Shown: in pieces, positions 1 through 64,000 of the stretch
Layout: the number at the start of each line of letters is the position of its first letter
Numbering within the stretch: the first letter of the stretch is position 1
Assembly: GCA_035544955.1 (NCBI GenBank)
Contig: DASZZN010000007.1
Span: 1-64,000, forward strand
Reading direction: 5' to 3'
Origin: Candidatus Dormiibacterota bacterium
GTDB lineage: Bacteria; Chloroflexota; Dormibacteria; CF-121
Length of the DNA stretch: 64,000 bases
The notes under the pieces: model-generated
Databases searched by the model: none
What the model saw: only the letters and a program-made list of their open reading frames with translations
What the model was told of the DNA's origin: nothing
Position numbers and translations under genes: made by a program

Positions 1-2247
<2,247 letters not shown>

Positions 2248-2250
2248 TGA

Positions 2251-5805
<3,555 letters not shown>

Positions 5806-5896
5806 GGACTCTCCTTTAGATGAAGCAGGAAAAAATGGTGGGCAGGCTGGTGGTGCTAGGGACGCGGAAAAGCAACCCTGGAAGCACCGAACGGCA

Positions 5897-5926
5897 ATAG
5901 TAACAGGAGCCTACCCAGGCTGTCAA
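5897..5926 (-). promoter_or_regulatory. sigma-70-type promoter of rpoBC
   Basis: On the minus strand a perfect -35 TTGACA (5926-5921) is followed after 18 bases by the -10 TACTAT (5902-5897). Transcription would start near 5890, giving an untranslated leader of about 85 bases before rpoB. The rest of the intergenic stretch up to 6106 shows no gene. It includes a C/G-rich inverted stretch around 6060-6080 resembling the one at 16725-16745. Confidence 0.8.
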
Positions 5927-6106
5927 GCGCGCAAACAGGCTCGCCGCGAAACCGGAACAGCTTCGCGAGCGGCCCAGGGCGGGTTCCCTGGGGCGGGAAT
6001 CGGGTCAGGTCGCCGATCTGAGATCCGTCAGACTAATCGGCGGTTAGTCTAGCACTCCATCTCCCCCAGGGGAAGGGGTTGCGAAACTCCGCCGGGCGCC
6101 TCCCGC

Positions 6107-6241
6107 TCAGGGCCCAAAGGGCGACGTCGGCTGCTGGATCCCGAACTGGGAAAGGCCTGGAATCGGCACCCCCATGACCCAGGTCACGAAGGCCAGAATC
6201 CCGGCCAGGATCAGGACGAAGAAGAGCATCCAGCGGAACAT
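6107..6241 (-). CDS. small single-pass membrane protein (44 aa)
   Basis: This short reading frame starts at ATG 6241, with GGAGG seven bases upstream, and ends at TGA 6107. The product begins MFRWMLFFVLILAGILAF and has one hydrophobic helix (residues about 3-23), followed by a Pro/Gly-rich tail. No family is recognised. It is divergent from the antiporter gene and lies 180 bases upstream of the rpoBC promoter. Support comes from the ribosome site and the clean membrane segment; there is no homology evidence, so it could be a chance frame. Confidence 0.5.
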   Translation of the reverse strand: MFRWMLFFVLILAGILAFVTWVMGVPIPGLSQFGIQQPTSPFGP

Positions 6242-6305
6242 GGTCGGCCCTCCGGGAAGAACAACGGCATCCGCCCACCAAAGCTTAGGGAGCCCGGCCG
6301 ACCGG

Positions 6306-6311
6306 TATAAC
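6306..6311 (+). promoter_or_regulatory. -10 element for leaderless antiporter mRNA
   Basis: TATAAC lies six bases before the ATG at 6318, so transcription would begin at or next to the start codon. No good ribosome site is present. The -35 region is not obvious. Confidence 0.5.
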
Positions 6312-6317
6312 AAGGCG

Positions 6318-7475
6318 ATGTACACCGACCTGGCCGTCGTCGTGCTGGCCGGCCTCCTCGGCCCTCTTCTCGCGTCCGGCCGGCGGTTGCGGGTTCCTGT
6401 GCTTGTCGGGGAGCTCATCGGCGGGATCCTGCTCGGGCGGACCGGCCTGCACCTGATCGATCCCACCACGCAGCCCTTTCCGGTGTTCGCCTCGCTCGGG
6501 TTCGCGATGCTCATGCTCGAATCGGGAGCCGAGATCGATCTCGGCTCGAAGCTGCTGCGCGATAGCGCGGTTCGGGCGGGACTGGCCTTCCTGGTGACCC
6601 TGCTGGTGGCCATCCCGGCCGGCCTCCTCATCGGCGTGTGGGTGGGGTCGACCCACGTGGCGCTCTTTGTCGTCCTGCTCGCTGGAAGCTCGGCCGCCGT
6701 CGCGCTGCCCACAATCCGCGAGGAAGGGCTGACAGGCCCCGCCATCACGCTCGTCATCGCCTGGATCGCGCTCGCCGACGCCATCACCGCACTCCTGATG
6801 CCCCTCGCACTGACCAGCGCCAGCCGGATCCCGGCGGCGCTGCTCGGCGACGGGCTGATCATCGCCGCCGCTGCGCTGATCATTGCGCTGGGTCGCCGCT
6901 TCTTTGGCTCCGGTCCCGCCCAAGGGGCCAAGCGTCTGTCGAAGCAGCGCCACTGGGCCCTGCGGCTTCGGCTTTCCGTGCTGATGCTGCTTTTCCTAGG
7001 GGCGATTGCGGAGCACACCGGCGCCAGCCTCCTCGTGGCGGGCTTCGCCGCCGGCATCGTCCTCCGCCAGTTCGGCGAGCCGCACCGCCTCGCCCTCGAA
7101 CTCACTGGGCTGGCGACCGGGTTCTTCGTCCCGACCTTCTTCGTCCTGCTGGGCGCCAGTCTCGATTTGAAGGGGTTGGCACGCTCACCTTCCGCCATCG
7201 CGCTGGCAATTGGGATGGCACTGGCCGCCACCGTGGTGCACGTGGTGGCGGCGATCACGGTGGGCAAACGCCAGCGGCTCGCGGCTGGCCTTCTCGCCTC
7301 TGCGCAGCTCGGTCTCCCCGCAGCCGCCGCCGCGCTCGGACTTGCTACGCGGGCGCTCAGCCCACCGGTCGCGACCGCCCTCGTCGCGGGTGGATTGCTC
7401 ACCTTGATCCCCGCGACGACCGGCGCCCTGCTGCTCGCCCGCGCGGCGACCAACGAGGCGGCACCGCCAACGTAG
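6318..7475 (+). CDS. cation:proton antiporter (CPA2 / KefB-type)
   Basis: Integral membrane exchanger of Na+ or K+ for protons, 385 residues and about 11-13 hydrophobic helices. The opening VVVLAGLLGPLLASG, VPVLVGELIGGILLGRTGL and the later AGFAAGIVL are typical of the Na_H_Exchanger (CPA2) domain. No C-terminal TrkA-N/RCK domain is present, so this is the short membrane-only form. I chose ATG 6318 because the membrane domain begins there; an upstream in-frame start at 6174 would add 48 residues of non-membrane, low-quality sequence. The ion specificity cannot be read from the sequence. Confidence 0.85.
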   Translation: MYTDLAVVVLAGLLGPLLASGRRLRVPVLVGELIGGILLGRTGLHLIDPTTQPFPVFASLGFAMLMLESGAEIDLGSKLLRDSAVRAGLAFLVTLLVAIPAGLLIGVWVGSTHVALFVVLLAGSSAAVALPTIREEGLTGPAITLVIAWIALADAITALLMPLALTSASRIPAALLGDGLIIAAAALIIALGRRFFGSGPAQGAKRLSKQRHWALRLRLSVLMLLFLGAIAEHTGASLLVAGFAAGIVLRQFGEPHRLALELTGLATGFFVPTFFVLLGASLDLKGLARSPSAIALAIGMALAATVVHVVAAITVGKRQRLAAGLLASAQLGLPAAAAALGLATRALSPPVATALVAGGLLTLIPATTGALLLARAATNEAAPPT

Positions 7476-7481
7476 TACGCT
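7476..7481 (+). promoter_or_regulatory. -10 element (TACGCT) seven bases before ATG 7489
   Basis: TACGCT ends seven bases before the start codon. That spacing would place the RNA 5' end on the ATG, and no ribosome site is visible. Confidence 0.4.
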
Positions 7482-7488
7482 CCCGATC

Positions 7489-7884
7489 ATGCCCGCCAAG
7501 CCCGCGAAAGAGACCTGGAAGAAAGAACCCGACGACCATGACTACCCGGCGGCCGAGGACTATTTGAGCCTGCTCATGCCGCCCGCCCAGGCCAAGCGAG
7601 TCGTCCGCCGGCTCCGCACGGCTCCGCTCGTCACCCGCAAGGCGAAGGATCTCTTGCGAGCCAGCAGGCTACGCGTGCTGGCGCCGGAAAATTTTCACGT
7701 CGCCCACGATCTCCAGAAGGTCAAGGCAGGAAAGCAGCTCTCTCCCGTGCTGCTGGTTCGTGGCCAATTGAGTTCCGAGGTCCCGCTCACGATCGCCGAC
7801 GGCTACCACCGGGTCTGCGCCAGCTATCACCTGGACGAGGACGCCGATATTCCCTGCCGGATCGCCGATCTGACGAAGTCCTGA
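7489..7884 (+). CDS. conserved ParB-like small protein
   Basis: 131 residues, soluble. The C-terminal half contains SPVLLVRG...TIADGYHRVCASYHLDE, resembling the ParB/sulfiredoxin nuclease fold (the DGxHR-type motif), and IPCRIADL closes it. Close relatives I recall from actinobacteria and related phyla are annotated only as hypothetical or ParB-like. A DNA partner or enzymatic activity cannot be inferred. The gene starts 13 bases after the antiporter stop but probably has its own -10 element. Its function is unknown. Confidence 0.75.
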   Translation: MPAKPAKETWKKEPDDHDYPAAEDYLSLLMPPAQAKRVVRRLRTAPLVTRKAKDLLRASRLRVLAPENFHVAHDLQKVKAGKQLSPVLLVRGQLSSEVPLTIADGYHRVCASYHLDEDADIPCRIADLTKS

Positions 7885-7897
7885 CCCGGGACGATCC

Positions 7898-8863
7898 TTA
7901 GATCCAGCCCTTCCGGCGGTAATACAGGAGCTGAAGGGCGGTCGTCGCCAGCATGACGCTCACCGCCAGCACCCAGAAGGTCCAGGTCGGCGCGATATGG
8001 GCCACCAGCCAGGCGAAGTTCATGCCAAAAAAGCCGGTGATGAAGGTCAACGGCAGGAAGAGGGTGGCAAAGACAGTGAGCCGGGTGATGACCTGGTTGA
8101 GCCGGTTGGACACGGTCGACAGGTAGACGTCCATCGCGCTGGTGAGCAGGTCACGCAGCGAGTCCACCGTCTCGTACTGGCGAATGATGTGGTCGTAGAC
8201 GTCGCGGTAGTAGATCGTCATGTCCTGTCCGCCTTCGAGGCCGACCGTGTGGGTGGTCAGCCGCTGGAAGACGTCCCGCTGCGCTCCCAGCACCTTGCGC
8301 AGGTCGATCACCGCCCGCTTGAGATTGGTGAGACTGCCCAGGCTGGCCGGTTCAGCCTTAAGGACGATGCTCTCCTCGAGCCGCTCGGTGGCGTCGTCCA
8401 CCTGGTCGATCACCGGGAAGATCGCGTCGACCAACTGGTCAACCACCAGGTAAAAGAGGAACGGCAGGTTGCGGTGGGCGAGGTCGGGGTTGGCTTTGAT
8501 CCGCTCGCGAAGGCGGTCGAGCGGCGGTGACGGCTCGAGGTGGACGCTGACCAGGTACTGCGGCGAGAGAAAGAGGTGTTGCTCGCGAATCTGGATCCGC
8601 TCGCCATCGAACTCGGCGGTGAAGAGGACGACGAAGACGTAGCCCGTGTACTCGTCGAGCTTTGGTCGCTGGTTCTGGTGGCGGATGTCCTCGAGCGCCA
8701 GCGGGTGAAACTTGAAGGTCTTCTCGAGCAGCTCGTAGTCCGAGTCGTCGGGACTCTCGATGTCCAGCCAGAATCCCTGCTTGCCTTCGGCGAGGCAGGT
8801 GGCGATGGACTCGGCCTGAGCGTCGACCAGTGGGCCCTGCGTCGAGATCAGGTGCCTGGGCAC
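7898..8863 (-). CDS. corA: CorA-type magnesium/divalent cation transporter
   Basis: 321 residues: a large acidic cytoplasmic N-terminal domain and two C-terminal membrane helices. The hallmark GMN motif sits at about residues 280-282 (TGFFGMNF) at the end of the first helix, and the second helix leads to a short basic tail (YYRRKGWI). It would form a pentameric Mg2+ (or Co2+/Ni2+) channel in the cytoplasmic membrane. The start is GTG at 8863, preceded by GAGG. It lies immediately downstream of rplL on the same strand, with a G/C hairpin between them. Confidence 0.93.
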   Translation of the reverse strand: MPRHLISTQGPLVDAQAESIATCLAEGKQGFWLDIESPDDSDYELLEKTFKFHPLALEDIRHQNQRPKLDEYTGYVFVVLFTAEFDGERIQIREQHLFLSPQYLVSVHLEPSPPLDRLRERIKANPDLAHRNLPFLFYLVVDQLVDAIFPVIDQVDDATERLEESIVLKAEPASLGSLTNLKRAVIDLRKVLGAQRDVFQRLTTHTVGLEGGQDMTIYYRDVYDHIIRQYETVDSLRDLLTSAMDVYLSTVSNRLNQVITRLTVFATLFLPLTFITGFFGMNFAWLVAHIAPTWTFWVLAVSVMLATTALQLLYYRRKGWI

Positions 8864-8889
8864 GGCCTCACGTTTCCCGCAGCGAGGGT

Positions 8890-8914
8890 GGGGAGGGGAT
8901 CAATCCCCTTCCCC
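8890..8914 (-). terminator. G/C hairpin between rplL and corA
   Basis: An inverted repeat (GGGGAAGGGGAT / ATCCCCTCCCC on the minus strand) starts two bases after the rplL stop. It is not followed by a T-run, so it is at best a weak or factor-assisted terminator or an RNA-processing/stability hairpin. Confidence 0.4.
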
Positions 8915-8915
8915 G

Positions 8916-9302
8916 CTACTTGATTTCGGCGCCGGCGCCTGCGTCCTTCAGCTTCTTCAGGACGGCTTCGGCCTCTTCGCGGTTGACGCCCTGCTTGACC
9001 GGCTTGGGCGCCTGGTCGACCAGGTCCTTGGCTTCCTTGAGACCCAGGCCCGTGATCTCGCGGACGACCTTGATCACGCCGATCTTGGCGTCTCCCGCCG
9101 AGGTCAGCACTACCTGGAACTCGGTCTGCTCGGCTTCCGGAGCGGCTGCGGCCACCCCGCCGGCCGGCGCCGCCGCCACGGCCACCGGGGCCGCGGCCGT
9201 TACGCCAAACTCGGTTTCGATGGCCTTGATGGCGTTCATGACATCCACCACGGTCCATTCCTTCAACGCGGAGACGAAATCGTCGACACTGACTTTTGCC
9301 AT
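8916..9302 (-). CDS. rplL: 50S ribosomal protein L7/L12
   Basis: 128 residues. It has an N-terminal dimerisation helix, an Ala/Pro/Gly-rich hinge (residues about 33-57) and the conserved C-terminal domain [35 protein letters not shown]. It forms the flexible ribosomal stalk on L10 and recruits translation GTPases. It starts 9 bases after rplJ, in the usual order. Confidence 0.97.
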
Positions 9303-9311
9303 TGGTTCCTC

Positions 9312-9896
9312 CTAACTTGTGGCCGGCGCCGTGGCCGGTGACTGCGATTCTTTCTGGGTGCGAACGGCATCGATCGTACGGGCGAGCGTGGAGATCGGGG
9401 CCTGCAGGATGCTGGCCAGGTTGCCCAGGGGAGCTTGCATCGCGCCAAGCAGGCGACTCAGCAGGATCTCCCGCGAGGGGAGGTCGGCGAGCTCGGTGAC
9501 GGCCTCAGCCTTGATCACCTGGCCTTCGAGCAGGCCGGCCTTGATCACCATCTTGCGGTTGGCCCGAATGAACTCGTTGAGGATGCGGGCCGGCGCCGAG
9601 ACGTCATCGGCGGCGAACAGCAGCGCCATCGGCCCGACCAGCTCGGCGCTGAGCGGTTCGTAGCCCGCCGCCTTGGCGGCGCGCCGAGCCAGGGTGTTCT
9701 TTACCACGATCATCTCGATACCGCCGCCTCGCAGCTTGCTGCGGAGGTCGCGCATCTGGCCGACCGTCATGCCGCGATAGTCGGCGAGCACCGCAGTCGA
9801 CGTGGCCTTCAGCCGGGCGGTGATGTCCGCGACGGTCGCGGCCTTCTCCGCCTTCTTATCGATCTTCTCGTCTTTCTTCTTGAGTCCTGTGGCCAA
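9312..9896 (-). CDS. rplJ: 50S ribosomal protein L10
   Basis: 194 residues, with the L10 core (VADITARLKATSTAVLADYRGMTVGQMRDLR...VVKNTLARRA) and C-terminal helices that bind L7/L12 dimers. The start is TTG at 9896, supported by a strong AAGGAGGT ribosome site seven bases upstream. Upstream lies a recognisable L10 leader RNA with its own promoter, so the protein probably represses its own synthesis by binding that leader. Confidence 0.96.
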   Translation of the reverse strand: MATGLKKKDEKIDKKAEKAATVADITARLKATSTAVLADYRGMTVGQMRDLRSKLRGGGIEMIVVKNTLARRAAKAAGYEPLSAELVGPMALLFAADDVSAPARILNEFIRANRKMVIKAGLLEGQVIKAEAVTELADLPSREILLSRLLGAMQAPLGNLASILQAPISTLARTIDAVRTQKESQSPATAPATS

Positions 9897-9902
9897 TAAA
9901 AA

Positions 9903-10003
9903 AACCTCCTTCGCTCAACAGGCGAGGAGGCCGTTATCGCATCCTGCTCGCCTGCGCTGGACATTAAGCCGGTCGGGCCGGCACCAGCGGTCTTCGGCTA
10001 TTC
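9903..10003 (-). ncRNA. ribosomal protein L10 leader
   Basis: On the minus strand the leader reads AGCCGAAGACCGCTGGTG, then a GCCGG/CCGGC hairpin with CTTAATGTCC, then GCGCAGGCG. This is the characteristic L10-leader core (kink-turn with flanking helices). It ends at the rplJ ribosome site. L10 or the L10-L12 complex is expected to bind here and repress rplJ-rplL. Confidence 0.88.
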
Positions 10004-10017
10004 AGTTGTGGAGCGTG

Positions 10018-10026
10018 AGTATATCA
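10018..10026 (-). promoter_or_regulatory. extended -10 promoter for rplJ-rplL
   Basis: TGATATACT on the minus strand is an extended -10 (TGN-TATACT). It would start RNA near 10011, just before the L10 leader. It overlaps the stop codon of the DUF1801 gene. The -35 is poor, as is common for extended -10 promoters. Confidence 0.6.
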
Positions 10027-10410
10027 GGCGCCGTTCTTGGTTGCTTGCAGGGCGCCTCGGATGAGTTCCTTGACCGCCGCGGCACCCGCGGCCTCGGGCG
10101 ATGTCAACTTGACATGCCGGATACCCACCCCCGTTCCCTCGAGCAGTCCCTCCGGATCCGGCAGCCCGGCACCATTCGCCAGGCCGAGGTTGACCCGCTC
10201 GCGCTGCGGCGAGATCACCGCAAAGACGTCCTCGCGACCGGCGCCCGCGCCGTACTGAATCACCTTCCATCCCACAAAGACCTTCTCCGTCGCGTTCGGC
10301 AGGACCGAAAGGATGACCTCGCGCGCCTTGACGGCGATCTCGCGGACCTGCGGAGCGTAGCCCTTAAGGAAGGTATCGACCGCGGGGTCACCGGTTTTCG
10401 TGTTAGCCAT
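10024..10410 (-). CDS. DUF1801-family protein inside the ribosomal operon
   Basis: 128 residues, soluble, of the YdhG/DUF1801 alpha-beta type (VDTFLKGYAPQVREIAVKAREVI, KVFVGWKVIQYG, and a C-terminal HVKLTSPEAAGAAAVKELI). The biochemical role of the family is unknown. It sits 17 bases after rplA and ends inside the promoter of the L10 leader, so it is probably co-transcribed with rplK-rplA. A gene of this kind between rplA and rplJ is unusual. A second DUF1801 protein is at 35457-35936. No ribosome site is evident. Confidence 0.8.
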   Translation of the reverse strand: MANTKTGDPAVDTFLKGYAPQVREIAVKAREVILSVLPNATEKVFVGWKVIQYGAGAGREDVFAVISPQRERVNLGLANGAGLPDPEGLLEGTGVGIRHVKLTSPEAAGAAAVKELIRGALQATKNGA

Positions 10411-10427
10411 CGGACGCCGGGTTGTGG

Positions 10428-11132
10428 CTAACTCATCCGGCCGGCGGCAGCCGGGTCGACCGGGACGCTCGGACCCATCGTGGGCGACAGGTAGACGGAC
10501 TTCAGGTACTGCCCTTTGGCCGAGCTCGGCTTGGCGCGCACCACCGCGTCCATCAGAGCGGCGAAATTATCCTTCAGCTGCGTTTCGCTATAGGAGGCCT
10601 TGCCGATGTTGGTGTGGATGATGCCCGTCTTGTCGACGCGGTACTCGATCCGGCCTCCCTGAATATCCTTCACCGCCCGGCCGATATCGAAGGTGACGCT
10701 GCCCGCCCGCGGGTTCGGCATCAGGCCACGCGGCCCCAGGATCTTGCCCAACCGGCCGACCTGGCCCATCATGTCGGGCGTCGCCAGCGCGACATCGAAG
10801 TCAAGCCAGCCTTCCTGGATCCGCTTGACGAGATCCTCGGCGCCGACATAGTCGGCTCCAGCCTCGGTCGCCTCGCGGGCCTTCTCGCCTGTGGCAAACA
10901 CCAGCACCCGACGCTTCTTGCCGGTGCCATGCGGCAACACCACCGAGCCGCGGACCATCTGGTCGGCGTGGCGCGGGTCGACGCCCAGCCGCAGGTGTGC
11001 CTCGATCGATCCGTCGAATTTCGAGGTCGAACTCTTCAGCACGAGCCGCACCGCCTCGTCCGGCGCGTACTGCTCGGTGCGCTCGATGGCCTTGGCCGCT
11101 TCCTTGTATTTCTTGCCACGCGCTTGCGGCAT
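10428..11132 (-). CDS. rplA: 50S ribosomal protein L1
   Basis: 234 residues. The conserved core includes [37 protein letters not shown] and [19 protein letters not shown], typical of L1. It binds the 23S rRNA L1 stalk and commonly represses its own operon. The start overlaps the rplK stop (TGATG), so translation is coupled. The C-terminus is complete (TAG at 10428). Confidence 0.97.
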
Positions 11133-11560
11133 CAGGCAGACACCTCGATACCGAGCGATCGCGCAGTCCCCTCGATCATCTTCATCGCGGCGTCCACGTC
11201 GTAGGCGTTGAGGTCTTTCAGCTTGAGCTGCGCAATCTCGCGGACCTGCTGCTTGCTGACCTTGCCGACCTTCTCCTTGTTCGGCTTGGCCGAGCCCTTC
11301 TCCACACCGGCCGCTTTCTTCAACAGGGCGGCGGCGGGCGGGGTCTTGGTCACGAAGGTGAAGGTGCGGTCCTCGAAGATGGTGATCTCGACCGGGATCA
11401 CCTGGCCGGCCATCGACGCGGTGCGGTCGTTATAGGTCTTGACGAACTCCATGATGTTGACGCCGTGCGGGCCGAGCGCGGTGCCCACCGGCGGCGCGGG
11501 CGTGGCCTTGCCCGCTTCCATCTGGATCTTGACCATCGCCTTGACTTTCTTCTTTGCCAT
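11132..11560 (-). CDS. rplK: 50S ribosomal protein L11
   Basis: 142 residues. It begins [19 protein letters not shown], followed by [19 protein letters not shown], which is diagnostic, and has a C-terminal RNA-binding domain. It forms the base of the GTPase-associated centre. The ATG overlaps the nusG stop by one base (TAATG). Confidence 0.97.
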
Positions 11561-12315
11561 TACTTCAACCGCTCCACCTGGAGGAGGTCCAGTTCGACCG
11601 GTGTCTCCCGGCCGAACATGTTCACCAACACCTTGAGCTTGCCCTTGTCGGCGTTGATCTCATCGACCTTGCCGTGGAAGTCCGAGAACGGCCCATCGAT
11701 GACGCGCACGTTCTCGCCCACCTGGTACTCGACCCGTACCTTGGGCGCTTCCGCCTTGATCTGCTTCTGGATCGACTTGATCTCCTTCTCCTGCAGCGGC
11801 ACCGGCTTGTTGCCGGAGCCGACGAAACTGGTCACGCCGGGCGTGTTCCGCACCACATACCAGGACTCGTCCGACATGATCATGTTGACCAGGATGTAGC
11901 CGGGGAAGGTTCGCTTGGCGACGTGACGCCGCTGGCCGTCTTTGATCTCGATGACGTCTTCGGTGGGGACGAGCACCTCGAAGATCCGATCGTGCATGTC
12001 CATCGAGTCGACGCGCTTCATCAGGTTGTTGCGCACCTTCTCTTCGTGACCGGAATAGGCATGGACGACGTACCAGTGCGGCTCGCCTTCAGCGGGGACC
12101 GGCTTGGCCTCGCCCGCCGGAACAACCGCGAGCGGCGGCGACGCGGGCGTTTCGGGCGGGGCCGGATGGCCTTCGCCGACCGAGACTCGCTCGCCGGTCC
12201 AGACGCGGCCGGCTTCAGCAGCCTCTTTGGGCGCCGGCCGGCGGCCGCGCGGCTTTGCCGGCGCGGGCGCGCCTTGCGCCTCCTGCGTCTTGCCGTTCAA
12301 CTCTGCCTCAGCCAA
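11560..12315 (-). CDS. nusG: transcription elongation/termination factor NusG
   Basis: 251 residues, longer than the usual 175-190 because of an N-terminal Ala/Pro/Glu-rich, probably disordered extension of about 78 residues. The NGN domain then starts ([19 protein letters not shown]) and includes FPGYILVNM and [12 protein letters not shown]. The C-terminal KOW domain reads [20 protein letters not shown]. It binds the RNA polymerase clamp and couples to S10 or Rho. The start is TTG at 12315, overlapping the end of secE by 8 bases. The extension is in frame and the overlap fixes it, so it is likely real. Confidence 0.95.
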
Positions 12316-12568
12316 CTTTTGGGAACTCCAGTTTTACGAGCGTTTGCGTCAACACGTAGTCGATCAGTCCAAGCATCAGGGACACCACTACCACCGTCAC
12401 GATCACGACAAACGTCATCGTGCGTAGCTCGCCCCAGCTGGGCCAGATCACCTTTCGGAGCTCGCCGAGGATGTCCTCGAAGTTCCGGATGATACCCCGG
12501 CGCGGTGCGGGAGTTGTGGTGCGTTGCACTCTATTCGCCCTTGGTTCGGTCGGAACAGCTTTGGCCAT
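12308..12568 (-). CDS. secE: preprotein translocase subunit SecE
   Basis: 86 residues. It has the short SecE form: a basic N-terminus, then ILGELRKVIWPSWGELRTM (the conserved cytoplasmic amphipathic helix) and one C-terminal membrane helix (VVIVTVVVVSLMLGLIDYVL). It is part of the SecYEG channel. It lies directly before nusG (8-base overlap) and just after tRNA-Trp, the usual arrangement. Confidence 0.95.
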   Translation of the reverse strand: MAKAVPTEPRANRVQRTTTPAPRRGIIRNFEDILGELRKVIWPSWGELRTMTFVVIVTVVVVSLMLGLIDYVLTQTLVKLEFPKVG

Positions 12569-12586
12569 GGTAGTTATACCTGAGTC

Positions 12587-12662
12587 TGGCAGGGGTGGAG
12601 CGACTCGAACGCCCGACCCGCGGTTTTGGAGACCGCTGCTCTACCAACTGAGCTACACCCCT
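12587..12662 (-). tRNA. tRNA-Trp (CCA anticodon)
   Basis: 76 bases including an encoded 3' CCA. The 7-bp acceptor stem AGGGGTG/CACCCCT, D-loop AGTTGGTAGA, anticodon loop CTCCAAA (anticodon CCA) and T-arm GTTCGAGTC are all intact. It lies between rpmG and secE, within the same transcription unit, as in many bacteria. Confidence 0.97.
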
Positions 12663-12703
12663 GTGCCGGTCGGCGCCAACAGTATAAGAAGGTTGCTGCC
12701 ACG

Positions 12704-12862
12704 CTACTTCGTTTCCCGGTGCGCAGTATGCTTCCGGCACCGCGGGCAGAACTTCTTGACCTCGAGCCGGTCGGGGTCGTTCTTCTTGTTCTTGACGGTG
12801 GTGTAGTTGCGCTCCTTACAAGTCTGACACTGCAGGGTGATGATCGACGCTAGGGCAGGCAT
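12704..12862 (-). CDS. rpmG: 50S ribosomal protein L33
   Basis: 52 residues, of the zinc-binding (C+) type. It has CQTC and CPRC pairs flanking [22 protein letters not shown] take the ATG at 12862, which has GGAG a few bases upstream; an upstream in-frame start at 12910 would add an unrelated 16 residues across the upstream hairpin. It is the first gene of the rpmG-trnW-secE-nusG-rplK-rplA unit. Confidence 0.95.
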
Positions 12863-12894
12863 TGAATCTCCAGGGGATGAAAGGGTCCAGACAC

Positions 12895-12918
12895 AAAAAA
12901 GACCTAGCAACTGCTAGG
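12895..12918 (-). terminator. hairpin plus T-run at the very 5' end of the rpmG transcript
   Basis: On the minus strand CCTAGCA-GT-TGCTAGG is followed by TCTTTTTT, a textbook intrinsic terminator shape. It can end transcripts arriving from the L,D-transpeptidase gene upstream. It also lies only a few bases after the predicted start of the rpmG operon transcript. Confidence 0.7.
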
Positions 12919-12927
12919 CGAATTCAA

Positions 12928-12956
12928 ATCATACCAGACTTTGGGGTGATCGTCAA
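12928..12956 (-). promoter_or_regulatory. sigma-70-type promoter of the rpmG-secE-nusG-rplKA operon
   Basis: TTGACG (12956-12951), 17-base spacer, TATGAT (12933-12928) on the minus strand. The predicted start is near 12921, about 60 bases before the rpmG ATG. Confidence 0.8.
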
Positions 12957-12979
12957 TGACGTCATCGCCTAAGACCGAA

Positions 12980-13002
12980 GCGGGGGCCCCGCCGGCCCCC
13001 GC
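12980..13002 (-). terminator. G/C-rich hairpin downstream of the L,D-transpeptidase gene
   Basis: Perfect 9-bp stem GCGGGGGCC / GGCCCCCGC with a 5-base loop, 24 bases after the stop at 13027. It has no T-run of its own. It may act with the hairpin and T-run at 12895-12918 to close the upstream transcript. Confidence 0.45.
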
Positions 13003-13026
13003 CCAATATAAGTAAGGTATCGGTCG

Positions 13027-14406
13027 CTAGTACTGGACGACGACAGTTGTGCCGTTGGGCGCCCAGTTCCATAGCGTGGCCATCGGACTGTAAGGCACAT
13101 TCACGCAACCGTGGGTGCCGTTATAGAGGTTGGCGCCGGGACCGTACCAAGAGCGCCAGGGGGCGTCGTGGATGAAGTACCCGCCTCCGATGAACTCCAT
13201 GGCCCAGTTGGTCCAGGACGGCGGATACCACCAGGGGCTGCCGTAGGGCCAGGGCGAGATCATCTTGTAGGGCGAATACCGGGCAAAGATCCGATAGACA
13301 CCCGGCGGGGTGGGCAGCTGGGGGCGGCCCGTCGCGACGAAGGTGGTTAGGACTGCGTTGCCATCCTGGAAGGCCGTGAGCACTTGGCGAGATAGGGAGA
13401 TCACGATCACCTTGCCGACGCCGGCGTTGTACGAGATTGGGACCTGCTGTTTGAGGTAGATGGCGCTGGCCAGAGACTGCTTCTCCTGATAGAGCTGACC
13501 CGCGATCGATTCAAACGTTCCCTGATCGGCGGCTCCCGAAAGCTGCCCGGCCAGATAATTGATCGTGCCCGGGTGGTTGCCGAGCGCCGCGCCGATCGAC
13601 TGCGCGGAGGCAAGTGTCGAGCGCGTGTCCGCCAGCTGGTTGAAGGCGGCAGTGCGCGAATCGAGCAACCCCTGGACGCCGACTGCCGTCTGCTGGACCT
13701 GCGCCAGAATCGGTGCGAAGGCGTCGGCGCTATGCACCGATGCCAGCGCGGTCTTCGCGTCGCTGATCTGCGTATTGAAGGGGGCAAGACTGAGCTGCGG
13801 GTACTGGGCGGCGTTCGCCACGAGCGAGCTGGCGGATTGGATCGCCGCGTCCACCTGAGCGCTGGCCGTCCGGAAGGCGGCCAGCCGCCCGTCGAGGATC
13901 CAGTACTGCTGACTCAAGACGGAGGCGAGCGCGAGCAGTTGATTTGGCGTGGTGGCCTCGGCGCCCACCTTCGAGAACCGCGCAGAGTTCGCATCGAGAC
14001 CATCGACCGACACGCCGGCGCTCTGCGCCTCGGCCAACATCGCGTTCCAGCGGTGAAGCTGGCGATCCAGCGCATCCCGGGTCTCAGCGACCTGCTTCTC
14101 GTAGAGCGCGTGCAGGTCGGCGTCCAGTTGATTGAGTGCGTCGAGCTTGCGGTGATCGGTGATCGGCAGCTGCCACCAGGACGATGCCTTGGTCGCCTGG
14201 ACCTGGGTGAACCGCCACGTCAGTGTGTCGACCGCACCCGTATCCAATCCCCTGCGGATCGCATCCGCCAGCGCCTGGTTGAAGCCAACCTCCGCCCGCT
14301 GGACGTTAGTCGCGAGGATGTTTTCGCTGGCAACCGCAGACAGCGGGACGGCCGCCAACAGTCCGCCGACCACGAGGACAAAAACCAAACGGCGCAAACC
14401 CCTCAC
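13027..14406 (-). CDS. secreted L,D-transpeptidase (YkuD domain)
   Basis: 459 residues. It has an N-terminal signal sequence (RRLVFVLVVGGLLAAVPLSAVAS), a long helical region (residues about 30-310, probably coiled-coil) and a C-terminal YkuD catalytic domain. The catalytic HGCVN motif is at about residues 432-436 (His432, Cys434). A conserved hydrophobic stretch IGGGYFIHDAPWRSWYGPG precedes it. It would cross-link peptidoglycan or attach proteins to the wall outside the membrane. The start is GTG at 14406 with AGAGGGG upstream. Confidence 0.92.
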   Translation of the reverse strand: MRGLRRLVFVLVVGGLLAAVPLSAVASENILATNVQRAEVGFNQALADAIRRGLDTGAVDTLTWRFTQVQATKASSWWQLPITDHRKLDALNQLDADLHALYEKQVAETRDALDRQLHRWNAMLAEAQSAGVSVDGLDANSARFSKVGAEATTPNQLLALASVLSQQYWILDGRLAAFRTASAQVDAAIQSASSLVANAAQYPQLSLAPFNTQISDAKTALASVHSADAFAPILAQVQQTAVGVQGLLDSRTAAFNQLADTRSTLASAQSIGAALGNHPGTINYLAGQLSGAADQGTFESIAGQLYQEKQSLASAIYLKQQVPISYNAGVGKVIVISLSRQVLTAFQDGNAVLTTFVATGRPQLPTPPGVYRIFARYSPYKMISPWPYGSPWWYPPSWTNWAMEFIGGGYFIHDAPWRSWYGPGANLYNGTHGCVNVPYSPMATLWNWAPNGTTVVVQY

Positions 14407-14524
14407 CGACCGACACCCCTCTTTTTTCAGGCAGCGTCTGGGACGGCACCTCTCCTAAGGAAGCCGGCCACCCGCTCTCGCCGATCCCATAACGCTACTC
14501 CGGTCGCGAGGTCACGTCATGTGG

Positions 14525-14557
14525 CAAAAAGTCACGACCGTCATTCGGCCGTGACTT
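14525..14557 (-). terminator. intrinsic terminator after the sulfurtransferase gene
   Basis: On the minus strand a stem of about 10 bp (GTCACGGCCG / CGGTCGTGAC, one mismatch, 5-base loop) is followed by TTTTTG. It lies about 24 bases past the stop of the sulfurtransferase gene. Confidence 0.75.
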
Positions 14558-14580
14558 CTTGCGGCGCGTTTTAGGCGGTC

Positions 14581-15450
14581 TTATCTTTCGATGGGAGCGC
14601 CGATCAGGCTCCCCCACTCGGTCCAGGAACCGTCGTAGTTCCGGACATTGGGATAGCCGAGCAAGTAGTGGAGGACGAACCAGGTGTGGGAGGAGCGCTC
14701 CCCGATCCGGCAATAGGCAATGACCGCTTTGTCCGCTGTCACGCCCTTCGCCTCGTACAGCTCCTTCAATTCGGACGCGAGCTTGAAGGTGCCGTCCTCG
14801 CGGACCGCCTGCGCCCAGGGAATGTTGGCCGCGCCCGGGATATGCCCACCGCGTTGCGCCCCTTCCTGCGGAAGATTCTCCGGCGCCAGCAGCTCGCCGC
14901 TGTATTCCTTCGGGGAGCGGACGTCGACCAGCGCCACGCCGGCCTTGCCCAGGTCGCCCAGGACCTCGTCGCGAAGTGCCCGGATGGATCTGTCCGGCTG
15001 GCCCGCGGTGTAGCTGGCCGGCTTGATGATCGGAGCGTCGGTGGAAAGCTCGCGCCCCTCGTCCTGCCATTTCTTCCGGCCGCCATTCATCAGCCGGGCG
15101 TCCTTGTGGCCGTAGTACTTGAGATTCCAGACGAACCAGGCAGCAAACCAGTTGTTGTTGTCGCCGTAAACGACGATGGTGTCCTCGTTGCTGATGCCCT
15201 TGGACGAGAGCAGCTTCTCGAGCTCCGCCTTAGGCAGCATGTCGCGGATCGGCCGCGCCTGCAGATCCTTGCGCCAGTCGAGCCCGATCGCACCCTTGAC
15301 GTGACCGCCGTCGTACGCCGAGGTATCGACGTCGACCTCGACAAGCTTGACCTTCGGGTCGTTCGCGTGCTCGGCGACCCATGCCGTATCGACCAGTACC
15401 TCGGGATGCGCATACTCAGTTTCCTTGAGCTCGGTCGCAGACTTCGCCAT
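14581..15450 (-). CDS. thiosulfate sulfurtransferase (double rhodanese)
   Basis: 289 residues with two rhodanese domains. The N-terminal one is inactive (VLVDTAWVAEH, VDTSAYDGGHVKGAIGLDW). The C-terminal one carries the active loop CRIGERSSHTWF with catalytic Cys247. It transfers sulfane sulfur from thiosulfate to cyanide or thiols; this loop is the same as in actinobacterial CysA/SseA-type enzymes. The ATG at 15450 has AGAGGAGAG upstream, and its own promoter is upstream. It is cytoplasmic, with no signal peptide. Confidence 0.93.
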   Translation of the reverse strand: MAKSATELKETEYAHPEVLVDTAWVAEHANDPKVKLVEVDVDTSAYDGGHVKGAIGLDWRKDLQARPIRDMLPKAELEKLLSSKGISNEDTIVVYGDNNNWFAAWFVWNLKYYGHKDARLMNGGRKKWQDEGRELSTDAPIIKPASYTAGQPDRSIRALRDEVLGDLGKAGVALVDVRSPKEYSGELLAPENLPQEGAQRGGHIPGAANIPWAQAVREDGTFKLASELKELYEAKGVTADKAVIAYCRIGERSSHTWFVLHYLLGYPNVRNYDGSWTEWGSLIGAPIER

Positions 15451-15510
15451 ATTGCCTCTCCTCTTAAAGTTGACTTACTGGATTCACAAACTCAACAATT
15501 CCGGTCCACC

Positions 15511-15540
15511 AGTGTACCGGCGCAGGCTCGTGAAGGTCAA
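15511..15540 (-). promoter_or_regulatory. promoter of the sulfurtransferase gene
   Basis: TTGACC (15540-15535), 18-base spacer, TACACT (15516-15511) on the minus strand, about 60 bases before the ATG at 15450. Confidence 0.6.
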
Positions 15541-15562
15541 CTCGTTATTCGCCCCAGTCGAG

Positions 15563-16717
15563 ATGAGCCAGGCAGCCCAATACGCGCCGGCCGGTCCGGA
15601 CCAGCCTGCAGCCCGACCGCGCCGCACCCGCCTCTTCCTGTTGCCGGTCGGCATCGCCCTGCTCCTGGTGGCTATCCCGTGCGTGACCTACGCGTTCGCC
15701 AATAACCAGCTCTCCCAGGCCCAGACCTCGGAAGCACATGGCGCCTATAGCCAGGCCCTGAGCCAATTCGGGACGGCGCAGTCGGTGGCCGGCAACCCGG
15801 TCTCGCGCCTCCTGCTGGGCGACCTCGCGGACCGGGCGAGGTCCGGCACCGCCGAAACGCACTTCGTCTGGGGCGTCCAGCTCACGCAGCAGGGCAAGTT
15901 CGCCGACAGCGAGACGCAGCTTCGAGCGGCCATCAAGAGCGGAATCGCCGACTGGGCCGTCCGCGGCAACGCTGCGCTCGCCGACCTTTACCACGCTTGG
16001 GGTCAGTCCCTGGTGGCGAGCGACCAGTTCCAAGCCGGAATCGACAAGTACCGCCAGGTCGCCGCCGTCGATCCCACCGGGAATCTGACGGCCTCGACGA
16101 ATGCCGGGCTGGCGGCCGCCTATGCCGGCTTCGCGAAGTGGTACCTGCAGCAGCAGCCGATCGATTACCCGAGTGCACTGATGTGGTACGAGAACCTCCT
16201 CAAGGAATTCCCCGACAGCCCGGACGCCAAGCTGGCGCAGGCCTCGTCGCTGCCCCAGACCTTGTACAACGCGGGCATCGCCTTCGTGGGGCAAATGCGA
16301 TTCCAGCAGGCGCGCGACGCCATGACCGAGCTGGTCCAGACGTATCCTGCAAGCACCTGGGCGGCGCAGGGGAACGCCGCCCTGCTGGCGAACCAGCCGC
16401 TCACCGGCCTGCTGATCGTGAGCGACCAGAACCCAACGCCGGTGGCCAACCGCCTGGTGCGGATCGCCAGCCACTGGAAGATCGTGAAGGCGCACACCTA
16501 CGACGACTCGGGCGGCCACATCTACCAGACGACCACCGACGCCAAGGGCAACTTCTCCATTCCTGGAGGCATCCCACCCGGCCCGAAGTACCTGATCACC
16601 TGGTGGGACCCGACCCGGAGTACCTTCGTCACCACCTTCCTGAACGACAGCCTCCCGGTGAACCTGGTCACCGTCAATCCGTTGGAACCGGCCCACACGA
16701 CCGTCGCCACTTCATAA
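15563..16717 (+). CDS. membrane-anchored TPR protein with C-terminal carboxypeptidase-regulatory-like domain
   Basis: 384 residues. A Pro/Arg-rich N-terminus precedes one membrane helix (LFLLPVGIALLLVAIPCVTYAF, about residues 24-45). Then come several TPR-like helical repeats with alternating Ala/Gly/Tyr positions (GAYSQALSQFGTAQ, GKFADSETQLRAAI, DQFQAGIDKYRQVAAVDP, MRFQQARDAMTELVQTYP). The last 90 residues look like a beta-sandwich (VANRLVRIASHWKIVKAHTYDDSG, TTTDAKGNFSIPG) of the CarboxypepD-regulatory type. It would sit outside the membrane as a scaffold. The start is uncertain: GTG at 15530 is an alternative. No enzymatic motif is visible. Confidence 0.75.
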   Translation: MSQAAQYAPAGPDQPAARPRRTRLFLLPVGIALLLVAIPCVTYAFANNQLSQAQTSEAHGAYSQALSQFGTAQSVAGNPVSRLLLGDLADRARSGTAETHFVWGVQLTQQGKFADSETQLRAAIKSGIADWAVRGNAALADLYHAWGQSLVASDQFQAGIDKYRQVAAVDPTGNLTASTNAGLAAAYAGFAKWYLQQQPIDYPSALMWYENLLKEFPDSPDAKLAQASSLPQTLYNAGIAFVGQMRFQQARDAMTELVQTYPASTWAAQGNAALLANQPLTGLLIVSDQNPTPVANRLVRIASHWKIVKAHTYDDSGGHIYQTTTDAKGNFSIPGGIPPGPKYLITWWDPTRSTFVTTFLNDSLPVNLVTVNPLEPAHTTVATS

Positions 16718-16752
16718 AGAATCCCCCGCAGGGGAAGGGTCGGGATACGAAT

Positions 16753-16773
16753 CCCTCCCCCTATGGGGGAGGG
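16753..16773 (+). repeat. perfect 9-bp C/G hairpin (intergenic palindrome)
   Basis: CCCTCCCCC-TAT-GGGGGAGGG forms a perfect hairpin between the TPR gene and tRNA-Thr. A related C/G-rich element (CCCCCGCAGGGGAAGGG) lies 30 bases upstream, and another (CTCCCCCAGGGGAAGGG) at 6060-6077. It may terminate transcription or be a dispersed intergenic repeat. Confidence 0.5.
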
Positions 16774-16798
16774 CAGGGTGGGGGCGGTAAGCCCCACA

Positions 16799-16804
16799 TA
16801 TAAT
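16799..16804 (+). promoter_or_regulatory. -10 element of tRNA-Thr
   Basis: A perfect TATAAT lies 10 bases before the tRNA 5' end. No consensus -35 is present in the G-rich sequence upstream. Confidence 0.55.
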
Positions 16805-16814
16805 CGGAACGCAC

Positions 16815-16887
16815 GCCGACGTAGCTCAGCTGGCAGAGCAGCTGTTTTGTAAACAGCGGGTCGTCGGTTCGAATCCGACCGTCGGCT
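16815..16887 (+). tRNA. tRNA-Thr (TGT anticodon)
   Basis: 73 bases. Acceptor stem GCCGACG/CGTCGGC, D-loop AGCTGGCAGA, anticodon loop TTTGTAA (anticodon TGT) and T-arm GGTTCGAATCC are all well paired. The 3' CCA is not encoded, unlike in the tRNA-Trp of this window. Confidence 0.97.
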
Positions 16888-17091
16888 GACCCTTTCCGGC
16901 TTCAAATGGGCCCGGTCAAGCGCTCACGACCCGATCCGTTATTCCGGCTTGTAGAAGCCAGAGCGCGGCTGGGTTGCGGTGCCAACCCGACGGACGGGTG
17001 GCCAGCGGATCACATCAATAGGATGCGATAGTTCTGAGGATCAGTTGACCCAACCCACACTACGACGGCGCGATTGCCAGGAGGATTACCG

Positions 17092-17721
17092 ATGGATTCA
17101 GACCAAAGGCCACCGGACGCATTCATGACCGCGCTTGTGACGGAGCACTTCGTCCTTCAGGGAGCTCGTGGCACGCTCACTGCTGAGAGTGCCAGCCGCT
17201 CCGCGCTGTATCTAGCATCACTCACCGGCTCGCTAATCGCCCTCGGATTCGTGACGCGTGACGCCGCGGTGCTCGGACCGTTCGCGGCGGCCGTTCTGCC
17301 TGCGCTGCTCATCCTGGGTGAGTTCACATACTGGCGCCTGGTCCAGGCTGGCGTCGAAGACCTTCATCATTCTTGGGAAATGCAGCGCATTCGTGTCTAC
17401 TACCGTCAGCTGGTGCCGCCGGGTTTAGTGTTCTTTGCCGACGCACGGCTGCAGAATCCAACAGCACCGGGGAGGGAATTCATGGGAGTGCGGGCCCGTG
17501 ATCTGAACGTGCTATTGACGGCTTCCAGCATGGTTGCCGCGATCAACAGCATGCTCGCGGGAGTTGCGGTCGCGCTAGGCGGGCACGCAATCGCGAACCT
17601 TTCTGCTGGCTGGGCCGTTGGCCTGGCTACGTTCATCGCGGCTGCCCTGTACCTGGCTCACGCGAGGGTCGCCATCCGTGAGTACAACATTGGCCTCGCC
17701 GATCTGAGGGTACCCGCTTAG
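17092..17721 (+). CDS. four-helix membrane protein of unknown function
   Basis: 209 residues. The start is ATG 17092, with AGGAGG eight bases upstream. Hydrophobic helices are at about residues 41-55, 62-76, 143-163 and 168-188. The loop between helices 2 and 3 is amphipathic (WEMQRIRVYYRQLVPPGLVFF). No catalytic motif is recognised. Similar hypothetical membrane proteins occur in actinobacteria, but I cannot name the family. The 200 bases between tRNA-Thr and this gene show no clear feature. Confidence 0.7.
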   Translation: MDSDQRPPDAFMTALVTEHFVLQGARGTLTAESASRSALYLASLTGSLIALGFVTRDAAVLGPFAAAVLPALLILGEFTYWRLVQAGVEDLHHSWEMQRIRVYYRQLVPPGLVFFADARLQNPTAPGREFMGVRARDLNVLLTASSMVAAINSMLAGVAVALGGHAIANLSAGWAVGLATFIAAALYLAHARVAIREYNIGLADLRVPA

Positions 17722-17930
17722 GCGAAATCTGCCGCCTTGAAGACTCTCGGCGCCGGTACCTGCGACCCGCTAAGCATCGCTGGGGCCTGGGTCGCAGCCA
17801 AGCAGCAGGGCATCCGGCCCTCGCGCGCGTCGGGCTGCAGTGACGTGGTTGCATCATGCCGGGTTCTCCTCATGTAGGGCGTGGCGGGCTACCGCCGCTC
17901 TCCGCATTTACGAGGAGCCATAGCATCAGC

Positions 17931-17936
17931 GATACT
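17931..17936 (+). promoter_or_regulatory. -10 element (GATACT) before ATG 17944
   Basis: GATACT ends seven bases before the second of two adjacent ATGs (17941 and 17944). The spacing fits a leaderless start at 17944; no ribosome site is present. Confidence 0.4.
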
Positions 17937-17943
17937 TGAAATG

Positions 17944-18294
17944 ATGGCTTCGTATTCGGTCAACCAGCGCGCGGTAGCACGAGCCCGACGCCTCATCGAC
18001 GCCCATCAGTACGTCCTCGACAGCACCTGGGGAGACAGTCAGCCCAGCGCCGAAGACGAAAACGCCTTCTTGGAGTCGCATTCGTGGGACGAGTACGGGG
18101 AATGGCATCTCGGCCTGACCGACGGAGCGAACGACGACACTAAGGCCCGCTACGGGTTCGTCTATGGTGACTTCCGTCGCGTGCATCGGATGGGCCTGAT
18201 CGCATGTCAGTTTCGAGCCGCGGAGTGGCAGCATAAAGAGCTTGAGCTCGCAGCCCATCAGCTCCTGCAGCGTCTCGACAAAACACAGGCTTGA
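17944..18294 (+). CDS. conserved hypothetical protein
   Basis: 116 residues, soluble, rich in Trp, His and Arg. It begins MASYSVNQRAVARARRLID and contains HSWDEYGEWHLGLTDGA and YGFVYGDFRRVHRMGLIAC. I recognise this as a widespread actinobacterial/Chloroflexota hypothetical family without an assigned function. No nucleotide-binding or metal motif is evident. The start was chosen for the family N-terminus and the GATACT element; an in-frame GTG at 17881 would add 21 atypical residues. Confidence 0.75.
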   Translation: MASYSVNQRAVARARRLIDAHQYVLDSTWGDSQPSAEDENAFLESHSWDEYGEWHLGLTDGANDDTKARYGFVYGDFRRVHRMGLIACQFRAAEWQHKELELAAHQLLQRLDKTQA

Positions 18295-18360
18295 GGGTCA
18301 CTGAGCCCCAGTCCGAAGACCACCCTTAGCCGGCGGAATCTCGGTCCAGCGCGCCTCCAT

Positions 18361-18734
18361 TCATCACCCGGGTGGCGGCGAGCGTCAGGTCGAGCGGGAG
18401 AGGGGCACGATGCCGACGTCGCGCCGCTGGTGGCCGTCTGGCATGGCGACGCGATCTGGTTTAGCGCTGGAGCGGAAGAACGCAAGGCGAGAAACCTGGC
18501 GGCGAACTCCTCGTGCATCCTGACCACTGGCCGCACCGACCTCGTGGCAGGCGGGCTCGACGTAGTGCTGGAAGGTATGGGACCGAGGTCTGGCACTTCG
18601 TGGTTCGCGACGGCGCATTCAGCCACCACGATGCCGGCGGGCGCGCCTTGGTGTTCCGCGTGCGACCCGTCCGCGGGCTCGGCTTCCGCAAGGGCGAGCT
18701 ATTCAGTCAGACCACCTGGCGATTTCCCGCGTGA
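18361..18734 (+). pseudogene. decayed pyridoxamine 5'-phosphate oxidase-family gene
   Basis: Two pieces of a PPOX-family flavoprotein lie in different frames. The first reads APLVAVWHGDAIWFSAGAEERKARN... to GLDVVLEG (about 18420-18580). The second reads TEVWHFVVRDGAFSHHDAGG, then FRVRPVRGLGFRKGELFSQTTWRF, and ends at TGA 18734. A stretch of about 30 residues expected between them is missing. The upstream end is also garbled (possible further frameshift near 18400). Reading order and family positions are conserved, so this is a degraded gene and not a chance similarity. Exact limits are approximate. Confidence 0.75.
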
Positions 18735-19199
18735 GCCTGTCGGTCGACCCGCAGCGGCAAGTTCAGGCCACGATCGACGAGCTCGTCGCCTCCGGTGGCG
18801 AGACCGGGCTTCAGGTCGCGGTCCCTCATCAAGGCGAAGTTGTCGTGGACGCGGTTGCCGGACTCGCCGATCCGCGGGCGGCATAACCCGTGACTGCGGG
18901 CACCCTGTTCTTCGCCGCATCCACGGGCAAGGGCGTTGCGACGTCGGTCGCGCACGCACTCATCGACCGTGGCGAGCTGAGCTACCAGCAGCGCGTCGCC
19001 GATGTCTGGCCCGAATTCTCCGCGCACGGCAAGGATCGCGTGACGCTCCGCGATGTGCTGCTGCATACTGCGGGCGTGCCGGGCCTGTGGCCCCAGATCA
19101 CACTCAGAGGATCTCTGTGACTGGGACCGGATGTGCGCCTTCATCGCCAACGAGCCGCCCTGGTGGCCACCGGGTCCTGTGTCCGGCTGGTTCCGGTAG
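18731..19199 (+). pseudogene. decayed serine hydrolase (class C beta-lactamase family)
   Basis: The frame begins at GTG 18731, overlapping the previous stop. It reads SVDPQRQVQATIDELVASGG, then GLADPRAA, a TAA at 18884-18886, then VTAGTLFFAASTGKGVATSVAHAL and WPEFSAHGKDRVTLRDVLLHTAGVP. A one-base shift near 19100 is needed to continue with EDLCDWDRMCAFIANEPPWWPPG. It ends at TAG 19199, well before the rest of the domain. The SxxK-type nucleophile motif (STGK) survives. With a stop, a frameshift and a lost C-terminal half, it cannot be functional. Confidence 0.8.
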
Positions 19200-19254
19200 T
19201 GCGTGATCCTGCTGTGATCCGGCGCTGGCCGATTCGCGTGTGCGTCCCAGTGCG

Positions 19255-20034
19255 CTACTCCCAGCGGAAATAGCGAACCGCGATGAATCCGAAGATGACC
19301 GTGTAGACGGCCGTAGTTAGTAGCGCCGCATATGATGGGCCCCCATTGAACGCCGAATCGAGCACAGCCCTCGTAGCGGCGCCGCTCGGCGAGTAATACA
19401 TGATCGTCCGCAAGGGGTCGCCCACCTGTGCCGGATTAACCCACAGACCCGAAAGGAACATCAAACCGAATGCCATCACCCCGCCGGCGGCGCTGGCGAC
19501 CGCCTGTGATGGCACCAAGGCCACGAGCACCAGGCCAAGTGCGAATATCTCGGCGATCGAGAGCAGGAGCGAAACACCAAAAGGCAGAATCTCCATGTGG
19601 AGTGATGCGCCGAACAGGAGCGCGCCACCCAGGAGAACAATCAGGACGGCCGCTGCCGCAAGAATCAGATCGATGATGAGCTGCGCCGCAAGCAGCCGGG
19701 ACGGATGCAGCGGTGTCGTGGAAACCCTTCTCAGCCAGCCGATCTCACGATCTCTGACCAGAGTGTTCGGCAGGGAAACCGAGATAAATATGAACGCGAT
19801 GACCAAGATGGTTGGGGTCCAAAGATCGATGATCGTGAGGCCGGTGCTGCCAACGTTTCCTGGTACTTGCTGTCCGATGAACCCGAACACGAGCAGCAAG
19901 ATTACTGGCAATCCAATCCCGCCCAGAAGGGCAATCGGTTCTCGTAAGGCGAGCTTGCCCTGGACTTTGAGCAATTCGGCGAACTGAACCCTCGACCTGT
20001 GACTGGTCGACTCACCCCGACGTGATCCGGTCAT
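19255..20034 (-). CDS. ABC-2 type transporter permease
   Basis: 259 residues with six hydrophobic helices, ABC2-membrane type (VSLPNTLVRDREIGWLRRVSTTPLHPSRLLAAQLIIDL is the conserved cytoplasmic segment). It works with the ATPase encoded immediately upstream; the genes overlap by 4 bases. The substrate is unknown; DrrB-like drug or lipid exporters are the nearest type. Confidence 0.88.
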   Translation of the reverse strand: MTGSRRGESTSHRSRVQFAELLKVQGKLALREPIALLGGIGLPVILLLVFGFIGQQVPGNVGSTGLTIIDLWTPTILVIAFIFISVSLPNTLVRDREIGWLRRVSTTPLHPSRLLAAQLIIDLILAAAAVLIVLLGGALLFGASLHMEILPFGVSLLLSIAEIFALGLVLVALVPSQAVASAAGGVMAFGLMFLSGLWVNPAQVGDPLRTIMYYSPSGAATRAVLDSAFNGGPSYAALLTTAVYTVIFGFIAVRYFRWE

Positions 20035-20966
20035 GGCTGAACCCCTTTCCCAAAGCTGGAGGCGTCGTCCTTCGTCAGCTTGATGAAGGCATCCTCGAGA
20101 TTCCCAGCTCTTGCCTCTACATCTGATACCCGAACCCCGAGCGCCGCCAGCGCATTGATTAGCGCTCCCGCGAGATCGCCCGTACCGGTGACGGTAACGA
20201 ACCTCTCTTTCCTCTCGATTTCGTTGACACCGGGTATTGCTCGCAGGGTCTCCTCGTCAACCGGTTGCGATGGGGCAAATCGGACCCTGCTCCCCCCGGC
20301 TTTTGCCGCGATCGCTTCTGGCGTGTCGAGCGCCCTGACCGTCCCATGGTTGATGAGCGCGAGGCGATCACACAGTCTCTCTGCCTCATCCATGAAGTGA
20401 GTAACCAGGATCACCGTCACGCCACGGTCTCTCATCCGTTCGATGAGGCTCCAGGTCTCACGCCTTGCCTCAGGATCGAGCCCGGTGGTCAGTTCGTCGA
20501 GGATGGCGACCTTGGGGTTTCCCACGAGAGCCAGCGCGATAGACAACCTCTGCTTCTGCCCGCCGGACAGCTTGGTGAATGCTGAATTCTCAACCTCTTT
20601 GATTCCCAACGACTCGAGCAGTTCATTCGGATCCTGTGGATGAGGATAGAAAGAGGCAAAGAGCTTGACCGCCTCACCAACCCTCATGCGCGGAGGCAGT
20701 GCGCTCTCCTGCAACTGAACGCCGACAAACTCCCTCATCTTGTTTCGGTCCTTCTGCGGAGAAAGCCCGTACACACTGATTGATCCCGAATCGGGAGCAC
20801 GGAGCCCAGAGATACACTCCACCGTCGTGGTCTTGCCAGCCCCGTTTGGGCCAATGAGCCCGAAAATCTCTCCTTCGCGTATCGAGAAAGAAACGTCATT
20901 AACCGCGACCAGTCGCCCGTACCTTTTGACCAGGTGTTCAACCGTAACCACTGGTGCCGCGTTCAC
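20031..20966 (-). CDS. ABC transporter ATP-binding protein (DrrA-type)
   Basis: 311 residues. Walker A GPNGAGKTTT is at residues 39-48, signature LSGGQKQRL near 137-145, and Walker B VAILDELTTGLDP near 155-167. The usual Pro after the catalytic Glu is Leu here. The switch His follows (VTHFMDEAERLCDR). The C-terminal 90 residues form the DUF4162-like domain typical of DrrA (VRFAPSQPVDEETLRAIPGV, VEARAGNLEDAFIKLT). It overlaps both neighbours by 4 bases, so it is part of a regulator-ATPase-permease operon. Confidence 0.93.
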   Translation of the reverse strand: MNAAPVVTVEHLVKRYGRLVAVNDVSFSIREGEIFGLIGPNGAGKTTTVECISGLRAPDSGSISVYGLSPQKDRNKMREFVGVQLQESALPPRMRVGEAVKLFASFYPHPQDPNELLESLGIKEVENSAFTKLSGGQKQRLSIALALVGNPKVAILDELTTGLDPEARRETWSLIERMRDRGVTVILVTHFMDEAERLCDRLALINHGTVRALDTPEAIAAKAGGSRVRFAPSQPVDEETLRAIPGVNEIERKERFVTVTGTGDLAGALINALAALGVRVSDVEARAGNLEDAFIKLTKDDASSFGKGVQP

Positions 20967-21277
20967 GATGCCAGCCCGCCGAGCAGATTGCGCAGCGCTT
21001 CGGTGTAGGCATCCAACGCCGCGCGGCCGTGGCGAGTCAGTGTTACCGATGTCAGCGACGCGACCCCGTTGCCGGTCTTTAAGGTACTGATGTAGCGGGC
21101 GTCGTCGAGCTTTCGAAGATGGGTGATCAGGTTGCCGGGCGTCAGGTCGAGCATGTTCTGAAGGCGGGTAAAGGAAAGCATGTCGCCCTCGTTCAACGCG
21201 GCCAAAGTGACGAGGATCCGTAACCGCGCTGGGACGTGGATCAGCGGGTCGAGCGGCTCAAGCGTGTTGGTGGGCAT
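20963..21277 (-). CDS. winged-helix transcriptional regulator
   Basis: 104 residues. A single winged HTH of the HTH_34/MarR-like type: ARLRILVTLAALNEGDMLSF, then LQNMLDLTPGNLITHLRKLDDARYI (recognition helix) and a wing ending SLTSVTLTRHGRAAL. It has no effector domain. It overlaps the ABC ATPase gene by 4 bases and follows a membrane protein gene by 9 bases. It most likely controls this operon, but its ligand is unknown. Confidence 0.85.
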   Translation of the reverse strand: MPTNTLEPLDPLIHVPARLRILVTLAALNEGDMLSFTRLQNMLDLTPGNLITHLRKLDDARYISTLKTGNGVASLTSVTLTRHGRAALDAYTEALRNLLGGLAS

Positions 21278-21286
21278 GGCTAGCCC

Positions 21287-21949
21287 TTACGGGCGGCGCT
21301 GCTGGACCACCAGGGCGGCGGCGTAAGCCAGCAGCACCAGGCAGCAGCCCAGGCCGGTGAGTCCCCACGCCCCGAGCGGTCCGAAGAACGTGCTGACGGA
21401 GGCGACGCCGATGATGGCGATGCAGACGCCGAGTTGGAGCCAGTTCTCCCGCATCGCCATGATGCCGGCTGCGGCCGCGGCCAGGGCCATCAGCGGCACC
21501 GTCGGCCCGTACACCCCGTACACGATCTCGAAGCTCACGCCGCGGTAGCGCAACGCGCCCTGGATCACCCATGCGCCGACCCCTGCGGCCACAATGGCGG
21601 CGGCCTGGGCCTGCAGCTGGCGCCGAGCCCTGCCGCTGACGCCGGCATTCGCGCGCCGAGGAGCCACACTGCCGGCGATCGCCGAGACGGCGATGAGCCC
21701 GTACAACACCGCCAGCGACCAGCCGGCCGGACCGCTGTAAACGTGCTGATCGTGCATCGACCACCAGACCGCGCCGTAGCCGAACAGGAATACCCCCGCT
21801 CCCGCCACCGCGCCCAACACCGACTGAGGGTCGAACTGGCGCCGAGCCTGCCGTTTGGTTTGCTCGAGGATCCTCGCCGCTTCGCGCGGATCCAGTCCGG
21901 CGCCTTCCCCTGCTGTTCCAATCTGGTTGCTGTCGCCTGCTGGGTTCAT
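21287..21949 (-). CDS. membrane protein, first gene of the ABC operon
   Basis: 220 residues. A soluble N-terminus (EAARILEQTKRQARRQFDPQ) precedes about five to six hydrophobic helices. The start is ATG 21949, with AAAGGAGGGG just upstream. No family function is recognised. It is the promoter-proximal gene of the membrane protein-HTH-ATPase-permease unit, so it may sense or accompany the exported substrate. Confidence 0.8.
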   Translation of the reverse strand: MNPAGDSNQIGTAGEGAGLDPREAARILEQTKRQARRQFDPQSVLGAVAGAGVFLFGYGAVWWSMHDQHVYSGPAGWSLAVLYGLIAVSAIAGSVAPRRANAGVSGRARRQLQAQAAAIVAAGVGAWVIQGALRYRGVSFEIVYGVYGPTVPLMALAAAAAGIMAMRENWLQLGVCIAIIGVASVSTFFGPLGAWGLTGLGCCLVLLAYAAALVVQQRRP

Positions 21950-21968
21950 CACCCCTCCTTTGCGCCAC

Positions 21969-21998
21969 AAACTAACATGTTTTGCAGCACAAAGTCAA
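21969..21998 (-). promoter_or_regulatory. promoter of the ABC operon
   Basis: TTGACT (21998-21993), 18-base spacer, TAGTTT (21974-21969) on the minus strand. It gives a leader of about a dozen bases holding the ribosome site of the gene starting at 21949. Confidence 0.55.
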
Positions 21999-22037
21999 TC
22001 CCCACAGAGCCGCCAACTGCCGTACGACGCAACTCCG

Positions 22038-24809
22038 CTAAGCCACTGGCATCACGGCTCGCTCAGGCTCCAAGGCAAAGAGACGAGCTAGTTCCGAGCG
22101 AGATCGCAAGCCCAGTTTTGCGTAGGCATTCGTCAGGTGAGTCTCGACAGTCTTCAGGCTGATGAATAGGTTGGCCGCGACTTCCTTGTTGGTCTCACCG
22201 CTAGCGACGGCACGGCAAACCTGGAGTTCCGCGGGACTAAGCGCTTCGACGGCGGGCCCTCGTCTCCGCCCGATTCGTTCCCCGGAAGCCATCAGTTCGC
22301 GTCGCGTGCGAGTGGCCCAGGTCGAGGCACCAAGCCTTTCGAATGCATCCAGGGCGGAATGCAGATGTTCGCGCGCTGAGACGCCGCGCTTCGCTCGCCG
22401 CAGCCATTCGCCAAGCAAGAGGTGAGTGCGAGCTTCTTCAAATGGATCGTCAGCCTCGAGATCGATCGCCTGCGAAAACAAGCTGGTGGCTTCTCCCTCG
22501 TTCATAGCCAGGAGAGCGCGACTGCGGGCTACTGCCGCATAGCCCCAACGTCCTCGTGTTCGCTCGACGTCCGCCGTGAGTTCGTTGATCACAGCAGCAG
22601 CTCTTTCGACGTCGCCGACCCTTACATAGGCCTCGATCAGATCAGCTTGCCAGCGCAGGATATTTGGCTCCCGCTGTTCAATTTGCCGGCATCGCCGACG
22701 TAAAGCATCGAGTGCGGTGATCGCCGCTTGCCATTGCTGGTTGGTCACGGCTTTGAAGCCTTCGATCGACCATACATAGGTCGGGATCGAGCCCGTGCCG
22801 AACCGCTCGGCGAGCTCCAATGCCTCAGCCAGGTGCCCAGCGCACACGTTGTCCCGGGCAGTTGCCGCTTCCACCCTGGCGAGGCACACCAAGCCGTAAG
22901 CTCTGGAACTGTCTTGAGCAGTCTCCAGTGCCAGCAGCACTGACTCACTAGCATCTGCGTAGGCCTCCAACCAGGCACCCGTTCGAAATTCGATCTCCGA
23001 CAGCAGCGCCAGCGGGTAGGGCAGAGTGACGAGCGCTCCGGCGGCGCGGTTCTGTTGTATAGCCTTTGTCAGCAACTTTCGCGCGATCCGGTAGTCCTCG
23101 GCGACGAACATGGCGTAGGCTCCGTTCCACACTTCCACGGGGATAGTGGTGCCGAGATCCGGATCGAGGAACGCGCTCAGGGCCGCTTTCAGCGGTTCCG
23201 CGTTGCGAAAGCCGTCGCCGTGCAACAAATGGGCGATGGATTCGACCGCAATAGCACCGGTGATCAAGAGATGATCTCCTGACGCTTGCGCAAGCTCGCG
23301 TGCCTGGGTGGCCGTTTCTACCGCCTTTACGAGCTCGGCCGCCATGCAGCATGGGTAGACAGCGTTCGTCAGAAGACGGGCAGCTCGCCCGATGTCGCGG
23401 GACTTAATGACTGACGCCTCCCGCGTGAGCGCTTCGTACGCCGCTATCGGGTGTTCGAGCCATTGGGAAATGGTGTGTCGCAGCAAGGTCAAGTCCGCGT
23501 GCGTCAGGGGCTCCTCCGTCAATGCCAGAGCCCGGTCCAAACACTCGACGGCGCGTGCGCTCCGGCCGCCAAGCTGGGCCGTCATCGCGGCGCTTGTCAG
23601 TCGGCGGACCTCATCCTCGGTTCGACTTGAGAGGGCGGCGGCTCGACCGAAGATCGCCGAGGCGGACTGGTATCCACCGCGCGCTTGTTCCTGCTGACCG
23701 ATTGCCTCGAGGTCGTTCGCGATCGCGTCGTCCGGGCCGATGGTGGCGGCCGCTCTGTGCATGGCGCGCTCCGCCGTGGCTGCAACGGGAAGGACCGACG
23801 CAATCACCCTGTGAGCTTGGCGGCGGTCTTTTGGGCTTGCGCCTGCGTACACCGTCGATCGGATCAGGGGGTGACGGAAACGAACCGCGTCGGTAACCGT
23901 CACCAGGCCCGCGTCTTCGGCTGGAGTGATGGCTGCTTCGCAGTCGATGCCCAGTTGGCCGGTTGCGCGTGAGAGTATCGATAGCGAGCCAGCGTCCATA
24001 GCCGACGAAAGCAGCAATACCGTCCGGGTCGACGGCGGGAGCTGCCGAAGGCGCGGCTCAAACGCCCGCATCAGGCGCGACCCGACCGGCAATGGATTTG
24101 GGAGCGGCTCAAGGCCCATGAGCTGGGCGTCACTCAGAACAAAGGGGAGCTCCTCCAACGCTAGGGCGTTGCCTGCTGCTGCCGAACAGAGCGCTTGGGC
24201 AACGTCCCTACTCATCGGTCGAGGATGCCGCTCGAGGATGAAAAGCGAGTCCGCAGTGGTCAACGGCATGAGTTGATACCTTGGCAGGCCTACGGGATCC
24301 GTGGGAAGGTCGATTTCGGGTCGCATCGTGACGATTGCTGCCACTGCTTCTTCGCTCAATCGCCGGCATGCAAAGAACAGGGCCTCTCCAGAGGACGCGT
24401 CGAGCCAGTGAGCATCGTCAACGGTGATCAGGACGGGTTGCACTGCGGCCGCCGCGGCGATGAGGTTGAAACCGGCCATGTAGGTGACGAACCGATCGCT
24501 CGCCGTCGGCGGGCCGAGTGCGAGGGCGGCCCGCAGGCTGGCCGCTTGCAGCTCCGGAATCTGGTCGAGATGGCCGAGGACCGGACGGAGCAATTCGGCA
24601 AGCCCGGAGAAGGCAAGGCTCGATTCCGAGGCGACCCCATCACTCCGCAGTAGCGTCAAACCAGTGGCTTTGGAGCGCGCATATTCGAGAAGCGTGCTTT
24701 TGCCGCTTCCGGGCTCGCCAGCCAGGAGCAGGACGCCCCCCTCGTGACGACCGGCGGCCTGAATCACGCGATCGATGGCTGCCAGCTCCGCCTCCCTCCC
24801 CACGACCAC
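22038..24809 (-). CDS. large ATPase regulator with C-terminal LuxR HTH (LAL/MalT-like)
   Basis: 923 residues. Walker A GEPGSGKST at residues 31-39; Walker B PVLITVDDAHWLD near 125-137. A long helical, TPR-like middle follows (about residues 350-840). The C-terminal LuxR-type HTH reads ALSPAELQVCRAVASGETNKEVAANLF...SLKTVETHLTNAYAKLGLRSRSELA. This architecture (AAA/STAND ATPase with TPR and LuxR HTH) belongs to LAL regulators that switch on after ligand and ATP binding. The start is GTG at 24809, with TAGGAT six bases upstream and no ribosome site. It is divergent from the collagen-like gene, which is a possible target. Confidence 0.9.
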   Translation of the reverse strand: MVVGREAELAAIDRVIQAAGRHEGGVLLLAGEPGSGKSTLLEYARSKATGLTLLRSDGVASESSLAFSGLAELLRPVLGHLDQIPELQAASLRAALALGPPTASDRFVTYMAGFNLIAAAAAVQPVLITVDDAHWLDASSGEALFFACRRLSEEAVAAIVTMRPEIDLPTDPVGLPRYQLMPLTTADSLFILERHPRPMSRDVAQALCSAAAGNALALEELPFVLSDAQLMGLEPLPNPLPVGSRLMRAFEPRLRQLPPSTRTVLLLSSAMDAGSLSILSRATGQLGIDCEAAITPAEDAGLVTVTDAVRFRHPLIRSTVYAGASPKDRRQAHRVIASVLPVAATAERAMHRAAATIGPDDAIANDLEAIGQQEQARGGYQSASAIFGRAAALSSRTEDEVRRLTSAAMTAQLGGRSARAVECLDRALALTEEPLTHADLTLLRHTISQWLEHPIAAYEALTREASVIKSRDIGRAARLLTNAVYPCCMAAELVKAVETATQARELAQASGDHLLITGAIAVESIAHLLHGDGFRNAEPLKAALSAFLDPDLGTTIPVEVWNGAYAMFVAEDYRIARKLLTKAIQQNRAAGALVTLPYPLALLSEIEFRTGAWLEAYADASESVLLALETAQDSSRAYGLVCLARVEAATARDNVCAGHLAEALELAERFGTGSIPTYVWSIEGFKAVTNQQWQAAITALDALRRRCRQIEQREPNILRWQADLIEAYVRVGDVERAAAVINELTADVERTRGRWGYAAVARSRALLAMNEGEATSLFSQAIDLEADDPFEEARTHLLLGEWLRRAKRGVSAREHLHSALDAFERLGASTWATRTRRELMASGERIGRRRGPAVEALSPAELQVCRAVASGETNKEVAANLFISLKTVETHLTNAYAKLGLRSRSELARLFALEPERAVMPVA

Positions 24810-24815
24810 GATTGG

Positions 24816-24821
24816 ATCCTA
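24816..24821 (-). promoter_or_regulatory. -10 element (TAGGAT) before GTG 24809
   Basis: On the minus strand TAGGAT ends six bases before the GTG, consistent with a leaderless mRNA. Confidence 0.4.
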
Positions 24822-24930
24822 GCGGCGTCGTAACGGACAGTCCAGAGGGAGTTTCAGGGTTTCCCCCGATGCTCGCTTGGCGTGGCTCACTTATGGTCCT
24901 CACAGAACCCTGGGGTTGGAAGGAGGACAC

Positions 24931-26547
24931 ATGCACCTGGCTGGCCGCGTTACGAGCTCGCGCTTGCTGTCATCGGTCATCATCAGCGCCGCGGTGATCG
25001 TCGTTGCGGGGTCGATCGGCGTGGCTGATTCGCCGGTTACCTACAACGGCTGCGAAAACGTCGCCACCGGCTTGACGCGGTTGCTGAACAATACGAATCT
25101 GCCGCCACCGTGGAACAAGTGCTTGGAGGCGGCCGTCATCAAGGCCCTCCATTTGAACCCGGCCTTAACCGAGGTCCCAGTCAGCTGGAATCAGCAGGGA
25201 CCGCAGGGGATCCAAGGAGCAACCGGGGCCAAGGGAGACACCGGCGCAACCGGGGCCAAGGGAGACACCGGCGCAACTGGGGCCAAGGGGGACACCGGCG
25301 CAACCGGGCTGACCGGACCCGCCGGTGCCAACGGGCACTCGGTGCTCAATGGAGCCGGCGCGCCAGGAAGTGCCCTGGGCAGCGTCGGCGACTTCTACAT
25401 TGACACGGCCGCCAATGTGCTCTACGGCCCGAAGGACTCGGGTGGTTGGCCTGCGTCGGGCGTCAGCCTGATGGGCCCGAAGGGGAACACGGGTGCGGCG
25501 GGACCCCCGGGCTCGCAAGGGGCGCAAGGTCCCCAGGGCCCGCAAGGCCCTCAGGGACCGGCCGGCGGCGGGCTGGCATCCCTTGACGCACTGGCAGGCT
25601 TGCCATGCAACCTCGGCGGCGGCAACTGGACCGGGACCATAGCCATCTCCTTCGACAATGCCGGCTCGCATGGCGCCACGATAACGTGCGTGCCCGGGAA
25701 TCAATCGTTGACTGTCACGCTCGCCGCGCTCGATGGCAGCGGGACGACGACTAAGGTCCCGACTGGGGCGCTCATCACCAGCGCACCCGCCGGAATCAGC
25801 TGTCCGCCGACATGCTCGGCTGGTTACCCCTTCAATACGACCGTCACGCTGACCGCAACGGCTCCGTCAGGGTTTGGCTTTGCGGGGTATAGCGGCGCCT
25901 GTAGCGGCGCGAGCTGCTCGGTCTCGATGGCGGGTGCACGCGCAGTGACCGCGACATTCCAGGGGGACCCGGCCATCACCGTCGCGATGGCCGCCCAAAA
26001 TCTCGACGGAACGGCGACGACCCTCCCTCTAGGGGCCGTGGTCTCAAGCCAACCAGCCGGGATGGAATGCCCAGGGACATGCAGCTCAACGTTCGCCTTC
26101 AACTCAGCTGTGACTCTGACCGTGACGGTGCCGAAGGAATGGTCGGTCCTGAGTTGGGGTGGTCCCTGCACCGGAAATGCCACGACGTGTTCATTCACAG
26201 CCACCTCCAATCAAGCGGCGTCGGTCACGCTCATCCACGGCTATAGGCTCGCGCTACGTGTTCAGGGACTCTCTCTAGGGGATACGGGAGCGGTGACGCC
26301 ATCCGTTGGAACAACACTTTTCCAGGCCTGTTCGGACCTCGGGGACGTTGATTTCGTCGACTGCGTCTACTATTTCCTCGGCGACTCGGTAACCCTCACA
26401 CGAACCCCGGACGGGGGGCTCTCGATGATTCTGTTCCACTCCTGGTCCGGCGACTGCAGCGGCACCGCCCTGACCTGCGTCGTGACAATGGATCAAGCCC
26501 ATAGCGTAACGGCCACCTTTGCGACCGGGGTCAACAGTGGCCCATAG
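24931..26547 (+). CDS. secreted collagen-like protein with bacterial beta-repeat domains
   Basis: 538 residues. The ATG at 24931 follows AAGGAGGAC. An N-terminal signal sequence (LLSSVIISAAVIVVAGSIGVA) leads to a Cys-containing region, then Gly-X-Y collagen-like repeats at about residues 90-137. A short globular insert carries LNGAGAPGSALGSVGDFYID and then VLYGPKD, as in phage-tail and spore-surface collagen proteins. A second short Gly-X-Y run follows (residues about 180-211). The C-terminal half has three Cys-rich beta repeats (ISCPPTCSAGYPFNTTVTLTA, MECPGTCSSTFAFNSAVTLT and GDSVTLTRTPDGG), the InlB_B/bacterial-repeat type. It is probably a cell-surface or extracellular fibrous protein. A terminator follows. 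Confidence 0.85.
   Translation: MHLAGRVTSSRLLSSVIISAAVIVVAGSIGVADSPVTYNGCENVATGLTRLLNNTNLPPPWNKCLEAAVIKALHLNPALTEVPVSWNQQGPQGIQGATGAKGDTGATGAKGDTGATGAKGDTGATGLTGPAGANGHSVLNGAGAPGSALGSVGDFYIDTAANVLYGPKDSGGWPASGVSLMGPKGNTGAAGPPGSQGAQGPQGPQGPQGPAGGGLASLDALAGLPCNLGGGNWTGTIAISFDNAGSHGATITCVPGNQSLTVTLAALDGSGTTTKVPTGALITSAPAGISCPPTCSAGYPFNTTVTLTATAPSGFGFAGYSGACSGASCSVSMAGARAVTATFQGDPAITVAMAAQNLDGTATTLPLGAVVSSQPAGMECPGTCSSTFAFNSAVTLTVTVPKEWSVLSWGGPCTGNATTCSFTATSNQAASVTLIHGYRLALRVQGLSLGDTGAVTPSVGTTLFQACSDLGDVDFVDCVYYFLGDSVTLTRTPDGGLSMILFHSWSGDCSGTALTCVVTMDQAHSVTATFATGVNSGP
25219..25299 (+). repeat. 27-bp tandem repeat, three copies, in the collagen-like gene
   Basis: Three near-identical 27-base units encode Ala-Thr-Gly-Ala-Lys-Gly-Asp-Thr-Gly, and a partial fourth unit follows at 25300. 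The second copy is identical to the first and the third differs by two bases. This is recent expansion by slippage and likely length-variable between strains. Confidence 0.9.
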
Positions 26548-26569
26548 GCTGACGCGCTGCTGAAAGCTG

Positions 26570-26611
26570 ACGCCTCCCGGATCGCGAGGGCCGGGAGGCG
26601 TTGCCTTTCTT
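26570..26611 (+). terminator. intrinsic terminator after the collagen-like gene
   Basis: An 11-bp stem ACGCCTCCCGG / CCGGGAGGCGT with a 10-base loop is followed by TTGCCTTTCTT. Confidence 0.75.
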
Positions 26612-26653
26612 ATGCCTTAACCGGCGGAGCTTCAGGCCGCCTCAGGTCTTCAG

Positions 26654-26659
26654 TACCGT
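26654..26659 (+). promoter_or_regulatory. -10 element (TACCGT) seven bases before ATG 26667
   Basis: TACCGT, seven bases, then ATG. This is the TANNNT-N7-ATG pattern seen at several other starts in the window. Confidence 0.4.
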
Positions 26660-26666
26660 GAAAGCC

Positions 26667-27692
26667 ATGACGCGAGCGGGGCCGGTTGAGGCCCTCGAGA
26701 GGATCGCTTATTTGCTGGAGCGGGGGCGTGCTGAGTCCTACAAAGTGCGCGCGTTCCGCCGCGCGGCTCGGGCGGTGGCGGGGCTCGAACCTGAGCAGTT
26801 ACGGGCGCTGCACAGATCAGGAAGGTTGGCTCAGATCCCAGGGGTCGGTGAGACCACCGCCAAGATCATCACGGAAGCACTCTCAGGACAGACCCCGGGG
26901 TACCTGCTCGAGCTCGAGCGCCGAGGCGGGCCGGCCTTAAGCCAGACGGCGACCGGGCTGCGCGGCGCTGTGCACGGAGATTGCCATAGTCACTCCGACT
27001 GGTCCGACGGCGGCAGCCCGGTGAGGGTGATGGCGGAAGCGGCCGCATCGCTCGGGCATGCCTACCTGGCGCTGACTGACCAAAGCCCCCGCCTGACAGT
27101 CGCCAACGGCCTGGACGCCGAGCGGCTCCGCCGGCAGCTCGACCTGGTCGACCAGCTCAATGCCGAGCTCGCTCCTTTCCGGATCCTGACCGGGATCGAA
27201 GTCGACATTCTCGAAGACGGCACTCTGGACCAGGAAGAGCATCTGCTGAGTCGCCTCGACGTGGTGGTCGCCAGTGTCCACTCCAAGCTGCGAATGGAGT
27301 CTCCCGAGATGACCCGGCGGATGGTGCGGGCAATCGAGAACCCGCATAGCGACATCCTCGGGCACTGCACCGGCCGGATCATCGTCGGTCGGGGTCGCAA
27401 GCCCTCGACGTTCGATCCGGAGAAGGTTTTCGCGGCATGCACGAGGACCGGAACGGCGGTCGAGATCAACTCCCGCCCCGAGAGGGCCGACCCTCCCCCC
27501 GAGCTGCTCCGTCTGGCGGTCGGCGCGGGCTGCTACATAAGCATCGACACCGACGCCCACGCACCCGGCCAGCTGGAATGGATGGGACTCGGATGCCAGC
27601 AGGCAGCAGAAGCCGGCGTGGATCCCGCCAAAGTCGTCAACTGCTGGGACACCGACCGCCTCCTCGCCTGGACCGCATCCCACGGGAGGTAG
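26667..27692 (+). CDS. PHP-domain phosphoesterase with N-terminal helix-hairpin-helix (PolX C-terminal-like)
   Basis: 341 residues. The N-terminal 90 residues are a helix-hairpin-helix DNA-binding unit (LAQIPGVGETTAKII, residues 54-68) like the Pol-beta-type 8-kDa domain. The PHP domain follows, with metal ligands in GDCHSHSDWSDG (His107, His109), GIEVDILEDG, VVASVHSKL, DILGHCTGR and the final IDTDAHAPG. It resembles bacterial PolX without the polymerase palm. The role is probably DNA end or nucleotide processing; the exact substrate is unknown. The start was chosen at ATG 26667, because the upstream in-frame start at 26601 lies in the terminator of the preceding gene. Confidence 0.85.
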   Translation: MTRAGPVEALERIAYLLERGRAESYKVRAFRRAARAVAGLEPEQLRALHRSGRLAQIPGVGETTAKIITEALSGQTPGYLLELERRGGPALSQTATGLRGAVHGDCHSHSDWSDGGSPVRVMAEAAASLGHAYLALTDQSPRLTVANGLDAERLRRQLDLVDQLNAELAPFRILTGIEVDILEDGTLDQEEHLLSRLDVVVASVHSKLRMESPEMTRRMVRAIENPHSDILGHCTGRIIVGRGRKPSTFDPEKVFAACTRTGTAVEINSRPERADPPPELLRLAVGAGCYISIDTDAHAPGQLEWMGLGCQQAAEAGVDPAKVVNCWDTDRLLAWTASHGR

Positions 27693-27776
27693 GTAGGTGC
27701 CGCGGGCGCGACGTGGTTCAGAGGGCGACGAGCCGCGCCAGACACGTCCTGGCGCGACCCGCCGACTTCGACCGGC

Positions 27777-28190
27777 TTACCGGCGCCCCGCTCCGCTTCG
27801 TGCGCGGTCCAGCTGCGCGATCTGGATCAGGTTGCCCGAGGTGTCATTTGCCTGGGCGATGGTCGAGCCTGTCACCTTGGTGGGCGTCATTTTGAATTCG
27901 GCGCCGGCGGCTTTCATCCGCTCATAGTCGCCCTGGACGTCGTCCGTGAAGAACATGGCTGCGGGCTGGCCCTGCTGGAAGAGCGCCTCCTGGTAGGCCT
28001 TGGCCGCGGGGTTGTCGTTGCGCGCGAGCTGCAGTTCGGTGCCATCCTGGTCTTCAGGCGACGCCACCGTGAGCCACCGATACCCCCCTTGCGAAACGTC
28101 CGCCTTTTTCACGAAGCCGGCCACTTGGGTGTAGAAGCGCAACGCCTTCTCCTGGTCATCGACGTAAATGGTGGTCAGTTTGATCTTCAT
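27777..28190 (-). CDS. VOC-family (glyoxalase/bleomycin-resistance-like) protein
   Basis: 137 residues. One VOC domain of two beta-alpha-beta modules: IKLTTIYVDDQEKALRFYTQVAGF and AAMFFTDDVQGDYERMKAAGAEF, ending with DTSGNLIQIAQ. Family members bind a divalent metal and act on glyoxalase-type, dioxygenase or drug substrates; the substrate is not predictable here. The ATG at 28190 has AGGAGG upstream. It is transcribed away from a second VOC gene. Confidence 0.88.
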   Translation of the reverse strand: MKIKLTTIYVDDQEKALRFYTQVAGFVKKADVSQGGYRWLTVASPEDQDGTELQLARNDNPAAKAYQEALFQQGQPAAMFFTDDVQGDYERMKAAGAEFKMTPTKVTGSTIAQANDTSGNLIQIAQLDRARSGAGRR

Positions 28191-28341
28191 TGCTTTCCTC
28201 CTGTCAAATTCGCGGTGTTGGCCGCGTCATACGGTCAGCCTAGGCCCCCCGCTCCGCGATTGCTTCTTGATTTCTGACGGGTCTCAGGAATACGCCCCCA
28301 CATCGGTCAGTAATGGAGAAGCATTCCCCGCGCGACCTATC

Positions 28342-28347
28342 TAACGT
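28342..28347 (+). promoter_or_regulatory. -10 element (TAACGT) seven bases before ATG 28355
   Basis: TAACGT-N7-ATG; no ribosome site precedes the ATG. This favours ATG 28355 over the in-frame ATG at 28313. Confidence 0.4.
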
Positions 28348-28354
28348 GCGGGAT

Positions 28355-28765
28355 ATGGAATTGAAAGTCTCGCACTGCTTTATAGCCGTGCACGACCACG
28401 ACGAAGCCCTGGCGTTCTACCGCGACGTCCTTGGTCTCGAGGTTCGCAACGACGTCAGGTACGAGGGCATGCGCTGGGTAACGGTGGGCCCGAAGGCACA
28501 GCCCGACGTCAACATCGTGCTCGAGCCGCCGGCGGCCAGTCCGAACGCCTCACCGCAGGACAAGAAGCTGATGTCGCTGCTCCTGGCCGACGGCATGCTG
28601 CGCGCCGTCATCTTCGCGACCGACGACTGCGACGCCACCTTCGAGCACGTGTGCCGAGCCGGTGCGGAGGTGTTGCAGGAGCCGATGGACCAGGGCTACG
28701 GCGTCCGCGACAGCGCGTTTCGCGACCCATCGGGCAACATGGTGCGCTTCAGCGAGAAGCGGTGA
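28355..28765 (+). CDS. VOC-family protein
   Basis: 136 residues, a single VOC domain. It begins MELKVSHCFIAVHDHDEALAFYRDVLGLEVRNDVRYEG and ends GYGVRDSAFRDPSGNMVRFSEKR. It is a clear paralogue of the protein encoded at 29347-29760; both share FYRD.LG.EVRNDV and the YGVRD..FRDP.GN ending. It is separated from an AraC-type regulator by 75 bases, so it is likely under its control. Confidence 0.88.
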   Translation: MELKVSHCFIAVHDHDEALAFYRDVLGLEVRNDVRYEGMRWVTVGPKAQPDVNIVLEPPAASPNASPQDKKLMSLLLADGMLRAVIFATDDCDATFEHVCRAGAEVLQEPMDQGYGVRDSAFRDPSGNMVRFSEKR

Positions 28766-28827
28766 TGGGCGAGGGCCTGCCAGAAGAAGTTGAGCCTTAT
28801 GTGTATCTGGCAGTACTACGTAGGCTT

Positions 28828-28833
28828 TAAGCT
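28828..28833 (+). promoter_or_regulatory. -10 element (TAAGCT) seven bases before ATG 28841
   Basis: TAAGCT-N7-ATG, again without a ribosome site. It selects ATG 28841 as the start of the regulator. Confidence 0.4.
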
Positions 28834-28840
28834 GAAGAAC

Positions 28841-29341
28841 ATGGAGGTCGGCGTAAACCCGAACGGCAGAGATGTCCGCTCGACCGTACATCGAGATGTC
28901 AGACCCGCATCGGCGCAGCGCCGGCGCGACCTCGCGCGACTGCGCCGCGTCCGCGACCTGATCGACCAGGAGTACGCGCAGCCGCTGGACGTCGAGGCGC
29001 TCGCTCGCGGCGCGTCCATGTCGGCCGGGCACCTGAGCCGCGAGTTCCGCCTCGCTTACGGCGAGTCGCCGTACAGCTACCTGATGACGCGGCGCATCGA
29101 GCGCGCGATGGCGCTGCTGCGTCGTGGCGACCTCAGCGTCACCGAGGTCTGCTTCGCGGTCGGCTGCTCGTCGCTGGGCACCTTCAGTAGTCGCTTCACC
29201 GAACTGGTCGGTATACCGCCCAGCACCTACCGGCGCGAGGCGGCGCGCGCGACGGCGGGGATGCCGCCGTGCGTGGCGAAACAGGTGACCAGACCGATCA
29301 GGAATCGAGAAGCGCCGGTCACCGAGCCGCGACTAGCATGA
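28841..29341 (+). CDS. AraC-family transcriptional regulator (DNA-binding domain only)
   Basis: 166 residues with the two AraC helix-turn-helix motifs: LDVEALARGASMSAGHLSREFRLAYGESPYSYLMTRRIERA and LSVTEVCFAVGCSSLGTFSSRFTELVGIPPSTYRR. There is no N-terminal sugar-binding or cupin domain, as in the MarA/SoxS type. It lies between two VOC genes and its stop region overlaps the promoter of the second. The likely role is control of the flanking VOC genes. Confidence 0.9.
   Translation: MEVGVNPNGRDVRSTVHRDVRPASAQRRRDLARLRRVRDLIDQEYAQPLDVEALARGASMSAGHLSREFRLAYGESPYSYLMTRRIERAMALLRRGDLSVTEVCFAVGCSSLGTFSSRFTELVGIPPSTYRREAARATAGMPPCVAKQVTRPIRNREAPVTEPRLA
29334..29339 (+). promoter_or_regulatory. -10 element (TAGCAT) seven bases before ATG 29347
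   Basis: TAGCAT-N7-ATG, inside the last codons of the AraC gene. Confidence 0.4.
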
Positions 29342-29346
29342 CCGCC

Positions 29347-29760
29347 ATGGACCTCACCATTCACGCGACCTTCCTCCCGCACGAAGACCCGGACGCATCC
29401 ATGGCCTTCTATCGCGACACCCTCGGCTTCGAGGTCCGCAACGACGTCGGATACGGCGGGAAGCGCTGGATCACGGTCGGCCCCGCCGGTCAGCCCGGCA
29501 CGTCCATCGTCCTGCACCCGCCGGGACTCGGCCCCGGCCCCGTCACCAACGAGGAGCGCCGCACCATTGTGGAGATGATGGCCAAGGGAAGCTACGCCGC
29601 CCTCATCCTGGCCACCACCGACCTCGAGGGCACCTTCGCGCAGCTGAAGGCGAGCGGCGCCGAAGTCGTCCAGGAGCCGACCGAGCAGCCGTACGGGGTT
29701 CGCGACTGCGCCTTCCGCGATCCCGCGGGCAACCTGATCCGCATCAACGAGCTGGGCTGA
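29347..29760 (+). CDS. VOC-family protein
   Basis: 137 residues: MDLTIHATFLPHEDPDASMAFYRDTLGFEVRNDVGYGGKRWITVG, ending PYGVRDCAFRDPAGNLIRINELG. It is a paralogue of the VOC protein at 28355-28765. An ATG nine bases upstream (29338) is in frame and possible, but overlaps the AraC stop. The substrate is unknown. Confidence 0.88.
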   Translation: MDLTIHATFLPHEDPDASMAFYRDTLGFEVRNDVGYGGKRWITVGPAGQPGTSIVLHPPGLGPGPVTNEERRTIVEMMAKGSYAALILATTDLEGTFAQLKASGAEVVQEPTEQPYGVRDCAFRDPAGNLIRINELG

Positions 29761-29850
29761 GCCGACCGGCTCGCCCAAGGCTGCAGCGTCGCTGGATGCG
29801 CCCCTCGGTTACCACTCGCACGACATATCAAAGACTACGGCGTCGAAAGA

Positions 29851-29882
29851 GAAAGACAGGGGCCGATAAGCCCCCGTCTTTC
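29851..29882. terminator. bidirectional terminator between convergent genes
   Basis: GAAAGAC-A-GGGGC / GCCCC-C-GTCTTTC forms a stem with one mismatch and a 6-base loop. The A-rich left arm and T-rich right arm suit termination in both directions between the VOC gene (+) and the secreted-protein gene (-). Confidence 0.7.
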
Positions 29883-29915
29883 ACACTCTCGGCCCCTCGA
29901 ATGGGCAGTGGCGTG

Positions 29916-30494
29916 TTATCGGGATTCGTCTTCTTGCCGGGGTTTGATTGTGGCGATGAACTCTCCCCCCGTATCGAAGACCGTGAGGAGTCCGGAGTTT
30001 GCCGGCGACTTTATGGGGTCGGCGGAGGTCAGCTTCTGCCCGTTTACTGTCTTGGCGAAGGGAATTGTTCCCAGACCCGGGATTGAGGTCATCGTAGGCA
30101 CGCAGCCACCGCTGGAGATGCCCTGAGCACTGCAGAGGACGAAGTAGCCGTGGTAGCGAACACGGTTGTTGCCACGGTCGTCGCCATGGTTCTGTGGTGA
30201 CACGTCGCCGATGACGTGATCGTGCAGGAAGGGCACACTCCCCTGGGGAGTGCGGGTCTGTGGCGCCAGGACGTAGAAGGGGTGTGTGGGCGCGTTGGAT
30301 GGCGTGGGGTTGAGGTCGACAAACGTCATCTTGATCTGGACCCCCTCCGACCAGATCTTCTCAAAGCAGGGCGTAGTGGCGCCGCTATCGTTGCAATTAC
30401 CCTAGCCTGCGGCCTGGACAGGGGAAACGGCTCCCAAGACAAGCGCTAATGCGGCGACGGTTGTCGTGGCGATGCGGACGAGGATTGAATTCAA
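29916..30494 (-). pseudogene. secreted protein gene with an in-frame amber codon after the signal peptide
   Basis: Starting at TTG 30494 (AAAGGAG upstream), the frame reads a clean signal peptide (NSILVRIATTTVAALALVLG, AVSPVQAAG). It then meets TAG at 30404-30402 and continues in the same frame with GNCNDSGATTPCFEKIWSEG to the stop at 29916, 192 codons in all. The downstream part has paired cysteines and beta-type sequence (PFYVLAPQTRTPQGSVPFLHD, RVRYHGYFVLCSAQ). No family is recognised. It is either a young pseudogene (TGG to TAG would explain it), a sequencing error, or stop readthrough. Confidence 0.65.
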
Positions 30495-30518
30495 CTTTGA
30501 CTCCTTTGAATTTCATAA

Positions 30519-30542
30519 GGAGCCCGGCCAACGCCGGGCTCC
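30519..30542 (-). terminator. hairpin downstream of the DUF4386 gene
   Basis: Perfect 10-bp stem GGAGCCCGGC / GCCGGGCTCC with a 4-base loop, 28 bases past the DUF4386 stop. On the minus strand it is followed by TTATG, so the T-run is weak. Confidence 0.5.
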
Positions 30543-30570
30543 AAGTTGTGCCGGGTCAAGGCGGGAACGC

Positions 30571-31287
30571 TTACCGGGCAGCGTCCGCAGGGACCAGATA
30601 ACGCTGGTCCACTTCGACGGGGCGGTTGTAAAGGGCGGTGATGGCCGAGGGCTTAAAGCCTTTGACGACCAAATAAACGCCCAGCGAAAACTCCCATATC
30701 GCGATCGGGAACGCGGCCACCCCAATAGCACCATGCTGGCCGGTGAGACCGAAGAGTACGGCGACGTCCCCAGCGACCAGAAGGGTCGCGCCGACGAATC
30801 CCAGCAGCGGAAGCCACCGTGGCACCAGGCGCGACTGGTACAGGAGCGAGCCAATCAACAGGGCGTTGACGGCAGGAATGAAGCTCTGGCTGAGCAAGAA
30901 GATCCGGTCGTACATGCTGATCAGCGCATGGCCGGTAACCAACCCATTTGTTCCGGCTCCCGCCTGCTGCAAGGTCACGAGCGACAGGATGCACGCCACG
31001 CCAGCGAGGATGGCCCCGCCTTCCAGGGTTCGCGTGGCGGCGAAGCCCAGCGCGACTCCCTCGTTCTGCCTCTTGACCACCGGGAACAGCGCGACGGCGG
31101 TGCCGATGCCGGCGAGGGCCACGATCATCTCCAGGATGGCGCCGACGATGATGCCGGTGTTCGAGCCATGCCCGAGGATGTAGTTCGAAGCGCGCAGCGG
31201 ATTGTAGAGAAAGAGGGTCGGGATCGAGACGAAGCTGAGCAGGTAGAGCGCGCCCGCGGCAAACGCTGTTTTTCTAATTGGACTCAT
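30571..31287 (-). CDS. DUF4386-family membrane protein
   Basis: 238 residues and six hydrophobic helices. It begins with the family pattern RKTAFAAGALYLLSFVSIP and has the central HALISMYDRIFLLSQSFIPAVNALLIGSLLYQSRLVPRWL, characteristic of DUF4386. The family has no known biochemical role. AAGGAG lies upstream of ATG 31287. Two more DUF4386 genes are at the right end of the window. Confidence 0.85.
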   Translation of the reverse strand: MSPIRKTAFAAGALYLLSFVSIPTLFLYNPLRASNYILGHGSNTGIIVGAILEMIVALAGIGTAVALFPVVKRQNEGVALGFAATRTLEGGAILAGVACILSLVTLQQAGAGTNGLVTGHALISMYDRIFLLSQSFIPAVNALLIGSLLYQSRLVPRWLPLLGFVGATLLVAGDVAVLFGLTGQHGAIGVAAFPIAIWEFSLGVYLVVKGFKPSAITALYNRPVEVDQRYLVPADAAR

Positions 31288-31399
31288 CTGAAGCTCCTTG
31301 TTCTTAAGGTCATCGACGCGACGACCACCGACTTGATGTTCACGACGAGCGCGGCATCACCTGCCCCCATCAACCACCTCCCCTGTGATCGCCTTCATC

Positions 31400-31570
31400 T
31401 CAGCCTCCGTTGCTCCCGTACCGCAGCACGGCGTCGACGTAGTCTTCTCTGCGGGCCGCAGCCTCGCAGGCCGAGACGAACTCGATCAGCTCCGTCAGCT
31501 GTGCGTCGAGCGAGGCGATTGCTGTTGGTTCGTTGCGCGCGGTCTCGGCGTGACTGTTTAGCTCGTTCAT
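31400..31570 (-). CDS. small acidic protein (56 aa), unknown
   Basis: It begins MNELNSHAETARNEPTAIAS and continues LDAQLTELIEFVSACEAAARRED, a probable single amphipathic helix. The ATG at 31570 overlaps the preceding stop (TGATG) and has GGAG upstream. No family is recognised. The coupling to the gene upstream supports translation. Confidence 0.45.
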   Translation of the reverse strand: MNELNSHAETARNEPTAIASLDAQLTELIEFVSACEAAARREDYVDAVLRYGSNGG

Positions 31571-31791
31571 CACTCATCTCCTATGGAAAGTGCCGGGGTG
31601 GAAGACAGGCTTGTGACCTCGTAACCGTGCATGGCTTCGAGAAATGGTTGAAAGCTGCCACAAACCAGGCAGCAAACCCGGTGGCCGTCGACCTCGACCT
31701 CGGTGACCCCTATTGCCTGCGCGATTTGTCGCGCCGGAGGCGGGCCGACGAATGTCACCTCAACTCGCTGGATCGCTAGCTCCTTCGTCAT
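31570..31791 (-). pseudogene. stand-alone remnant resembling the C-terminal domain of a DrrA-type ABC ATPase
   Basis: 73 residues: QRVEVTFVGPPPARQIAQAIGVTEVEVDGHRVCCLVCG, then FLEAMHGYEVTSLSSTPALS. This pattern matches the DUF4162-like C-terminal domain of drug-exporter ATPases (compare the end of the protein at 20031). The usual SLEEIF ending is lost and no ATPase domain is encoded upstream. It may be a gene remnant or a small free-standing domain; the overlapping start of the next ORF suggests it is still translated. The family assignment is by eye. Confidence 0.4.
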
Positions 31792-31859
31792 ACTTGTCAG
31801 CCTGAGGCCGCAGCCTGCCGCGCGAATCGTCAGGATTACTGATTCGATGCGTAGTCACC

Positions 31860-34160
31860 ATGGCCAGACCTAAGCACCGGGTGGGCAATCTACCGGCGGA
31901 GGCGACGAGCTTCGTCGGCCGCCGCCGCGAGCTTGGCGAGATCAGAAAGAAGCTCACGACGGCCCGGCTCGTCAGCCTCGTGGGGCCAGGAGGGGTCGGG
32001 AAGACCCGCCTCGCACTTCGGATTGCAGCGGATCTCGGGCGTGGATTCGCGGACGGCGCCTGGTTGGTCGAGCTCGCCGACATTCGGGACGGGGCCCTCG
32101 TGACCAACGCCGTGCTCGCAGCCCTGGACCTCCGAGACCAAGCCGCTATGAAGCCGCTGCAGATCCTGCTCTCCGACTTGCAAGACAGGCAGCTATTGCT
32201 CCTCCTCGACAACTGCGAGCACCTCCTCGGAGACGTCGCTCCTCTGGTGACCGAAGTCCTTCGCGCCGCGCCAAGGCTGACGGTGATCACGACCACTCGA
32301 GAGCCGCTCCAGGTGCCAGGCGAGCACGTTATTCCCATTCCGCCGCTGCAGATCCCTCCTGGCGACGGAACGGTACCGCTCGCTCAGCTGCGACAGAACG
32401 AAGCCGTCATGCTGTTCAGTGAGCGGGCGGGAGCGGCATCGGGCACGTTCGAGCTCACCGGCTCCAACCAGGCGGTGGTCGTCGCGCTGTGCCGCCGGCT
32501 TGACGGCTTGCCGCTGGCGATCGAGCTCGCGGCGGTCAGAACCCGAGTGCTCAGCGTGGAGCAGATCCTCGATCGGTTAACTGACCGATTGGCGCTGCTC
32601 ACCGGCGGAGGCCGCGCGGCACTCCCGCGTCATCAGACGCTTCGAACGACGATTGACTGGAGTTACGACCTGTTGACGCCGGCCGAGCAAATGCTGTTCA
32701 GGCGGTTATGCGTGTTCGCCGGTCGATTCACGTTGGTGGATGTCGAGTCGGTTTGTACGTCCAATGAGGTGCCTGCCATGGGGGCGTTGGACATCCTGTC
32801 CGCTCTGGTCGACAAATCGCTGGTAACCAAAGAGGACGTCAGGGGACTTGCGTGCTATCGACTACACGAGACGCTGCGCGAATACGCCCGCCTGAAGTTG
32901 GGGGATGCACATGAGGAGGAACGTCTCGACGAGCGGTGCCTCGAGCACTACCGGACGACCTGTCTGCGATCGGCGGACAAGGCTCGGTACCGGCTTCTCG
33001 AGTGGCTCGCGTGGGCCGAGCTGGAAATCGACAACATCCGAGCGGTGCTTCAGCAATGCCTGGCGCGCGGCGACTTTGCGCGCGGGCTCGATATCGCCGC
33101 CTCGATGAAGTACTACTGGATCACGCACGGGACCACGGAGGCCGTGCGCTGGCTCGACCCACTGCTCGCGTCCGGCGAGGCGTCTCCGCTCACGCTTGTG
33201 CGGGCTTATTACCTTCGTGGTTGGTTGAGCCTGCTGCAGGCCGATCCCGCGGCCGCCAGGCCATGGATCGCGCGAGCCGTTGTGGCCGCTCGCGGGACGG
33301 GGCCAGCAGCGCTGTTGTCCGAGGCACTATCGATAGCCGCGACCGTCGAAAACATGGCTGGCGAGCATGAAGTGGCGAGACGCTACCTCGATGAGGCCGA
33401 AGCCATCACCGCGGGTCTGGATGACTTCCCCGCGACGATCGAGTTGGTGCAGTCTCGGGCGATTCACGCGATCTTCGAGGGGGACCTCCAGACTGTCAGA
33501 GCTGCGTCTTTGGAGGGCGTACGCCTCAGCCGAGAAGCCGGTGACCTGTACCAACTGGAAGCCATGCTTCGCAACCTCGGCATGGTGGGAATGATGTCAG
33601 GCGATCTTCATACCGCCAGCTCGCAGTTCCGCGAAGCCTTGCGGGTCGCTCGGCACGTCGACAACCGGCTGGGCCAGTCTTACGGACTCGGGGCTGCAGG
33701 CTGGTATGCGGCCAACACCGGCCAGGCGCGAGCAGCGGCACAGCTGCTCGGGGCAGCAGAAGCCGCGGGGAGGCAGACCGGCGCGGACATCATGGGCCCG
33801 TTTGTTCCAGTGCTGGCCCAGGCCAAAGCGTCGGCCAGGGGAGCGCTGGGATCGTCGAAGTTCGAGGCCGAATTTCAGGCGGGCGCCCGCTTGAGCCGCG
33901 TGGCGGCATTGCACCTCGCGCTTGGCGAATCCGATCAAGCCGAGGTCGCCGCGTCTGATGGCGCGGGGGGCGCACCCCTCGGAAAGCGGGAGCTGGAGGT
34001 CGCGCGGTTAGTCGCCGACGGGCTGAGCAACAAGCAGATCGCCGCCCGCTTGTTCATTTCCGATCGTACTGTCGCCACTCACGTGGGCAACATCCTGAAC
34101 AAGCTCGGGCTCAACTCACGCGCCCAGGTGGCGAGCTGGATGGCATCGTTGAATCGATGA
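31860..34160 (+). CDS. STAND/NB-ARC-type ATPase regulator with LuxR HTH
   Basis: 766 residues. N-terminal LPAEATSFVGRRRELGEI is typical of this group. Walker A VGPGGVGKTR at residues 41-50, Walker B LLLLLDNCEHLL near 111-122, and the LPLAIELAA motif follow. A winged helix (TTIDWSYDLLTPAEQMLFRRLCVFAG) and a TPR-like helical region come next. The C-terminal LuxR HTH reads LGKRELEVARLVADGLSNKQIAARLFISDRTVATHVGNILNKLGLNSRAQVA. It overlaps the MFS gene by 4 bases, so it probably regulates that transporter. No ribosome site is seen at ATG 31860. Confidence 0.9.
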   Translation: MARPKHRVGNLPAEATSFVGRRRELGEIRKKLTTARLVSLVGPGGVGKTRLALRIAADLGRGFADGAWLVELADIRDGALVTNAVLAALDLRDQAAMKPLQILLSDLQDRQLLLLLDNCEHLLGDVAPLVTEVLRAAPRLTVITTTREPLQVPGEHVIPIPPLQIPPGDGTVPLAQLRQNEAVMLFSERAGAASGTFELTGSNQAVVVALCRRLDGLPLAIELAAVRTRVLSVEQILDRLTDRLALLTGGGRAALPRHQTLRTTIDWSYDLLTPAEQMLFRRLCVFAGRFTLVDVESVCTSNEVPAMGALDILSALVDKSLVTKEDVRGLACYRLHETLREYARLKLGDAHEEERLDERCLEHYRTTCLRSADKARYRLLEWLAWAELEIDNIRAVLQQCLARGDFARGLDIAASMKYYWITHGTTEAVRWLDPLLASGEASPLTLVRAYYLRGWLSLLQADPAAARPWIARAVVAARGTGPAALLSEALSIAATVENMAGEHEVARRYLDEAEAITAGLDDFPATIELVQSRAIHAIFEGDLQTVRAASLEGVRLSREAGDLYQLEAMLRNLGMVGMMSGDLHTASSQFREALRVARHVDNRLGQSYGLGAAGWYAANTGQARAAAQLLGAAEAAGRQTGADIMGPFVPVLAQAKASARGALGSSKFEAEFQAGARLSRVAALHLALGESDQAEVAASDGAGGAPLGKRELEVARLVADGLSNKQIAARLFISDRTVATHVGNILNKLGLNSRAQVASWMASLNR

Positions 34161-35410
34161 CGGCTGCGCTGGCCCCTGAGTCGCCCGTAGCGCACAGGGT
34201 CGGATGGGGGTTCATCTCGCTCTACACGTTGGCGTTCATGAGCACCAACCTGGTGTTCCTCGCGCCGGTGCTGGTCACCTTGCCACTAAGGGTCAACTCG
34301 CTGGTGGGGCTCCAACAGGCACCGAAGAGCCTGGCGCTTGTCGCCGGGATCGGCGCGCTGGTGTCAATGTTCGGTAATCCGTTCTTCGGGAGGATGAGCG
34401 ACCGCACTTCGTCGCGGCTGGGCATGAGACGCCCATGGATGGTCATAGGCCTGGTGGGTGGTACCGTCGGCATCCTAATCGTGGCGTTGGCACCCAACAT
34501 CGCGGTCGTCCTCGTTGGATGGTGCATTGCCCAGCTATTTTTCAACGCGCTGCTCGCCGCCCTGGTGGCGGTATTGCCCGACCAGGTCGCGCGCGCGCAA
34601 CGCGGTCTGGTCTCCGGTGTCCTGGGCGTCTGTCTGCCGATCGCGTCGGTCAGTGGCACCTTTCTCGTCAAACTTTTCACCGGCCGCCCCATCGCTGCGT
34701 TCCTGGTCCCGTGCGCGACTGGCGGGCTCTTCATCCTGCTCTTCGCGATCGCGCTGAAGGACCGTCGGCTTGCCAGGGCGAGCAGGCCGACCTGGTCGCT
34801 GCGGGAATTCGCCAGCACCTTCTACGTCAAACCGCGGACCAGCCCAGACTTCGTTTGGGCCTTCGCTAGTCGCTTCATGTTCCTTCTGGCCTACGCCCTC
34901 CTGACCACCTACGAGGCCTATTTCCTGCTAAGCAAAATCGGCAGCGCCGTGGCCGACGTGCCGCAACAGATCTTCCTCGGCACACTCGCCCAGTCGGTCG
35001 TCATCATCGCCGCTTCGCTCATCGCCGGCAAGCTCTCTGACCGGACGGGCCGAAGGAAGATCTTCGTTTTCACCGCATCGATCGTGTACGGCCTGGCGAT
35101 GTTCGCGGTCGCGACCGCCAGCAATTTCAACGGATTCCTGGTGGGCTTGGCTATCAGCGGACTCGGCTTCGGCATTTATGCGGCCGTCGACCTCGCGCTA
35201 GTCGTCGACGTGCTACCGCACAAAGACAACGTCGCCAAAGATCTCGGCGTGTTCAACATCGCCGGCGCTCTCCCCTTCTCCATCGCGCCGGCGGGCGCGC
35301 CCGCCATCCTGGCGATCGGCAGCGGCAACTACGGCGTGCTTTACGCCTTCGCCGGCATCTGCGCCATCATCGGGGCCCTCGCCATCCTGCCGGTCAGGGG
35401 TGTCAGATAA
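34157..35410 (+). CDS. MFS transporter
   Basis: 417 residues and about 12 membrane helices. It carries the MFS loop motif between helices 2 and 3 ([23 protein letters not shown]) and its counterpart in the second half ([22 protein letters not shown]). The layout resembles the sugar/glycoside-like MFS group with a cytosolic central loop. Start ATG overlaps the LuxR gene stop (ATGA). The substrate is unknown. Confidence 0.9.
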
Positions 35411-35456
35411 AGTGGTCAAATGGCAGACAGGGCTCGTGAACCTAGAACAAGCATCT

Positions 35457-35936
35457 ATGGCTGAGAAGAAACCTGCAAAGAAGGCCACGCAGCGGTCCGC
35501 CAAGAGCACCACTGCGATCGGCAAGAGGTTCAGCGGATTTACGGACGAGGAGCGAGGCGCGATGAAGGCCCGCGTCCAAGAGATGAAGGCGGCCGGGAAC
35601 GAGGCGGACGGGGAAAGCGCCGTGCTCGCGAAGATCGCCGAGTTGCCGGCGCCGGATCGCGCCCTGGGAAGGCGGCTCCATGCGATCATCAAAGCCGGCG
35701 CACCAGCTCTCTCGCCGAGACTCTGGTACGGGATGCCAGCGTATGCCAAGGACGGCAAGGTCGTCTGCCACTTCCAAAGCGCGCAGAAGTTCAAGACGCG
35801 GTACGCGACGTTGGGATTTAGCGACGCGGCGAACCTCGACGAAGGCACCGTGTGGCCGGTCGCCTTCGCGCTGAAGCAGTTGACCGCCGCCGACGAGGCA
35901 AGGATCGGCGCGCTCGTGAAGAAAGCGGTGAGCTGA
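35457..35936 (+). CDS. DUF1801-family protein
   Basis: 159 residues. A Lys/Ala-rich N-terminus ([17 protein letters not shown]) is followed by the family core: [54 protein letters not shown]. Function is unknown. The ATG at 35457 was chosen over the in-frame start at 35400, which overlaps the MFS stop; a weak TAGAAC element lies eight bases before it. The second DUF1801 in the window lies inside the ribosomal operon. Confidence 0.8.
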
Positions 35937-36059
35937 GGACTGAGCTCGCCACTGGCCCCGCACTAGGCGGATCGCCGGTCCGTCTCCGATGAATACGCGG
36001 CACGGATGGAGTCTTCATCTTCGGCACGCCGTTTCCATCATCAAAAGAAGGAGCACCAC

Positions 36060-36878
36060 GTGAAGACCGATTGGACCACCGAGACGACGGGCACCGGCCT
36101 GTACGCCGAGGTCAACGGCATCAACCTCTATTACGAAACCTATGGAGCTGGGCGCCCGGTGATCCTGCTGCACGGTGGGCTTGGATCGGGCGAGATGTTC
36201 GGGCCGATTCTTCCAGTGCTCGCGGAGCGTCACCAGGTCGTCACCGTCGATCTGCAAGGACATGGTCGCACGGCTGACATCGATCGACCGATCAACGTCC
36301 GGCTCATGGCCGGTGACATCGCGGCACTGATCGACCACCTCGGGCTGGACAAACCCGACGTCGTGGGTTACTCGCTCGGTGGTGGTGTAGCGCTGCAGAC
36401 AGCCGTGCAGTACCCGGCGAAGGTCCGTCGGCTCGTCGTTGCCTCAGCGAACATCCGGCCCAATGCCATCTATCCGGAGATGCGGGCGCAACAGAGCCAG
36501 GTAAACGCCGCCGCAGCTGACTTCATGAAAGACACGCCCATGTACCAGCTGTACCAGCGGGTCGCGCCACACCCTGAGGACTTCCCACGGTTACTGACCA
36601 AGATCGGCGAAGCGATGTCGAAGGACTTCGACTTCACCGAGGACGTCCGCAGGCTCCAGGTGCCGACGCTCATCGTCGCTGCCGACGCCGACATGGCGCC
36701 GCCCAGCCACTACGTCGAGGTGTTCAAACTGCTTGGTGGCGGCCTCAAAGACGGCGGCTGGATGGGCGAGGGCCGGCCGAAGGGCGGCCACGCGCTCGCG
36801 ATCCTGCCGGGCCTGACCCACTACAACATCTTCAGCTCGCCCCTATTCGCCGCGGCTACTCTCACGTTTCTGGAATAG
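36060..36878 (+). CDS. alpha/beta-fold hydrolase
   Basis: 272 residues. Oxyanion region HGGLGSGEMF, nucleophile elbow GYSLGGG (Ser105), acid VPTLIVAADADMAPPSHY and catalytic His in LPGLTHYNIF. It is related to haloperoxidase or C-C bond hydrolase types; the substrate is unknown. The GTG start at 36060 follows AAGAAGGAG with good spacing. Its 3' end overlaps the convergent DUF952 gene by 17 bases. Confidence 0.9.
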   Translation: MKTDWTTETTGTGLYAEVNGINLYYETYGAGRPVILLHGGLGSGEMFGPILPVLAERHQVVTVDLQGHGRTADIDRPINVRLMAGDIAALIDHLGLDKPDVVGYSLGGGVALQTAVQYPAKVRRLVVASANIRPNAIYPEMRAQQSQVNAAAADFMKDTPMYQLYQRVAPHPEDFPRLLTKIGEAMSKDFDFTEDVRRLQVPTLIVAADADMAPPSHYVEVFKLLGGGLKDGGWMGEGRPKGGHALAILPGLTHYNIFSSPLFAAATLTFLE

Positions 36879-37287
36879 GCGGTGTCATGGTTTGGGCGGA
36901 GGGGACCGAGAAAGTAAAGGTGCCGTCCGTGCCGGCGGCCAGGGGCGTGGTGGCGACGACCGCATCGAGGTTGAGCGGACCGTAGACATGAGGGAAGAGC
37001 TCATGGCCGCCCTGAAGATCCTCGTATCGCACGTCGACCTTAAGCCTGTCGATCGCAATACGCAGGACGACCAGGTTCCCCACGCCGCGAAAGAACGCGT
37101 TGGCCACAAAAGAGACCTGCGCTTCGAAGGCGCAATGCACGAAGCCCACCTGGGCCAGCCTCAGCCCTCTCGTCGATAAGGCGTAGACGCCCTCCGTCTG
37201 CGCGTGCGCCCAGTCGGCCTCCGTCGTGATGTGGAAGATGTCTCGAGGTGCTGGCCCAGGGGCAACCGACTCAGGTGCGATTCCCAC
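36862..37287 (-). CDS. DUF952-family protein
   Basis: 141 residues. Motifs: IFHITTEADWAHAQTEGVY, GFVHCAFEAQV, LVVLRIAIDRLKVDVRYED and LFPHVYGPLNLDAVV, the signature of DUF952. The fold is related to ADP-ribosyltransferases, but the activity is unknown. It may start slightly downstream of 37287, since the first 14 residues are Pro/Ala-rich and not conserved. Confidence 0.85.
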   Translation of the reverse strand: MGIAPESVAPGPAPRDIFHITTEADWAHAQTEGVYALSTRGLRLAQVGFVHCAFEAQVSFVANAFFRGVGNLVVLRIAIDRLKVDVRYEDLQGGHELFPHVYGPLNLDAVVATTPLAAGTDGTFTFSVPSAQTMTPPIPET

Positions 37288-37427
37288 AACGTAACTCAGG
37301 CCCTGCTGTTGAGTCCCGGCGCCGGATGTGAGCCTGCCACTGTACCGCTTCCGCGGCTTCTGGGCGCTGCTCCGACCGAGGGCACCGATGTTATAGTCTC
37401 CACCCGGGGAAACGTCCCTTCCGCTAT

Positions 37428-38117
37428 ATGAATTTGGGGATCAGACCGGTATCAGTACTGATGAGGTCGCTTCTGTCGCGGGGCGCCCTGGTTTGGTTGA
37501 TCCTGCTGGCAGTGGTCGCGATCGGGTACGCCGCCCCGTCGCCGTATTCCGCTCCCACGCAGCATGCGTTGTTAGTGCAATCGGCGGCAGCCACCACGAT
37601 CCGGCAAATCTTCGACCCTGCATCCGAACTACTCCCACGGGAGGTGGCCCGCCGGACGCCAACGCCATCGGCGCAGCCCCGAGTTGTGGCCGCGCGGGTG
37701 CCGCAACGAACAGCCAAGCCGAAGCCGGTGCCCGCGTCGGCAGCGCCGTCCCAGGCCGTCGTCGGCAGCGGCCAATGGCGCATGATCAATCAGGACCGCC
37801 AGGCCGCCGGTCTAGCGCCGCTGCAATGGAGCCCCTGCCTGGCAAACGTGGCGACCGGGCAGGCGGCGCGCATGGCGGCACAGGGCTACATCTCTCATGC
37901 CAACGGCCGTAGCCTCGACCTCGCCTGTCACCTTGGCTCGCGGGCCAGTGAGAGCATCGGGTTCCAGGGAGGCGGCATCAACGATGCGGCCATGAACGCG
38001 TGGTTCATGGGCGATCCGATCCACCGGGCCAACATCATGGGGCCGTATCGCTACGTCGGCGTGGCCTGGGTGATCGCGCCCAACGGCACCGCCTATCTCG
38101 CCATCGAATTCGGTTAG
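37428..38117 (+). CDS. secreted CAP/SCP-domain protein
   Basis: 229 residues. N-terminal membrane/signal helix (LSRGALVWLILLAVVAIGYA), a Pro/Ala/Lys-rich linker (residues about 70-112) and a C-terminal CAP domain: MINQDRQAAGLAPLQWSPCLANVATGQAARMAAQGYISHANG, ESIGFQGGG, DPIHRANIMGPYRYVGVAWV. Two Cys are in the domain. It is probably exported or membrane-anchored and may bind wall or lipid ligands. An ATG at 37461 is an alternative start. A TATAGT at 37392-37397 could be the -10. Confidence 0.85.
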   Translation: MNLGIRPVSVLMRSLLSRGALVWLILLAVVAIGYAAPSPYSAPTQHALLVQSAAATTIRQIFDPASELLPREVARRTPTPSAQPRVVAARVPQRTAKPKPVPASAAPSQAVVGSGQWRMINQDRQAAGLAPLQWSPCLANVATGQAARMAAQGYISHANGRSLDLACHLGSRASESIGFQGGGINDAAMNAWFMGDPIHRANIMGPYRYVGVAWVIAPNGTAYLAIEFG

Positions 38118-38189
38118 CCCCCCAGACTGCTGAACGGTCGAAAGCTCATACCAGCCGCGCGATGACTTTCGTCGCCTGAGGCGGTCATA

Positions 38190-39538
38190 GTGAGCATGAT
38201 CCGAGAACGCCTTACCAGGACCCTGGACGGCGACATCCTCCTACCGGGAGATCCTGGCTATGACGCGGCGCGGGCGGTGTGGAACGCGATGGTCGACCGG
38301 CGGCCCCGTCTGATCGCTCGCTGCCGCAACGTCGCGGACGTGCGGTCCGCGGTGCGGGCCGCCCTCGATCTCAACCTCGAGATCGGCGTGCGTTGCGGCG
38401 GACACAGCGTGGTCGGCCACGGGGTCCGAATGACGGGCTGATGATCGATCTCACCCCGATGGGTGCGGTTCGTGTCGATCCGATCCGGAAGCGTGCGTGG
38501 GTGCAGGGCGGCGCACTGCTTGGTGCGCTCGACCGAGCGACCCTACTGCATGGTCTAGCCACGACGGCAGGAAACGTTTCGCACACAGGGGTCGGTGGCC
38601 TCACCCTCGGCGGCGGCATGGGCTGGCTAGCGCGGCAATATGGACTTTCGTGCGACAACGTCGCGGGGTTCGAGATGGTCACGGCCGACGGCGACGTCGT
38701 CCATGCAAGCCCTACGGAGAACGCCGATCTCTACTGGGGACTGCGCGGTGGTGGCGGCAACTTCGGCGTCGTCACTGAATTCGAATTCCGGCTCCACGAA
38801 GTCACACACGCCGCGCTCGTGACTGAGCTTTCATTTCCAATCGAGGCTGCTGACTCCGTGCTTCGCACCTGGCGTGACCTGAGCGCGGAGGCGCCCCGCC
38901 AAGCGACCTTCACCGCCAGCCTGGCGGGCGACCAGAACGTCGTCACGGTGGGGTTCGTCTGGGTGGGCCATCCACGGGCCGGCCACCCGCTACCAAGCAT
39001 GAAGCCGCTGGGCAGGCCGCTGACCGAGCATGTGGCCGAGCTGTCATACGTCGATCTCCAGCGGATGGATGACACTCCCCAGGGACACGCGCTGCGTCGA
39101 AATTGGAAGGGCCATTACCTCCGCGAGCTATCCAACGATGCAATTGAGTCCCTGTTGAAGAGCCGAACGGACCCACCGACCGGAGGTCTCCCAAGCATCG
39201 GCTTGCAGGCGTATGGCGGCGCGATCGCCGAGGTGCCCGATGAAGACACTGCCTTTGCCTTCCGCGACACGTCCTTCGAATACGTCGCCGCGAGTCGGTG
39301 GACCGATCCCGCCGAAGACGACACCCGAATCGGCCTGGCGCGGCGCACAGCCGCCGCTCTCGATCCGTTCGCTCGAGGCCAGTACGTCAATACGCTAAGC
39401 GACGAAGGCGCCGAAGGGGTGCGTCGCGCGTATCCGCCGGATAAGCTGGCGCGGCTGACCGCGCTCAAAGACAAATATGACCCACGGAACATCTTCCATC
39501 TCAACCACAATATTCCTCCCTCAGACCCACGTGACTAG
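38190..39538 (+). pseudogene. FAD-binding (BBE-like) oxidoreductase with a frameshift
   Basis: The N-terminal part (38190-38441) carries LIARCRNVADVRSAVRAALD and the covalent-FAD motif GVRCGGHSVVGHG (His72), then ends at TGA 38441. The next frame continues exactly where the family does: GLMIDLTPMGAVRVDPIRKRAWVQGGALLG, HTGVGGLTLGGGMGWLARQYGL, then to the C-terminal BBE motif YDPRNIFHLNHNI. A single-base change near 38425 (around the CGGGGTCCGAATGACGGG segment) joins the two. Total about 449 residues. Either a recent pseudogene or a sequencing error; everything else is intact. The start may be GTG 38190 or ATG 38196. Confidence 0.8.
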
Positions 39539-39591
39539 TCAGCCCGAAAAGGCTGGCAGCGACCGACGGACCGAGCGACCCCTAACCGCGA

Positions 39592-39613
39592 TACCTATAT
39601 CTATATGTGGTGC
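39592..39613. repeat. diverged copy of the CACCTATATATG-type palindrome
   Basis: TACCTATATCTATATGTGGTG resembles the 18-bp palindrome at 46008-46025 and 62677-62694, with an inserted CTATAT and one missing base. It lies between two convergent genes. Confidence 0.3.
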
Positions 39614-39634
39614 CTGCCGAGCCTCGGAAGACGG

Positions 39635-40039
39635 CTAGCCCTTTAACCACCGAACCGCCTCTTTGCGGCTGCCGAAGTATCCCGTCGGGAATCGACCGGG
39701 TTCCTCGCGCGCGGGCGGCTTGCCGACCATCGGCATCTCCGCTGGCATATGGAAGGCGAAGCTCACCACACCGGCGGCGTTGTAGCGCGGAATGATGTTG
39801 GCGTCCCTCCATCCTCCATCCATGAACGCCGGATTCATCTTGAAATTGGTGCCATCGATCAGGACGCGTGACCGGTGCAATCGCGCGACCTGATCGGCAA
39901 ACGTGGTCAGCCATTGCTGGAATTGTTCTTTGGACATCGACGCGGTGCTGTCGAACCAGCGCAACTCGATCACGTCGCTCGATGGGCGATCGATGATTTC
40001 ACCCCAGTCGTCCTCGTAAACGGACTTCGAGTCAGCCAT
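39635..40039 (-). CDS. small soluble protein, STAS-like
   Basis: 134 residues: VYEDDWGEIIDRPSSDVIELRWFDSTASMSKEQFQQWL, then LHRSRVLIDGTNFKMNPAFMDGGWRD. The pattern of strands and helices resembles STAS/SpoIIAA-like proteins, but no phosphorylatable Ser is obvious, so this is a guess. GGAGGAG precedes the ATG at 40039. The start overlaps the ArsR-SRPBCC gene by 8 bases, so they are co-translated. Confidence 0.6.
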   Translation of the reverse strand: MADSKSVYEDDWGEIIDRPSSDVIELRWFDSTASMSKEQFQQWLTTFADQVARLHRSRVLIDGTNFKMNPAFMDGGWRDANIIPRYNAAGVVSFAFHMPAEMPMVGKPPAREEPGRFPTGYFGSRKEAVRWLKG

Positions 40040-40901
40040 CGCTTCTCCTCCTCGCTCCCGGTTGCTTCGCGACCGCCTGGGCTCCGGGAGAGACGCCCAA
40101 ACGGGTTCCCTGTTCAACCAGCGCCTTGAGCCGACCGGTAACCAACTCACGCCATCCATCCGAAAAGATCCGCGCGCGATCCGGGTCGATCGGACCGAAG
40201 GCGCGGAAAGAAAACTGGAGAAGCGTTCCTTCGCCCTCGGTCGCCAGCGCAAAGCTTGCGATCCCGACGCCCAGCCCCAGGTGGAACGGACCCGTGAGCT
40301 CGAGGTGCCGATCGGTCGACCACTGGGTCACCGCGGCCAGGACGGCGCCGCCCTGGCGCCACTTCTCCACGAAGAGGCCGCCGAGGCGGGGCTCGAGCGT
40401 TAGCCCCGTCGCCTCTGGACGAAGCATCGGATGACCCCACCAGGCCCCCGGGTCCTTGGTCAGCGCGTGGAAGACGGCGCTATTGGATCCTTGGATGACG
40501 GCGTCGAAGGCAATATCGACCGACGGCCTCGCCGATTCCACGCCCGGCCCGCTAGCCTCGACGCCGGCTCGGAGGCGGAGGATTCCGGTTACCCAGCCCG
40601 CCGCCAGGGGATCGAACCAGCGGCGGTAGATCTGTTGCAACGTGATCGCGTTTAGGTAATACCGTCTCTCGCGACCCCGCTTCCGGCTGGCGATCAGACC
40701 GGCGTCTGAAAGGACCGTGAGGTGCCGCATCACAGCGATTCGCGAGATGTGGAAGTATCCGGCGACCTCGCCGGTGATCCGCGGCCGTTGGAGCAGCAGG
40801 TCGAGGATTCGCCGTCGTGTCGGATCCGCCAATGCCCGCCACAGCGGCGCCGTTTCCGCCTCCCTGCTGCCACCGGCGGAACGGGCTGGTGGCCGCCCCA
40901 T
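40032..40901 (-). CDS. ArsR-type regulator fused to an SRPBCC/AHSA1 domain
   Basis: 289 residues. The N-terminal winged HTH reads ALADPTRRRILDLLLQRPRITGEVAGYFHISRIAVMRHLTVLSDAGLI (residues about 24-72). The C-terminal SRPBCC domain (about residues 125-265) has VDIAFDAVIQGSNSAVFHALT, GWWGH-like DPGAWWGHPML and RIFSDGWRELVTGRLKALVEQG. No metal-binding Cys pair is present, so it probably senses a hydrophobic ligand. The start is ATG 40901, with GGAG eight bases upstream. The more upstream in-frame start at 41012 runs through the divergent promoter region. Confidence 0.88.
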   Translation of the reverse strand: MGRPPARSAGGSREAETAPLWRALADPTRRRILDLLLQRPRITGEVAGYFHISRIAVMRHLTVLSDAGLIASRKRGRERRYYLNAITLQQIYRRWFDPLAAGWVTGILRLRAGVEASGPGVESARPSVDIAFDAVIQGSNSAVFHALTKDPGAWWGHPMLRPEATGLTLEPRLGGLFVEKWRQGGAVLAAVTQWSTDRHLELTGPFHLGLGVGIASFALATEGEGTLLQFSFRAFGPIDPDRARIFSDGWRELVTGRLKALVEQGTRLGVSPGAQAVAKQPGARRRSDG

Positions 40902-40962
40902 ACATGTAACTCCAGCATTACATATTCTCGGAACCTTTGCAACCTGGCGGCACGTTTGATAG

Positions 40963-41421
40963 ATGATCGTGGCGGTGCTCCCCAAGGTCTCCCGTCCCTC
41001 CGCGCGAGCCATCTGTCTCGATGACAGGGGCCGGATTCTCTTGCTTCACTGGCGCGATCCCTTCGATGGATCCACCAAATGGGAGCCGCCAGGAGGGGGC
41101 ATCGATGCAGGCGAGACGCCGCTACAGGCAGCGCGCCGCGAGCTCGTCGAGGAAACCGGCCTACCCGGCGACCTGGTCGAGCCTCGGCCGGTCGAAATTG
41201 CTCGCACCTTTCGCTGGAACGGCCGCGACCACGAGCACACGGAGTGGTTCTACCTGGCGCGAATTCCGAAGACAGAGGTCCGTCCCGCTGGGCTGCGGCC
41301 TGACGAACGCGACAATTTTCTGGGCTACCGCTGGTTCAGCCCGGAGGAGCTCCGATTATCCTCCGAGCGCATTGAGCCGATTCAGCTGCTCGACGTCATC
41401 GCCGACCTCACTCGCCAGTAG
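40963..41421 (+). CDS. NUDIX hydrolase
   Basis: 152 residues with a complete Nudix box: GGGIDAGETPLQAARRELVEETGL (G-x5-E-x7-REUxEExGU, about residues 45-67). It hydrolyses nucleoside diphosphate-linked compounds; the substrate is unknown. Flanking sequence RAICLDDRGRILLLHWRDPF and EWFYLARIPKTEVRP fits the family. It is divergent from the ArsR-SRPBCC gene. Confidence 0.92.
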   Translation: MIVAVLPKVSRPSARAICLDDRGRILLLHWRDPFDGSTKWEPPGGGIDAGETPLQAARRELVEETGLPGDLVEPRPVEIARTFRWNGRDHEHTEWFYLARIPKTEVRPAGLRPDERDNFLGYRWFSPEELRLSSERIEPIQLLDVIADLTRQ

Positions 41422-41426
41422 GCTTC

Positions 41427-41930
41427 TCACGCAGCGCGGCGCCGCTCCTCGTCAAGCGCTCGGTACGCGTCCTCCAATTCGATGGTTCGGCTCAAGATGA
41501 GCTCGAGCAGCCGCTCGCGTGATCCGGTCCCACCAGCCGCCGGCCTCCGACCCCCCAGAAGGGCGGTCAGCCTGGCCACGAGCAGGCTCGGAACCCATGT
41601 TTTGTTGATGACGTCATCGGCGCCTACCTCGAGCCCCCGCACGAGGGCTTCGAGGTCCATCCGGCCGGTCAGGAGCACGAATGGCACCTGCGCGAGCCGT
41701 GGGTCGGCTTTGACCCGAACGCACAGCCCGAACCCATCGAGGCGTGGCATATCGATGTCGGACACCACCATGTCGATCGTGTCTTGCATGAGCACCTCCC
41801 AAGCAGCTTCGCCGTCGACGGCAATGATGACCTGGAAGCCTGCCTCCTCGAGCACCAGTTGCGCCCGCTTGGCTTGAGTATGGCTGTCCTCAGCGATCAG
41901 AATTCGCGAAGCTTTCTTAGCGTCGGTCAT
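41427..41930 (-). CDS. single-receiver response regulator with coiled-coil tail
   Basis: 167 residues. The receiver domain has acidic pocket Glu14/Asp15, phospho-acceptor Asp58 (VVSDIDMPRLDGFG), Thr88 and Lys110. There is no DNA-binding or enzymatic output domain; the last 40 residues are a charged helix (ERLLELILSRTIELEDAYRALDEE). It overlaps the cheA gene by 4 bases, so it is the cognate receiver of that kinase. The output partner is unknown. Confidence 0.9.
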   Translation of the reverse strand: MTDAKKASRILIAEDSHTQAKRAQLVLEEAGFQVIIAVDGEAAWEVLMQDTIDMVVSDIDMPRLDGFGLCVRVKADPRLAQVPFVLLTGRMDLEALVRGLEVGADDVINKTWVPSLLVARLTALLGGRRPAAGGTGSRERLLELILSRTIELEDAYRALDEERRRAA

Positions 41931-43570
41931 GCTGCCTCCGCGACCGCCTGAGCGATGCCGGCTGGCGAGAGCGCGTGGTCGATGAGATCGATCGGATTGA
42001 GGATCAGAACGACTTCTCCCGATGGGAGCGTGCTCGCGCCGCTCATCGTGGGCACGAGCGGAAGCAGGGCGGGAAACGGCTTCACAACCAGTTCCTGCTC
42101 GCCCAGCAACGCATCAACTGGAAACGCCACCAGGCCACCGCGGGTCTGAAAGATGACGACCGGCGTCTTCTCTTTTGCCCGCGGGCTCGCGCGCTCGCGC
42201 CAGAAGAGGCTTACCGCCCGCCCGTCCAGGCGGATCGTGGGCTGTCCCTGAACGGTCAAGATCTGCTCCGGCCGGATGAGCGCGGTTCGTTCGATCAATT
42301 CCAGTGGAATTGCCTGGGTACCGCCGAGAGCCCGCACCAGCAGGCATCGCGTGGTGGACAAGGTGAGAGGGACCGAGAGCCGAAACACCGTTCCCTGAGG
42401 ACCGGAGCGCTCGACTATGACCTGCCCGCGCAAAAGCTCCACGGCCTGTCTGACGATGGCGAGACCGAGCCCACGACCCGAGACTTCGCTCGCCTCGGTG
42501 CGGGTCGAAAGGCCGCTCCGAAAGAGCAGTTCGAAGACCTCAGGACCAGAGAGGCCGTCTGCCTGCGCGGCGCTGAGTAGCCCGAGGCGAACCGCCTGTC
42601 CGCGCACCGCGGTGAGATCGATGCCCCGACCGTCGTCCGATATGGTGATGACGACCACGTTTCCTCCTCGGTCCGCCCTCAGCGCCAGGTGGGCGGTCGC
42701 CGGCTTGCCAGCCGACTCCCGCTCGGCAGGCGTTTCGATGCCGTGGTCGATGGCGTTGCGAATGAGATGCAGCAGCGGGTCGCGAAGCGCGTCGAGCACA
42801 CCCTTATCGACGTTCGTCGCTTCGCCTAACAGCTCCAGGTCAACCCGCTTGCCTGTCTCCCGAGTCAGGTCTAAAACCATGCGCTCGAACGATCGGAAAA
42901 GTCCTCCAACGGTCATCATGCGAAGCTCGCGGATGTCGTTGTCCAGCGTGTCGAGCTGCCGACGCATCTCGGCTTGCTGTTGGCGCGCCGACTGGGTGCT
43001 GAGCTTCAGTCGCTGATGGACGTGGTGAAGGTCGTCCGGCCACCCGCCTGACTGCCGCCCGGCCTGCGACCGGCGCCAGCGCTGTTCGGCCGAACTCAGG
43101 CTCGCGGCTAGACCCGTGAGGTCTCGGATTAGCTGGGCCCGTGCTTGCTCCCCCACAAGAAGCGCGCCGACGTCGGCCATCAGCCGGTCGAGTCGCGGCG
43201 TCGCCACTCTGATACTCTCCTCTGCCGATGCACTCGGGACGGCGGAGTGGTCGATCAAGGCACTCAGCTGATCAAGGTGCCCGTACCAGTCGTGCAGCGG
43301 CAGCTCCTCGACGGTTGGTCGCTTGCGCGCTGCGACAATCGCATCCTCGAAAGCATGGGCGACCCCCTCTACGGCGATCGCCGAAACCGAGCGCGCCGCG
43401 CCTTTCAGGCTGTGCACCTCACGAAAGATGTGCTCCACTTGCTGAGCACGCTCCGACCCTGAAGGATTCCGTTCGATTTCGAGCAGAACCCTGGTGATTG
43501 CCTCCAGTCGCTCTCGTGCCTCGGCCCGGTAGGTGGCCATCAGCTCTTGAGTCAGGGCTTCTTCGTTCAT
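41927..43570 (-). CDS. cheA: CheA-type histidine kinase (short form)
   Basis: 547 residues. N-terminal Hpt domain with phospho-His53 (IFREVHSLKGAARS), a long helical region, a dimer helix, HATPase (HLIRNAIDHGIETPAERE, ISDDGRGIDLTAVR, GRGLGLAIVRQAVELLRG) and a C-terminal CheW-like domain (RCLLVRALGGTQAIPLELIERT to VVLILNPIDLIDHAL). There is no obvious P2 (CheY-binding) domain. It is the central kinase of the receptor array encoded by this operon. Its stop overlaps the receiver gene start; the MCP gene is 26 bases upstream. Confidence 0.93.
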   Translation of the reverse strand: MNEEALTQELMATYRAEARERLEAITRVLLEIERNPSGSERAQQVEHIFREVHSLKGAARSVSAIAVEGVAHAFEDAIVAARKRPTVEELPLHDWYGHLDQLSALIDHSAVPSASAEESIRVATPRLDRLMADVGALLVGEQARAQLIRDLTGLAASLSSAEQRWRRSQAGRQSGGWPDDLHHVHQRLKLSTQSARQQQAEMRRQLDTLDNDIRELRMMTVGGLFRSFERMVLDLTRETGKRVDLELLGEATNVDKGVLDALRDPLLHLIRNAIDHGIETPAERESAGKPATAHLALRADRGGNVVVITISDDGRGIDLTAVRGQAVRLGLLSAAQADGLSGPEVFELLFRSGLSTRTEASEVSGRGLGLAIVRQAVELLRGQVIVERSGPQGTVFRLSVPLTLSTTRCLLVRALGGTQAIPLELIERTALIRPEQILTVQGQPTIRLDGRAVSLFWRERASPRAKEKTPVVIFQTRGGLVAFPVDALLGEQELVVKPFPALLPLVPTMSGASTLPSGEVVLILNPIDLIDHALSPAGIAQAVAEAA

Positions 43571-43596
43571 GCTTTCTTTGTTCTCATGCTTCGCCC

Positions 43597-44970
43597 TTAC
43601 GACAGGATGTAACTCCTGGCGAGTTTGCTCATGCGTTCGCTGAGCTCGGTGATGTTTTGAGCGGATAGCTGAGTCTGTCGTGACCCCGCCACTGCCTGGG
43701 CGGTCGCCTGGTTGATCTCGCCCATTGCCACGGCGATCTGCTCCATGCCCACGGTTTGCTGCTGCACTGCGATCGCGATTTGTTCGGCCGTCTGCGCGGT
43801 TCGGCGGATGGTCTCCGAGAGCGATTTGATCGCGGTCCCGGCGCCGTCGACGTTCTTCGATCCGCTCTCGACGCCCTTGAGTCCCTCCTCGGTGACCATG
43901 ACGGCACTGTTCGTCGCCTTCTGAATCTCGCTCAGCAGCTCCCGCACCCGAGTGGTGGCGACCTTGGACTGTTCCGCCAGGTTGCGAACCTCTGAGGCAA
44001 CGACCGCAAATCCTTTTCCGTGCTCCCCCGCGCGGGCCGCTTCGATAGCGGCGTTGAGGGCGAGCAAGTTGGACTGCTCGGCAAAGTCGTTGACGGTGGT
44101 AATGATGTCACCGATTTGCTGGCCCTGTCCGCTCAGCGCCAGGATGTTCTGCGCGATGCCCTCCACTTGCGCCTTGATGGCGGCCATGCTTTCGATCGTC
44201 GATTCGACCGAGCCTCTGCCGTCGTCCGTGGCCTTGACCGAGTCCCGGGCCATGCTCGCCACCTGACCCGAGCGCTGCGAGGTCTGCTCGACGGTGGTAC
44301 GGATCGCGTTGATCGTGGCGGTGGTCTCCTGGATGGCGGTCGCCTGGTTGGCCGCGCTCGAGGTTTGCTCACTGGCGGCGGCCAGGATCTCGGAAACACC
44401 TGAGCCCAGGTCGTTGGTGGCGTCCTGGATCTGGACGGCCAGTTCCCGCAAGTTGGCGTTCATCTTGTTAAGGTCTCGCCCAAGCGCGGCGATCTCCCCA
44501 TTCCCGGACACCTCAAGGGTCCCGCTCAGATCACGGTCGGCGACTCTCGCAACGAAGGCGATGTAGCGCGTGATCGTCTTCGCCGATTCCTCTTTCGCCG
44601 TGCGCTCGCGTTCCGCGAGGTTTCGCTGGCCTTGCATCATCCGAGTGAGGGCGCCCGCCAGGAGCCCGATCTCGTCTTGCCGCGCAAAGCGCGGCGTCTC
44701 GATCAGCTCGCCATCGCCGATCCGGTTTGCCGCGACGGTGATCTGGCCGAGCGGCACCGAGATGCTGCGGGCGATGAACACGCCAATCCCGACCGTGATA
44801 AAGATGGCGAGCACAACAATCAAGCCGACGATCAGTTGAGCGTTCGCGCCCGCACCCCGATTGCTGGCAGTCTCCATCTGCCCCACCTGAACGACGGCGA
44901 CCGCGGCGATGCTGAGCGTCATCAATAGCGTCAACGCGTAGCCAGCAAGGATTCGGGCGAAGATGTTCAT
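43597..44970 (-). CDS. methyl-accepting chemotaxis protein without a periplasmic domain
   Basis: 457 residues. Two membrane helices (about 8-29 and 45-67) are separated by only about 15 residues, so no external sensor domain exists. HAMP and a second HAMP-like segment follow ([23 protein letters not shown]). A long signalling coiled-coil comes next, with the hairpin tip [48 protein letters not shown]. No CheR-docking pentapeptide is at the C-terminus. The ATG at 44970 overlaps the cheW stop by 4 bases; an upstream in-frame extension to 45546 is only a shadow of cheW. The signal must come from inside the cell or the membrane. Confidence 0.92.
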
Positions 44971-45485
44971 GGCCGGGTGGATGCCTCCACAGCCCGGTTC
45001 GTCTGCAGTGCAATGGCCGTCGTTAGCAGCGCGCGAAGGTCGATCGCCGTACGAAGGTCCGGCGTTCGCCCGAGGAACCACGCGGATTGCGGCCCATGAT
45101 CGCGGCGGAGGGTCGCGGGCTCGACGGACAGCAGCCCGTCCAGCCGGTCGACCCAGATCCCTGCAGGTTGCGGAGTGTCGATAACCAGCATGATCGGGAG
45201 CGTCCCCGCACGGGGCGCGCGAATGTTCAGCACGCTTCGCAGATCGAAGACGGGAATCAAGGCTCCCCGCACGTTGGCAATCCCGGCGTAGAGGGCGGGA
45301 ACGTTGGGAAGCGGCGCTAGATGGCTGACCGGTGTCGCCTCCGTGAGCCCTGCCAGGGCGGTGACGAATCCTTCGTCGCCGAGCGTGAAGCCAAGCATCG
45401 TCACTCGGGCGTCGGCACCGTCGCCGAGGGGCATCGCGAGTCGTCGGGCGCGCTCGACCAGGACCTGCTGAGAATCTCGGGTCAT
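44967..45485 (-). CDS. cheW: CheW-like coupling protein (copy 1)
   Basis: 172 residues, a single CheW SH3-like domain: [57 protein letters not shown]. It would link receptors to CheA. It overlaps the upstream cheW copy and the downstream MCP gene by 4 bases each. The first 30 residues ([20 protein letters not shown]) are an extra helix not found in the minimal CheW. Confidence 0.88.
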
Positions 45486-45961
45486 GCCGGAATCTCCGCG
45501 GCCGTGGCGAGTTTCCGTGCGCGTCCCGGCGCGAGCGGCGCGGCATCTAGCAAATGAGCACTGTCCAGGACGAGGTGCAAGAGGCCGCCGCTCGGCGACA
45601 GCCCCTGAATCAGCTCTCCTGAGCGGCGGTCACCCGGCACCGTCAGGACATCGCCGGCTGCCACGTCGAGCGCCTGGTCGACGCCGACGGCGCAGACGCC
45701 CTGGCCAGCCTTAACGATCAAGAGGTGCTGCTCGGGCTGGATTGGCGCCTCCGGCAATCCAAGGAGCCGGCGGAGGTTGATGACCAGGCACGGCGATCCA
45801 TGCAGATCGATAACTCCCAGGACTTGACGGTCGGCGCCGGGAAGCGGCGTGATAGCGGGCATAGCGACAACTTGCTCGACCTGCTCCATCGGCAGCGAGC
45901 AGAGCAGGCCGTCGACGACGAACGTCACCAGGTGCTGGCTCATTTCAGGCCACGGACCCAT
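45482..45961 (-). CDS. cheW: CheW-like coupling protein (copy 2)
   Basis: 159 residues, a CheW domain: [62 protein letters not shown]. It is the first gene of the cheW-cheW-mcp-cheA-receiver block. GGAG lies just before ATG 45961; an internal ATG (45943) is also possible. The two CheW proteins differ strongly from each other. Confidence 0.88.
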
Positions 45962-46007
45962 TGACTCCGTCCACTACTACATAACTTCCTAGTCTGTTAC
46001 TACTCGC

Positions 46008-46025
46008 CACCTATATATGCAGGTG
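46008..46025. repeat. 18-bp palindrome upstream of the cheW block
   Basis: CACCTATATATGCAGGTG: half sites CACCTR/YAGGTG around a TATATG core. It matches 17 of 18 bases with the element at 62677-62694. It lies between the GGDEF-EAL stop and the first cheW, about 50-65 bases before the cheW start. It could be an operator or a promoter for the chemosensory genes. Confidence 0.5.
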
Positions 46026-46034
46026 GCCATCGCC

Positions 46035-48362
46035 CTAGGCGGCGACTGCGACGCCCGGCCTCCAGCCGATGCCACGCTGCAAAAGAGCTTCGAACGCCTT
46101 CGCCTGCAGCGGCGGCGAGAAATAGTAGCCCTGTCCCAGCTCGCAGCCGAGCGAACGCAACAGGCGAAGTTGACCCACCGTTTCGATCCCCTCCGCCACC
46201 GTGGTCAAGTGGAGGGCATCACTCAGGCCGATGATGGCTCGGGCGACGGCTGACTGCTCGGTGCCTTCGGCGATGTCATCGACGAACGCCCGATCGATCT
46301 TGAGGACATCGACTGGGAAGTGACGCAGGTATCCGAGCGAGGAATACCCCGTCCCGAAGTCGTCGATGGCCAGCCGCAGCCCGAGCTGCTTTAGCTCCCG
46401 CAGCCTCCCTACGGTCCCCGCCATGTCCTTCATGAGCACCGATTCGGTGATCTCGAGCACGAGGTCAGCGGGGTTGAACTCGGATTCGTAGAGCATGCGC
46501 GTCAGCTGCCCAAGTAGGTCCGGGTCCTGGAGCTGCCGTGCAGAGACGTTGACGCTCAGGCTGAAGTGGCGACGATCCGGCAAAGCCGCCCTCCACTCGG
46601 TTGCCTGGCGGATTGCCTCCTGCAAGACCCAGCGTCCCAGCGGCACGATCTGCCCGGTTTCCTCCGCGACACCGATGAACTCCGCGGGCGGGATCAGCCC
46701 CTTCACCGGATGGCGCCAGCGGACCAGCGCCTCCGCGCCATCGATGGTCTCCCCCTCGAGCCGAACCACCGGTTGGTAATGCAGCTCGAATTCGTTTCGC
46801 TCGACCGCACGGGCGAGGTCGGCATCCAGTTCGAGGCGGCGCATAACCGCGGCGTGCATCGTCGGCTCGAAGACGACACAGGGCCTGGTGCCCGTCTCCT
46901 TGGCGCGGTACATGGCCGTGTCCGCATTGCGCAGTAGCTCGGATGCGGCCTCTCGCCCATCGCTGCTGGTGGCGACGCCGATGCTGGGATTACTGAAGAT
47001 CTCGTTGCCGCCGATCGTCACGGGCTCGCGCAAGTTGTCGCGGATGCGCTGGGCGACAATGATCACCTCATTCAGGTCGGCCACCCCTTCGACCAGGACG
47101 GCGAACTCGTCGCCGCCAAGTCTGGCCGGCGTATCCACCTCGCGAATCGACCCGCGCAGACGACGCCCTAGCTGGATCAGCAACTGGTCGCCTGCCTCAT
47201 GCCCCAGGCTGTCGTTGACGTTCTTGAAGCGGTCGAGATCGATGAAGAGCACTCCGGTGATCGAGCCGACCTCCCGCCGCGCCCGAGCGAGCGCGTGCTC
47301 GAGCCGATCCAGGAAGAGCGTGCGGTTGGGCAGATCGGTGAGCGCATCGTGCAAGACCTGGTGCTGCATGGCAGCCGCCATCTTGGAGTCAGTCAGCGCG
47401 AGGCTGGCATGTTCGGCGAAAGCGACCAGCGTGTCCTGCTCCGCGGGCGTGAAGACGCGGCCGGCCTCGCGCGAGGCCACCGTGAGACTACCCACGACCC
47501 GCCCGGTCTCTCGTACGGGCGCGGCCATCGCGACCTGGACACCGTCGCGGACGAGGGCGGCGACCCCTCCCTCGAACCGCGGGTAATCCGCAATGACCAC
47601 CAGATGGTCCTCCGCCACCGACCGACTACTGGCGCCGCGAGACGAGGGTTCCAGCGCCATCTCAGCGAGCACCTCGGGGGCGAGGCCGACCTGCGCCAGA
47701 ATGACGAGGGCGTCCGCGTTGGCCTCGTCGCGCAAGCGGAAGCTGGCGATCTCCGCGTTGACGAGCTCGCTGGCGCCCCGGACGATCGCGTCGAGTACCT
47801 CGGTGAACGGAGCGCGATGCGAGATCGACTGCCCGATCTTGGCCAGACGTTCGAGTAGGGTCTGCCGTTCCTGCAATTGACGCACCAGGCGCACGTTCTC
47901 TCGGCTTTGCGCATCACTACGGGCGCGCAGGTGGCGCTCTTCCTCGAGCGCCGCGAGCGAGCGGACCGTCAGCGCAAGGCCGCGACCCATCGCCCGCAAA
48001 AGGACCGCCTCCTCGCGGACGAATTCCGAAGCTCCGGTCCGTGCCACCAGCAGACGGGCATCTTTCGGAGTTTCCAATGCCACGATGGAGACGCGGCAGA
48101 CCCCAAGTGACGGCAGCTCGATCGTGGCGGAGTCTTGTGCGGCAGCCCTACATAGCAGCGCTGTGGGGATATCGTTCGCCGGAAATCCGACCGCGGCCAG
48201 GACAACATCGCCCTGAACGACGGCGGCAACCTCCGCCTCAAGCGCCTCGGCGACCCGTTCGACGGCCCCGGTGAGCGCACCCGCACGGTCTGAGTAGGAC
48301 GCGATGGCGGTGAGGAACTCGGCGAGCTGTTGGGTCGACCAACCACCGGAGTAGGTCGACAT
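46035..48362 (-). CDS. GAF-GGDEF-EAL bifunctional c-di-GMP protein
   Basis: 775 residues, no membrane helix. An N-terminal region (1-150) is followed by a GAF domain (about 165-325), then GGDEF and EAL. The active-site loop RLGGDEFAVLVEG (about residue 417) is intact, and a RxxD inhibitory site (REVD) lies five residues before it. The EAL domain keeps EALVRWRHP, NVSARQLQDPD, LEITESVLM, DDFGTGYSSLGYLRHFP, KIDRAFV and AEGIE, so both synthesis and hydrolysis of c-di-GMP are possible. It starts 2 bases after the FIST gene, so they are coupled. It precedes the chemosensory block on the same strand. Confidence 0.93.
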   Translation of the reverse strand: MSTYSGGWSTQQLAEFLTAIASYSDRAGALTGAVERVAEALEAEVAAVVQGDVVLAAVGFPANDIPTALLCRAAAQDSATIELPSLGVCRVSIVALETPKDARLLVARTGASEFVREEAVLLRAMGRGLALTVRSLAALEEERHLRARSDAQSRENVRLVRQLQERQTLLERLAKIGQSISHRAPFTEVLDAIVRGASELVNAEIASFRLRDEANADALVILAQVGLAPEVLAEMALEPSSRGASSRSVAEDHLVVIADYPRFEGGVAALVRDGVQVAMAAPVRETGRVVGSLTVASREAGRVFTPAEQDTLVAFAEHASLALTDSKMAAAMQHQVLHDALTDLPNRTLFLDRLEHALARARREVGSITGVLFIDLDRFKNVNDSLGHEAGDQLLIQLGRRLRGSIREVDTPARLGGDEFAVLVEGVADLNEVIIVAQRIRDNLREPVTIGGNEIFSNPSIGVATSSDGREAASELLRNADTAMYRAKETGTRPCVVFEPTMHAAVMRRLELDADLARAVERNEFELHYQPVVRLEGETIDGAEALVRWRHPVKGLIPPAEFIGVAEETGQIVPLGRWVLQEAIRQATEWRAALPDRRHFSLSVNVSARQLQDPDLLGQLTRMLYESEFNPADLVLEITESVLMKDMAGTVGRLRELKQLGLRLAIDDFGTGYSSLGYLRHFPVDVLKIDRAFVDDIAEGTEQSAVARAIIGLSDALHLTTVAEGIETVGQLRLLRSLGCELGQGYYFSPPLQAKAFEALLQRGIGWRPGVAVAA

Positions 48363-48364
48363 CG

Positions 48365-49579
48365 TCAGCTCAGCGCGAGAATTACCAGCGTCTGATTGTG
48401 AAAACCACTGACGCCATTCGTGCGCGCGATCTCGCCATACGTATAGAACCCGGCGATGGGCGCGCCGCCGGCATGGAGGCCGATGCGCGACACCTCGCGG
48501 CGAATCCCCTCGTCGCCCAGCACGCCGCGCCGGGCGATGCAGTCGAAGGCGAGGAACCCGACCGGGCGGTGACCATCGAGGGAGGCCAGCGCATCGGAGC
48601 AGGCCGCGTCAGTGGCCTCGAGCACCGACGTGTCGTCGCCCTCCATGAACCAGGCCAGGCCACCCTGCGGGACGCCGGCGATGCAGATGAGTGACCGGTC
48701 CTCGAAATTGGCTTCGCCAACGAAGCGGACCTCCTCGCCGCTACGCCGGCTGAGGCCGAGGGGGTGGGTGATCGCAAACCGGGTGAAGGCCGCGGCATCC
48801 GTTCGAGCGCTGGCCGGCGCGTTGAGGCGATCCAGGTAAATGTCGAGCGCAGGCTTGTCGTCGAGGGTATGGACCCGGTTGTCGGCACTGCCTGTGACCA
48901 GCATCGGTTCGCCGACGCGCCGCCAACCATGCCGAACGCCGATGCCCATCGGGGAATCCGAGGCAATCGCTGCCCCAACGACGGCATCGGTTACCACCTG
49001 GGTGCCGTGGAATTGGTACGTCCGTTTCATCTTGAGGTCGTCGCCGGCGCAGCCTCCCACCAGGGGGACGGCCGCGCCAACGACTGAGTAGGCACCTCGG
49101 ACGACCTCCTGCTGGTCGCCGGAAAGGCCGTCGCTGAGGAGCATCAAGACTTTGTGCGGGCGCTCGGCCAGGCGAGATACCGACGCTGCGACCTCCGCGC
49201 TCGCCAAACGAAGGCGCCCGGAGGCGCCAGTCGCCAGCGCCGTTGCGATCGAGAAGCCCTCGCCGCCTAACGCCGTCACAACCACGCTGGAATCCCCGGG
49301 GCCGGAGACACCGATCTCACCCGCTGTCGAGCATCCGATGAGCGGCGCGCCACCCGACCGTTCGCTGATCGTTCGGATCAGCAGCTCCAGGTCGTAGGCA
49401 TCAGAGCAGAACACCACGAGGAGGCTCGCCTTGTCCTGCTCGAGTGCCTGGCCGGCCGCCTCCTCGCCAGCCGACCGGGCATCACCCGCTGCCGATCGGC
49501 CGACGCGCATCCACCGACGCGGGCCCGTGTCCACCATAGGCCAGAACTCAGTGGGCCTTGATTGCTTCGCAAAGCCCAT
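48365..49579 (-). CDS. FIST-domain sensory protein
   Basis: 404 residues. N-terminal FIST_N features (SLLVVFCSDAYDLELLIRTI, GAPLIGCSTAGEIGVSG, LLSDGLSGDQQEVVRGAYSVVGAAVPLVGGCAGD) and the C-terminal FIST_C end (GRPVGFLAF-like RPVGFLAFDCIARRG, APIAGFYTYGEIARTNG, FHNQTLVIL). FIST proteins are cytosolic sensor modules thought to bind small molecules, often next to signalling genes. It is the first gene of this leftward cluster, directly coupled to the GGDEF-EAL gene. The start is uncertain; ATG 49510 (MRVGRSAAGD) fits the family N-terminus as well. Confidence 0.85.
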   Translation of the reverse strand: MGFAKQSRPTEFWPMVDTGPRRWMRVGRSAAGDARSAGEEAAGQALEQDKASLLVVFCSDAYDLELLIRTISERSGGAPLIGCSTAGEIGVSGPGDSSVVVTALGGEGFSIATALATGASGRLRLASAEVAASVSRLAERPHKVLMLLSDGLSGDQQEVVRGAYSVVGAAVPLVGGCAGDDLKMKRTYQFHGTQVVTDAVVGAAIASDSPMGIGVRHGWRRVGEPMLVTGSADNRVHTLDDKPALDIYLDRLNAPASARTDAAAFTRFAITHPLGLSRRSGEEVRFVGEANFEDRSLICIAGVPQGGLAWFMEGDDTSVLEATDAACSDALASLDGHRPVGFLAFDCIARRGVLGDEGIRREVSRIGLHAGGAPIAGFYTYGEIARTNGVSGFHNQTLVILALS

Positions 49580-49618
49580 CGTTTGCCGCTGCCGTGCCGC
49601 TCAGCCGTCACCGGCTCG

Positions 49619-49957
49619 TCATCTTCCCTGATCCCGAGACCTCGTCAATCCTCGCGGCGCCTTCAGTCGCCACGCCGCTGTGATCAGCTCGCGAACTACC
49701 CGGGCATCAGCCAGGGGCAGCGTCAGCTGGACGGCGCGGATCTGTTTCCCCCACCAAAACTCCCGGCACACGCCTGGGTGATCGTTCACCGCGATCCGGA
49801 TCTGATGCAGGTCGAGCATGACGTTGACGCGTTCCGGGTCCCAGAGGGTTGCGAAGATCTTCCCGCGGACCCGAAAGGAGGGCCGGCCGTGGTGGTCCTG
49901 CTCAGTCGCTTCGGGGAGCGACAGCGCTGTCCGGCGCAGCTGGCGGACGGACGTCAT
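49619..49957 (-). CDS. MmcQ/YjbR-family protein
   Basis: 112 residues. LRRTALSLPEATEQDHHGRPSFRVRGKIFATLWDPERVNVML is the family hallmark, with HPGVCREFWWGKQIRAVQLTLPLADARVVRELITAAWRL at the C-terminus. The fold resembles a double-wing DNA-binding motif; the function is unknown. It is a single gene facing away from the SidA remnant. Confidence 0.8.
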   Translation of the reverse strand: MTSVRQLRRTALSLPEATEQDHHGRPSFRVRGKIFATLWDPERVNVMLDLHQIRIAVNDHPGVCREFWWGKQIRAVQLTLPLADARVVRELITAAWRLKAPRGLTRSRDQGR

Positions 49958-49997
49958 AGCGATGTCACAACGGGACGATACCTTCCCTCTCCTGCGG

Positions 49998-50003
49998 TAG
50001 GCT
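49998..50003 (+). promoter_or_regulatory. -10 element (TAGGCT) before ATG 50012
   Basis: TAGGCT ends eight bases before ATG 50012, similar to the leaderless starts elsewhere in the window. Confidence 0.35.
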
Positions 50004-50011
50004 CTGATCGA

Positions 50012-50143
50012 ATGCTGGACGCGGTCGGGGTAGGGGTAGGTCCGTTTAATCTCAGCCTAGCCGCCCTGTTGGCTCCGACGGGCTTCAACGCGCGATTCTT
50101 CGAGAGGAGCTCGGTCTTCGATTTCGATAAGACCGGCAAATGA
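50012..50143 (+). pseudogene. N-terminal fragment of a lysine/ornithine N-monooxygenase (SidA/IucD-like)
   Basis: 43 residues: MLDAVGVGVGPFNLSLAALL and then NARFFERSSVFDFDKTGK before TGA. The segment GVGVGPFNLSLAAL is the FAD-binding start typical of siderophore N-hydroxylases, and FFER matches the next strand. The remaining 400 or so residues are absent. The TGA overlaps the ATG of the next gene (ATGA), so the fragment may now serve as a translated leader. No other siderophore gene is in the window. Confidence 0.65.
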
Positions 50144-50508
50144 AGCGACGACCGGTTGCTCTGGCGGCGATCAAGATGGTGCACACGCTCGCCTGGTTCT
50201 CCATCGAGTCGGGCGTAGGGTACCTGCTCTATGCGGGGCTCAGAAGGCAGTCCGACCGACGAGCGGCAGTCGCGGGAGCGGTGGTAGTAGGAGAGAGCCT
50301 CATCTTCGCGGCGAATGGCTTTCGGTGCCCACTCACAAAGCTGGCCGTCAAGTTTGGCGCCAAGCGCGGTGGCGTCACCGACATCTTCATTCCCCGTTGG
50401 TTCGCCCACAACCTTCCCGCAATCCACGTGCCGTTACTCGTCCTCGCGATTGGCCTGCACCTGAGGAATCTCCGCCTGAACCTCCCATCGCGGCACGGGC
50501 CGGAATAA
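50140..50508 (+). CDS. conserved membrane protein, unknown function
   Basis: 122 residues with about three hydrophobic segments (VHTLAWFSIESGVGYLLYAGL, AAVAGAVVVGESLIFAANGF, AIHVPLLVLAIGLHL). Conserved-looking features are CPLTKLAVKFGAKRGGVTDIFIPRWFAHNLP. Related sequences that I recall are annotated only as hypothetical. The ATG overlaps the TGA of the SidA fragment. Confidence 0.7.
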   Translation: MKRRPVALAAIKMVHTLAWFSIESGVGYLLYAGLRRQSDRRAAVAGAVVVGESLIFAANGFRCPLTKLAVKFGAKRGGVTDIFIPRWFAHNLPAIHVPLLVLAIGLHLRNLRLNLPSRHGPE

Positions 50509-50513
50509 TGCGA

Positions 50514-50545
50514 AACGTCCCTCGCTCTGCGCGGCGAGGGACGTT
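50514..50545. terminator. hairpin between convergent genes
   Basis: An 11-bp perfect stem AACGTCCCTCG / CGAGGGACGTT with a 10-base loop lies between the + gene ending 50508 and the - gene ending 50564. T-runs are short, but the position suits a bidirectional terminator. Confidence 0.6.
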
Positions 50546-50563
50546 CCGGTTCGATGTCGCGAT

Positions 50564-51154
50564 CTAGACAGCCGGGATCGCCTTGGGCTTGGCTGTCGCG
50601 AATGGCAGCGCGACCTTCTGCCGCTGGCGGACCCAGAGGACGATCTCCAGCGCAAAGGCGCCGAGGACCACGAAGGCTGCGACCGCCAAACCGATCGCCG
50701 CGTAAAGGGCGTAGGTTCCGATCGTCCACCAACCGTAAGCGTTCAGCAACAGGCCTCGAAGCGTCTCGCCCTTGAAGAGCGTCGCCACCTGGCCGGCCAT
50801 CTTCGTGTCAGTGGGGTTCGCCATCGCCTGCGCGCTCATCTGTGAGTAGGTCAGGCCACCGGCGACTTCGCTCAGATGCACGCCGATGAAGCTGTTCGCG
50901 TAGACCCTGGCTTGCTCGCCGGTGGTCAATTGCTGGCCACCGTAGACGTTCATGGCCGTCGCGTCGGCGGCCGGGAGGGCCGCGATCGCCGGGCTATTAG
51001 CAGCCGGGAAGTAGATCTGCTGCGCTGTCAACTCGGTCGAAATCTGATTGTGAATGAAAGAATTCCCCCAGAACAGGAACCCCGCGCAGAAAACCAGGAT
51101 GCCAATGAGGCCGGCCTGGAGGACCAACACTCGCCACCGCAATGTCTTTGTCAT
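50564..51154 (-). CDS. two-helix membrane protein, unknown function
   Basis: 196 residues: an N-terminal membrane helix (LVLQAGLIGILVFCAGFLFWG), an external region of about 110 residues (ELTAQQIYFPAANSPAIAAL, EVAGGLTYSQMSAQAMANPTD) and a second helix (YALYAAIGLAVAAFVVLGAFALEIVLWV). ATG 51154 has GGAGG eight bases upstream. Two GGGAC/GTCCC-type sites lie 86-145 bases upstream, so I infer membership in the DevR-like regulon. No family name is recalled. Confidence 0.75.
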   Translation of the reverse strand: MTKTLRWRVLVLQAGLIGILVFCAGFLFWGNSFIHNQISTELTAQQIYFPAANSPAIAALPAADATAMNVYGGQQLTTGEQARVYANSFIGVHLSEVAGGLTYSQMSAQAMANPTDTKMAGQVATLFKGETLRGLLLNAYGWWTIGTYALYAAIGLAVAAFVVLGAFALEIVLWVRQRQKVALPFATAKPKAIPAV

Positions 51155-51239
51155 CTCAATTACCTCCATCGAAAATTTGCCTCCTGGTCGTGCGCTCCAG
51201 GTGTTGATCTCATCCTGCAGCAGTAGGGCGGAAAGCTTC

Positions 51240-51254
51240 AGGACCGAAGGTCCC
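51240..51254. promoter_or_regulatory. imperfect DosR-box-like site (odd spacing)
   Basis: AGGACCGAAGGTCCC, a palindrome GGACC-GAA-GGTCC. Its spacing differs by one base from the other boxes. It lies 86-100 bases upstream of the gene starting at 51154 (-). Confidence 0.4.
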
Positions 51255-51284
51255 GACCTCGTGGTGACCCAATCTCCGCTGGCC

Positions 51285-51298
51285 GGGACCTAAGTCCT
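51285..51298. promoter_or_regulatory. DosR-box-like site
   Basis: GGGACCTAAGTCCT; on the minus strand AGGACTTAGGTCCC. It matches GGGAC-N4-GTCCC at 9 of 10 arm positions and shares the ACTT core of the mycobacterial DosR consensus. It is upstream of the gene at 51154 (-). Confidence 0.55.
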
Positions 51299-51310
51299 GC
51301 GACCGAAGCG

Positions 51311-51832
51311 TTACAGGCGGGCGAGCCCGATCGCCGTGGGTGTCGAGAAAGCCTGCGGGACGCAACGCCGCCAGCGGGACCGCCGCTCGGCGTTGGCGCG
51401 CGTGCTCAGCTCGAACATCACCCAGGCATAGGCGCCTGGGTCGTGGCCGTCGAAGGCGAGAGGGTCAAATCCCAGCGCCCGCAGGTCGGACTCGTCCTCG
51501 CCCGCATGAATAGCCAGAGACTCCAGCGCGAGGGGTACGAGCGTGCTGATCACGCGGTAGCCGGCCTCGGACGCGACGTGCGGATCGATCGATAGCGCGA
51601 CGCAGCGATCGGCTTCCTCGAGCGCCGTGAAGAAATCAGTGCGATCGACCCCGCTGCGCGCCAGTTGCTCCGTCATGCGAAAAACCCGCTCCTGGGTCTC
51701 GATCGAGTGCTGCACGTGGCGCAGGCCTCGTGCCCAGACGTCTGCCAGAGCGTGGTCGTGCCGATACTGGCGCACCCACTCGGTCCGCTGCTCGTTGAGC
51801 TCCGCCATCGGGGGACGAACTGCGACAACCAT
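51311..51832 (-). CDS. unknown soluble protein
   Basis: 173 residues, all-helical by appearance (HALADVWARGLRHVQHSIETQERVFRMTEQLARSG; ALSIDPHVASEAGYRVISTLVPLALESLAIHAGEDE). No domain is recognised. In-frame starts also exist at 51865 and 51808; 51865 lies only 3 bases from the palindrome at 51869-51882, so a downstream start leaves room for a promoter. It is divergent from the receiver-like gene at 51966. Confidence 0.6.
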   Translation of the reverse strand: MVVAVRPPMAELNEQRTEWVRQYRHDHALADVWARGLRHVQHSIETQERVFRMTEQLARSGVDRTDFFTALEEADRCVALSIDPHVASEAGYRVISTLVPLALESLAIHAGEDESDLRALGFDPLAFDGHDPGAYAWVMFELSTRANAERRSRWRRCVPQAFSTPTAIGLARL

Positions 51833-51868
51833 GGAAACGAGGATGCGCCAATACAGGCCGCACACATA

Positions 51869-51882
51869 GGGACGCTGGTCCC
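51869..51882. promoter_or_regulatory. DosR-box-like site in a divergent promoter region
   Basis: GGGACGCTGGTCCC, a perfect GGGAC-N4-GTCCC palindrome. It lies between the gene starting at 51832 (-) and the gene starting at 51966 (+). Confidence 0.6.
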
Positions 51883-51965
51883 GACCTAGAGAGGACGAAT
51901 GGGCCTGCTAGCCGATGCCAGGGTCGAACACGATTGACGGGCGATCTCATACGGAGGTACCTGAT

Positions 51966-52394
51966 ATGAGGAACACCACACTTCCCATGGTCCGCCGCGC
52001 GACCGTGCTCCTGGTCGAACCGGACCGAGAGGACCGCGAGCGCTTCGGTGGCTGGATGGAATCGGCGGGCATCGATCCGATCAACTGCCCCGGGCCCCAC
52101 GCTCCCGACTTCACCTGCCTTGGAACCTCGAACGCGCTCTGCCCGCTGGTCAACCTGGCCGATGTGGCGGTGCTCGACGTCCGCCGGCTGCCTGGGGCCT
52201 CGACGGCGGGCCTGCCCGGGTGGCGCTTACTCCGCTACTACCTCGAGCATGGCAAGCCGGTGGTCGTGATCGCCGATCGCTATCGGAAACCGACGTTCCG
52301 TCCGGAGCAGGTCTTCGTGCTCCGCCCGAATCCCGGGCGGGAGTCGCTGCTGCTGGCGGTTCGCGCGGTTCTTCGAGAAGCGGCGACCTGGTAG
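51966..52394 (+). CDS. degenerate receiver-like protein
   Basis: 142 residues. The frame looks like a CheY-type receiver: ATVLLVEPDREDRERFGGWMESAG, VAVLDVRRLPGASTAG (Asp at the phospho-site position), KPVVVIADRYRKP and VFVLRPNPGRESLLLAVRAVL. One acidic-pocket residue and the conserved Lys appear replaced (EPD in place of DDD; RPNP in place of KP), so phosphorylation is doubtful. GGAGG lies eight bases before ATG 51966. It has no output domain. A GGGAC-N4-GTCCC site is 84 bases upstream. Confidence 0.6.
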   Translation: MRNTTLPMVRRATVLLVEPDREDRERFGGWMESAGIDPINCPGPHAPDFTCLGTSNALCPLVNLADVAVLDVRRLPGASTAGLPGWRLLRYYLEHGKPVVVIADRYRKPTFRPEQVFVLRPNPGRESLLLAVRAVLREAATW

Positions 52395-52675
52395 CCCCAT
52401 GGCGCTCTTAGTCGACGAGGACGATCGGCGGATCGCCCGTCGCGCGCTCCATCAGGCCGATGAACTTGCTCGACGATCTCGAGGAGCTGCAACTCCGCGG
52501 CGTCTCCGAAGTACCGTCCTGGTGTGGCGAGAAGGAAACGGCGCCGCGCCGGGCAGCGAACCTGGCCGGGCATTTGGAACCCGCAGCTCGAGACCGAGTG
52601 TGGCGTGATCAAGCTGATGGACGACGTCTACGAGCTGGAAGAACGCCTCATGCGCTGCCTACGCTTGCGGACGGT
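52395..52675. other. intergenic stretch without a convincing gene
   Basis: Several short frames exist on both strands, but none has a ribosome site or a family pattern. A + frame ending at TAG 52679 reads ETECGVIKLMDDVYELEERL and looks protein-like, but lacks a clear start. It may be debris of a lost gene. Confidence 0.3.
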
Positions 52676-52813
52676 TTAGCGACCGGTTGCGTTCGTCTCG
52701 GCGTAATAGCACCGCCAGATCAGCCGAAAAACCAGGACGGAGGCGAAGCCGGTCACGCGATTGCTCCCGCGGATCGCACCGACCACGAAGTCGACGAGGC
52801 CCCTCGGATACCG
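52676..52813 (-). pseudogene. possible DUF4389 fragment
   Basis: The frame RYPRGLVDFVVGAIRGSNRV followed by a hydrophobic run resembles the conserved start of DUF4389 membrane repeats (YPR-LFDFVVG-RW--RV). It has no start codon of its own, no YPPF motif follows, and it stops after 46 codons. The assignment is by eye and weak. Confidence 0.25.
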
Positions 52814-52817
52814 CCTG

Positions 52818-53264
52818 TCAGCCGGCCGGCGTCATCGTTGCCTCGATGGCCGAGGCGAGCCGATCGATGAAGTCCTTGATCGTGGCTTCCGCGACGCGGG
52901 AGAGCAGAGCCTTGTCCATGGTCCGCCCAACCAACCCGAGCGGTGGCTGGTACCGAGCGCTGATGGAAAGCTGCGTCAGGTGAGCTCCCAGCGAAGCCAG
53001 TTCCAGTTCGGCGTCGAGCACGGGGAAAAGTCCTGTCGGTCCGGTCGCGCGCCACGTGAGCGGGAACCAGGTTCGCTCGGTACCCATGACCGGCTCTCCA
53101 ATCTCGATCTCGACGTGCTTGGAAACCCGATGGCCGTCTACGGCAAAGCCGACCTCAGCCATGAGATGCTGGCCGCGATCATCCGCAACGATGGCTAAAT
53201 TCGGAATCACGCCTGCAGGCACCGAGAGGAGCGTCTGCTCGAGGGCTGCGCGTGGGTGCGGCAA
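52818..53264 (-). CDS. SRPBCC-like protein, paralogue 1 (N-terminus disturbed)
   Basis: 148 residues from TTG 53264. The sequence (NLAIVADDRGQHLMAEVGFAVDGHRVSKHVEIEIGE, FPVLDAELELASLGAHLTQLSISARYQPP, RVAEATIKDFIDRLASAIEA) parallels the protein at 56768-57262 along its whole length. The frame continues upstream past the TTG as IFIRYYVEL, matching FLRYFVEL of the paralogue, but no in-frame start exists. ATG 53293 would be in register if one base were inserted after its second codon. A one-base deletion at codon 2-3 is therefore suspected. The fold guess (coenzyme Q-binding/polyketide-cyclase-like) is weak. Confidence 0.6.
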   Translation of the reverse strand: MPHPRAALEQTLLSVPAGVIPNLAIVADDRGQHLMAEVGFAVDGHRVSKHVEIEIGEPVMGTERTWFPLTWRATGPTGLFPVLDAELELASLGAHLTQLSISARYQPPLGLVGRTMDKALLSRVAEATIKDFIDRLASAIEATMTPAG

Positions 53265-53324
53265 TTCGACGTAATACCTGATAAAGATGGCATTGACGCT
53301 ACAGCCAGTGCTTCGACAGCCATA

Positions 53325-53338
53325 GGGACCATGGTCCC
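53325..53338. promoter_or_regulatory. DosR-box-like site before the DevR-like gene
   Basis: GGGACCATGGTCCC, a perfect 14-bp palindrome matching GGGAC-N4-GTCCC. It lies 60 bases upstream of GTG 53399 and also upstream of the divergent SRPBCC-like gene. This suggests autoregulation. Confidence 0.65.
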
Positions 53339-53398
53339 CTCCCCGACAGGACCAGTGATCTTGGTTAACCCCGCTTCTTCTGCGAAGATAGCCTGATC

Positions 53399-54058
53399 GT
53401 GAGCGGCATTCCCCTTCGGGTCGTCCTCGTCGACGACCATGAAGTCGTCCGGAACGGCATCAAGTCGCTCCTCGCAGAGACTCCGGATGTCAGCGTCGTC
53501 GGTGAAGCGGGCACCGTCAAGGACGCCATCGAGCGGGCCATGTGGGCTCGACCCGACGTCGTCATCATGGACGTCCGCCTGCCGGACGGCAGCGGCATCG
53601 AGGCCACCCGAGAAATCCGGGCGCGTCTGCCAAACACCCAGGTCCTGATGCTGACCACCTTCTCGGACGACGAGGCGCTCTTCGCTTCGATCATGGCCGG
53701 CGCCGCCGGCTATGTCCTGAAGCAGATCAAGGGCGCCGACCTCGTCCGGGCCGTCCAGACCGTCGGCCGTGGCGAGAGTTTGCTCGATCCCGCCGTCACC
53801 AAGGGTCTGCTCGATCGGCTACGAAGGGGCAAGCACCTGCTCAAGGACGAACGGCTGGCCCGCCTCTCGGCCCAGGAGGAGCGCATCCTCGAGATGATCG
53901 CCGAGGGCAAGACGAACCGCGAGATCGGCGACAAGCTGCACCTTGCCGAGAAGACGGTCAAGAACTATGTCACCAGCATCCTCTCCAAGCTCGAGGTCGC
54001 CCGCCGCGCCGAAGCTGCCGCCTACCTGACGCGACACACCACGACGCCGGGCGCCTGA
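53399..54058 (+). CDS. DevR/DosR-like response regulator (copy 1)
   Basis: 219 residues, NarL/FixJ family. The receiver has VDDHEVVRNG, phospho-Asp58 (VIMDVRLPDGSG) and Lys in LKQIKG. The C-terminal LuxR HTH reads LSAQEERILEMIAEGKTNREIGDKL and LAEKTVKNYVTSILSKLEV. The recognition-helix KTVKNYV is the same as in mycobacterial DosR, where those Lys and Asn residues contact the DosR box. The start is GTG 53399. It is followed after 4 bases by the GNAT-synthetase gene, so they form an operon. It is the close paralogue of the regulator at 59063. Confidence 0.92.
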   Translation: MSGIPLRVVLVDDHEVVRNGIKSLLAETPDVSVVGEAGTVKDAIERAMWARPDVVIMDVRLPDGSGIEATREIRARLPNTQVLMLTTFSDDEALFASIMAGAAGYVLKQIKGADLVRAVQTVGRGESLLDPAVTKGLLDRLRRGKHLLKDERLARLSAQEERILEMIAEGKTNREIGDKLHLAEKTVKNYVTSILSKLEVARRAEAAAYLTRHTTTPGA

Positions 54059-54062
54059 GCTT

Positions 54063-56771
54063 GTGAGCCAGGTCACGGACGCGGCCGGCGCGCCGGCGTT
54101 GGAGACGGACGTCGTCTTGCGCGACGGGTCGACCGTTCGCGTGCGGCCGACGCGGGCTGGCGACGAGCCGGCGATCCTCGCGTTTCTCGGCGGGCTATCG
54201 GACGAGTCACGGTATTTTCGCTTTTTCTCCGGCGCGCCGAATCTGAGCGAAGCGGCTCACCGGGCAGCGAACTCCGAGCTCGGCGAGCGATGCAACCTGG
54301 TCGCCCTCGTCGGCGCCGAACCCAGCATCGTCGCCCAGGCCGGCTATTTCCGCGGCGAGGGGGACCGGGCGGAGGTCGCGTTCGCCGTGGCTGACACATT
54401 CCAGGGCCGTGGGATTTCGACCATCCTCCTTGGCCAGCTGGCCGAGATCGCTCACGCCGTCGGCATCACCACGTTCGATGCCTCCGTCCTTTCGGAGAAC
54501 CATCGCATGATCGGGGTATTCCGCGAGAGCGGCTTCAAAGTTTCGACCCACGCCTCGGCAGGCGTTATCGACGTTGAGTTCCCTACCTCTCTTCGGCCGG
54601 AGGCGGTGGAGCGGTTCGCGCGGCGAGAGCAGATGGCGGCGATGGCGGCACTGGAGCATGTGCTCGTGCCAGGGTCGGTTGCCGTCATCGGCGCGTCGCG
54701 GACGCGAGGGACGATCGGCGCGGAGCTCTTCCACAACCTGCTCTCGAACGGCTTCAATGGCCCGGCCTATCCCGTCAATCCCTCCGCTGCCGTCGTCCAG
54801 TCGGTGGTGGCGTATCCGACCGTCCTCGATATCCCGGGCCCAGTCGACCTGGCCGTGATTGCCGTACCCGCTATCCACGCGGTCGGGACCGCGCGCCAAT
54901 GCGCGAAGAAAGGTGTCAAGAGCCTCGTCGTGATCTCCTCCGGGTTCGCCGAGTCAGGCGACGAGGGTGCCAACCGACAGGCCGAGTTGCTCGCGGTGTG
55001 CCGTGAGGCCGGAATGCGACTTGTCGGGCCCAATTGCATGGGCGTGATCAACACGGCGCCCGACGTTTCGATGAATGCCACGTTCGGCCCGGCGACACCT
55101 CCGCGCGGTCGCGTCGGCTTCATGTCACAGAGCGGCGCCCTGGGGCTGGCGGTGATCGACTATGCAAAGACCCTTGGCCTCGGCTTGTCGTGGTTCATCT
55201 CCGCCGGGAACAAGGCCGACCTTTCCGGCAACGACGTACTTCAGTACGCCGAGACGGATCCTCACACCGACCTGGTGCTGCTCTACCTCGAATCGTTCGG
55301 GAATCCGCGCAAGTTCGCGCGAATTGCCCGGCGCGTGGCGCGGACCAAGCCCATCATCGCTGTCAAAAGTGGACGCTCCGCCGCCGGTGCCCGAGCGACC
55401 TCATCGCACACTGGCGCGATGCTCTCGGCCTCCGACGCCACCGTCGATGCGCTGTTCCGCCAGGCGGGCGTCATCCGGACCGATACGTTGGCCGAACTCT
55501 TCGACGTCGCCGCCCTGATGTCCAGCCAACCGGCTCCCGCGGGAAAGCGGGTCGCCGTCATCACAAACGGGGGCGGACCCGGCATCCTCTGCGCGGACGC
55601 CTGCGAGGCGGAGGGCCTGGTCGTACCTCCCCTTCCAGACGACGTCACCGCCGGACTGCGGCAATTCCTTCCTCCCCAGGCCTCGGTCCGCAATCCGATC
55701 GACATGATCGCCGCCGCCTCGGCCGACGACTACCGGCGGGTGATCCGCACGGTAGCGGCGTCCGACAGTATCGACGCGATCGTGGTCATCTTCATTCCGC
55801 CGCTCGTTACGCAGCCGGGCGACGTTGCACGCGCAATTCGGGACGCGGCGGAGACGTTGCCACGACCCATTCCGCTCATCAGCGTCTTCATGTCGGCGCA
55901 GGGCGTGCCCGACGAACTCAAGGGCAAGAAAGTCAGCATCCCCTCCTTTCAGTTCCCCGAAGACGCCGCGCGCGCCCTGGCCCGGTCGGCCGTTTATGGT
56001 GAGTGGCGTCATCGACCGGAGGGAACGGTTCGCGACTTTCCCAACGCCCGGCCAGACGAGGCTGCCGGGATTATCTCGTCGGTGCTGGCCACCGAGGCCC
56101 GATGGCTGACGGGAGAGGAGACGCAGCAGTTGCTCACCTGCTATGGGATAGCACTCGCCCCAACGCGCTTCGCTGCGACGCCGCTGCAGGCTCGAGAAGC
56201 CGCTGGCGAGTTGGGCGGACGGGTGGCCCTCAAGGCGATGGCACCAACGCTGCTGCACAAGTCCGACGCCGGGGGCGTCCGCCTTGGATTGACGGTCGAC
56301 GACATCGAGGATGCCGCCCGCGAGATGACGATGCGAGTTGCCCGGGGCGGCCACGTGCTTTCAGGGTTCCAGGTGCAGGCGATGATCAGCGAGGGCGTCG
56401 AGATGCTGGTCGGCGTCGTCCATGACCGCCTCTTTGGGCCGGTCCTGGCCTGCGGAGCGGGCGGCACCACGGCGGAACTGCTCAAGGACATTGCGGTCCG
56501 GATCACGCCGCTGTCTGACCTGGACGCGCGGGAGATGCTGCGTTCGCTCAAGACCTTCCCGCTGCTGGACGGCTATCGCGGCGCTCCTAAGGCGGACGTC
56601 GCCGCGTTGGAGGAGGTGATGCTCCGAGTCAATGCCATGGTGGAAGGACACGCAGAAATCGCCGAGCTCGACTGCAATCCGGTCATGGTCGGCCAGCACG
56701 GCGCCATCGTCGTGGACGCGCGGCTTCGGCTAGAGATGCCGTTGCCAAGGCGGCCGATCGGGGCACGCTAG
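54063..56771 (+). CDS. GNAT acetyltransferase fused to an ADP-forming acyl-CoA synthetase
   Basis: 902 residues. N-terminal GNAT domain (residues about 15-175; VRVRPTRAGDEPAILAFL, VADTFQGRGISTILLGQLAEIA). The CoA-binding Rossmann domain comes next (VAVIGASRTRGTIGAELFHNLL), then succinyl-CoA ligase-like domains with the phospho-His region SSHTGAMLSASDATVDALFRQAGV (His near 446), and a C-terminal ATP-grasp domain (LTCYGIALAPTRFA, LKAMAPTLLHKSDAGGVRLGL, LDCNPVMV). Such fusions are Pat/Acd-type proteins joining protein lysine acetylation with acetate or acyl-CoA metabolism. Co-transcribed with the DevR-like gene (4-base gap). The GTG start lacks a strong ribosome site; coupling is likely. Confidence 0.93.
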   Translation: MSQVTDAAGAPALETDVVLRDGSTVRVRPTRAGDEPAILAFLGGLSDESRYFRFFSGAPNLSEAAHRAANSELGERCNLVALVGAEPSIVAQAGYFRGEGDRAEVAFAVADTFQGRGISTILLGQLAEIAHAVGITTFDASVLSENHRMIGVFRESGFKVSTHASAGVIDVEFPTSLRPEAVERFARREQMAAMAALEHVLVPGSVAVIGASRTRGTIGAELFHNLLSNGFNGPAYPVNPSAAVVQSVVAYPTVLDIPGPVDLAVIAVPAIHAVGTARQCAKKGVKSLVVISSGFAESGDEGANRQAELLAVCREAGMRLVGPNCMGVINTAPDVSMNATFGPATPPRGRVGFMSQSGALGLAVIDYAKTLGLGLSWFISAGNKADLSGNDVLQYAETDPHTDLVLLYLESFGNPRKFARIARRVARTKPIIAVKSGRSAAGARATSSHTGAMLSASDATVDALFRQAGVIRTDTLAELFDVAALMSSQPAPAGKRVAVITNGGGPGILCADACEAEGLVVPPLPDDVTAGLRQFLPPQASVRNPIDMIAAASADDYRRVIRTVAASDSIDAIVVIFIPPLVTQPGDVARAIRDAAETLPRPIPLISVFMSAQGVPDELKGKKVSIPSFQFPEDAARALARSAVYGEWRHRPEGTVRDFPNARPDEAAGIISSVLATEARWLTGEETQQLLTCYGIALAPTRFAATPLQAREAAGELGGRVALKAMAPTLLHKSDAGGVRLGLTVDDIEDAAREMTMRVARGGHVLSGFQVQAMISEGVEMLVGVVHDRLFGPVLACGAGGTTAELLKDIAVRITPLSDLDAREMLRSLKTFPLLDGYRGAPKADVAALEEVMLRVNAMVEGHAEIAELDCNPVMVGQHGAIVVDARLRLEMPLPRRPIGAR

Positions 56772-57262
56772 GCAACTGCCGAAGTGGGCGATCCCCCGAG
56801 AACACGCGTTGTTACCACGCGCGCCAGGCCGTCGACGAATACCTTGAGGGTCGCTTCACCGACCCGCTGCGCCGTCCCCCGATCGATATGCCTGTTCGTA
56901 ACCGAGCCAGGCAAGTAGTAGCGACCGGCGACCGCCAGCTGACTACGGCCGCGACCCAGGGAGCCGAGCTCCAGGTCTGCTTCCAGAAGAGGCCTTGCCG
57001 TCTGCGGCCCGACGAGCGCCCAGGCCATGGTGCGGAGGCTGGTGGATCCCCGGTGAATAGCTGGCTGCATACCGAATACCACCACCGCGCCCATCAGGTG
57101 ATCGCCCACGAGCGGATCGGCCTCCAGTATCAGGCGGAGCGATCGGGCATGGGCCTTGTTGGCTACCCCGGCGAGCCATTCCGCCGGTAGCGCGTCAAGG
57201 GCCGTCTCGACCTCCGTCATCGGCAGCTCCAACTCGACGAAGTAGCGCAGGAAGGACTCCAT
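56768..57262 (-). CDS. SRPBCC-like protein, paralogue 2
   Basis: 164 residues: MESFLRYFVELELPMTEVETALDALPAEWLAGVAN, AVVVFGMQPAIHRGSTSLRTMAWALVGPQTARPLLEADLELGSLGRGRSQLAVAGRYYLPG, then QRVGEATLKVFVDGLARVV. It is a full-length paralogue of the protein at 52818. ATG 57262 was chosen over 57355, because the latter leaves no promoter space to the divergent kinase gene. Its 3' end overlaps the end of the synthetase gene by 4 bases. Its consistent placement next to DevR/DevS-like genes suggests a role in the same response. Confidence 0.7.
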   Translation of the reverse strand: MESFLRYFVELELPMTEVETALDALPAEWLAGVANKAHARSLRLILEADPLVGDHLMGAVVVFGMQPAIHRGSTSLRTMAWALVGPQTARPLLEADLELGSLGRGRSQLAVAGRYYLPGSVTNRHIDRGTAQRVGEATLKVFVDGLARVVTTRVLGGSPTSAVA

Positions 57263-57297
57263 ATCATGAGTCTGGGCAGCGCCGGCCGGCGACGCAC

Positions 57298-57311
57298 CGG
57301 CCAAAGGTCCC
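57298..57311. promoter_or_regulatory. weak DosR-box-like site before the kinase gene
   Basis: CGGCCAAAGGTCCC matches GGGAC-N4-GTCCC at 8 of 10 arm positions. It lies in the divergent region between paralogue 2 and the kinase. Confidence 0.3.
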
Positions 57312-57363
57312 GGTTGCGTCGGGACGAGGATGCCCGGGTTCAAGCCGTGGTGCATATACCTGA

Positions 57364-58986
57364 ATGAGATCCAGCAACGATCGAAAGGACCAGCTGCTCG
57401 AGTCCGTACTCATCCTCGCGTCGGACCTGTCGCTTGATGTTGTGCTGCAACGGATCATCGAGCTGGCGGTCAAACTGACCGACGCGCGATACGGGGCCCT
57501 GGGAGTCGTCGGTTCGGACGGCCGGCTCCTGGACTTCATCACGACGGGCGTCACCCCTGAGCAACGCCAGGCAATCGGGTCGCTGCCGGTCGGCGAGGGG
57601 ATCCTGGGCGTTCTGATCAGGGATGCCAAACCCTTGCGCCTGCAGCGCATCTCGAACGATCCGCGCCATGTCGGCTTCCCCCCCAACCACCCGCCGATGG
57701 GGTCGTTTCTGGGCGCGCCCGTGATGGCGCGTGGGAAGGTCTTCGGCAACATTTACCTGACCGAGAAGCAGGGTGGGCCGGAGTTCGATGCCGACGACGA
57801 AGCCGCGGTCCTCGTCCTCGCGACCCACGCCGGGGTCGCTATCGAGAACGCGCGGCTCTATAAGGAGACCAGGCGGCGAGGCCAGTGGCTCGAAGCCGTT
57901 CGGGAAATCAGCGCGGCGATCCTCGCCGGGATGGGAGGCGATCGCGTGCTGCAGATCATCGTCCGCCGCGCTCGGGAGCTGGTGGACGCCGCGACGGCAA
58001 CAATCGTGACGCCGGCGACAGGCGGCGGAAGCGACGCCCTGACGATCAGAGTGGCCGACGGAGCCCATGCCGGAGCGTTGATCGGGTTGCCGGTACCCAC
58101 GCAGGGATCGGTCTCCGGAGACGTCATCCGGAGCGGCCGGCCGGAGGTGCTCGCGGATGCTTCCAGGGACGGTCGGGCCTACCAGCCGATGATCGCCCTC
58201 GGGAACATGGGCCCGATGGTGCTCGTCCCGCTCGTCCTTCGAGGCCGGCCATTCGGCACATTGACCGTGGCCAACCCCGTCGGCGCGGCCGCCTTTGACG
58301 AGGAGGCCATCGGGCTCGTCGAGACGTTCGCCGACCAGGCTTCGGTGGCGCTCGAGTATGGTCGGGCCCAGGACGAGTTGAACCGCCTCAGCGTGCTCGA
58401 CGAGCGCGAACGGATCGGGCGCGAGCTCCACGACGGCGTCATCCAGTCACTGTTCTCGGTAGGGATGGGCCTGCAGGCAACAGCGGTCCGCAGCCGCGAT
58501 CCCGAGGTGGAATCGCGAATCGAGTCGGCGGTTACCGAGATCGACCGGGCGATTCGTGACCTGCGCAATTACATCTTCGGGCTTCGCCCGGGAATCCTCG
58601 CTGATCGTCAGCTGGAGCAGGCTCTCGAGGACCTGGCCCGAGACTTTGAAGAGAAGAGCGGCGTCACCACGGTGACCGACATCGACGGAACGGTGGCGGC
58701 GGAGCTCGCGCCGCGTGCGGCCGACCTCGTGCAGCTCACGCGCGAGGCGCTGTCCAACGTTGGCAGGCACGCGCAGGCGACGACCTGCCGGGTCAGTCTG
58801 CGTCGAGACGGCGACCAGGCCGTCCTCGAAATCGACGACGACGGACAGGGGTTCGACGTGGCGGCGCCGCACACCGGCCTGGGGCTGCGCAACCTCAACG
58901 ACCGTGCGCTAGCGATCGGCGGGCGGATAACGGTCGAAAGCAGGGCAGCAGAGGGCACGACGGTTCAGTTCGCGGTTCCCATCTAG
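57364..58986 (+). CDS. DevS/DosS-like sensor histidine kinase (GAF-GAF-HisKA_3-HATPase)
   Basis: 540 residues, soluble. GAF-A (about residues 20-165) has the DosS-type run GEGILGVLIRDAKPLRLQRI, VGFPPNHPPMGSFLGAPV and VFGNIYLTEKQGG. GAF-B spans about 178-335. The kinase core has phospho-His356 (ERERIGRELHDGVIQSLF), N-box LTREALSNVGRHAQ, DDDGQGFD and GLGLRNLNDRA. In mycobacterial DosS/DosT, GAF-A binds heme through a His and senses O2, NO or CO; His102 or His109 here are candidates, which I cannot verify. It is separated from the second DevR-like gene by 76 bases. Confidence 0.93.
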   Translation: MRSSNDRKDQLLESVLILASDLSLDVVLQRIIELAVKLTDARYGALGVVGSDGRLLDFITTGVTPEQRQAIGSLPVGEGILGVLIRDAKPLRLQRISNDPRHVGFPPNHPPMGSFLGAPVMARGKVFGNIYLTEKQGGPEFDADDEAAVLVLATHAGVAIENARLYKETRRRGQWLEAVREISAAILAGMGGDRVLQIIVRRARELVDAATATIVTPATGGGSDALTIRVADGAHAGALIGLPVPTQGSVSGDVIRSGRPEVLADASRDGRAYQPMIALGNMGPMVLVPLVLRGRPFGTLTVANPVGAAAFDEEAIGLVETFADQASVALEYGRAQDELNRLSVLDERERIGRELHDGVIQSLFSVGMGLQATAVRSRDPEVESRIESAVTEIDRAIRDLRNYIFGLRPGILADRQLEQALEDLARDFEEKSGVTTVTDIDGTVAAELAPRAADLVQLTREALSNVGRHAQATTCRVSLRRDGDQAVLEIDDDGQGFDVAAPHTGLGLRNLNDRALAIGGRITVESRAAEGTTVQFAVPI

Positions 58987-58993
58987 CGTCTCT

Positions 58994-59024
58994 AACGTCC
59001 CGCTCATCTCGGGACGTTGGGCCC
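58994..59024. promoter_or_regulatory. hairpin overlapping a DosR-box-like site before the second DevR-like gene
   Basis: AACGTCCCG / CGGGACGTT (58994-59018) forms a 9-bp hairpin 7 bases after the kinase stop. Its right arm overlaps GGGACGTTGGGCCC (59011-59024), which matches GGGAC-N4-GTCCC at 9 of 10 arm positions and the mycobacterial consensus GGGACTTNNGNCCCT at all but one fixed position. It is about 40 bases upstream of ATG 59063. Confidence 0.55.
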
Positions 59025-59062
59025 TGATTGGAATCGCCCTCGCAGGCCAATATGAGTTCGTT

Positions 59063-59740
59063 ATGCAGGCCCATGTCGGCCCCCACACGCTTATACCGCT
59101 GCGGATCATGATCGTCGACGACCACGAGGTTGTTCGCGACGGGATCAAGGCCCTGTTGGCGGAAGAAGAAGGCCTAACCATCGCGGGCGAGGCGGGAGGA
59201 GTGCGAGAGGCCATTGAGCGGGCTGAGTGGGCACGACCCGACGTCGTGGTGATGGATATCCGGCTTCCTGACGGGAGCGGGATCGACGCCACCCGGGAGA
59301 TCCGCGCCCGCTTTCCCAACACTCACGTGCTAATGCTGACTACCTTTGCCGATGACGAGGCGCTGTTCGCTTCGATCATGGCTGGGGCTTCCGGATATGT
59401 CCTCAAGCAGGTACTTGGTGGTGACCTGGTGCGGGCCATTCGCGCCGTCGGCGCCGGCCAGAACCTCCTCGATCCCACGGTCACCAAAGGCGTTCTCGAC
59501 CGCCTTCGGAAGGGCAAGCATCTCCTCGGGGATGAGCGGCTTGCTCGGCTCTCGGCTCGTGAGGAGCGGATCCTCGGCGAGGTCGCGGCCGGCAAGACCA
59601 ACCGGCAGATCGGCACCGACTTGAAACTCGCCGAGAAGACCGTCAAGAACTACGTGTCGAGCATTCTCGCCAAGCTGGAGGTGGCGCGCCGCGCCGAGGC
59701 CGCTGCCTATCTCGTCCGGCATATGCAACCGCTCGGATGA
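59063..59740 (+). CDS. DevR/DosR-like response regulator (copy 2)
   Basis: 225 residues. Receiver: IMIVDDHEVVRDG, phospho-Asp65 (VVVMDIRLPDGSG), MLTTFADDEALFASIMAGASGYVLKQ. HTH: LSAREERILGEVAAGKTNRQIGTDLKLAEKTVKNYVSSILAKLEV, with the DosR-type recognition sequence KTVKNYV. It is closely similar to the regulator at 53399 over its length. It lies after the DevS-like kinase, so it is the likely direct partner. Its stop overlaps the start of a small membrane-protein gene (ATGA). The exact start could be nearer 59108. Confidence 0.92.
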   Translation: MQAHVGPHTLIPLRIMIVDDHEVVRDGIKALLAEEEGLTIAGEAGGVREAIERAEWARPDVVVMDIRLPDGSGIDATREIRARFPNTHVLMLTTFADDEALFASIMAGASGYVLKQVLGGDLVRAIRAVGAGQNLLDPTVTKGVLDRLRKGKHLLGDERLARLSAREERILGEVAAGKTNRQIGTDLKLAEKTVKNYVSSILAKLEVARRAEAAAYLVRHMQPLG

Positions 59741-59868
59741 AAACCATGATCACGACTTCTCTTCTCGCATCGACGGCCCTGGTGCCGGCGTTGGGAGTGC
59801 TGGCACTGCTCGGCCTGATCCCCCTCTGCTTTTTCTCCTACATCCGCCATCTCAACAGCATCGACTGA
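59737..59868 (+). CDS. small membrane protein (43 aa) coupled to the response regulator
   Basis: ATG 59737 overlaps the regulator stop (ATGA). The product MKTMITTSLLASTALVPALG continues with LALLGLIPLCFFSYIRHL, one hydrophobic helix and a short polar tail. It ends 23 bases before the dehydrogenase gene. No family is recognised. The overlap and operon position make it plausible; it could be part of signalling or membrane attachment. Confidence 0.5.
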   Translation: MKTMITTSLLASTALVPALGVLALLGLIPLCFFSYIRHLNSID

Positions 59869-59891
59869 TTAGCCATAAGGAGGCAATTTCT

Positions 59892-60986
59892 ATGAACGCT
59901 CTCGTGTATCACGGACCCGGAAAAAAGAGTTGGGACAAGGTTCCCGACCCTGCGATTCAACAGCCGACGGATGCGATCGTCAGCATCGATTTAACGACCA
60001 TCTGCGGCACGGACCTGCATATCTTGAAGGGAGACGTCCCCGAGACCAAGCGCGGCACGATCCTGGGGCATGAGGCCGTCGGGACTATCGTGGAGGTCGG
60101 ATCGGCCGTTACCACGGTGCAGATCGGCGATCACGTGCTGCTGTCATGCATCAGCTCCTGCGGCCGCTGCGCGTACTGCAAGCAGGGGCGTTACGGCGCA
60201 TGCACCGGCGGCGGGGGATGGATCTTCGGACACACGATCGACGGGACACAGGCCGACTACGTTCGCGTCCCGTTCGCGGATACGTCCGTCTACAAGATCC
60301 CCGCGGGCCTGACCGATGAGCAGGTCCTGTTCCTTTCCGATATTTTGCCGACCTCGTTCGAAGTCGGCGTGCTGAACGGCAAGGTATCACCCGGCGATAC
60401 GATCGCCGTGGTCGGTGCGGGCCCAATCGGCCTTGCGGTCATCCTGACCGCCCGACTCTTCTCACCCGGAAAGATCATTGCCATCGATCTTGCCGACACG
60501 CGGCTCAAGAAAGCCCGAGAATTCGGCGCGGATGTCACGATCAACAACACCACCGGCGATACGGTCGCGCAGGTGATGGCCATGACTGACAGTCTTGGCG
60601 TCGATGTCGCGATCGAGGCGGTCGGCACCCCGGCCACCTTCGAACTGTGCGCCGACCTGGTCAAGCCAGGAGGCCACGTGGCGAACGTCGGCGTGCACGG
60701 ACATCCGGCAACGCTCCACCTGGAGAAGCTTTGGATTCGAGACGTCACCATCACAACCGGCCTGGTCGACAGCTACACCATTCCGCGGCTGCTGAACTTG
60801 ATCAAGGGCGGACGCCTGGATCCGACCGTGTTCGTGACCCATCGCTTCGCGATGAGTGATGCGGTAGCAGCTTACGATGTCTTTGCGGCGGCGGCGGCAA
60901 CCGGCGCGCTCAAAGTCACCTTGAAGCGGGACGCTGTCGTGCCGCAAGCGGTGAAGAAGGAACTGGTCGCGGCCGGGGCCCGCTAG
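59892..60986 (+). CDS. zinc-dependent alcohol dehydrogenase (MDR family)
   Basis: 364 residues. Catalytic zinc ligands Cys38 (TICGTDLH) and His60-Glu61 (LGHEAVG). Structural zinc cysteines are at 90, 93, 96 and 104 (CGRCAYCKQGRYGAC). NAD(P) site is VVGAGPIGLAVIL, and IAIDLADTRL carries the Asp after the second strand that favours NAD. It resembles threonine/secondary-alcohol dehydrogenases, so the substrate is open. AAGGAGG lies before ATG 59892. It is the last gene of the DevR-like operon, with a terminator after it. A GGGACAAGGTTCCC (59932-59945) inside the gene fits the box pattern at 9 of 10 arm positions but is coding sequence. Confidence 0.93.
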   Translation: MNALVYHGPGKKSWDKVPDPAIQQPTDAIVSIDLTTICGTDLHILKGDVPETKRGTILGHEAVGTIVEVGSAVTTVQIGDHVLLSCISSCGRCAYCKQGRYGACTGGGGWIFGHTIDGTQADYVRVPFADTSVYKIPAGLTDEQVLFLSDILPTSFEVGVLNGKVSPGDTIAVVGAGPIGLAVILTARLFSPGKIIAIDLADTRLKKAREFGADVTINNTTGDTVAQVMAMTDSLGVDVAIEAVGTPATFELCADLVKPGGHVANVGVHGHPATLHLEKLWIRDVTITTGLVDSYTIPRLLNLIKGGRLDPTVFVTHRFAMSDAVAAYDVFAAAAATGALKVTLKRDAVVPQAVKKELVAAGAR

Positions 60987-61007
60987 CAGGTCCGCGCAAT
61001 CAAGAAC

Positions 61008-61034
61008 GGGCGGCGCTCGCAGCGCCGCCCTTTT
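61008..61034 (+). terminator. intrinsic terminator after the dehydrogenase gene
   Basis: GGGCGGCGCT-CGC-AGCGCCGCCC followed by TTTT: a perfect 10-bp stem with a T-run. Confidence 0.88.
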
Positions 61035-61239
61035 CATCAGACGACTTGTCCACCTGCTGAAGGAAGGAAATGTCCGCCGGATCAGCATCAAGCAGGGTGA
61101 CCACACGATCGTCGAACTACCCCTGAGGGTCGGGGTGGCCGGCGCCGTTCTCGCTCCTTGGCTGGCGGCGGTTGGCGCCATCGCGGCGCTGGTGACCGAC
61201 TGCAGCATCGTGGTCGAGCGAGTGCAGCCCGCCAATTAA
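61033..61239 (+). pseudogene. 5'-truncated DUF4342 gene
   Basis: The frame reads LVHLLKEGNVRRISIKQGDHTIVELPLRVGVAGAVLAPWLAAVGAIAALVTDCSIVVERV to TAA. It matches the core of DUF4342 (LLKEGNVRRI, then a hydrophobic GAIAALVT helix). There is no start codon in frame, and the upstream part runs directly into the T-run of the dehydrogenase terminator. The N-terminal third of the family is therefore missing. Probably a remnant. Confidence 0.6.
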
Positions 61240-61294
61240 GAAGAGCGGAGCGAGGTGAGCCGCTTCGCTCATCTCGCCCACCCGCCGCTAATGT

Positions 61295-62638
61295 CTAGGC
61301 TGCCAGGAGTGCCGGCGGCACCCAGTTCTCGAGCCACCCTGCGAGATGCGCGGCGGAGAGCGGCCGGCTGATGAGATATCCCTGCGCCTGGTCGCAGCCC
61401 ATCTGCTCGAGGAGGCGGAGGGTGGTCGTGTCTTCGACGCCTTCGGCGACGACCCGTTTCCCGAACTTGTGGGCAAGATCGATGCTGGCCTGCACGATGG
61501 TGCGATCCCCTTCGCTGGTGCTCATTTTCATGACGAAGGAACGGTCGATCTTGATTTCGTCGACTGGCAATCGGCCTAGATAGGCGAGGGAGGAATAGCC
61601 GGTCCCGAAGTCGTCGATGGCGAGCTGAAATCCCATCGCGCTCAGCCGCTTGAGGATGTGCTGCGTCCGGTCGGGCTTCGCCATCACGACCGACTCGGTG
61701 AGCTCAAGCGCTATCCCAGCAGACGATACGAACCCGGCCTCGAGTGCCGCCCCCAATTGGAGCGGAAAGTCGTCGTCATCGAGGATCGACGCAGTGAGAT
61801 TGATCGCCATGGGCAGGGTCAGACCACGGTCATCCCACTCCCGAAACTGTCGCAGCGCGAGGTCGAGGACCGCGAACGTTAGCGGCTTCATGATGCCCGC
61901 GCGCTCGGCCACGCCGATGAAAGCATCTGGGAACATCAGCTTCTGGCCTGGGGGCGACCAACGAACGAGTGCCTCGACCCCAACGATGCGCCGTGTCCGT
62001 AAATCAAACTTCGGCTGGTAATGCAGGACGAGCTCCCCCTGATGGATGGCTCGGCGAAGTCGATTTGCTGCCTGGGTTTCATCAGGACCCTCTTCAAGCG
62101 GGTACCGGCGGACGTCCATGGACCAGGCGATCAACCCGCCAGATCCAACAATCAGCATGAATAGGGCGCCAACCGCGGCGAGCCCAGGGCTCCCGAGTAC
62201 GAGCTCCTCCCCGATTCCAAGCACGCATGCGACCGCCAGCACCGGCCAGCTTCGGTAGAGCGCGATGGAGGCCGTCATGACAACGAAATAGGCGAATCGC
62301 TGTGGTCCGGTTGACGCATAGGCCGCGAGGCCCGCGCAAGCCATCAAGCCGACCGACACGACGGTGGCGCGAAGCAATCGGGTGCCGCGGATCAATGTCG
62401 CGAGCACCGCCAGAGCGGCGACCAGCCCCACCAGGCGGAAGCTTCTTAGGTCCTGACCGTGAAGCAAGACGAGGACGCCGACCGGCGGGATATTCGCCCA
62501 GAGGACCAGTCGCAGTATTTGGTGGCGATGCGCCCACAGTCGCGGCGGAAGCACGGGCGGGCTCGCCCAGCGGCGCGCCGCATCCGACGCCCTCACCACG
62601 CCCTGGCGCCAGCGGGCCGGGCGGGACCGAGCCTCCAC
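61295..62638 (-). CDS. membrane-bound EAL-domain c-di-GMP phosphodiesterase
   Basis: 447 residues. About five hydrophobic helices are in residues 38-175 (LVLWANIPPVGVLVLLHG, LVGLVAALAVLATLI, VVSVGLMACAGLAAYA). The EAL domain follows with VEALVRWSPPGQ, AINLTASILDD, LELTESVVM, DDFGTGYSSLAYLGRLP, EIKIDRSFV and AEGVED, so catalytic and metal residues are present. It should hydrolyse c-di-GMP at the membrane. No GGDEF or PAS domain exists. Start ATG 62638 is uncertain, as no ribosome site is clear. An 18-bp palindrome lies 39-56 bases upstream. Confidence 0.9.
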   Translation of the reverse strand: MEARSRPARWRQGVVRASDAARRWASPPVLPPRLWAHRHQILRLVLWANIPPVGVLVLLHGQDLRSFRLVGLVAALAVLATLIRGTRLLRATVVSVGLMACAGLAAYASTGPQRFAYFVVMTASIALYRSWPVLAVACVLGIGEELVLGSPGLAAVGALFMLIVGSGGLIAWSMDVRRYPLEEGPDETQAANRLRRAIHQGELVLHYQPKFDLRTRRIVGVEALVRWSPPGQKLMFPDAFIGVAERAGIMKPLTFAVLDLALRQFREWDDRGLTLPMAINLTASILDDDDFPLQLGAALEAGFVSSAGIALELTESVVMAKPDRTQHILKRLSAMGFQLAIDDFGTGYSSLAYLGRLPVDEIKIDRSFVMKMSTSEGDRTIVQASIDLAHKFGKRVVAEGVEDTTTLRLLEQMGCDQAQGYLISRPLSAAHLAGWLENWVPPALLAA

Positions 62639-62676
62639 ATTGGTACATCGGCTGCCGGCCCCGGGACTCGCCGCTC

Positions 62677-62694
62677 CACCTATATATGTAGGTG
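62677..62694. repeat. 18-bp palindrome upstream of the EAL gene
   Basis: CACCTATATATGTAGGTG, half sites CACCTA/TAGGTG around TATATG. It is almost identical (17 of 18) to 46008-46025 upstream of the chemosensory genes. Confidence 0.5.
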
Positions 62695-62719
62695 CTAGCC
62701 GGTTTCGCGTAGTCGGAAC

Positions 62720-63415
62720 TTAACCGGCTACGCGCGCGACGCGAAGTCTTTCAATTGCGGTCAAGTTGAATCCCCTAGCGATCAGCCAGATCGGCAGGAG
62801 GAGTTCGAACAGGCCTCCCGGAACGAGCCCGACCAGTCCCGCGCCACCCACTGTGTCGACAACGCCGAGCATGTCAAAAACCGCGGCCAGCAGCAAGGCC
62901 GGGTAACCGATGAGACCGAGCACCGACAGCCCACGGGGAACGAGCCTGGTCCTGAGCAGCATGTAGCTCAGCATGAAGCCGCCGGTGGCGGTGTAGACGT
63001 AGACGAGCATCAGCGTCCAGTGACGCAGCGCTACGAGAATGGTGCTGAGCGTCTCACTATTCCCTCCGTTTGCGGGCGTTCCACTAAGGGTCACCAGCAA
63101 GAGACCGCCGAGGCCAAACCCGACCGCGGCCACGGCGAGTTCCGCGATCCTCATGCCCGTGTAGCCGAGAGCCAGCGCCGGATGCTGCAGTTTCAGGATC
63201 GGATAGAGTGCGAGCGCGATTCCGACGGTGACCACGCCCTCGATCACCCCGATCAGCGTCGCCGCGATCATGAGCTGTCTGTGGTCGGCGATGGCGGCCA
63301 GGATGTTATGGGAGGCGAGGGGCGGGGTGATCAGCGAATTGCTGGCAATGAATGTCGCGGTCGCGACGAGAAATAGGGCTCCCACCAGTACGGCGGTCCT
63401 TCTGTTCGGGTTCAT
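62720..63415 (-). CDS. DUF4386-family membrane protein
   Basis: 231 residues and six hydrophobic helices: RRTAVLVGALFLVATATFIASNSL, AATLIGVIEGVVTVGIALALYPIL, YTGMRIAELAVAAVGFGLGGLLLVTL, ATGGFMLSYMLLRTRLVPRGLSVLGLIGYP. This is the DUF4386 pattern, with unknown function. It lies 28 bases after another DUF4386 gene on the same strand, probably as a tandem duplicate. Confidence 0.85.
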   Translation of the reverse strand: MNPNRRTAVLVGALFLVATATFIASNSLITPPLASHNILAAIADHRQLMIAATLIGVIEGVVTVGIALALYPILKLQHPALALGYTGMRIAELAVAAVGFGLGGLLLVTLSGTPANGGNSETLSTILVALRHWTLMLVYVYTATGGFMLSYMLLRTRLVPRGLSVLGLIGYPALLLAAVFDMLGVVDTVGGAGLVGLVPGGLFELLLPIWLIARGFNLTAIERLRVARVAG

Positions 63416-63443
63416 GATCTGATTTCCTTGGTGATTGAATGGG

Positions 63444-64000
63444 TTACGCCGCGACGGGAATGCGCTCGGGCGACTTTTTGGTCTTCACGCCAATCACGAG
63501 CAGATATCCGACCATCCAGATTTCCGCGATTGCCGACGGGATCGTGACGTAGCCGTGAATCGCTTTGCCAACATCGGGCAGGAGGAGCGCGGCGAGCGTG
63601 TCGACCAGGTAGCCGGCGGCCCCAACGATGAGCCCAATTCCAAGTGTCTTTGGGAACCACCCTGACCTCAAGGCCAGATATCCAAGCGGCACCAGCCAGA
63701 GGCCGAAGAAGATCTGCGCGATGAGCAACACATAATGCTGGGTGTCGACTAGGAGCAGCGCGAGGGAATTCGAACCCGTAGTGCCAAAGGCCCCCAGGTT
63801 CACGGCACCAGTTGCCACCCGCAAGGCCTCAAATTCGAAAACGGCGTTGAGCATCGTGATGCCGGCTCCGATTGCGGCGAGGAGAACCATTGCGCTCGCC
63901 ACCCTCTTGTTCACCTGCTTGATGAGCAGGTAGAGGATCAACGCGAGAAAAACCCAGACCGAGTTGTCCAGCAGGTCGGCGACGACGCCCATCCGTACCA
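63444..64000 (-). CDS. DUF4386-family membrane protein (cut by window edge)
   Basis: 185 residues are visible and the frame is open to the right edge, so the start lies outside. VVADLLDNSVWVFLALILYLLIKQVNKRVA and VLLIAQIFFGLWLVPLGYLALRSGWFPKTLGIGLIVGAAGYL are typical of DUF4386. The C-terminus is complete. It is adjacent to a related gene at 62720. Confidence 0.85.
   Translation of the reverse strand, partial: VRMGVVADLLDNSVWVFLALILYLLIKQVNKRVASAMVLLAAIGAGITMLNAVFEFEALRVATGAVNLGAFGTTGSNSLALLLVDTQHYVLLIAQIFFGLWLVPLGYLALRSGWFPKTLGIGLIVGAAGYLVDTLAALLLPDVGKAIHGYVTIPSAIAEIWMVGYLLVIGVKTKKSPERIPVAA

Follow-up and report, generated by a model that had tools for sequence, protein, structure and literature searches.

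A reduced ACF/Wsp-type chemosensory gene set beside a FIST/GGDEF-EAL module in a Candidatus Dormiibacterota genome

What might a chemosensory core control when its genes lie beside those of a FIST sensor and a c-di-GMP enzyme and include no adaptation enzyme? This question is raised by a block at positions 41427-49579, on the minus strand of the window, which here means the whole 64,000-nucleotide stretch of Candidatus Dormiibacterota DNA that was analysed. An earlier note, made from the DNA letters, had described seven leftward genes encoding a FIST sensor, a GAF-GGDEF-EAL protein, two CheW proteins, an MCP, a CheA, and a lone receiver. All seven ORFs were found, and their Pfam domain calls, which were far above chance in every case, bore this description out. 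The features are listed below in the direction of reading.

48365..49579, minus strand: FIST sensor protein of the NosP superfamily, 404 aa (Pfam FIST, 1.5e-49; FIST_C, 2.8e-27)
46035..48362, minus strand: GAF-GGDEF-EAL c-di-GMP enzyme, 775 aa (Pfam EAL, 2.1e-75; GGDEF, 4.9e-46; GAF_2, 1.7e-10)
46006..46027, no strand: dyad GCCACCT-8-AGGTGGC with 7-bp arms, read from the sequence within the 73-bp intermodule gap
45482..45961, minus strand: CheW 1, 159 aa (Pfam CheW, 2.6e-21)
44967..45485, minus strand: CheW 2, 172 aa (Pfam CheW, 1.1e-16)
43597..44970, minus strand: MCP, 457 aa (Pfam MCPsignal, 4.2e-40; HAMP, 6.6e-14)
41927..43570, minus strand: CheA, 547 aa (Pfam Hpt, HATPase_c, and CheW)
41427..41930, minus strand: lone receiver with a helical tail, 167 aa (Pfam Response_reg, 2.8e-22)

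The FIST and GGDEF-EAL genes are separated by 2 bp and the MCP and CheA genes by 26 bp, and 4-base overlaps were found between the two CheW genes, between CheW 2 and the MCP gene, and between the CheA and receiver genes. The tiny gaps and 4-base overlaps previously ascribed to the block are thus present at most junctions, except before CheW 1, where 73 bp containing the dyad, a possible operator or hairpin, follow the GGDEF-EAL gene. Because of this uneven spacing, the block may consist of two transcription units; the FIST and GAF-GGDEF-EAL genes are referred to below as Module A and the five genes from CheW 1 to the receiver as Module B. The transcript may start with a YjbR-family gene, located at 49619-49957 on the same (minus) strand, 39 bp upstream of the FIST gene. 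A sigma-70 promoter scan gave no site, its result being no more than chance, and an Rfam search over the window gave two tRNAs and nothing else.

Close orthologs of the FIST protein (63-75% identical) were found in 10 genomes, nine of them from Dormibacteria of another family and one (G211) from another class. In all 10 genomes a GAF-GGDEF-EAL gene, whose product is 45-51% identical to that of the window, directly adjoins the FIST gene, and no gene for CheW, MCP, CheA, or this receiver occurs in the stretches around the pair. Since the two genes are paired in every close relative in the absence of chemosensory genes, they form an established unit, a conserved module of Dormibacteria. On the other hand, distant FIST genes (31-39% identical) had no GAF-GGDEF-EAL neighbour in any of 12 stretches. 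By eye, the catalytic residues of the enzyme's EAL domain were intact, as were the GGDEF motif and the RxxD I-site. The copy in G211 (locus L095, contig C46), with a FIST protein 65% and an enzyme 46% identical to those of the window, suggests that the pair has moved horizontally.

Both the N and C domains that mark membership of the NosP superfamily were found in the FIST protein, and in an alignment that included annotated NosP the C-terminal His394-Asn-x-Thr and Cys347 were invariant and His217 was conserved; the two histidines were noted with regard to haem binding and NO response. Its score against the NCBIfam NosP equivalog model was 124.5 bits, the cut-off being 450. The protein shares a superfamily with NosP without being a NosP equivalog, and nitric oxide is therefore not implied as its ligand. 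NosP, with the NosK/NahK kinases, is likewise encoded beside a c-di-GMP-related partner (PMC12570481); in contrast, the FIST protein of the window, far under that cut-off, has a GAF-GGDEF-EAL enzyme and no canonical kinase as its partner. No relatives of the FIST protein were found in viral contigs, and a PDB sequence search with it returned nothing.

In Module B, the MCP has two transmembrane segments with a short loop between them, two HAMP stretches, and a signalling domain, and retains a consensus methylation site. It has no outside ligand domain; alignment showed that the CHASE3 region of its homolog in the nearest relative is missing. CheA contains neither P2 nor REC, as judged by Pfam and by alignment with the CheA:REC of the same relative; loss of P2 is common, more than half of CheA proteins being without it (PMC10782961). 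The CheA phosphorylation site His53 (HSLKGAAR), its ATP-binding boxes, and Asp58 of the receiver were intact by eye.

This nearest relative is Candidatus Dormiibacterota palsa_871 (G036, PLZA01000046; loci L033/L061), a member of the same class, Dormibacteria, in which the best matches for CheA (43-46%), the MCP (about 60%, and 62% over the signalling part), and the receiver (49%) all lie in one operon. According to Pfam, the operon reads CheW - CheR/TPR - CheW - CHASE3-HAMP-MCP - CheA:REC - CheB - REC-HisKA-HATPase-REC-REC-Hpt, and a PAS-GGDEF-EAL-REC gene is located near it. Other copies in Dormibacteria have REC-GGDEF-EAL at the end (L036 and L044) or a REC-GGDEF gene (L037, L041, and L077). 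CheR and/or CheB was encoded near CheA in 17 of the 18 related clusters examined, the exception being L043, which has the Tfp-like order REC, REC, CheW, MCP, CheA:REC. L043 (G117:C2:6000-24000) belongs to another genome of the phylum and has no CheR or CheB nearby. When genome contigs were scanned with the CheA alignment, only three loci were obtained, one of them G036 itself. A Bacteroidales MAG carries CheW-CheR-CheW-MCP-MCP-CheA:REC-CheB-REC:HK (L062, 4266-14600), a layout as in H-type Wsp. CheR-TPR is a marker of the ACF type, to which all chemosensory pathways of Chloroflexi have been assigned (PMC3447774); a REC-GGDEF output corresponds to WspR and REC-HK to WspH (PMC8552884). In the relatives, the output receiver carries GGDEF, GGDEF-EAL, or a kinase as its fusion partner, which makes c-di-GMP the recurring output of these systems. 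Judged from these sequence comparisons, the CheW-CheW-MCP-CheA-receiver set is a reduced derivative of the ACF/Wsp-like group.

In a REC tree, the lone receiver grouped with the REC of the G036 REC:HK protein (support 100/96) and next with REC:GGDEF:EAL and a REC:HK from Bacteroidales (99/97); the RECs fused to CheA stood separately (100/97). Its similarity to the relatives extended into the helical tail, which aligned with the linker of output regulators. The lone receiver is a truncated descendant of a multidomain output response regulator; the surviving REC is the output receiver, and the CheA-fused REC the one that disappeared. The tail had earlier been proposed to contact the output. Since the similarity runs into it, the tail is the old linker, left over from the multidomain response regulator. 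A Tfp-class (Pil-Chp) assignment was rejected: the block has a single receiver and its CheA carries no REC, where L043 shows the paired receivers and CheA:REC of the Tfp-type gene set, and the placement in the REC tree also speaks against it, although type IV pilus genes are present in the genome.

The genome (3.67 Mb in 52 contigs, 95.4% complete) contains exactly one MCP gene, that of the block. Genome-wide searches with working positive controls gave no CheR, no CheB, no PilZ, and no FlhA, the flagellar export marker. The absence of CheR, CheB, and flagellar genes that the earlier note had reported for the cluster thus extends, for these markers, to the whole genome; its statement that no pilus gene is present holds for the cluster and fails for the genome, in which type IV pilus genes were the only ones found among those it had proposed to look for elsewhere. 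A flagellar chemotaxis system was rejected because FlhA is missing, and the non-flagellar output that had been suggested is likely. A CheR or CheB gene could be hidden in the missing 4-5% of the genome; against this, the relatives carry both genes within the operon, and the operon is intact here.

The R-type (WspR, REC-GGDEF) and H-type (WspH, REC-HK) Wsp systems share with Module B two CheW proteins, one MCP, one CheA, a dedicated output receiver, and c-di-GMP as the recurring output (PMC8552884). In contrast, the window has no WspC (CheR), no WspF (CheB), no REC fused to the C terminus of CheA, no periplasmic CHASE3 sensor in the MCP, and no output half in the response regulator. The palsa_871 operon, to which the CheA, MCP, and receiver are closest, differs in having CheR-TPR, CheB, CheA:REC, a CHASE3 MCP, and REC:HK, and it has no FIST gene. 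Che3 of Rhodospirillum centenum (CheA3/CheS3), which controls cyst formation, is also an ACF pathway with one MCP and two CheW proteins; however, it retains CheR, CheB, CheA:REC, and, as a REC-kinase output encoded in the cluster, CheS3 (PMC3868531). A precedent for the double loss is provided by the Synechocystis chemosensory systems for pili, whose core works without CheR and CheB (PMC4758948); these are pilus-type clusters, whereas the CheA and MCP of the window are closest to ACF systems of their own class. The most fitting description of the block is an adaptation-free, reduced ACF/Wsp-type derivative located beside a FIST/GGDEF-EAL module. It does not count as a full Wsp system, because CheR and CheB, the CheA REC, and a multidomain output regulator, which define such a system, were looked for and are missing. 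The combination of a chemosensory core with c-di-GMP is already known; new, as far as searched, are the reduction of the core and a FIST gene as its neighbour. In agreement with the earlier note, no description of this exact gene combination was found in the open-licence papers searched, and each half is of a known kind.

The earlier note had also proposed that genomes be searched for the same gene order. None was found in the genomes searched, and Modules A and B are adjacent in this genome only. The search covered 400 genomes of the phylum; FIST and CheA matches occurred together in 13 others, never side by side but on different contigs or, in G207, 0.65 Mb apart. Separate contigs also carry the two in G100, G109, and G082 of the same class. 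In the 17 other genomes of the family, neither a CheA nor a FIST match was obtained at the thresholds used. DNA matches to these 17 genomes end near 39.53 kb and restart near 50.0 kb; the exceptions in between are a gene at 39.65-40.94 kb, which is located elsewhere in the sister genomes, and generic GGDEF-EAL similarity. In the genome of a sister species (G003), a distance of about 0.7 kb separates the two edges, which lie between a FAD-linked-oxidase-like gene (named by eye) and an intact lysine/ornithine-monooxygenase-like gene (domain found; L118, 2015-3568). At the same place in the window, the lysine/ornithine N-monooxygenase gene is cut off after about 37 N-terminal codons (50012-50122, plus strand), and this remnant marks the right edge of a replaced segment. 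Since the family matches stop and resume, the edges lie close together in G003, and the monooxygenase gene is truncated, the operon is contained in a replaced or inserted segment of approximately 10.5 kb. The GC content of the block is in line with that of its surroundings, so composition cannot date its arrival.

The best explanation of the whole, which we hold tentatively, is that two modules of different origin were joined as one c-di-GMP controller. The FIST protein would most likely bind a small cytoplasmic ligand and adjust the GAF-GGDEF-EAL enzyme. Lacking an outside ligand domain, the MCP would sense a membrane or cytoplasmic cue, and it would switch CheA through both CheW proteins; CheA would then probably phosphorylate the lone receiver. 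The enzyme half of the receiver itself is gone and the GGDEF-EAL protein is encoded in the block, which makes this protein the simplest surviving output, on which the receiver may act in trans. Since no CheR or CheB was found and CheA has no fused REC, the array would report the level of its signal without methylation-based adaptation. The specific reading that an array permanently devoid of methylation adaptation and of its own ligand domain and output enzyme is a non-adapting level reporter, whose receiver and the FIST protein tune one GGDEF-EAL enzyme in trans, is rather unlikely. If working, the system would be a minimal array that occurs naturally, with one MCP, two CheW proteins, one CheA, and one receiver, and no further MCP is encoded in the genome; the behaviour of a receptor array without adaptation would thereby become directly testable. 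The FIST/GAF-GGDEF-EAL pair, a conserved Dormibacteria module, could have its ligand assayed.

The coupling of Module A to Module B is inferred, and the adjacency in a single genome and the 73-bp gap with its dyad count against a joint controller. The same observations, together with the occurrence of Module A alone in 10 relatives and the separation of FIST and CheA in all 13 other genomes having both, favour two independent neighbours, in which FIST would act on the GGDEF-EAL enzyme and the MCP-CheA-receiver set on an unrelated partner such as the pilus machinery or another kinase. This alternative is unlikely but deserves serious weight; the common strand, the close spacing, the location of both modules in one segment absent from the rest of the family, and a receiver that has no output of its own right beside a c-di-GMP enzyme argue against it. 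The earlier note had proposed that an intracellular ligand sensed by FIST or GAF may be passed both to c-di-GMP turnover and to the array. Read as direct signalling by FIST to the enzyme and the array, this model would make the MCP a relay of a cytoplasmic signal. A cytoplasmic input is plausible for an MCP with two HAMP stretches and no outside ligand domain, and NosP-type FIST proteins act on separate kinases (PMC12570481). However, the link to the enzyme is upheld by the pairing in all 10 relatives, whereas that to the array rests on one genome; a pairing of this FIST with an MCP or CheA was seen in no other genome, its conserved partner being the enzyme, and the model as a whole is improbable. 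Least probable is that Module B, once acquired as an ACF operon, is now decaying and has no function. In favour of this, it has fewer parts than its nearest relatives and the family members have no such system; against it, whole genes and domains are gone without frameshifts or stops, and none of the five ORFs left is damaged, their 4-base overlaps and key residues being conserved or in place.

With the joint c-di-GMP controller, the change in c-di-GMP would most likely target type IV pili and surface attachment. A pilus output is possible because pilus genes are present elsewhere in the genome, on contig 12; their location on another contig, unlinked to the block, weighs against the joint controller. 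They encode a PilM-like protein, T2SSF (PilC), a PilB that carries an MshEN domain, and a PilT-like ATPase. According to the published definition of the c-di-GMP-binding motif of the MshEN domain (PMC5013675), PilB contains one perfect motif, RLGELLLEHGLLTAEQLESALAAQ, and, 5 residues on, a near match with R changed to P and Q to H. Within this genome, the pilus motor PilB is a plausible candidate for a target of c-di-GMP. Near the pilus genes lie a GGDEF gene and a gene for a REC-HD-GYP protein (L045, G000:C12:217000-234798). Five more T2SSE-family ATPase genes, possibly of the Tad/CpaF type, were found in the same genome (L027-L031, on contigs C45, C12, and C8).

Follow-up and report, generated by a model that had tools for sequence, protein, structure and literature searches.

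A probable DosR/DosT-type two-component regulon outside Actinobacteria, marked by paired boxes at a fixed distance

The gene cluster described here lies in a window of 64,000 nucleotides, the whole stretch of DNA analysed, from a Candidatus Dormiibacterota genome and very probably belongs to a DosR/DosT-type hypoxia/NO two-component regulon outside Actinobacteria, of which it is one of two islands. The hypoxia/NO signal is what we infer from sequence likeness to the mycobacterial system. The original prediction of a regulon cluster was borne out, but the regulon is larger than predicted and includes a second island on contig C14, beyond the window. Distinctive for this regulon would be its sharp N9 spacing between paired boxes, a Pat-like gene after a regulator gene, a receiver-like partner with three cysteines and the doubling of the island (Table 1). 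Genes were called with a simple in-house caller, whose starts are approximate and whose calls are in some cases wrong (L117:746-1570, for example, overlaps a cysteine-receiver frame).

Table 1. Predicted genes and boxes of the cluster (window coordinates; a dot marks features without strand)
Position	Strand	Feature	Basis or remark
50564..51169	-	Membrane/exported protein, no known family	~76% identical copies in G007 and G001 loci
51241..51298	.	Box region with two boxes at a distance of 44 bp, 51241 (2 mismatches), 51285 (1 mismatch)	Upstream of 50564-51169
51311..51865	-	Conserved protein, function unassigned	Homologues in boxed loci L026, L162, L163
51869..51905	.	Double box (putative operator), 3/20 mismatches	Pair scan; 51869 box identical in congener MAG L026
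51966..52394	+	Receiver-like protein, three invariant cysteines	10-member alignment; start picked for preceding GGAGG
52818..53264	-	SRPBCC-like protein 1	Structure model pLDDT 76.7; start possibly 53210
53325..53361	.	Double box, 4/20 mismatches	Between SRPBCC-like 1 and regulator 1
53399..54058	+	DosR/DevR-type response regulator 1	Domain search, PDB match, tree
54063..56771	+	GNAT + ADP-forming acyl-CoA synthetase-like protein, predicted Pat-type lysine acetyltransferase	Starts 4 bases after regulator 1
56768..57262	-	SRPBCC-like protein 2	Alignment-based start, moved from 57355
57298..57334	.	Double box, 4/20 mismatches	Between SRPBCC-like 2 and kinase
57364..58986	+	DosT/DosS-type histidine kinase, GAF-A, GAF-B, HisKA_3, HATPase	Domain search, alignment
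58988..59024	.	Double box, 4/20 mismatches	Upstream of regulator 2
59063..59740	+	DosR/DevR-type response regulator 2	Domain search, recognition helix, tree
59892..60986	+	Zinc-type alcohol dehydrogenase family protein	Membership by position alone

The two-GAF kinase predicted between the two regulators was confirmed by domain search, which also found its HisKA_3 and HATPase domains. Its GAF-A domain matches 2vzw, presumably DosT, with an E-value of 7.6e-47 and DevS with 4.8e-41. Residues H109, Y131 and G47 align with H149, Y171 and E87 of DosS, and the E87 position is occupied by glycine in DosT (Gly85), as it is here. H109 is the predicted heme ligand and Y131 the predicted distal residue. 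Both kinases of the genome, one per island, retain the histidine, tyrosine and glycine. Among 69 GAF-A matches in 144 loci, the histidine is present in 67 (replaced by Q in L051 and D in L183), the tyrosine in all 69, and the glycine in 40 of 43 matches that extend over its position. Heme binding is nevertheless deduced from alignment alone, and the congeners G007 and G009 couple such a regulator and its boxes with a PAS kinase without a GAF-A domain, so that their signal may differ. These points could suggest that DosR-type regulators and operators are served here by a kinase that does not sense O2 or NO through heme but responds to redox or to a ligand of GAF-B, in which case the system would not be a hypoxia regulon. 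The retention of the three residues in both kinases and across the GAF-A matches makes this improbable, as does an aa3-type oxidase encoded behind double boxes.

The best PDB relative of the regulator is M. tuberculosis DevR/DosR (E 9.8e-60), followed by VraR, 42 bits lower. The recognition helix AEKTVKNYV and the phospho-accepting aspartate, predicted to be D58 in regulator 1, are both retained; the shorter KTVKNYV, already noted in the original prediction, occurs in both regulators, and K188 aligns with DosR K182. In a midpoint-rooted tree, the regulator clade is joined to a mostly actinobacterial clade containing all 30 Mycobacteriales rows, with a support of 94/77 that is below the strict threshold. 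The top NCBIfam matches are the MadR, MctR and NarL models, all far below cut-off; together with VraR as the second PDB match, they might indicate a generic NarL/LiaR/MadR-type stress system whose likeness to DosR is at the level of the family and whose boxes belong to another regulator. This is highly improbable in view of the lead of DevR over VraR, the DosT type of GAF-A, the agreement with the DosR box as published, A/T centre included, and the clustering of boxes around this system, both in the two islands and in relatives. The predicted joint occurrence of a DosR-like protein and a DosR-like site thus stands, with DevR as the top PDB match, a DosT/DevS-like GAF-A and an A/T-rich box centre.

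A window scan placed exact GGGAC-N4-GTCCC boxes at 51869 and 53325, one-mismatch boxes between genes at 51285 and 59011, and two-mismatch boxes at 57298 and 51241; these positions agree with those predicted, except that the weaker box put at 51240 begins at 51241. An additional one-mismatch box at 59932 is located inside the alcohol dehydrogenase gene. Single boxes are not above chance in the entire window (5 observed, 4.33 expected). All four intergenic boxes with at most one mismatch in the whole window fall within the cluster, which agrees with the claim that no equally good intergenic box exists elsewhere in it; the called intergenic DNA amounts to 6.3 kb, with an expectation of 0.44 boxes, and at least four were found in 0 of 500 simulated sequences.

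The original prediction had proposed a scan of the whole genome and held that a motif equally common inside coding regions across the genome would speak against it. For the single box this is nearly the case: exact boxes numbered 8 in the genome compared with 3 in the reversed control, and boxes with at most one mismatch 167 compared with 146, close to background, and the single-box scan was therefore rejected as proof. Three of the eight exact sites lie in the islands, while the other five (three inside called genes, two ambiguous) have no partner at 23 bp with up to 4 mismatches. The 23-bp pair behaves differently. Pairs with at most 3 mismatches occurred 6 times in the 3.67 Mb genome, all in the two islands, and 0 times in the reversed control; with at most 5 mismatches, 18 were found in 32.7 kb of island DNA (control 0) and 3 in 231 kb of other DNA of the same genome (control 1). 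The distance of 23 bp was unique among 66 distances (11 of 13 anchors have a partner with at most 4 mismatches), and a comparison of spacers 3-20 in the islands gave 12 pairs for N9 and at most one for every other spacer. The discriminating feature, absent from the original prediction, is the 23-bp pair and not the single box alone, and the predicted operator consists of two boxes at this distance with N9 between them. Box centres, which were left free in the searches, are A/T-rich (46 of 64 positions, p 6e-9), whereas the spacer between boxes is at background. GGGHC-NWWN-GNCCC is matched with at most one mismatch by 17 of 32 boxes; as these were chosen by their GGGAC/GTCCC arms, the central A/T is the part of the match that is independent of the arms. 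As RNA, a box could fold into a 5-bp stem closed by a 4-base loop, but a role of the palindromes as RNA hairpins, as terminators or as a dispersed repeat, in place of operators, is scarcely conceivable, since most of them precede genes or sit between divergent genes, are paired at one distance, and have an A/T centre and a variable spacer.

The second double-box island, on C14, encodes an HSP20, four universal stress proteins (USP), a CBS protein, a P-type cation ATPase, a PNPOx-like protein and DoxX, and the aa3-type oxidase behind double boxes belongs to this island. Several of these genes are located directly behind pairs, and the HSP20 gene lies ~1.5 kb downstream of the nearest upstream pair, in the same direction. 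Each island contains two regulators and one kinase.

The remaining genes of the cluster are less readily named. The product of 50564..51169 has no Pfam or NCBIfam match, and its homologues were found in boxed loci of relatives; a gene resembling 51311..51865, as judged by eye, is present on C14 at L117:1726-2355. The structure model of the cysteine protein is receiver-like (pLDDT 87.5). Strong-looking TAL-repeat matches from a profile comparison with PDB sequences were rejected as spurious, since they depend on a single stretch of 28 residues and no stretch passes by itself. PDB matches to the SRPBCC-like fold are weak (best E 6e-3), so the name is a suggestion. No double box of its own was found for the alcohol dehydrogenase gene in the pair scan. 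The domain search of the GNAT-synthetase shows a Pat-like GNAT domain fused to ADP-forming acyl-CoA synthetase domains, with matches to the synthetase-linked GNAT 4nxy (9.8e-29, the best), the lysine acetyltransferase 4ava, which we take to be Rv0998 (1.1e-12), and 4oll, 'acetyltransferase Pat' (3.9e-11); the NCBIfam mycobacterial Pat model gives 1.1e-19, well below its cut-off. Pat (Rv0998) of M. tuberculosis has a cyclic-nucleotide domain, and its gene is not known to lie adjacent to dosR. The GNAT domain is related to that of Rv0998, but here it is attached to the synthetase-like part and encoded just behind the regulator. Rv0998 is reported to acetylate K182, the recognition-helix lysine of DosR (PMC5861037).

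Among 18 genomes of the same family, the pair was present in 6, the kinase in 6 and both in 5 (Fisher p 0.004, with relatives that are not independent); one family pair (G010:C132) is located at a distance from the island, within a called gene. In eight genomes of another family (f3), both boxes and the 9-bp length are kept and the spacer letters vary. These loci, from 8 of 18 f3 genomes, were chosen for holding the pair, and the evidence therefore lies in the alignment and not in the count. A scan of the class found the pair in 53 of 110 genomes, with a forward total of 95 and a control of 36 (tallies read by eye), and some of these pairs adjoin unrelated genes. Family f2 has many pairs that look unrelated, one of them beside a purine-type permease (L236). 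Single boxes in 72 wider loci (L034-L105) showed no clear general enrichment (46, control 35); among distances, 23 bp once more came first (7 of 46), as did N9 among spacers (6, control 0). In these 72 loci, 22 regulators have the helix variant GEGTVRNYV, with a GAF-A of this kind in the locus for 3 of the 22 (L059, L068 and L069).

A 23-bp pair unique to this lineage was rejected, as it also occurs at Mycobacteriales regulators with looser spacing. It was found 106 times in 121 Mycobacteriales genomes compared with 46 in the control. Thirty Mycobacteriales regulator loci held 22 sites (control 5), with no preference for 23 bp in the anchor test, and 20 wider loci held 53 sites (control 18), with 21 and 22 bp as the best distances. 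Pairs in 20 Mycobacteriales regulator loci were distributed over N7 (6, control 0), N8 (8, control 3) and N9 (9, control 0). At least five of the Mycobacteriales pairs, among those listed, lie at most 11 kb from a regulator match (G116, G039, G140, G139 and G092; L258-L262); that of G116 is 68 bp in front of the match, and that of G139 is 10 kb from the regulator of that genome, where gene calls look unreliable. The pair is common to both lineages, and the sharply fixed N9 is what differs.

The regulator, GAF-A sequence and recognition helix resemble those of the DosR/DevR-DosS/DosT system of M. tuberculosis, and universal stress and small heat-shock proteins are target kinds common to both regulons; that of M. 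tuberculosis also includes CBS proteins and a cation ATPase. Unlike M. tuberculosis, the present system belongs to another lineage, has two islands with two regulators each and a spacing of sharply N9, and adds an acetyltransferase gene after regulator 1, the cysteine receiver-like and SRPBCC-like partners, and the aa3-type oxidase behind boxes. The A/T centre of the boxes matches the DosR consensus published as GGGHC-NWWN-GNCCC (PMC2947987). DosR promoters combine a strong and a weak site and are bound cooperatively (PMC3029386), and many island promoters likewise have more than one box. OsdR of Streptomyces has been shown to bind such boxes (PMC5069765), and therefore a DosR-type regulon outside mycobacteria, as originally claimed and probable here, is not new in itself. 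OsdR/OsdK of Streptomyces coelicolor is associated with a compact region containing USP, zinc-dehydrogenase and PNPOx genes, and the 14-mer GGGACCTTCGGCCC of the SCO0167 and SCO0216 boxes is letter-identical to box L017:16618 (PMC5069765). However, the OsdR consensus differs (GGGCC-N4-GGCCC), and the available part of that source does not mention a fixed-distance pair (PMC5069765). No DosR-type regulon outside Actinobacteria was found in the literature searched, and the two papers found to name DosR along with Chloroflexota or Chloroflexi do not concern such a system.

In the favoured reading, a DosR/DosT-type hypoxia/NO regulon, GAF-A of the kinase would bind heme through H109, and bound O2, held by Y131, would keep the kinase off until loss of O2, or NO or CO, turned it on. 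Phosphate would pass from kinase H356 to the aspartates of the regulators (D58 in regulator 1), whose phosphorylated dimers would occupy two adjacent boxes in a 23-bp register, the stronger half-site of each box turned towards the other (GTCCC-N9-GGGAC), and would switch on stress genes, the alternative oxidase and their own genes. A more elaborate joint reading, that of a self-contained dormancy switch with two additional inputs encoded in the island, is possible, though doubtful: the GNAT-synthetase would acetylate the helix lysine K188, so that DNA binding could be vetoed by the level of acetyl-CoA; the receiver-like protein with three cysteines would sense redox or metal and tune the regulator or kinase; two phosphorylated dimers would lock on the 37-bp double box as a single unit in a fixed geometry; and regulator, kinase, cysteine receiver, SRPBCC-like protein and GNAT-synthetase would form a cassette moved between phyla.

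If the favoured reading is correct, the hypoxia dormancy switch of mycobacteria and Streptomyces would extend to a soil lineage outside Actinobacteria that has been little studied, and it would not be bound to a pathogen lifestyle. The island may serve as a compact and harmless model for box spacing versus activation and, because a likely acetyltransferase gene directly follows that of its likely substrate, for the meeting of acetylation and phosphorylation on one regulator. Moreover, the 37-bp double box together with the regulator would provide a sharper search pattern for such regulons in uncultured genomes.

The boxes, two regulators and kinase of the original prediction were all found in the window as described. 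The regulator is indeed DosR-like: its closest solved structure is Mycobacterium tuberculosis DevR (E 9.8e-60), followed in the PDB by VraR (E 8.3e-47). Aligned to DevR, regulator residues D58 and K188 fall at positions 54 and 182. The proposed DosS likeness of the kinase also held, with GAF-A best matching 2vzw (7.6e-47), which we take to be DosT, and then DevS (4.8e-41). The heme-site His is present in 67 of 69 GAF-A matches from 144 loci, the Tyr in all 69, and the Gly in 40 of the 43 matches that cover its position. In the window kinase, H109, Y131 and G47 correspond to H149, Y171 and E87 of DosS, in chain numbering plus the five added residues given in PMC4082495. In that paper, heme is ligated by H149, ligand discrimination falls to Y171, and E87, the role of which is disputed, is replaced by Gly85 in DosT, a protein with a stable oxy complex.

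The intergenic boxes (GGGAC-N4-GTCCC) had been claimed to be peculiar to this cluster, and all four called-intergenic sites at ≤1 mismatch do fall there, with 0.44 expected in the window's intergenic DNA and none of 500 simulations matching four. Over the whole window, the count is at chance (5 seen versus 4.33 expected). Across the 3.67-Mb genome, the single box is barely above its reversed control, with 8 versus 3 exact matches and 167 versus 146 at one mismatch. The genome scan, set beforehand as a possible refutation, thus came close to refuting the single box alone, whereas a pair of boxes 23 bp apart, at ≤3 mismatches, was confined to two islands, one in the window (~50564-60986) and one on C14, another contig of the genome.

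The predicted operator is this pair (N9 spacer, 37 bp in total) and not a single box. The second, weaker box became visible once the sites were aligned side by side. For 13 intergenic island sites, the mean partner mismatch at 23 bp is 3.54 versus an average of 6.32 over distances of 14-79 bp, and 11 have a partner of ≤4 mismatches at 23 bp, a distance unique in that range. Six sites of L026, a congener MAG locus, give a mean of 3.67 (five with ≤4). The full pair pattern at ≤3 mismatches matches the genome six times (reversed control, 0), at window 51869 and C14 256567-278404 and nowhere else. Relaxed to ≤5 mismatches, the pattern gives 18 pairs in the 32.7 kb of island DNA, where the control gives none, against 3 pairs and 1 control match in the 231 kb fetched from elsewhere in the genome. 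Sixteen of the 18 are called intergenic; the remaining two, at window 57298 and L117:1219 (a C14 locus), lie inside genes as called; the first would be intergenic with the gene 56768 start at 57262, and the second without the reverse gene call that covers the cysteine-receiver frame. Among spacers of 3-20 bp (≤4 mismatches), N9 accounts for 12 island pairs and every other length for at most one. The N4 centre was unconstrained in every search; across 32 distinct boxes, A/T fills 46 of 64 middle positions (two per box; p 6e-9 against 36% A/T), 19 of 64 outer positions and 42 of 117 positions of the 9-bp spacer. This A/T centre is shared with the box published for DosR, GGGHC-NWWN-GNCCC (PMC2947987). 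DevR is known to bind a strong and a weak site cooperatively (PMC3029386).

Besides the two window regulators, the genome encodes two close paralogues on C14, with 84 and 78% identity to regulator 1, making four in all. C14 at ~255-282 kb follows the same plan as the window, with two regulators, one kinase (71% identical to that of the window), three cysteine receivers and SRPBCC-like proteins. Several genes of the further kinds listed in the table have boxes immediately upstream. The AAA/zeta-like protein presumably resembles Rv2004c and the cation ATPase CtpF. The short ORF near the C14 regulators is a possible trace of island mobility.

Locations of features in the window, on C14 and in fetched loci (L-numbers)
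Feature	Location	Description
Flank	window 46035-49537	GAF-GGDEF-EAL protein, FIST-domain protein
Cysteine receiver	window 51966..52394 (+)	receiver-like
Regulator 1	window 53399..54058 (+)	
GNAT-synthetase	window 54063..56771 (+)	
Kinase	window 57364..58986 (+)	
Regulator 2	window 59063..59740 (+)	
Other flank	window 61295-62554	EAL protein
C14 stress genes	~255-282 kb	HSP20, four universal stress proteins, three CBS proteins
C14 further genes	~255-282 kb	DoxX, PNPOx-like, P-type cation ATPase, protein with AAA/zeta-like end
C14 oxidase	~255-282 kb	aa3-type cytochrome oxidase operon
Two double boxes	L117:3329-6772 (C14 278-282 kb)	40 bp apart, upstream of the oxidase operon
Short ORF	L017:19246-19578 (C14)	transposase helix-turn-helix-like by eye, close to regulator cluster
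Further double boxes	L026:7155-10377	also upstream of cupredoxin-type protein and CopC-CopD-YtkA copper protein
PAS-domain kinases	L162:5936-7132, L163:2991-4190 (G007, G009)	without GAF-A; regulator, boxes, cysteine receiver retained
f3 double box	L228-L235	near-palindromic, 37 bp; second operon: membrane 4Fe-4S protein, GltD-like flavoprotein
Mycobacteriales double box	L258:8740-8776 (G116)	two mismatches, 9-bp spacer, 68 bp upstream of DosR-type regulator
Combined locus	L028:8442-17458 (MAG labelled Acidobacteria)	regulator, kinase, cysteine receiver, SRPBCC-like, GNAT-synthetase

The GNAT-acyl-CoA-synthetase gene begins 4 bases after regulator 1; PDB matches of the GNAT part include 4nxy (9.8e-29) and 4ava (1.1e-12). 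In M. tuberculosis, Rv0998 acetylates DosR K182, which abolishes DNA binding (PMC5861037 and PMC5999986); the equivalent lysine, K188, is conserved in the window regulator. By analogy, the window enzyme may act on the regulator. Homologues near a regulator also occur in L028 (64%), L032 and L202, the last being the only one among the ±1.5-kb regulator loci of 16 other class genomes. The cysteine receiver has Cys at three conserved columns in 10 of 10 aligned members, a confident model (pLDDT 87.5) and 213 PDB matches to receiver domains at E 0.001 or better. Since it occurs in 6 of 110 class genomes and, among named loci, in L026, L027 and L028, it is a partner of a subgroup and not of the whole system. 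SRPBCC-like proteins, a weak fold assignment, accompany the regulator in 7 of the 16 class loci (±1.5 kb) and 6 of 13 named loci scanned. The L028 cassette may reflect inter-phylum transfer or mis-binning.

Gene order in L026 (MAG 'Chloroflexi bacterium CF_106') largely follows that of the window island, and both exact window boxes are letter-identical in it. In the window's family, 6 of 18 genomes have the pair, 6 the kinase and 5 both; this tally includes a G010 pair (at C132) within a called gene, and scores G001 as lacking the kinase, yet a 58%-identical stretch lies close to the G001 pair at the end of a contig. Congeners G007 and G009, with the pair between regulator and cysteine-receiver genes, appear from their sequences to represent a sensor swap within one kind of regulon. 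In f3, another family of the class, the pair precedes two operons, kinase-regulator on one side and iron-sulfur oxidoreductase on the other; alignment of eight genomes chosen for having it showed conserved boxes and 9-bp length, with varying spacer and flanks. Of 400 genomes drawn from the phylum, 95 gave a regulator match (E ≤1e-78). In a tree of 141 regulators, the window groups with its class in a clade of 37 rows (support 100/100) that includes three MAGs labelled Actinobacteria or Acidobacteria; rows L031 (labelled Candidatus Dormiibacterota) and G222 (window's class) are identical and also share their regulator coordinates. G018, the genome of L026, coincides with G010, of the window's genus, in contig number, position and sequence of a hit. 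On the strength of these matches, the organism is assigned to the class of MAGs labelled Candidatus Dormiibacterota. All 30 Mycobacteriales rows belong to a mostly actinobacterial clade (99/92), the junction of which with the class clade has support of 94/77. Because Mycobacteriales regulator loci also contain pairs, with spacers of 7-9 bp, the paired arrangement is common to both lineages and the sharp N9 local; the G116 double box indicates that N9 geometry occurs in Mycobacteriales as well.

Binding, signal and function of the island system are predictions. For Streptomyces, support for a DosR-type regulon comes from gel-shift assays together with an osdR mutant (PMC5069765). The literature searched, with most subscription papers outside it, contained nothing on such a regulon in Chloroflexi, Chloroflexota or Dormibacter. 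As far as these searches tell, a predicted DosR-type regulon in this class is apparently new, as are the double box of sharply fixed spacing, the acetyltransferase gene linked to the regulator, and the cysteine receiver and doubled island.
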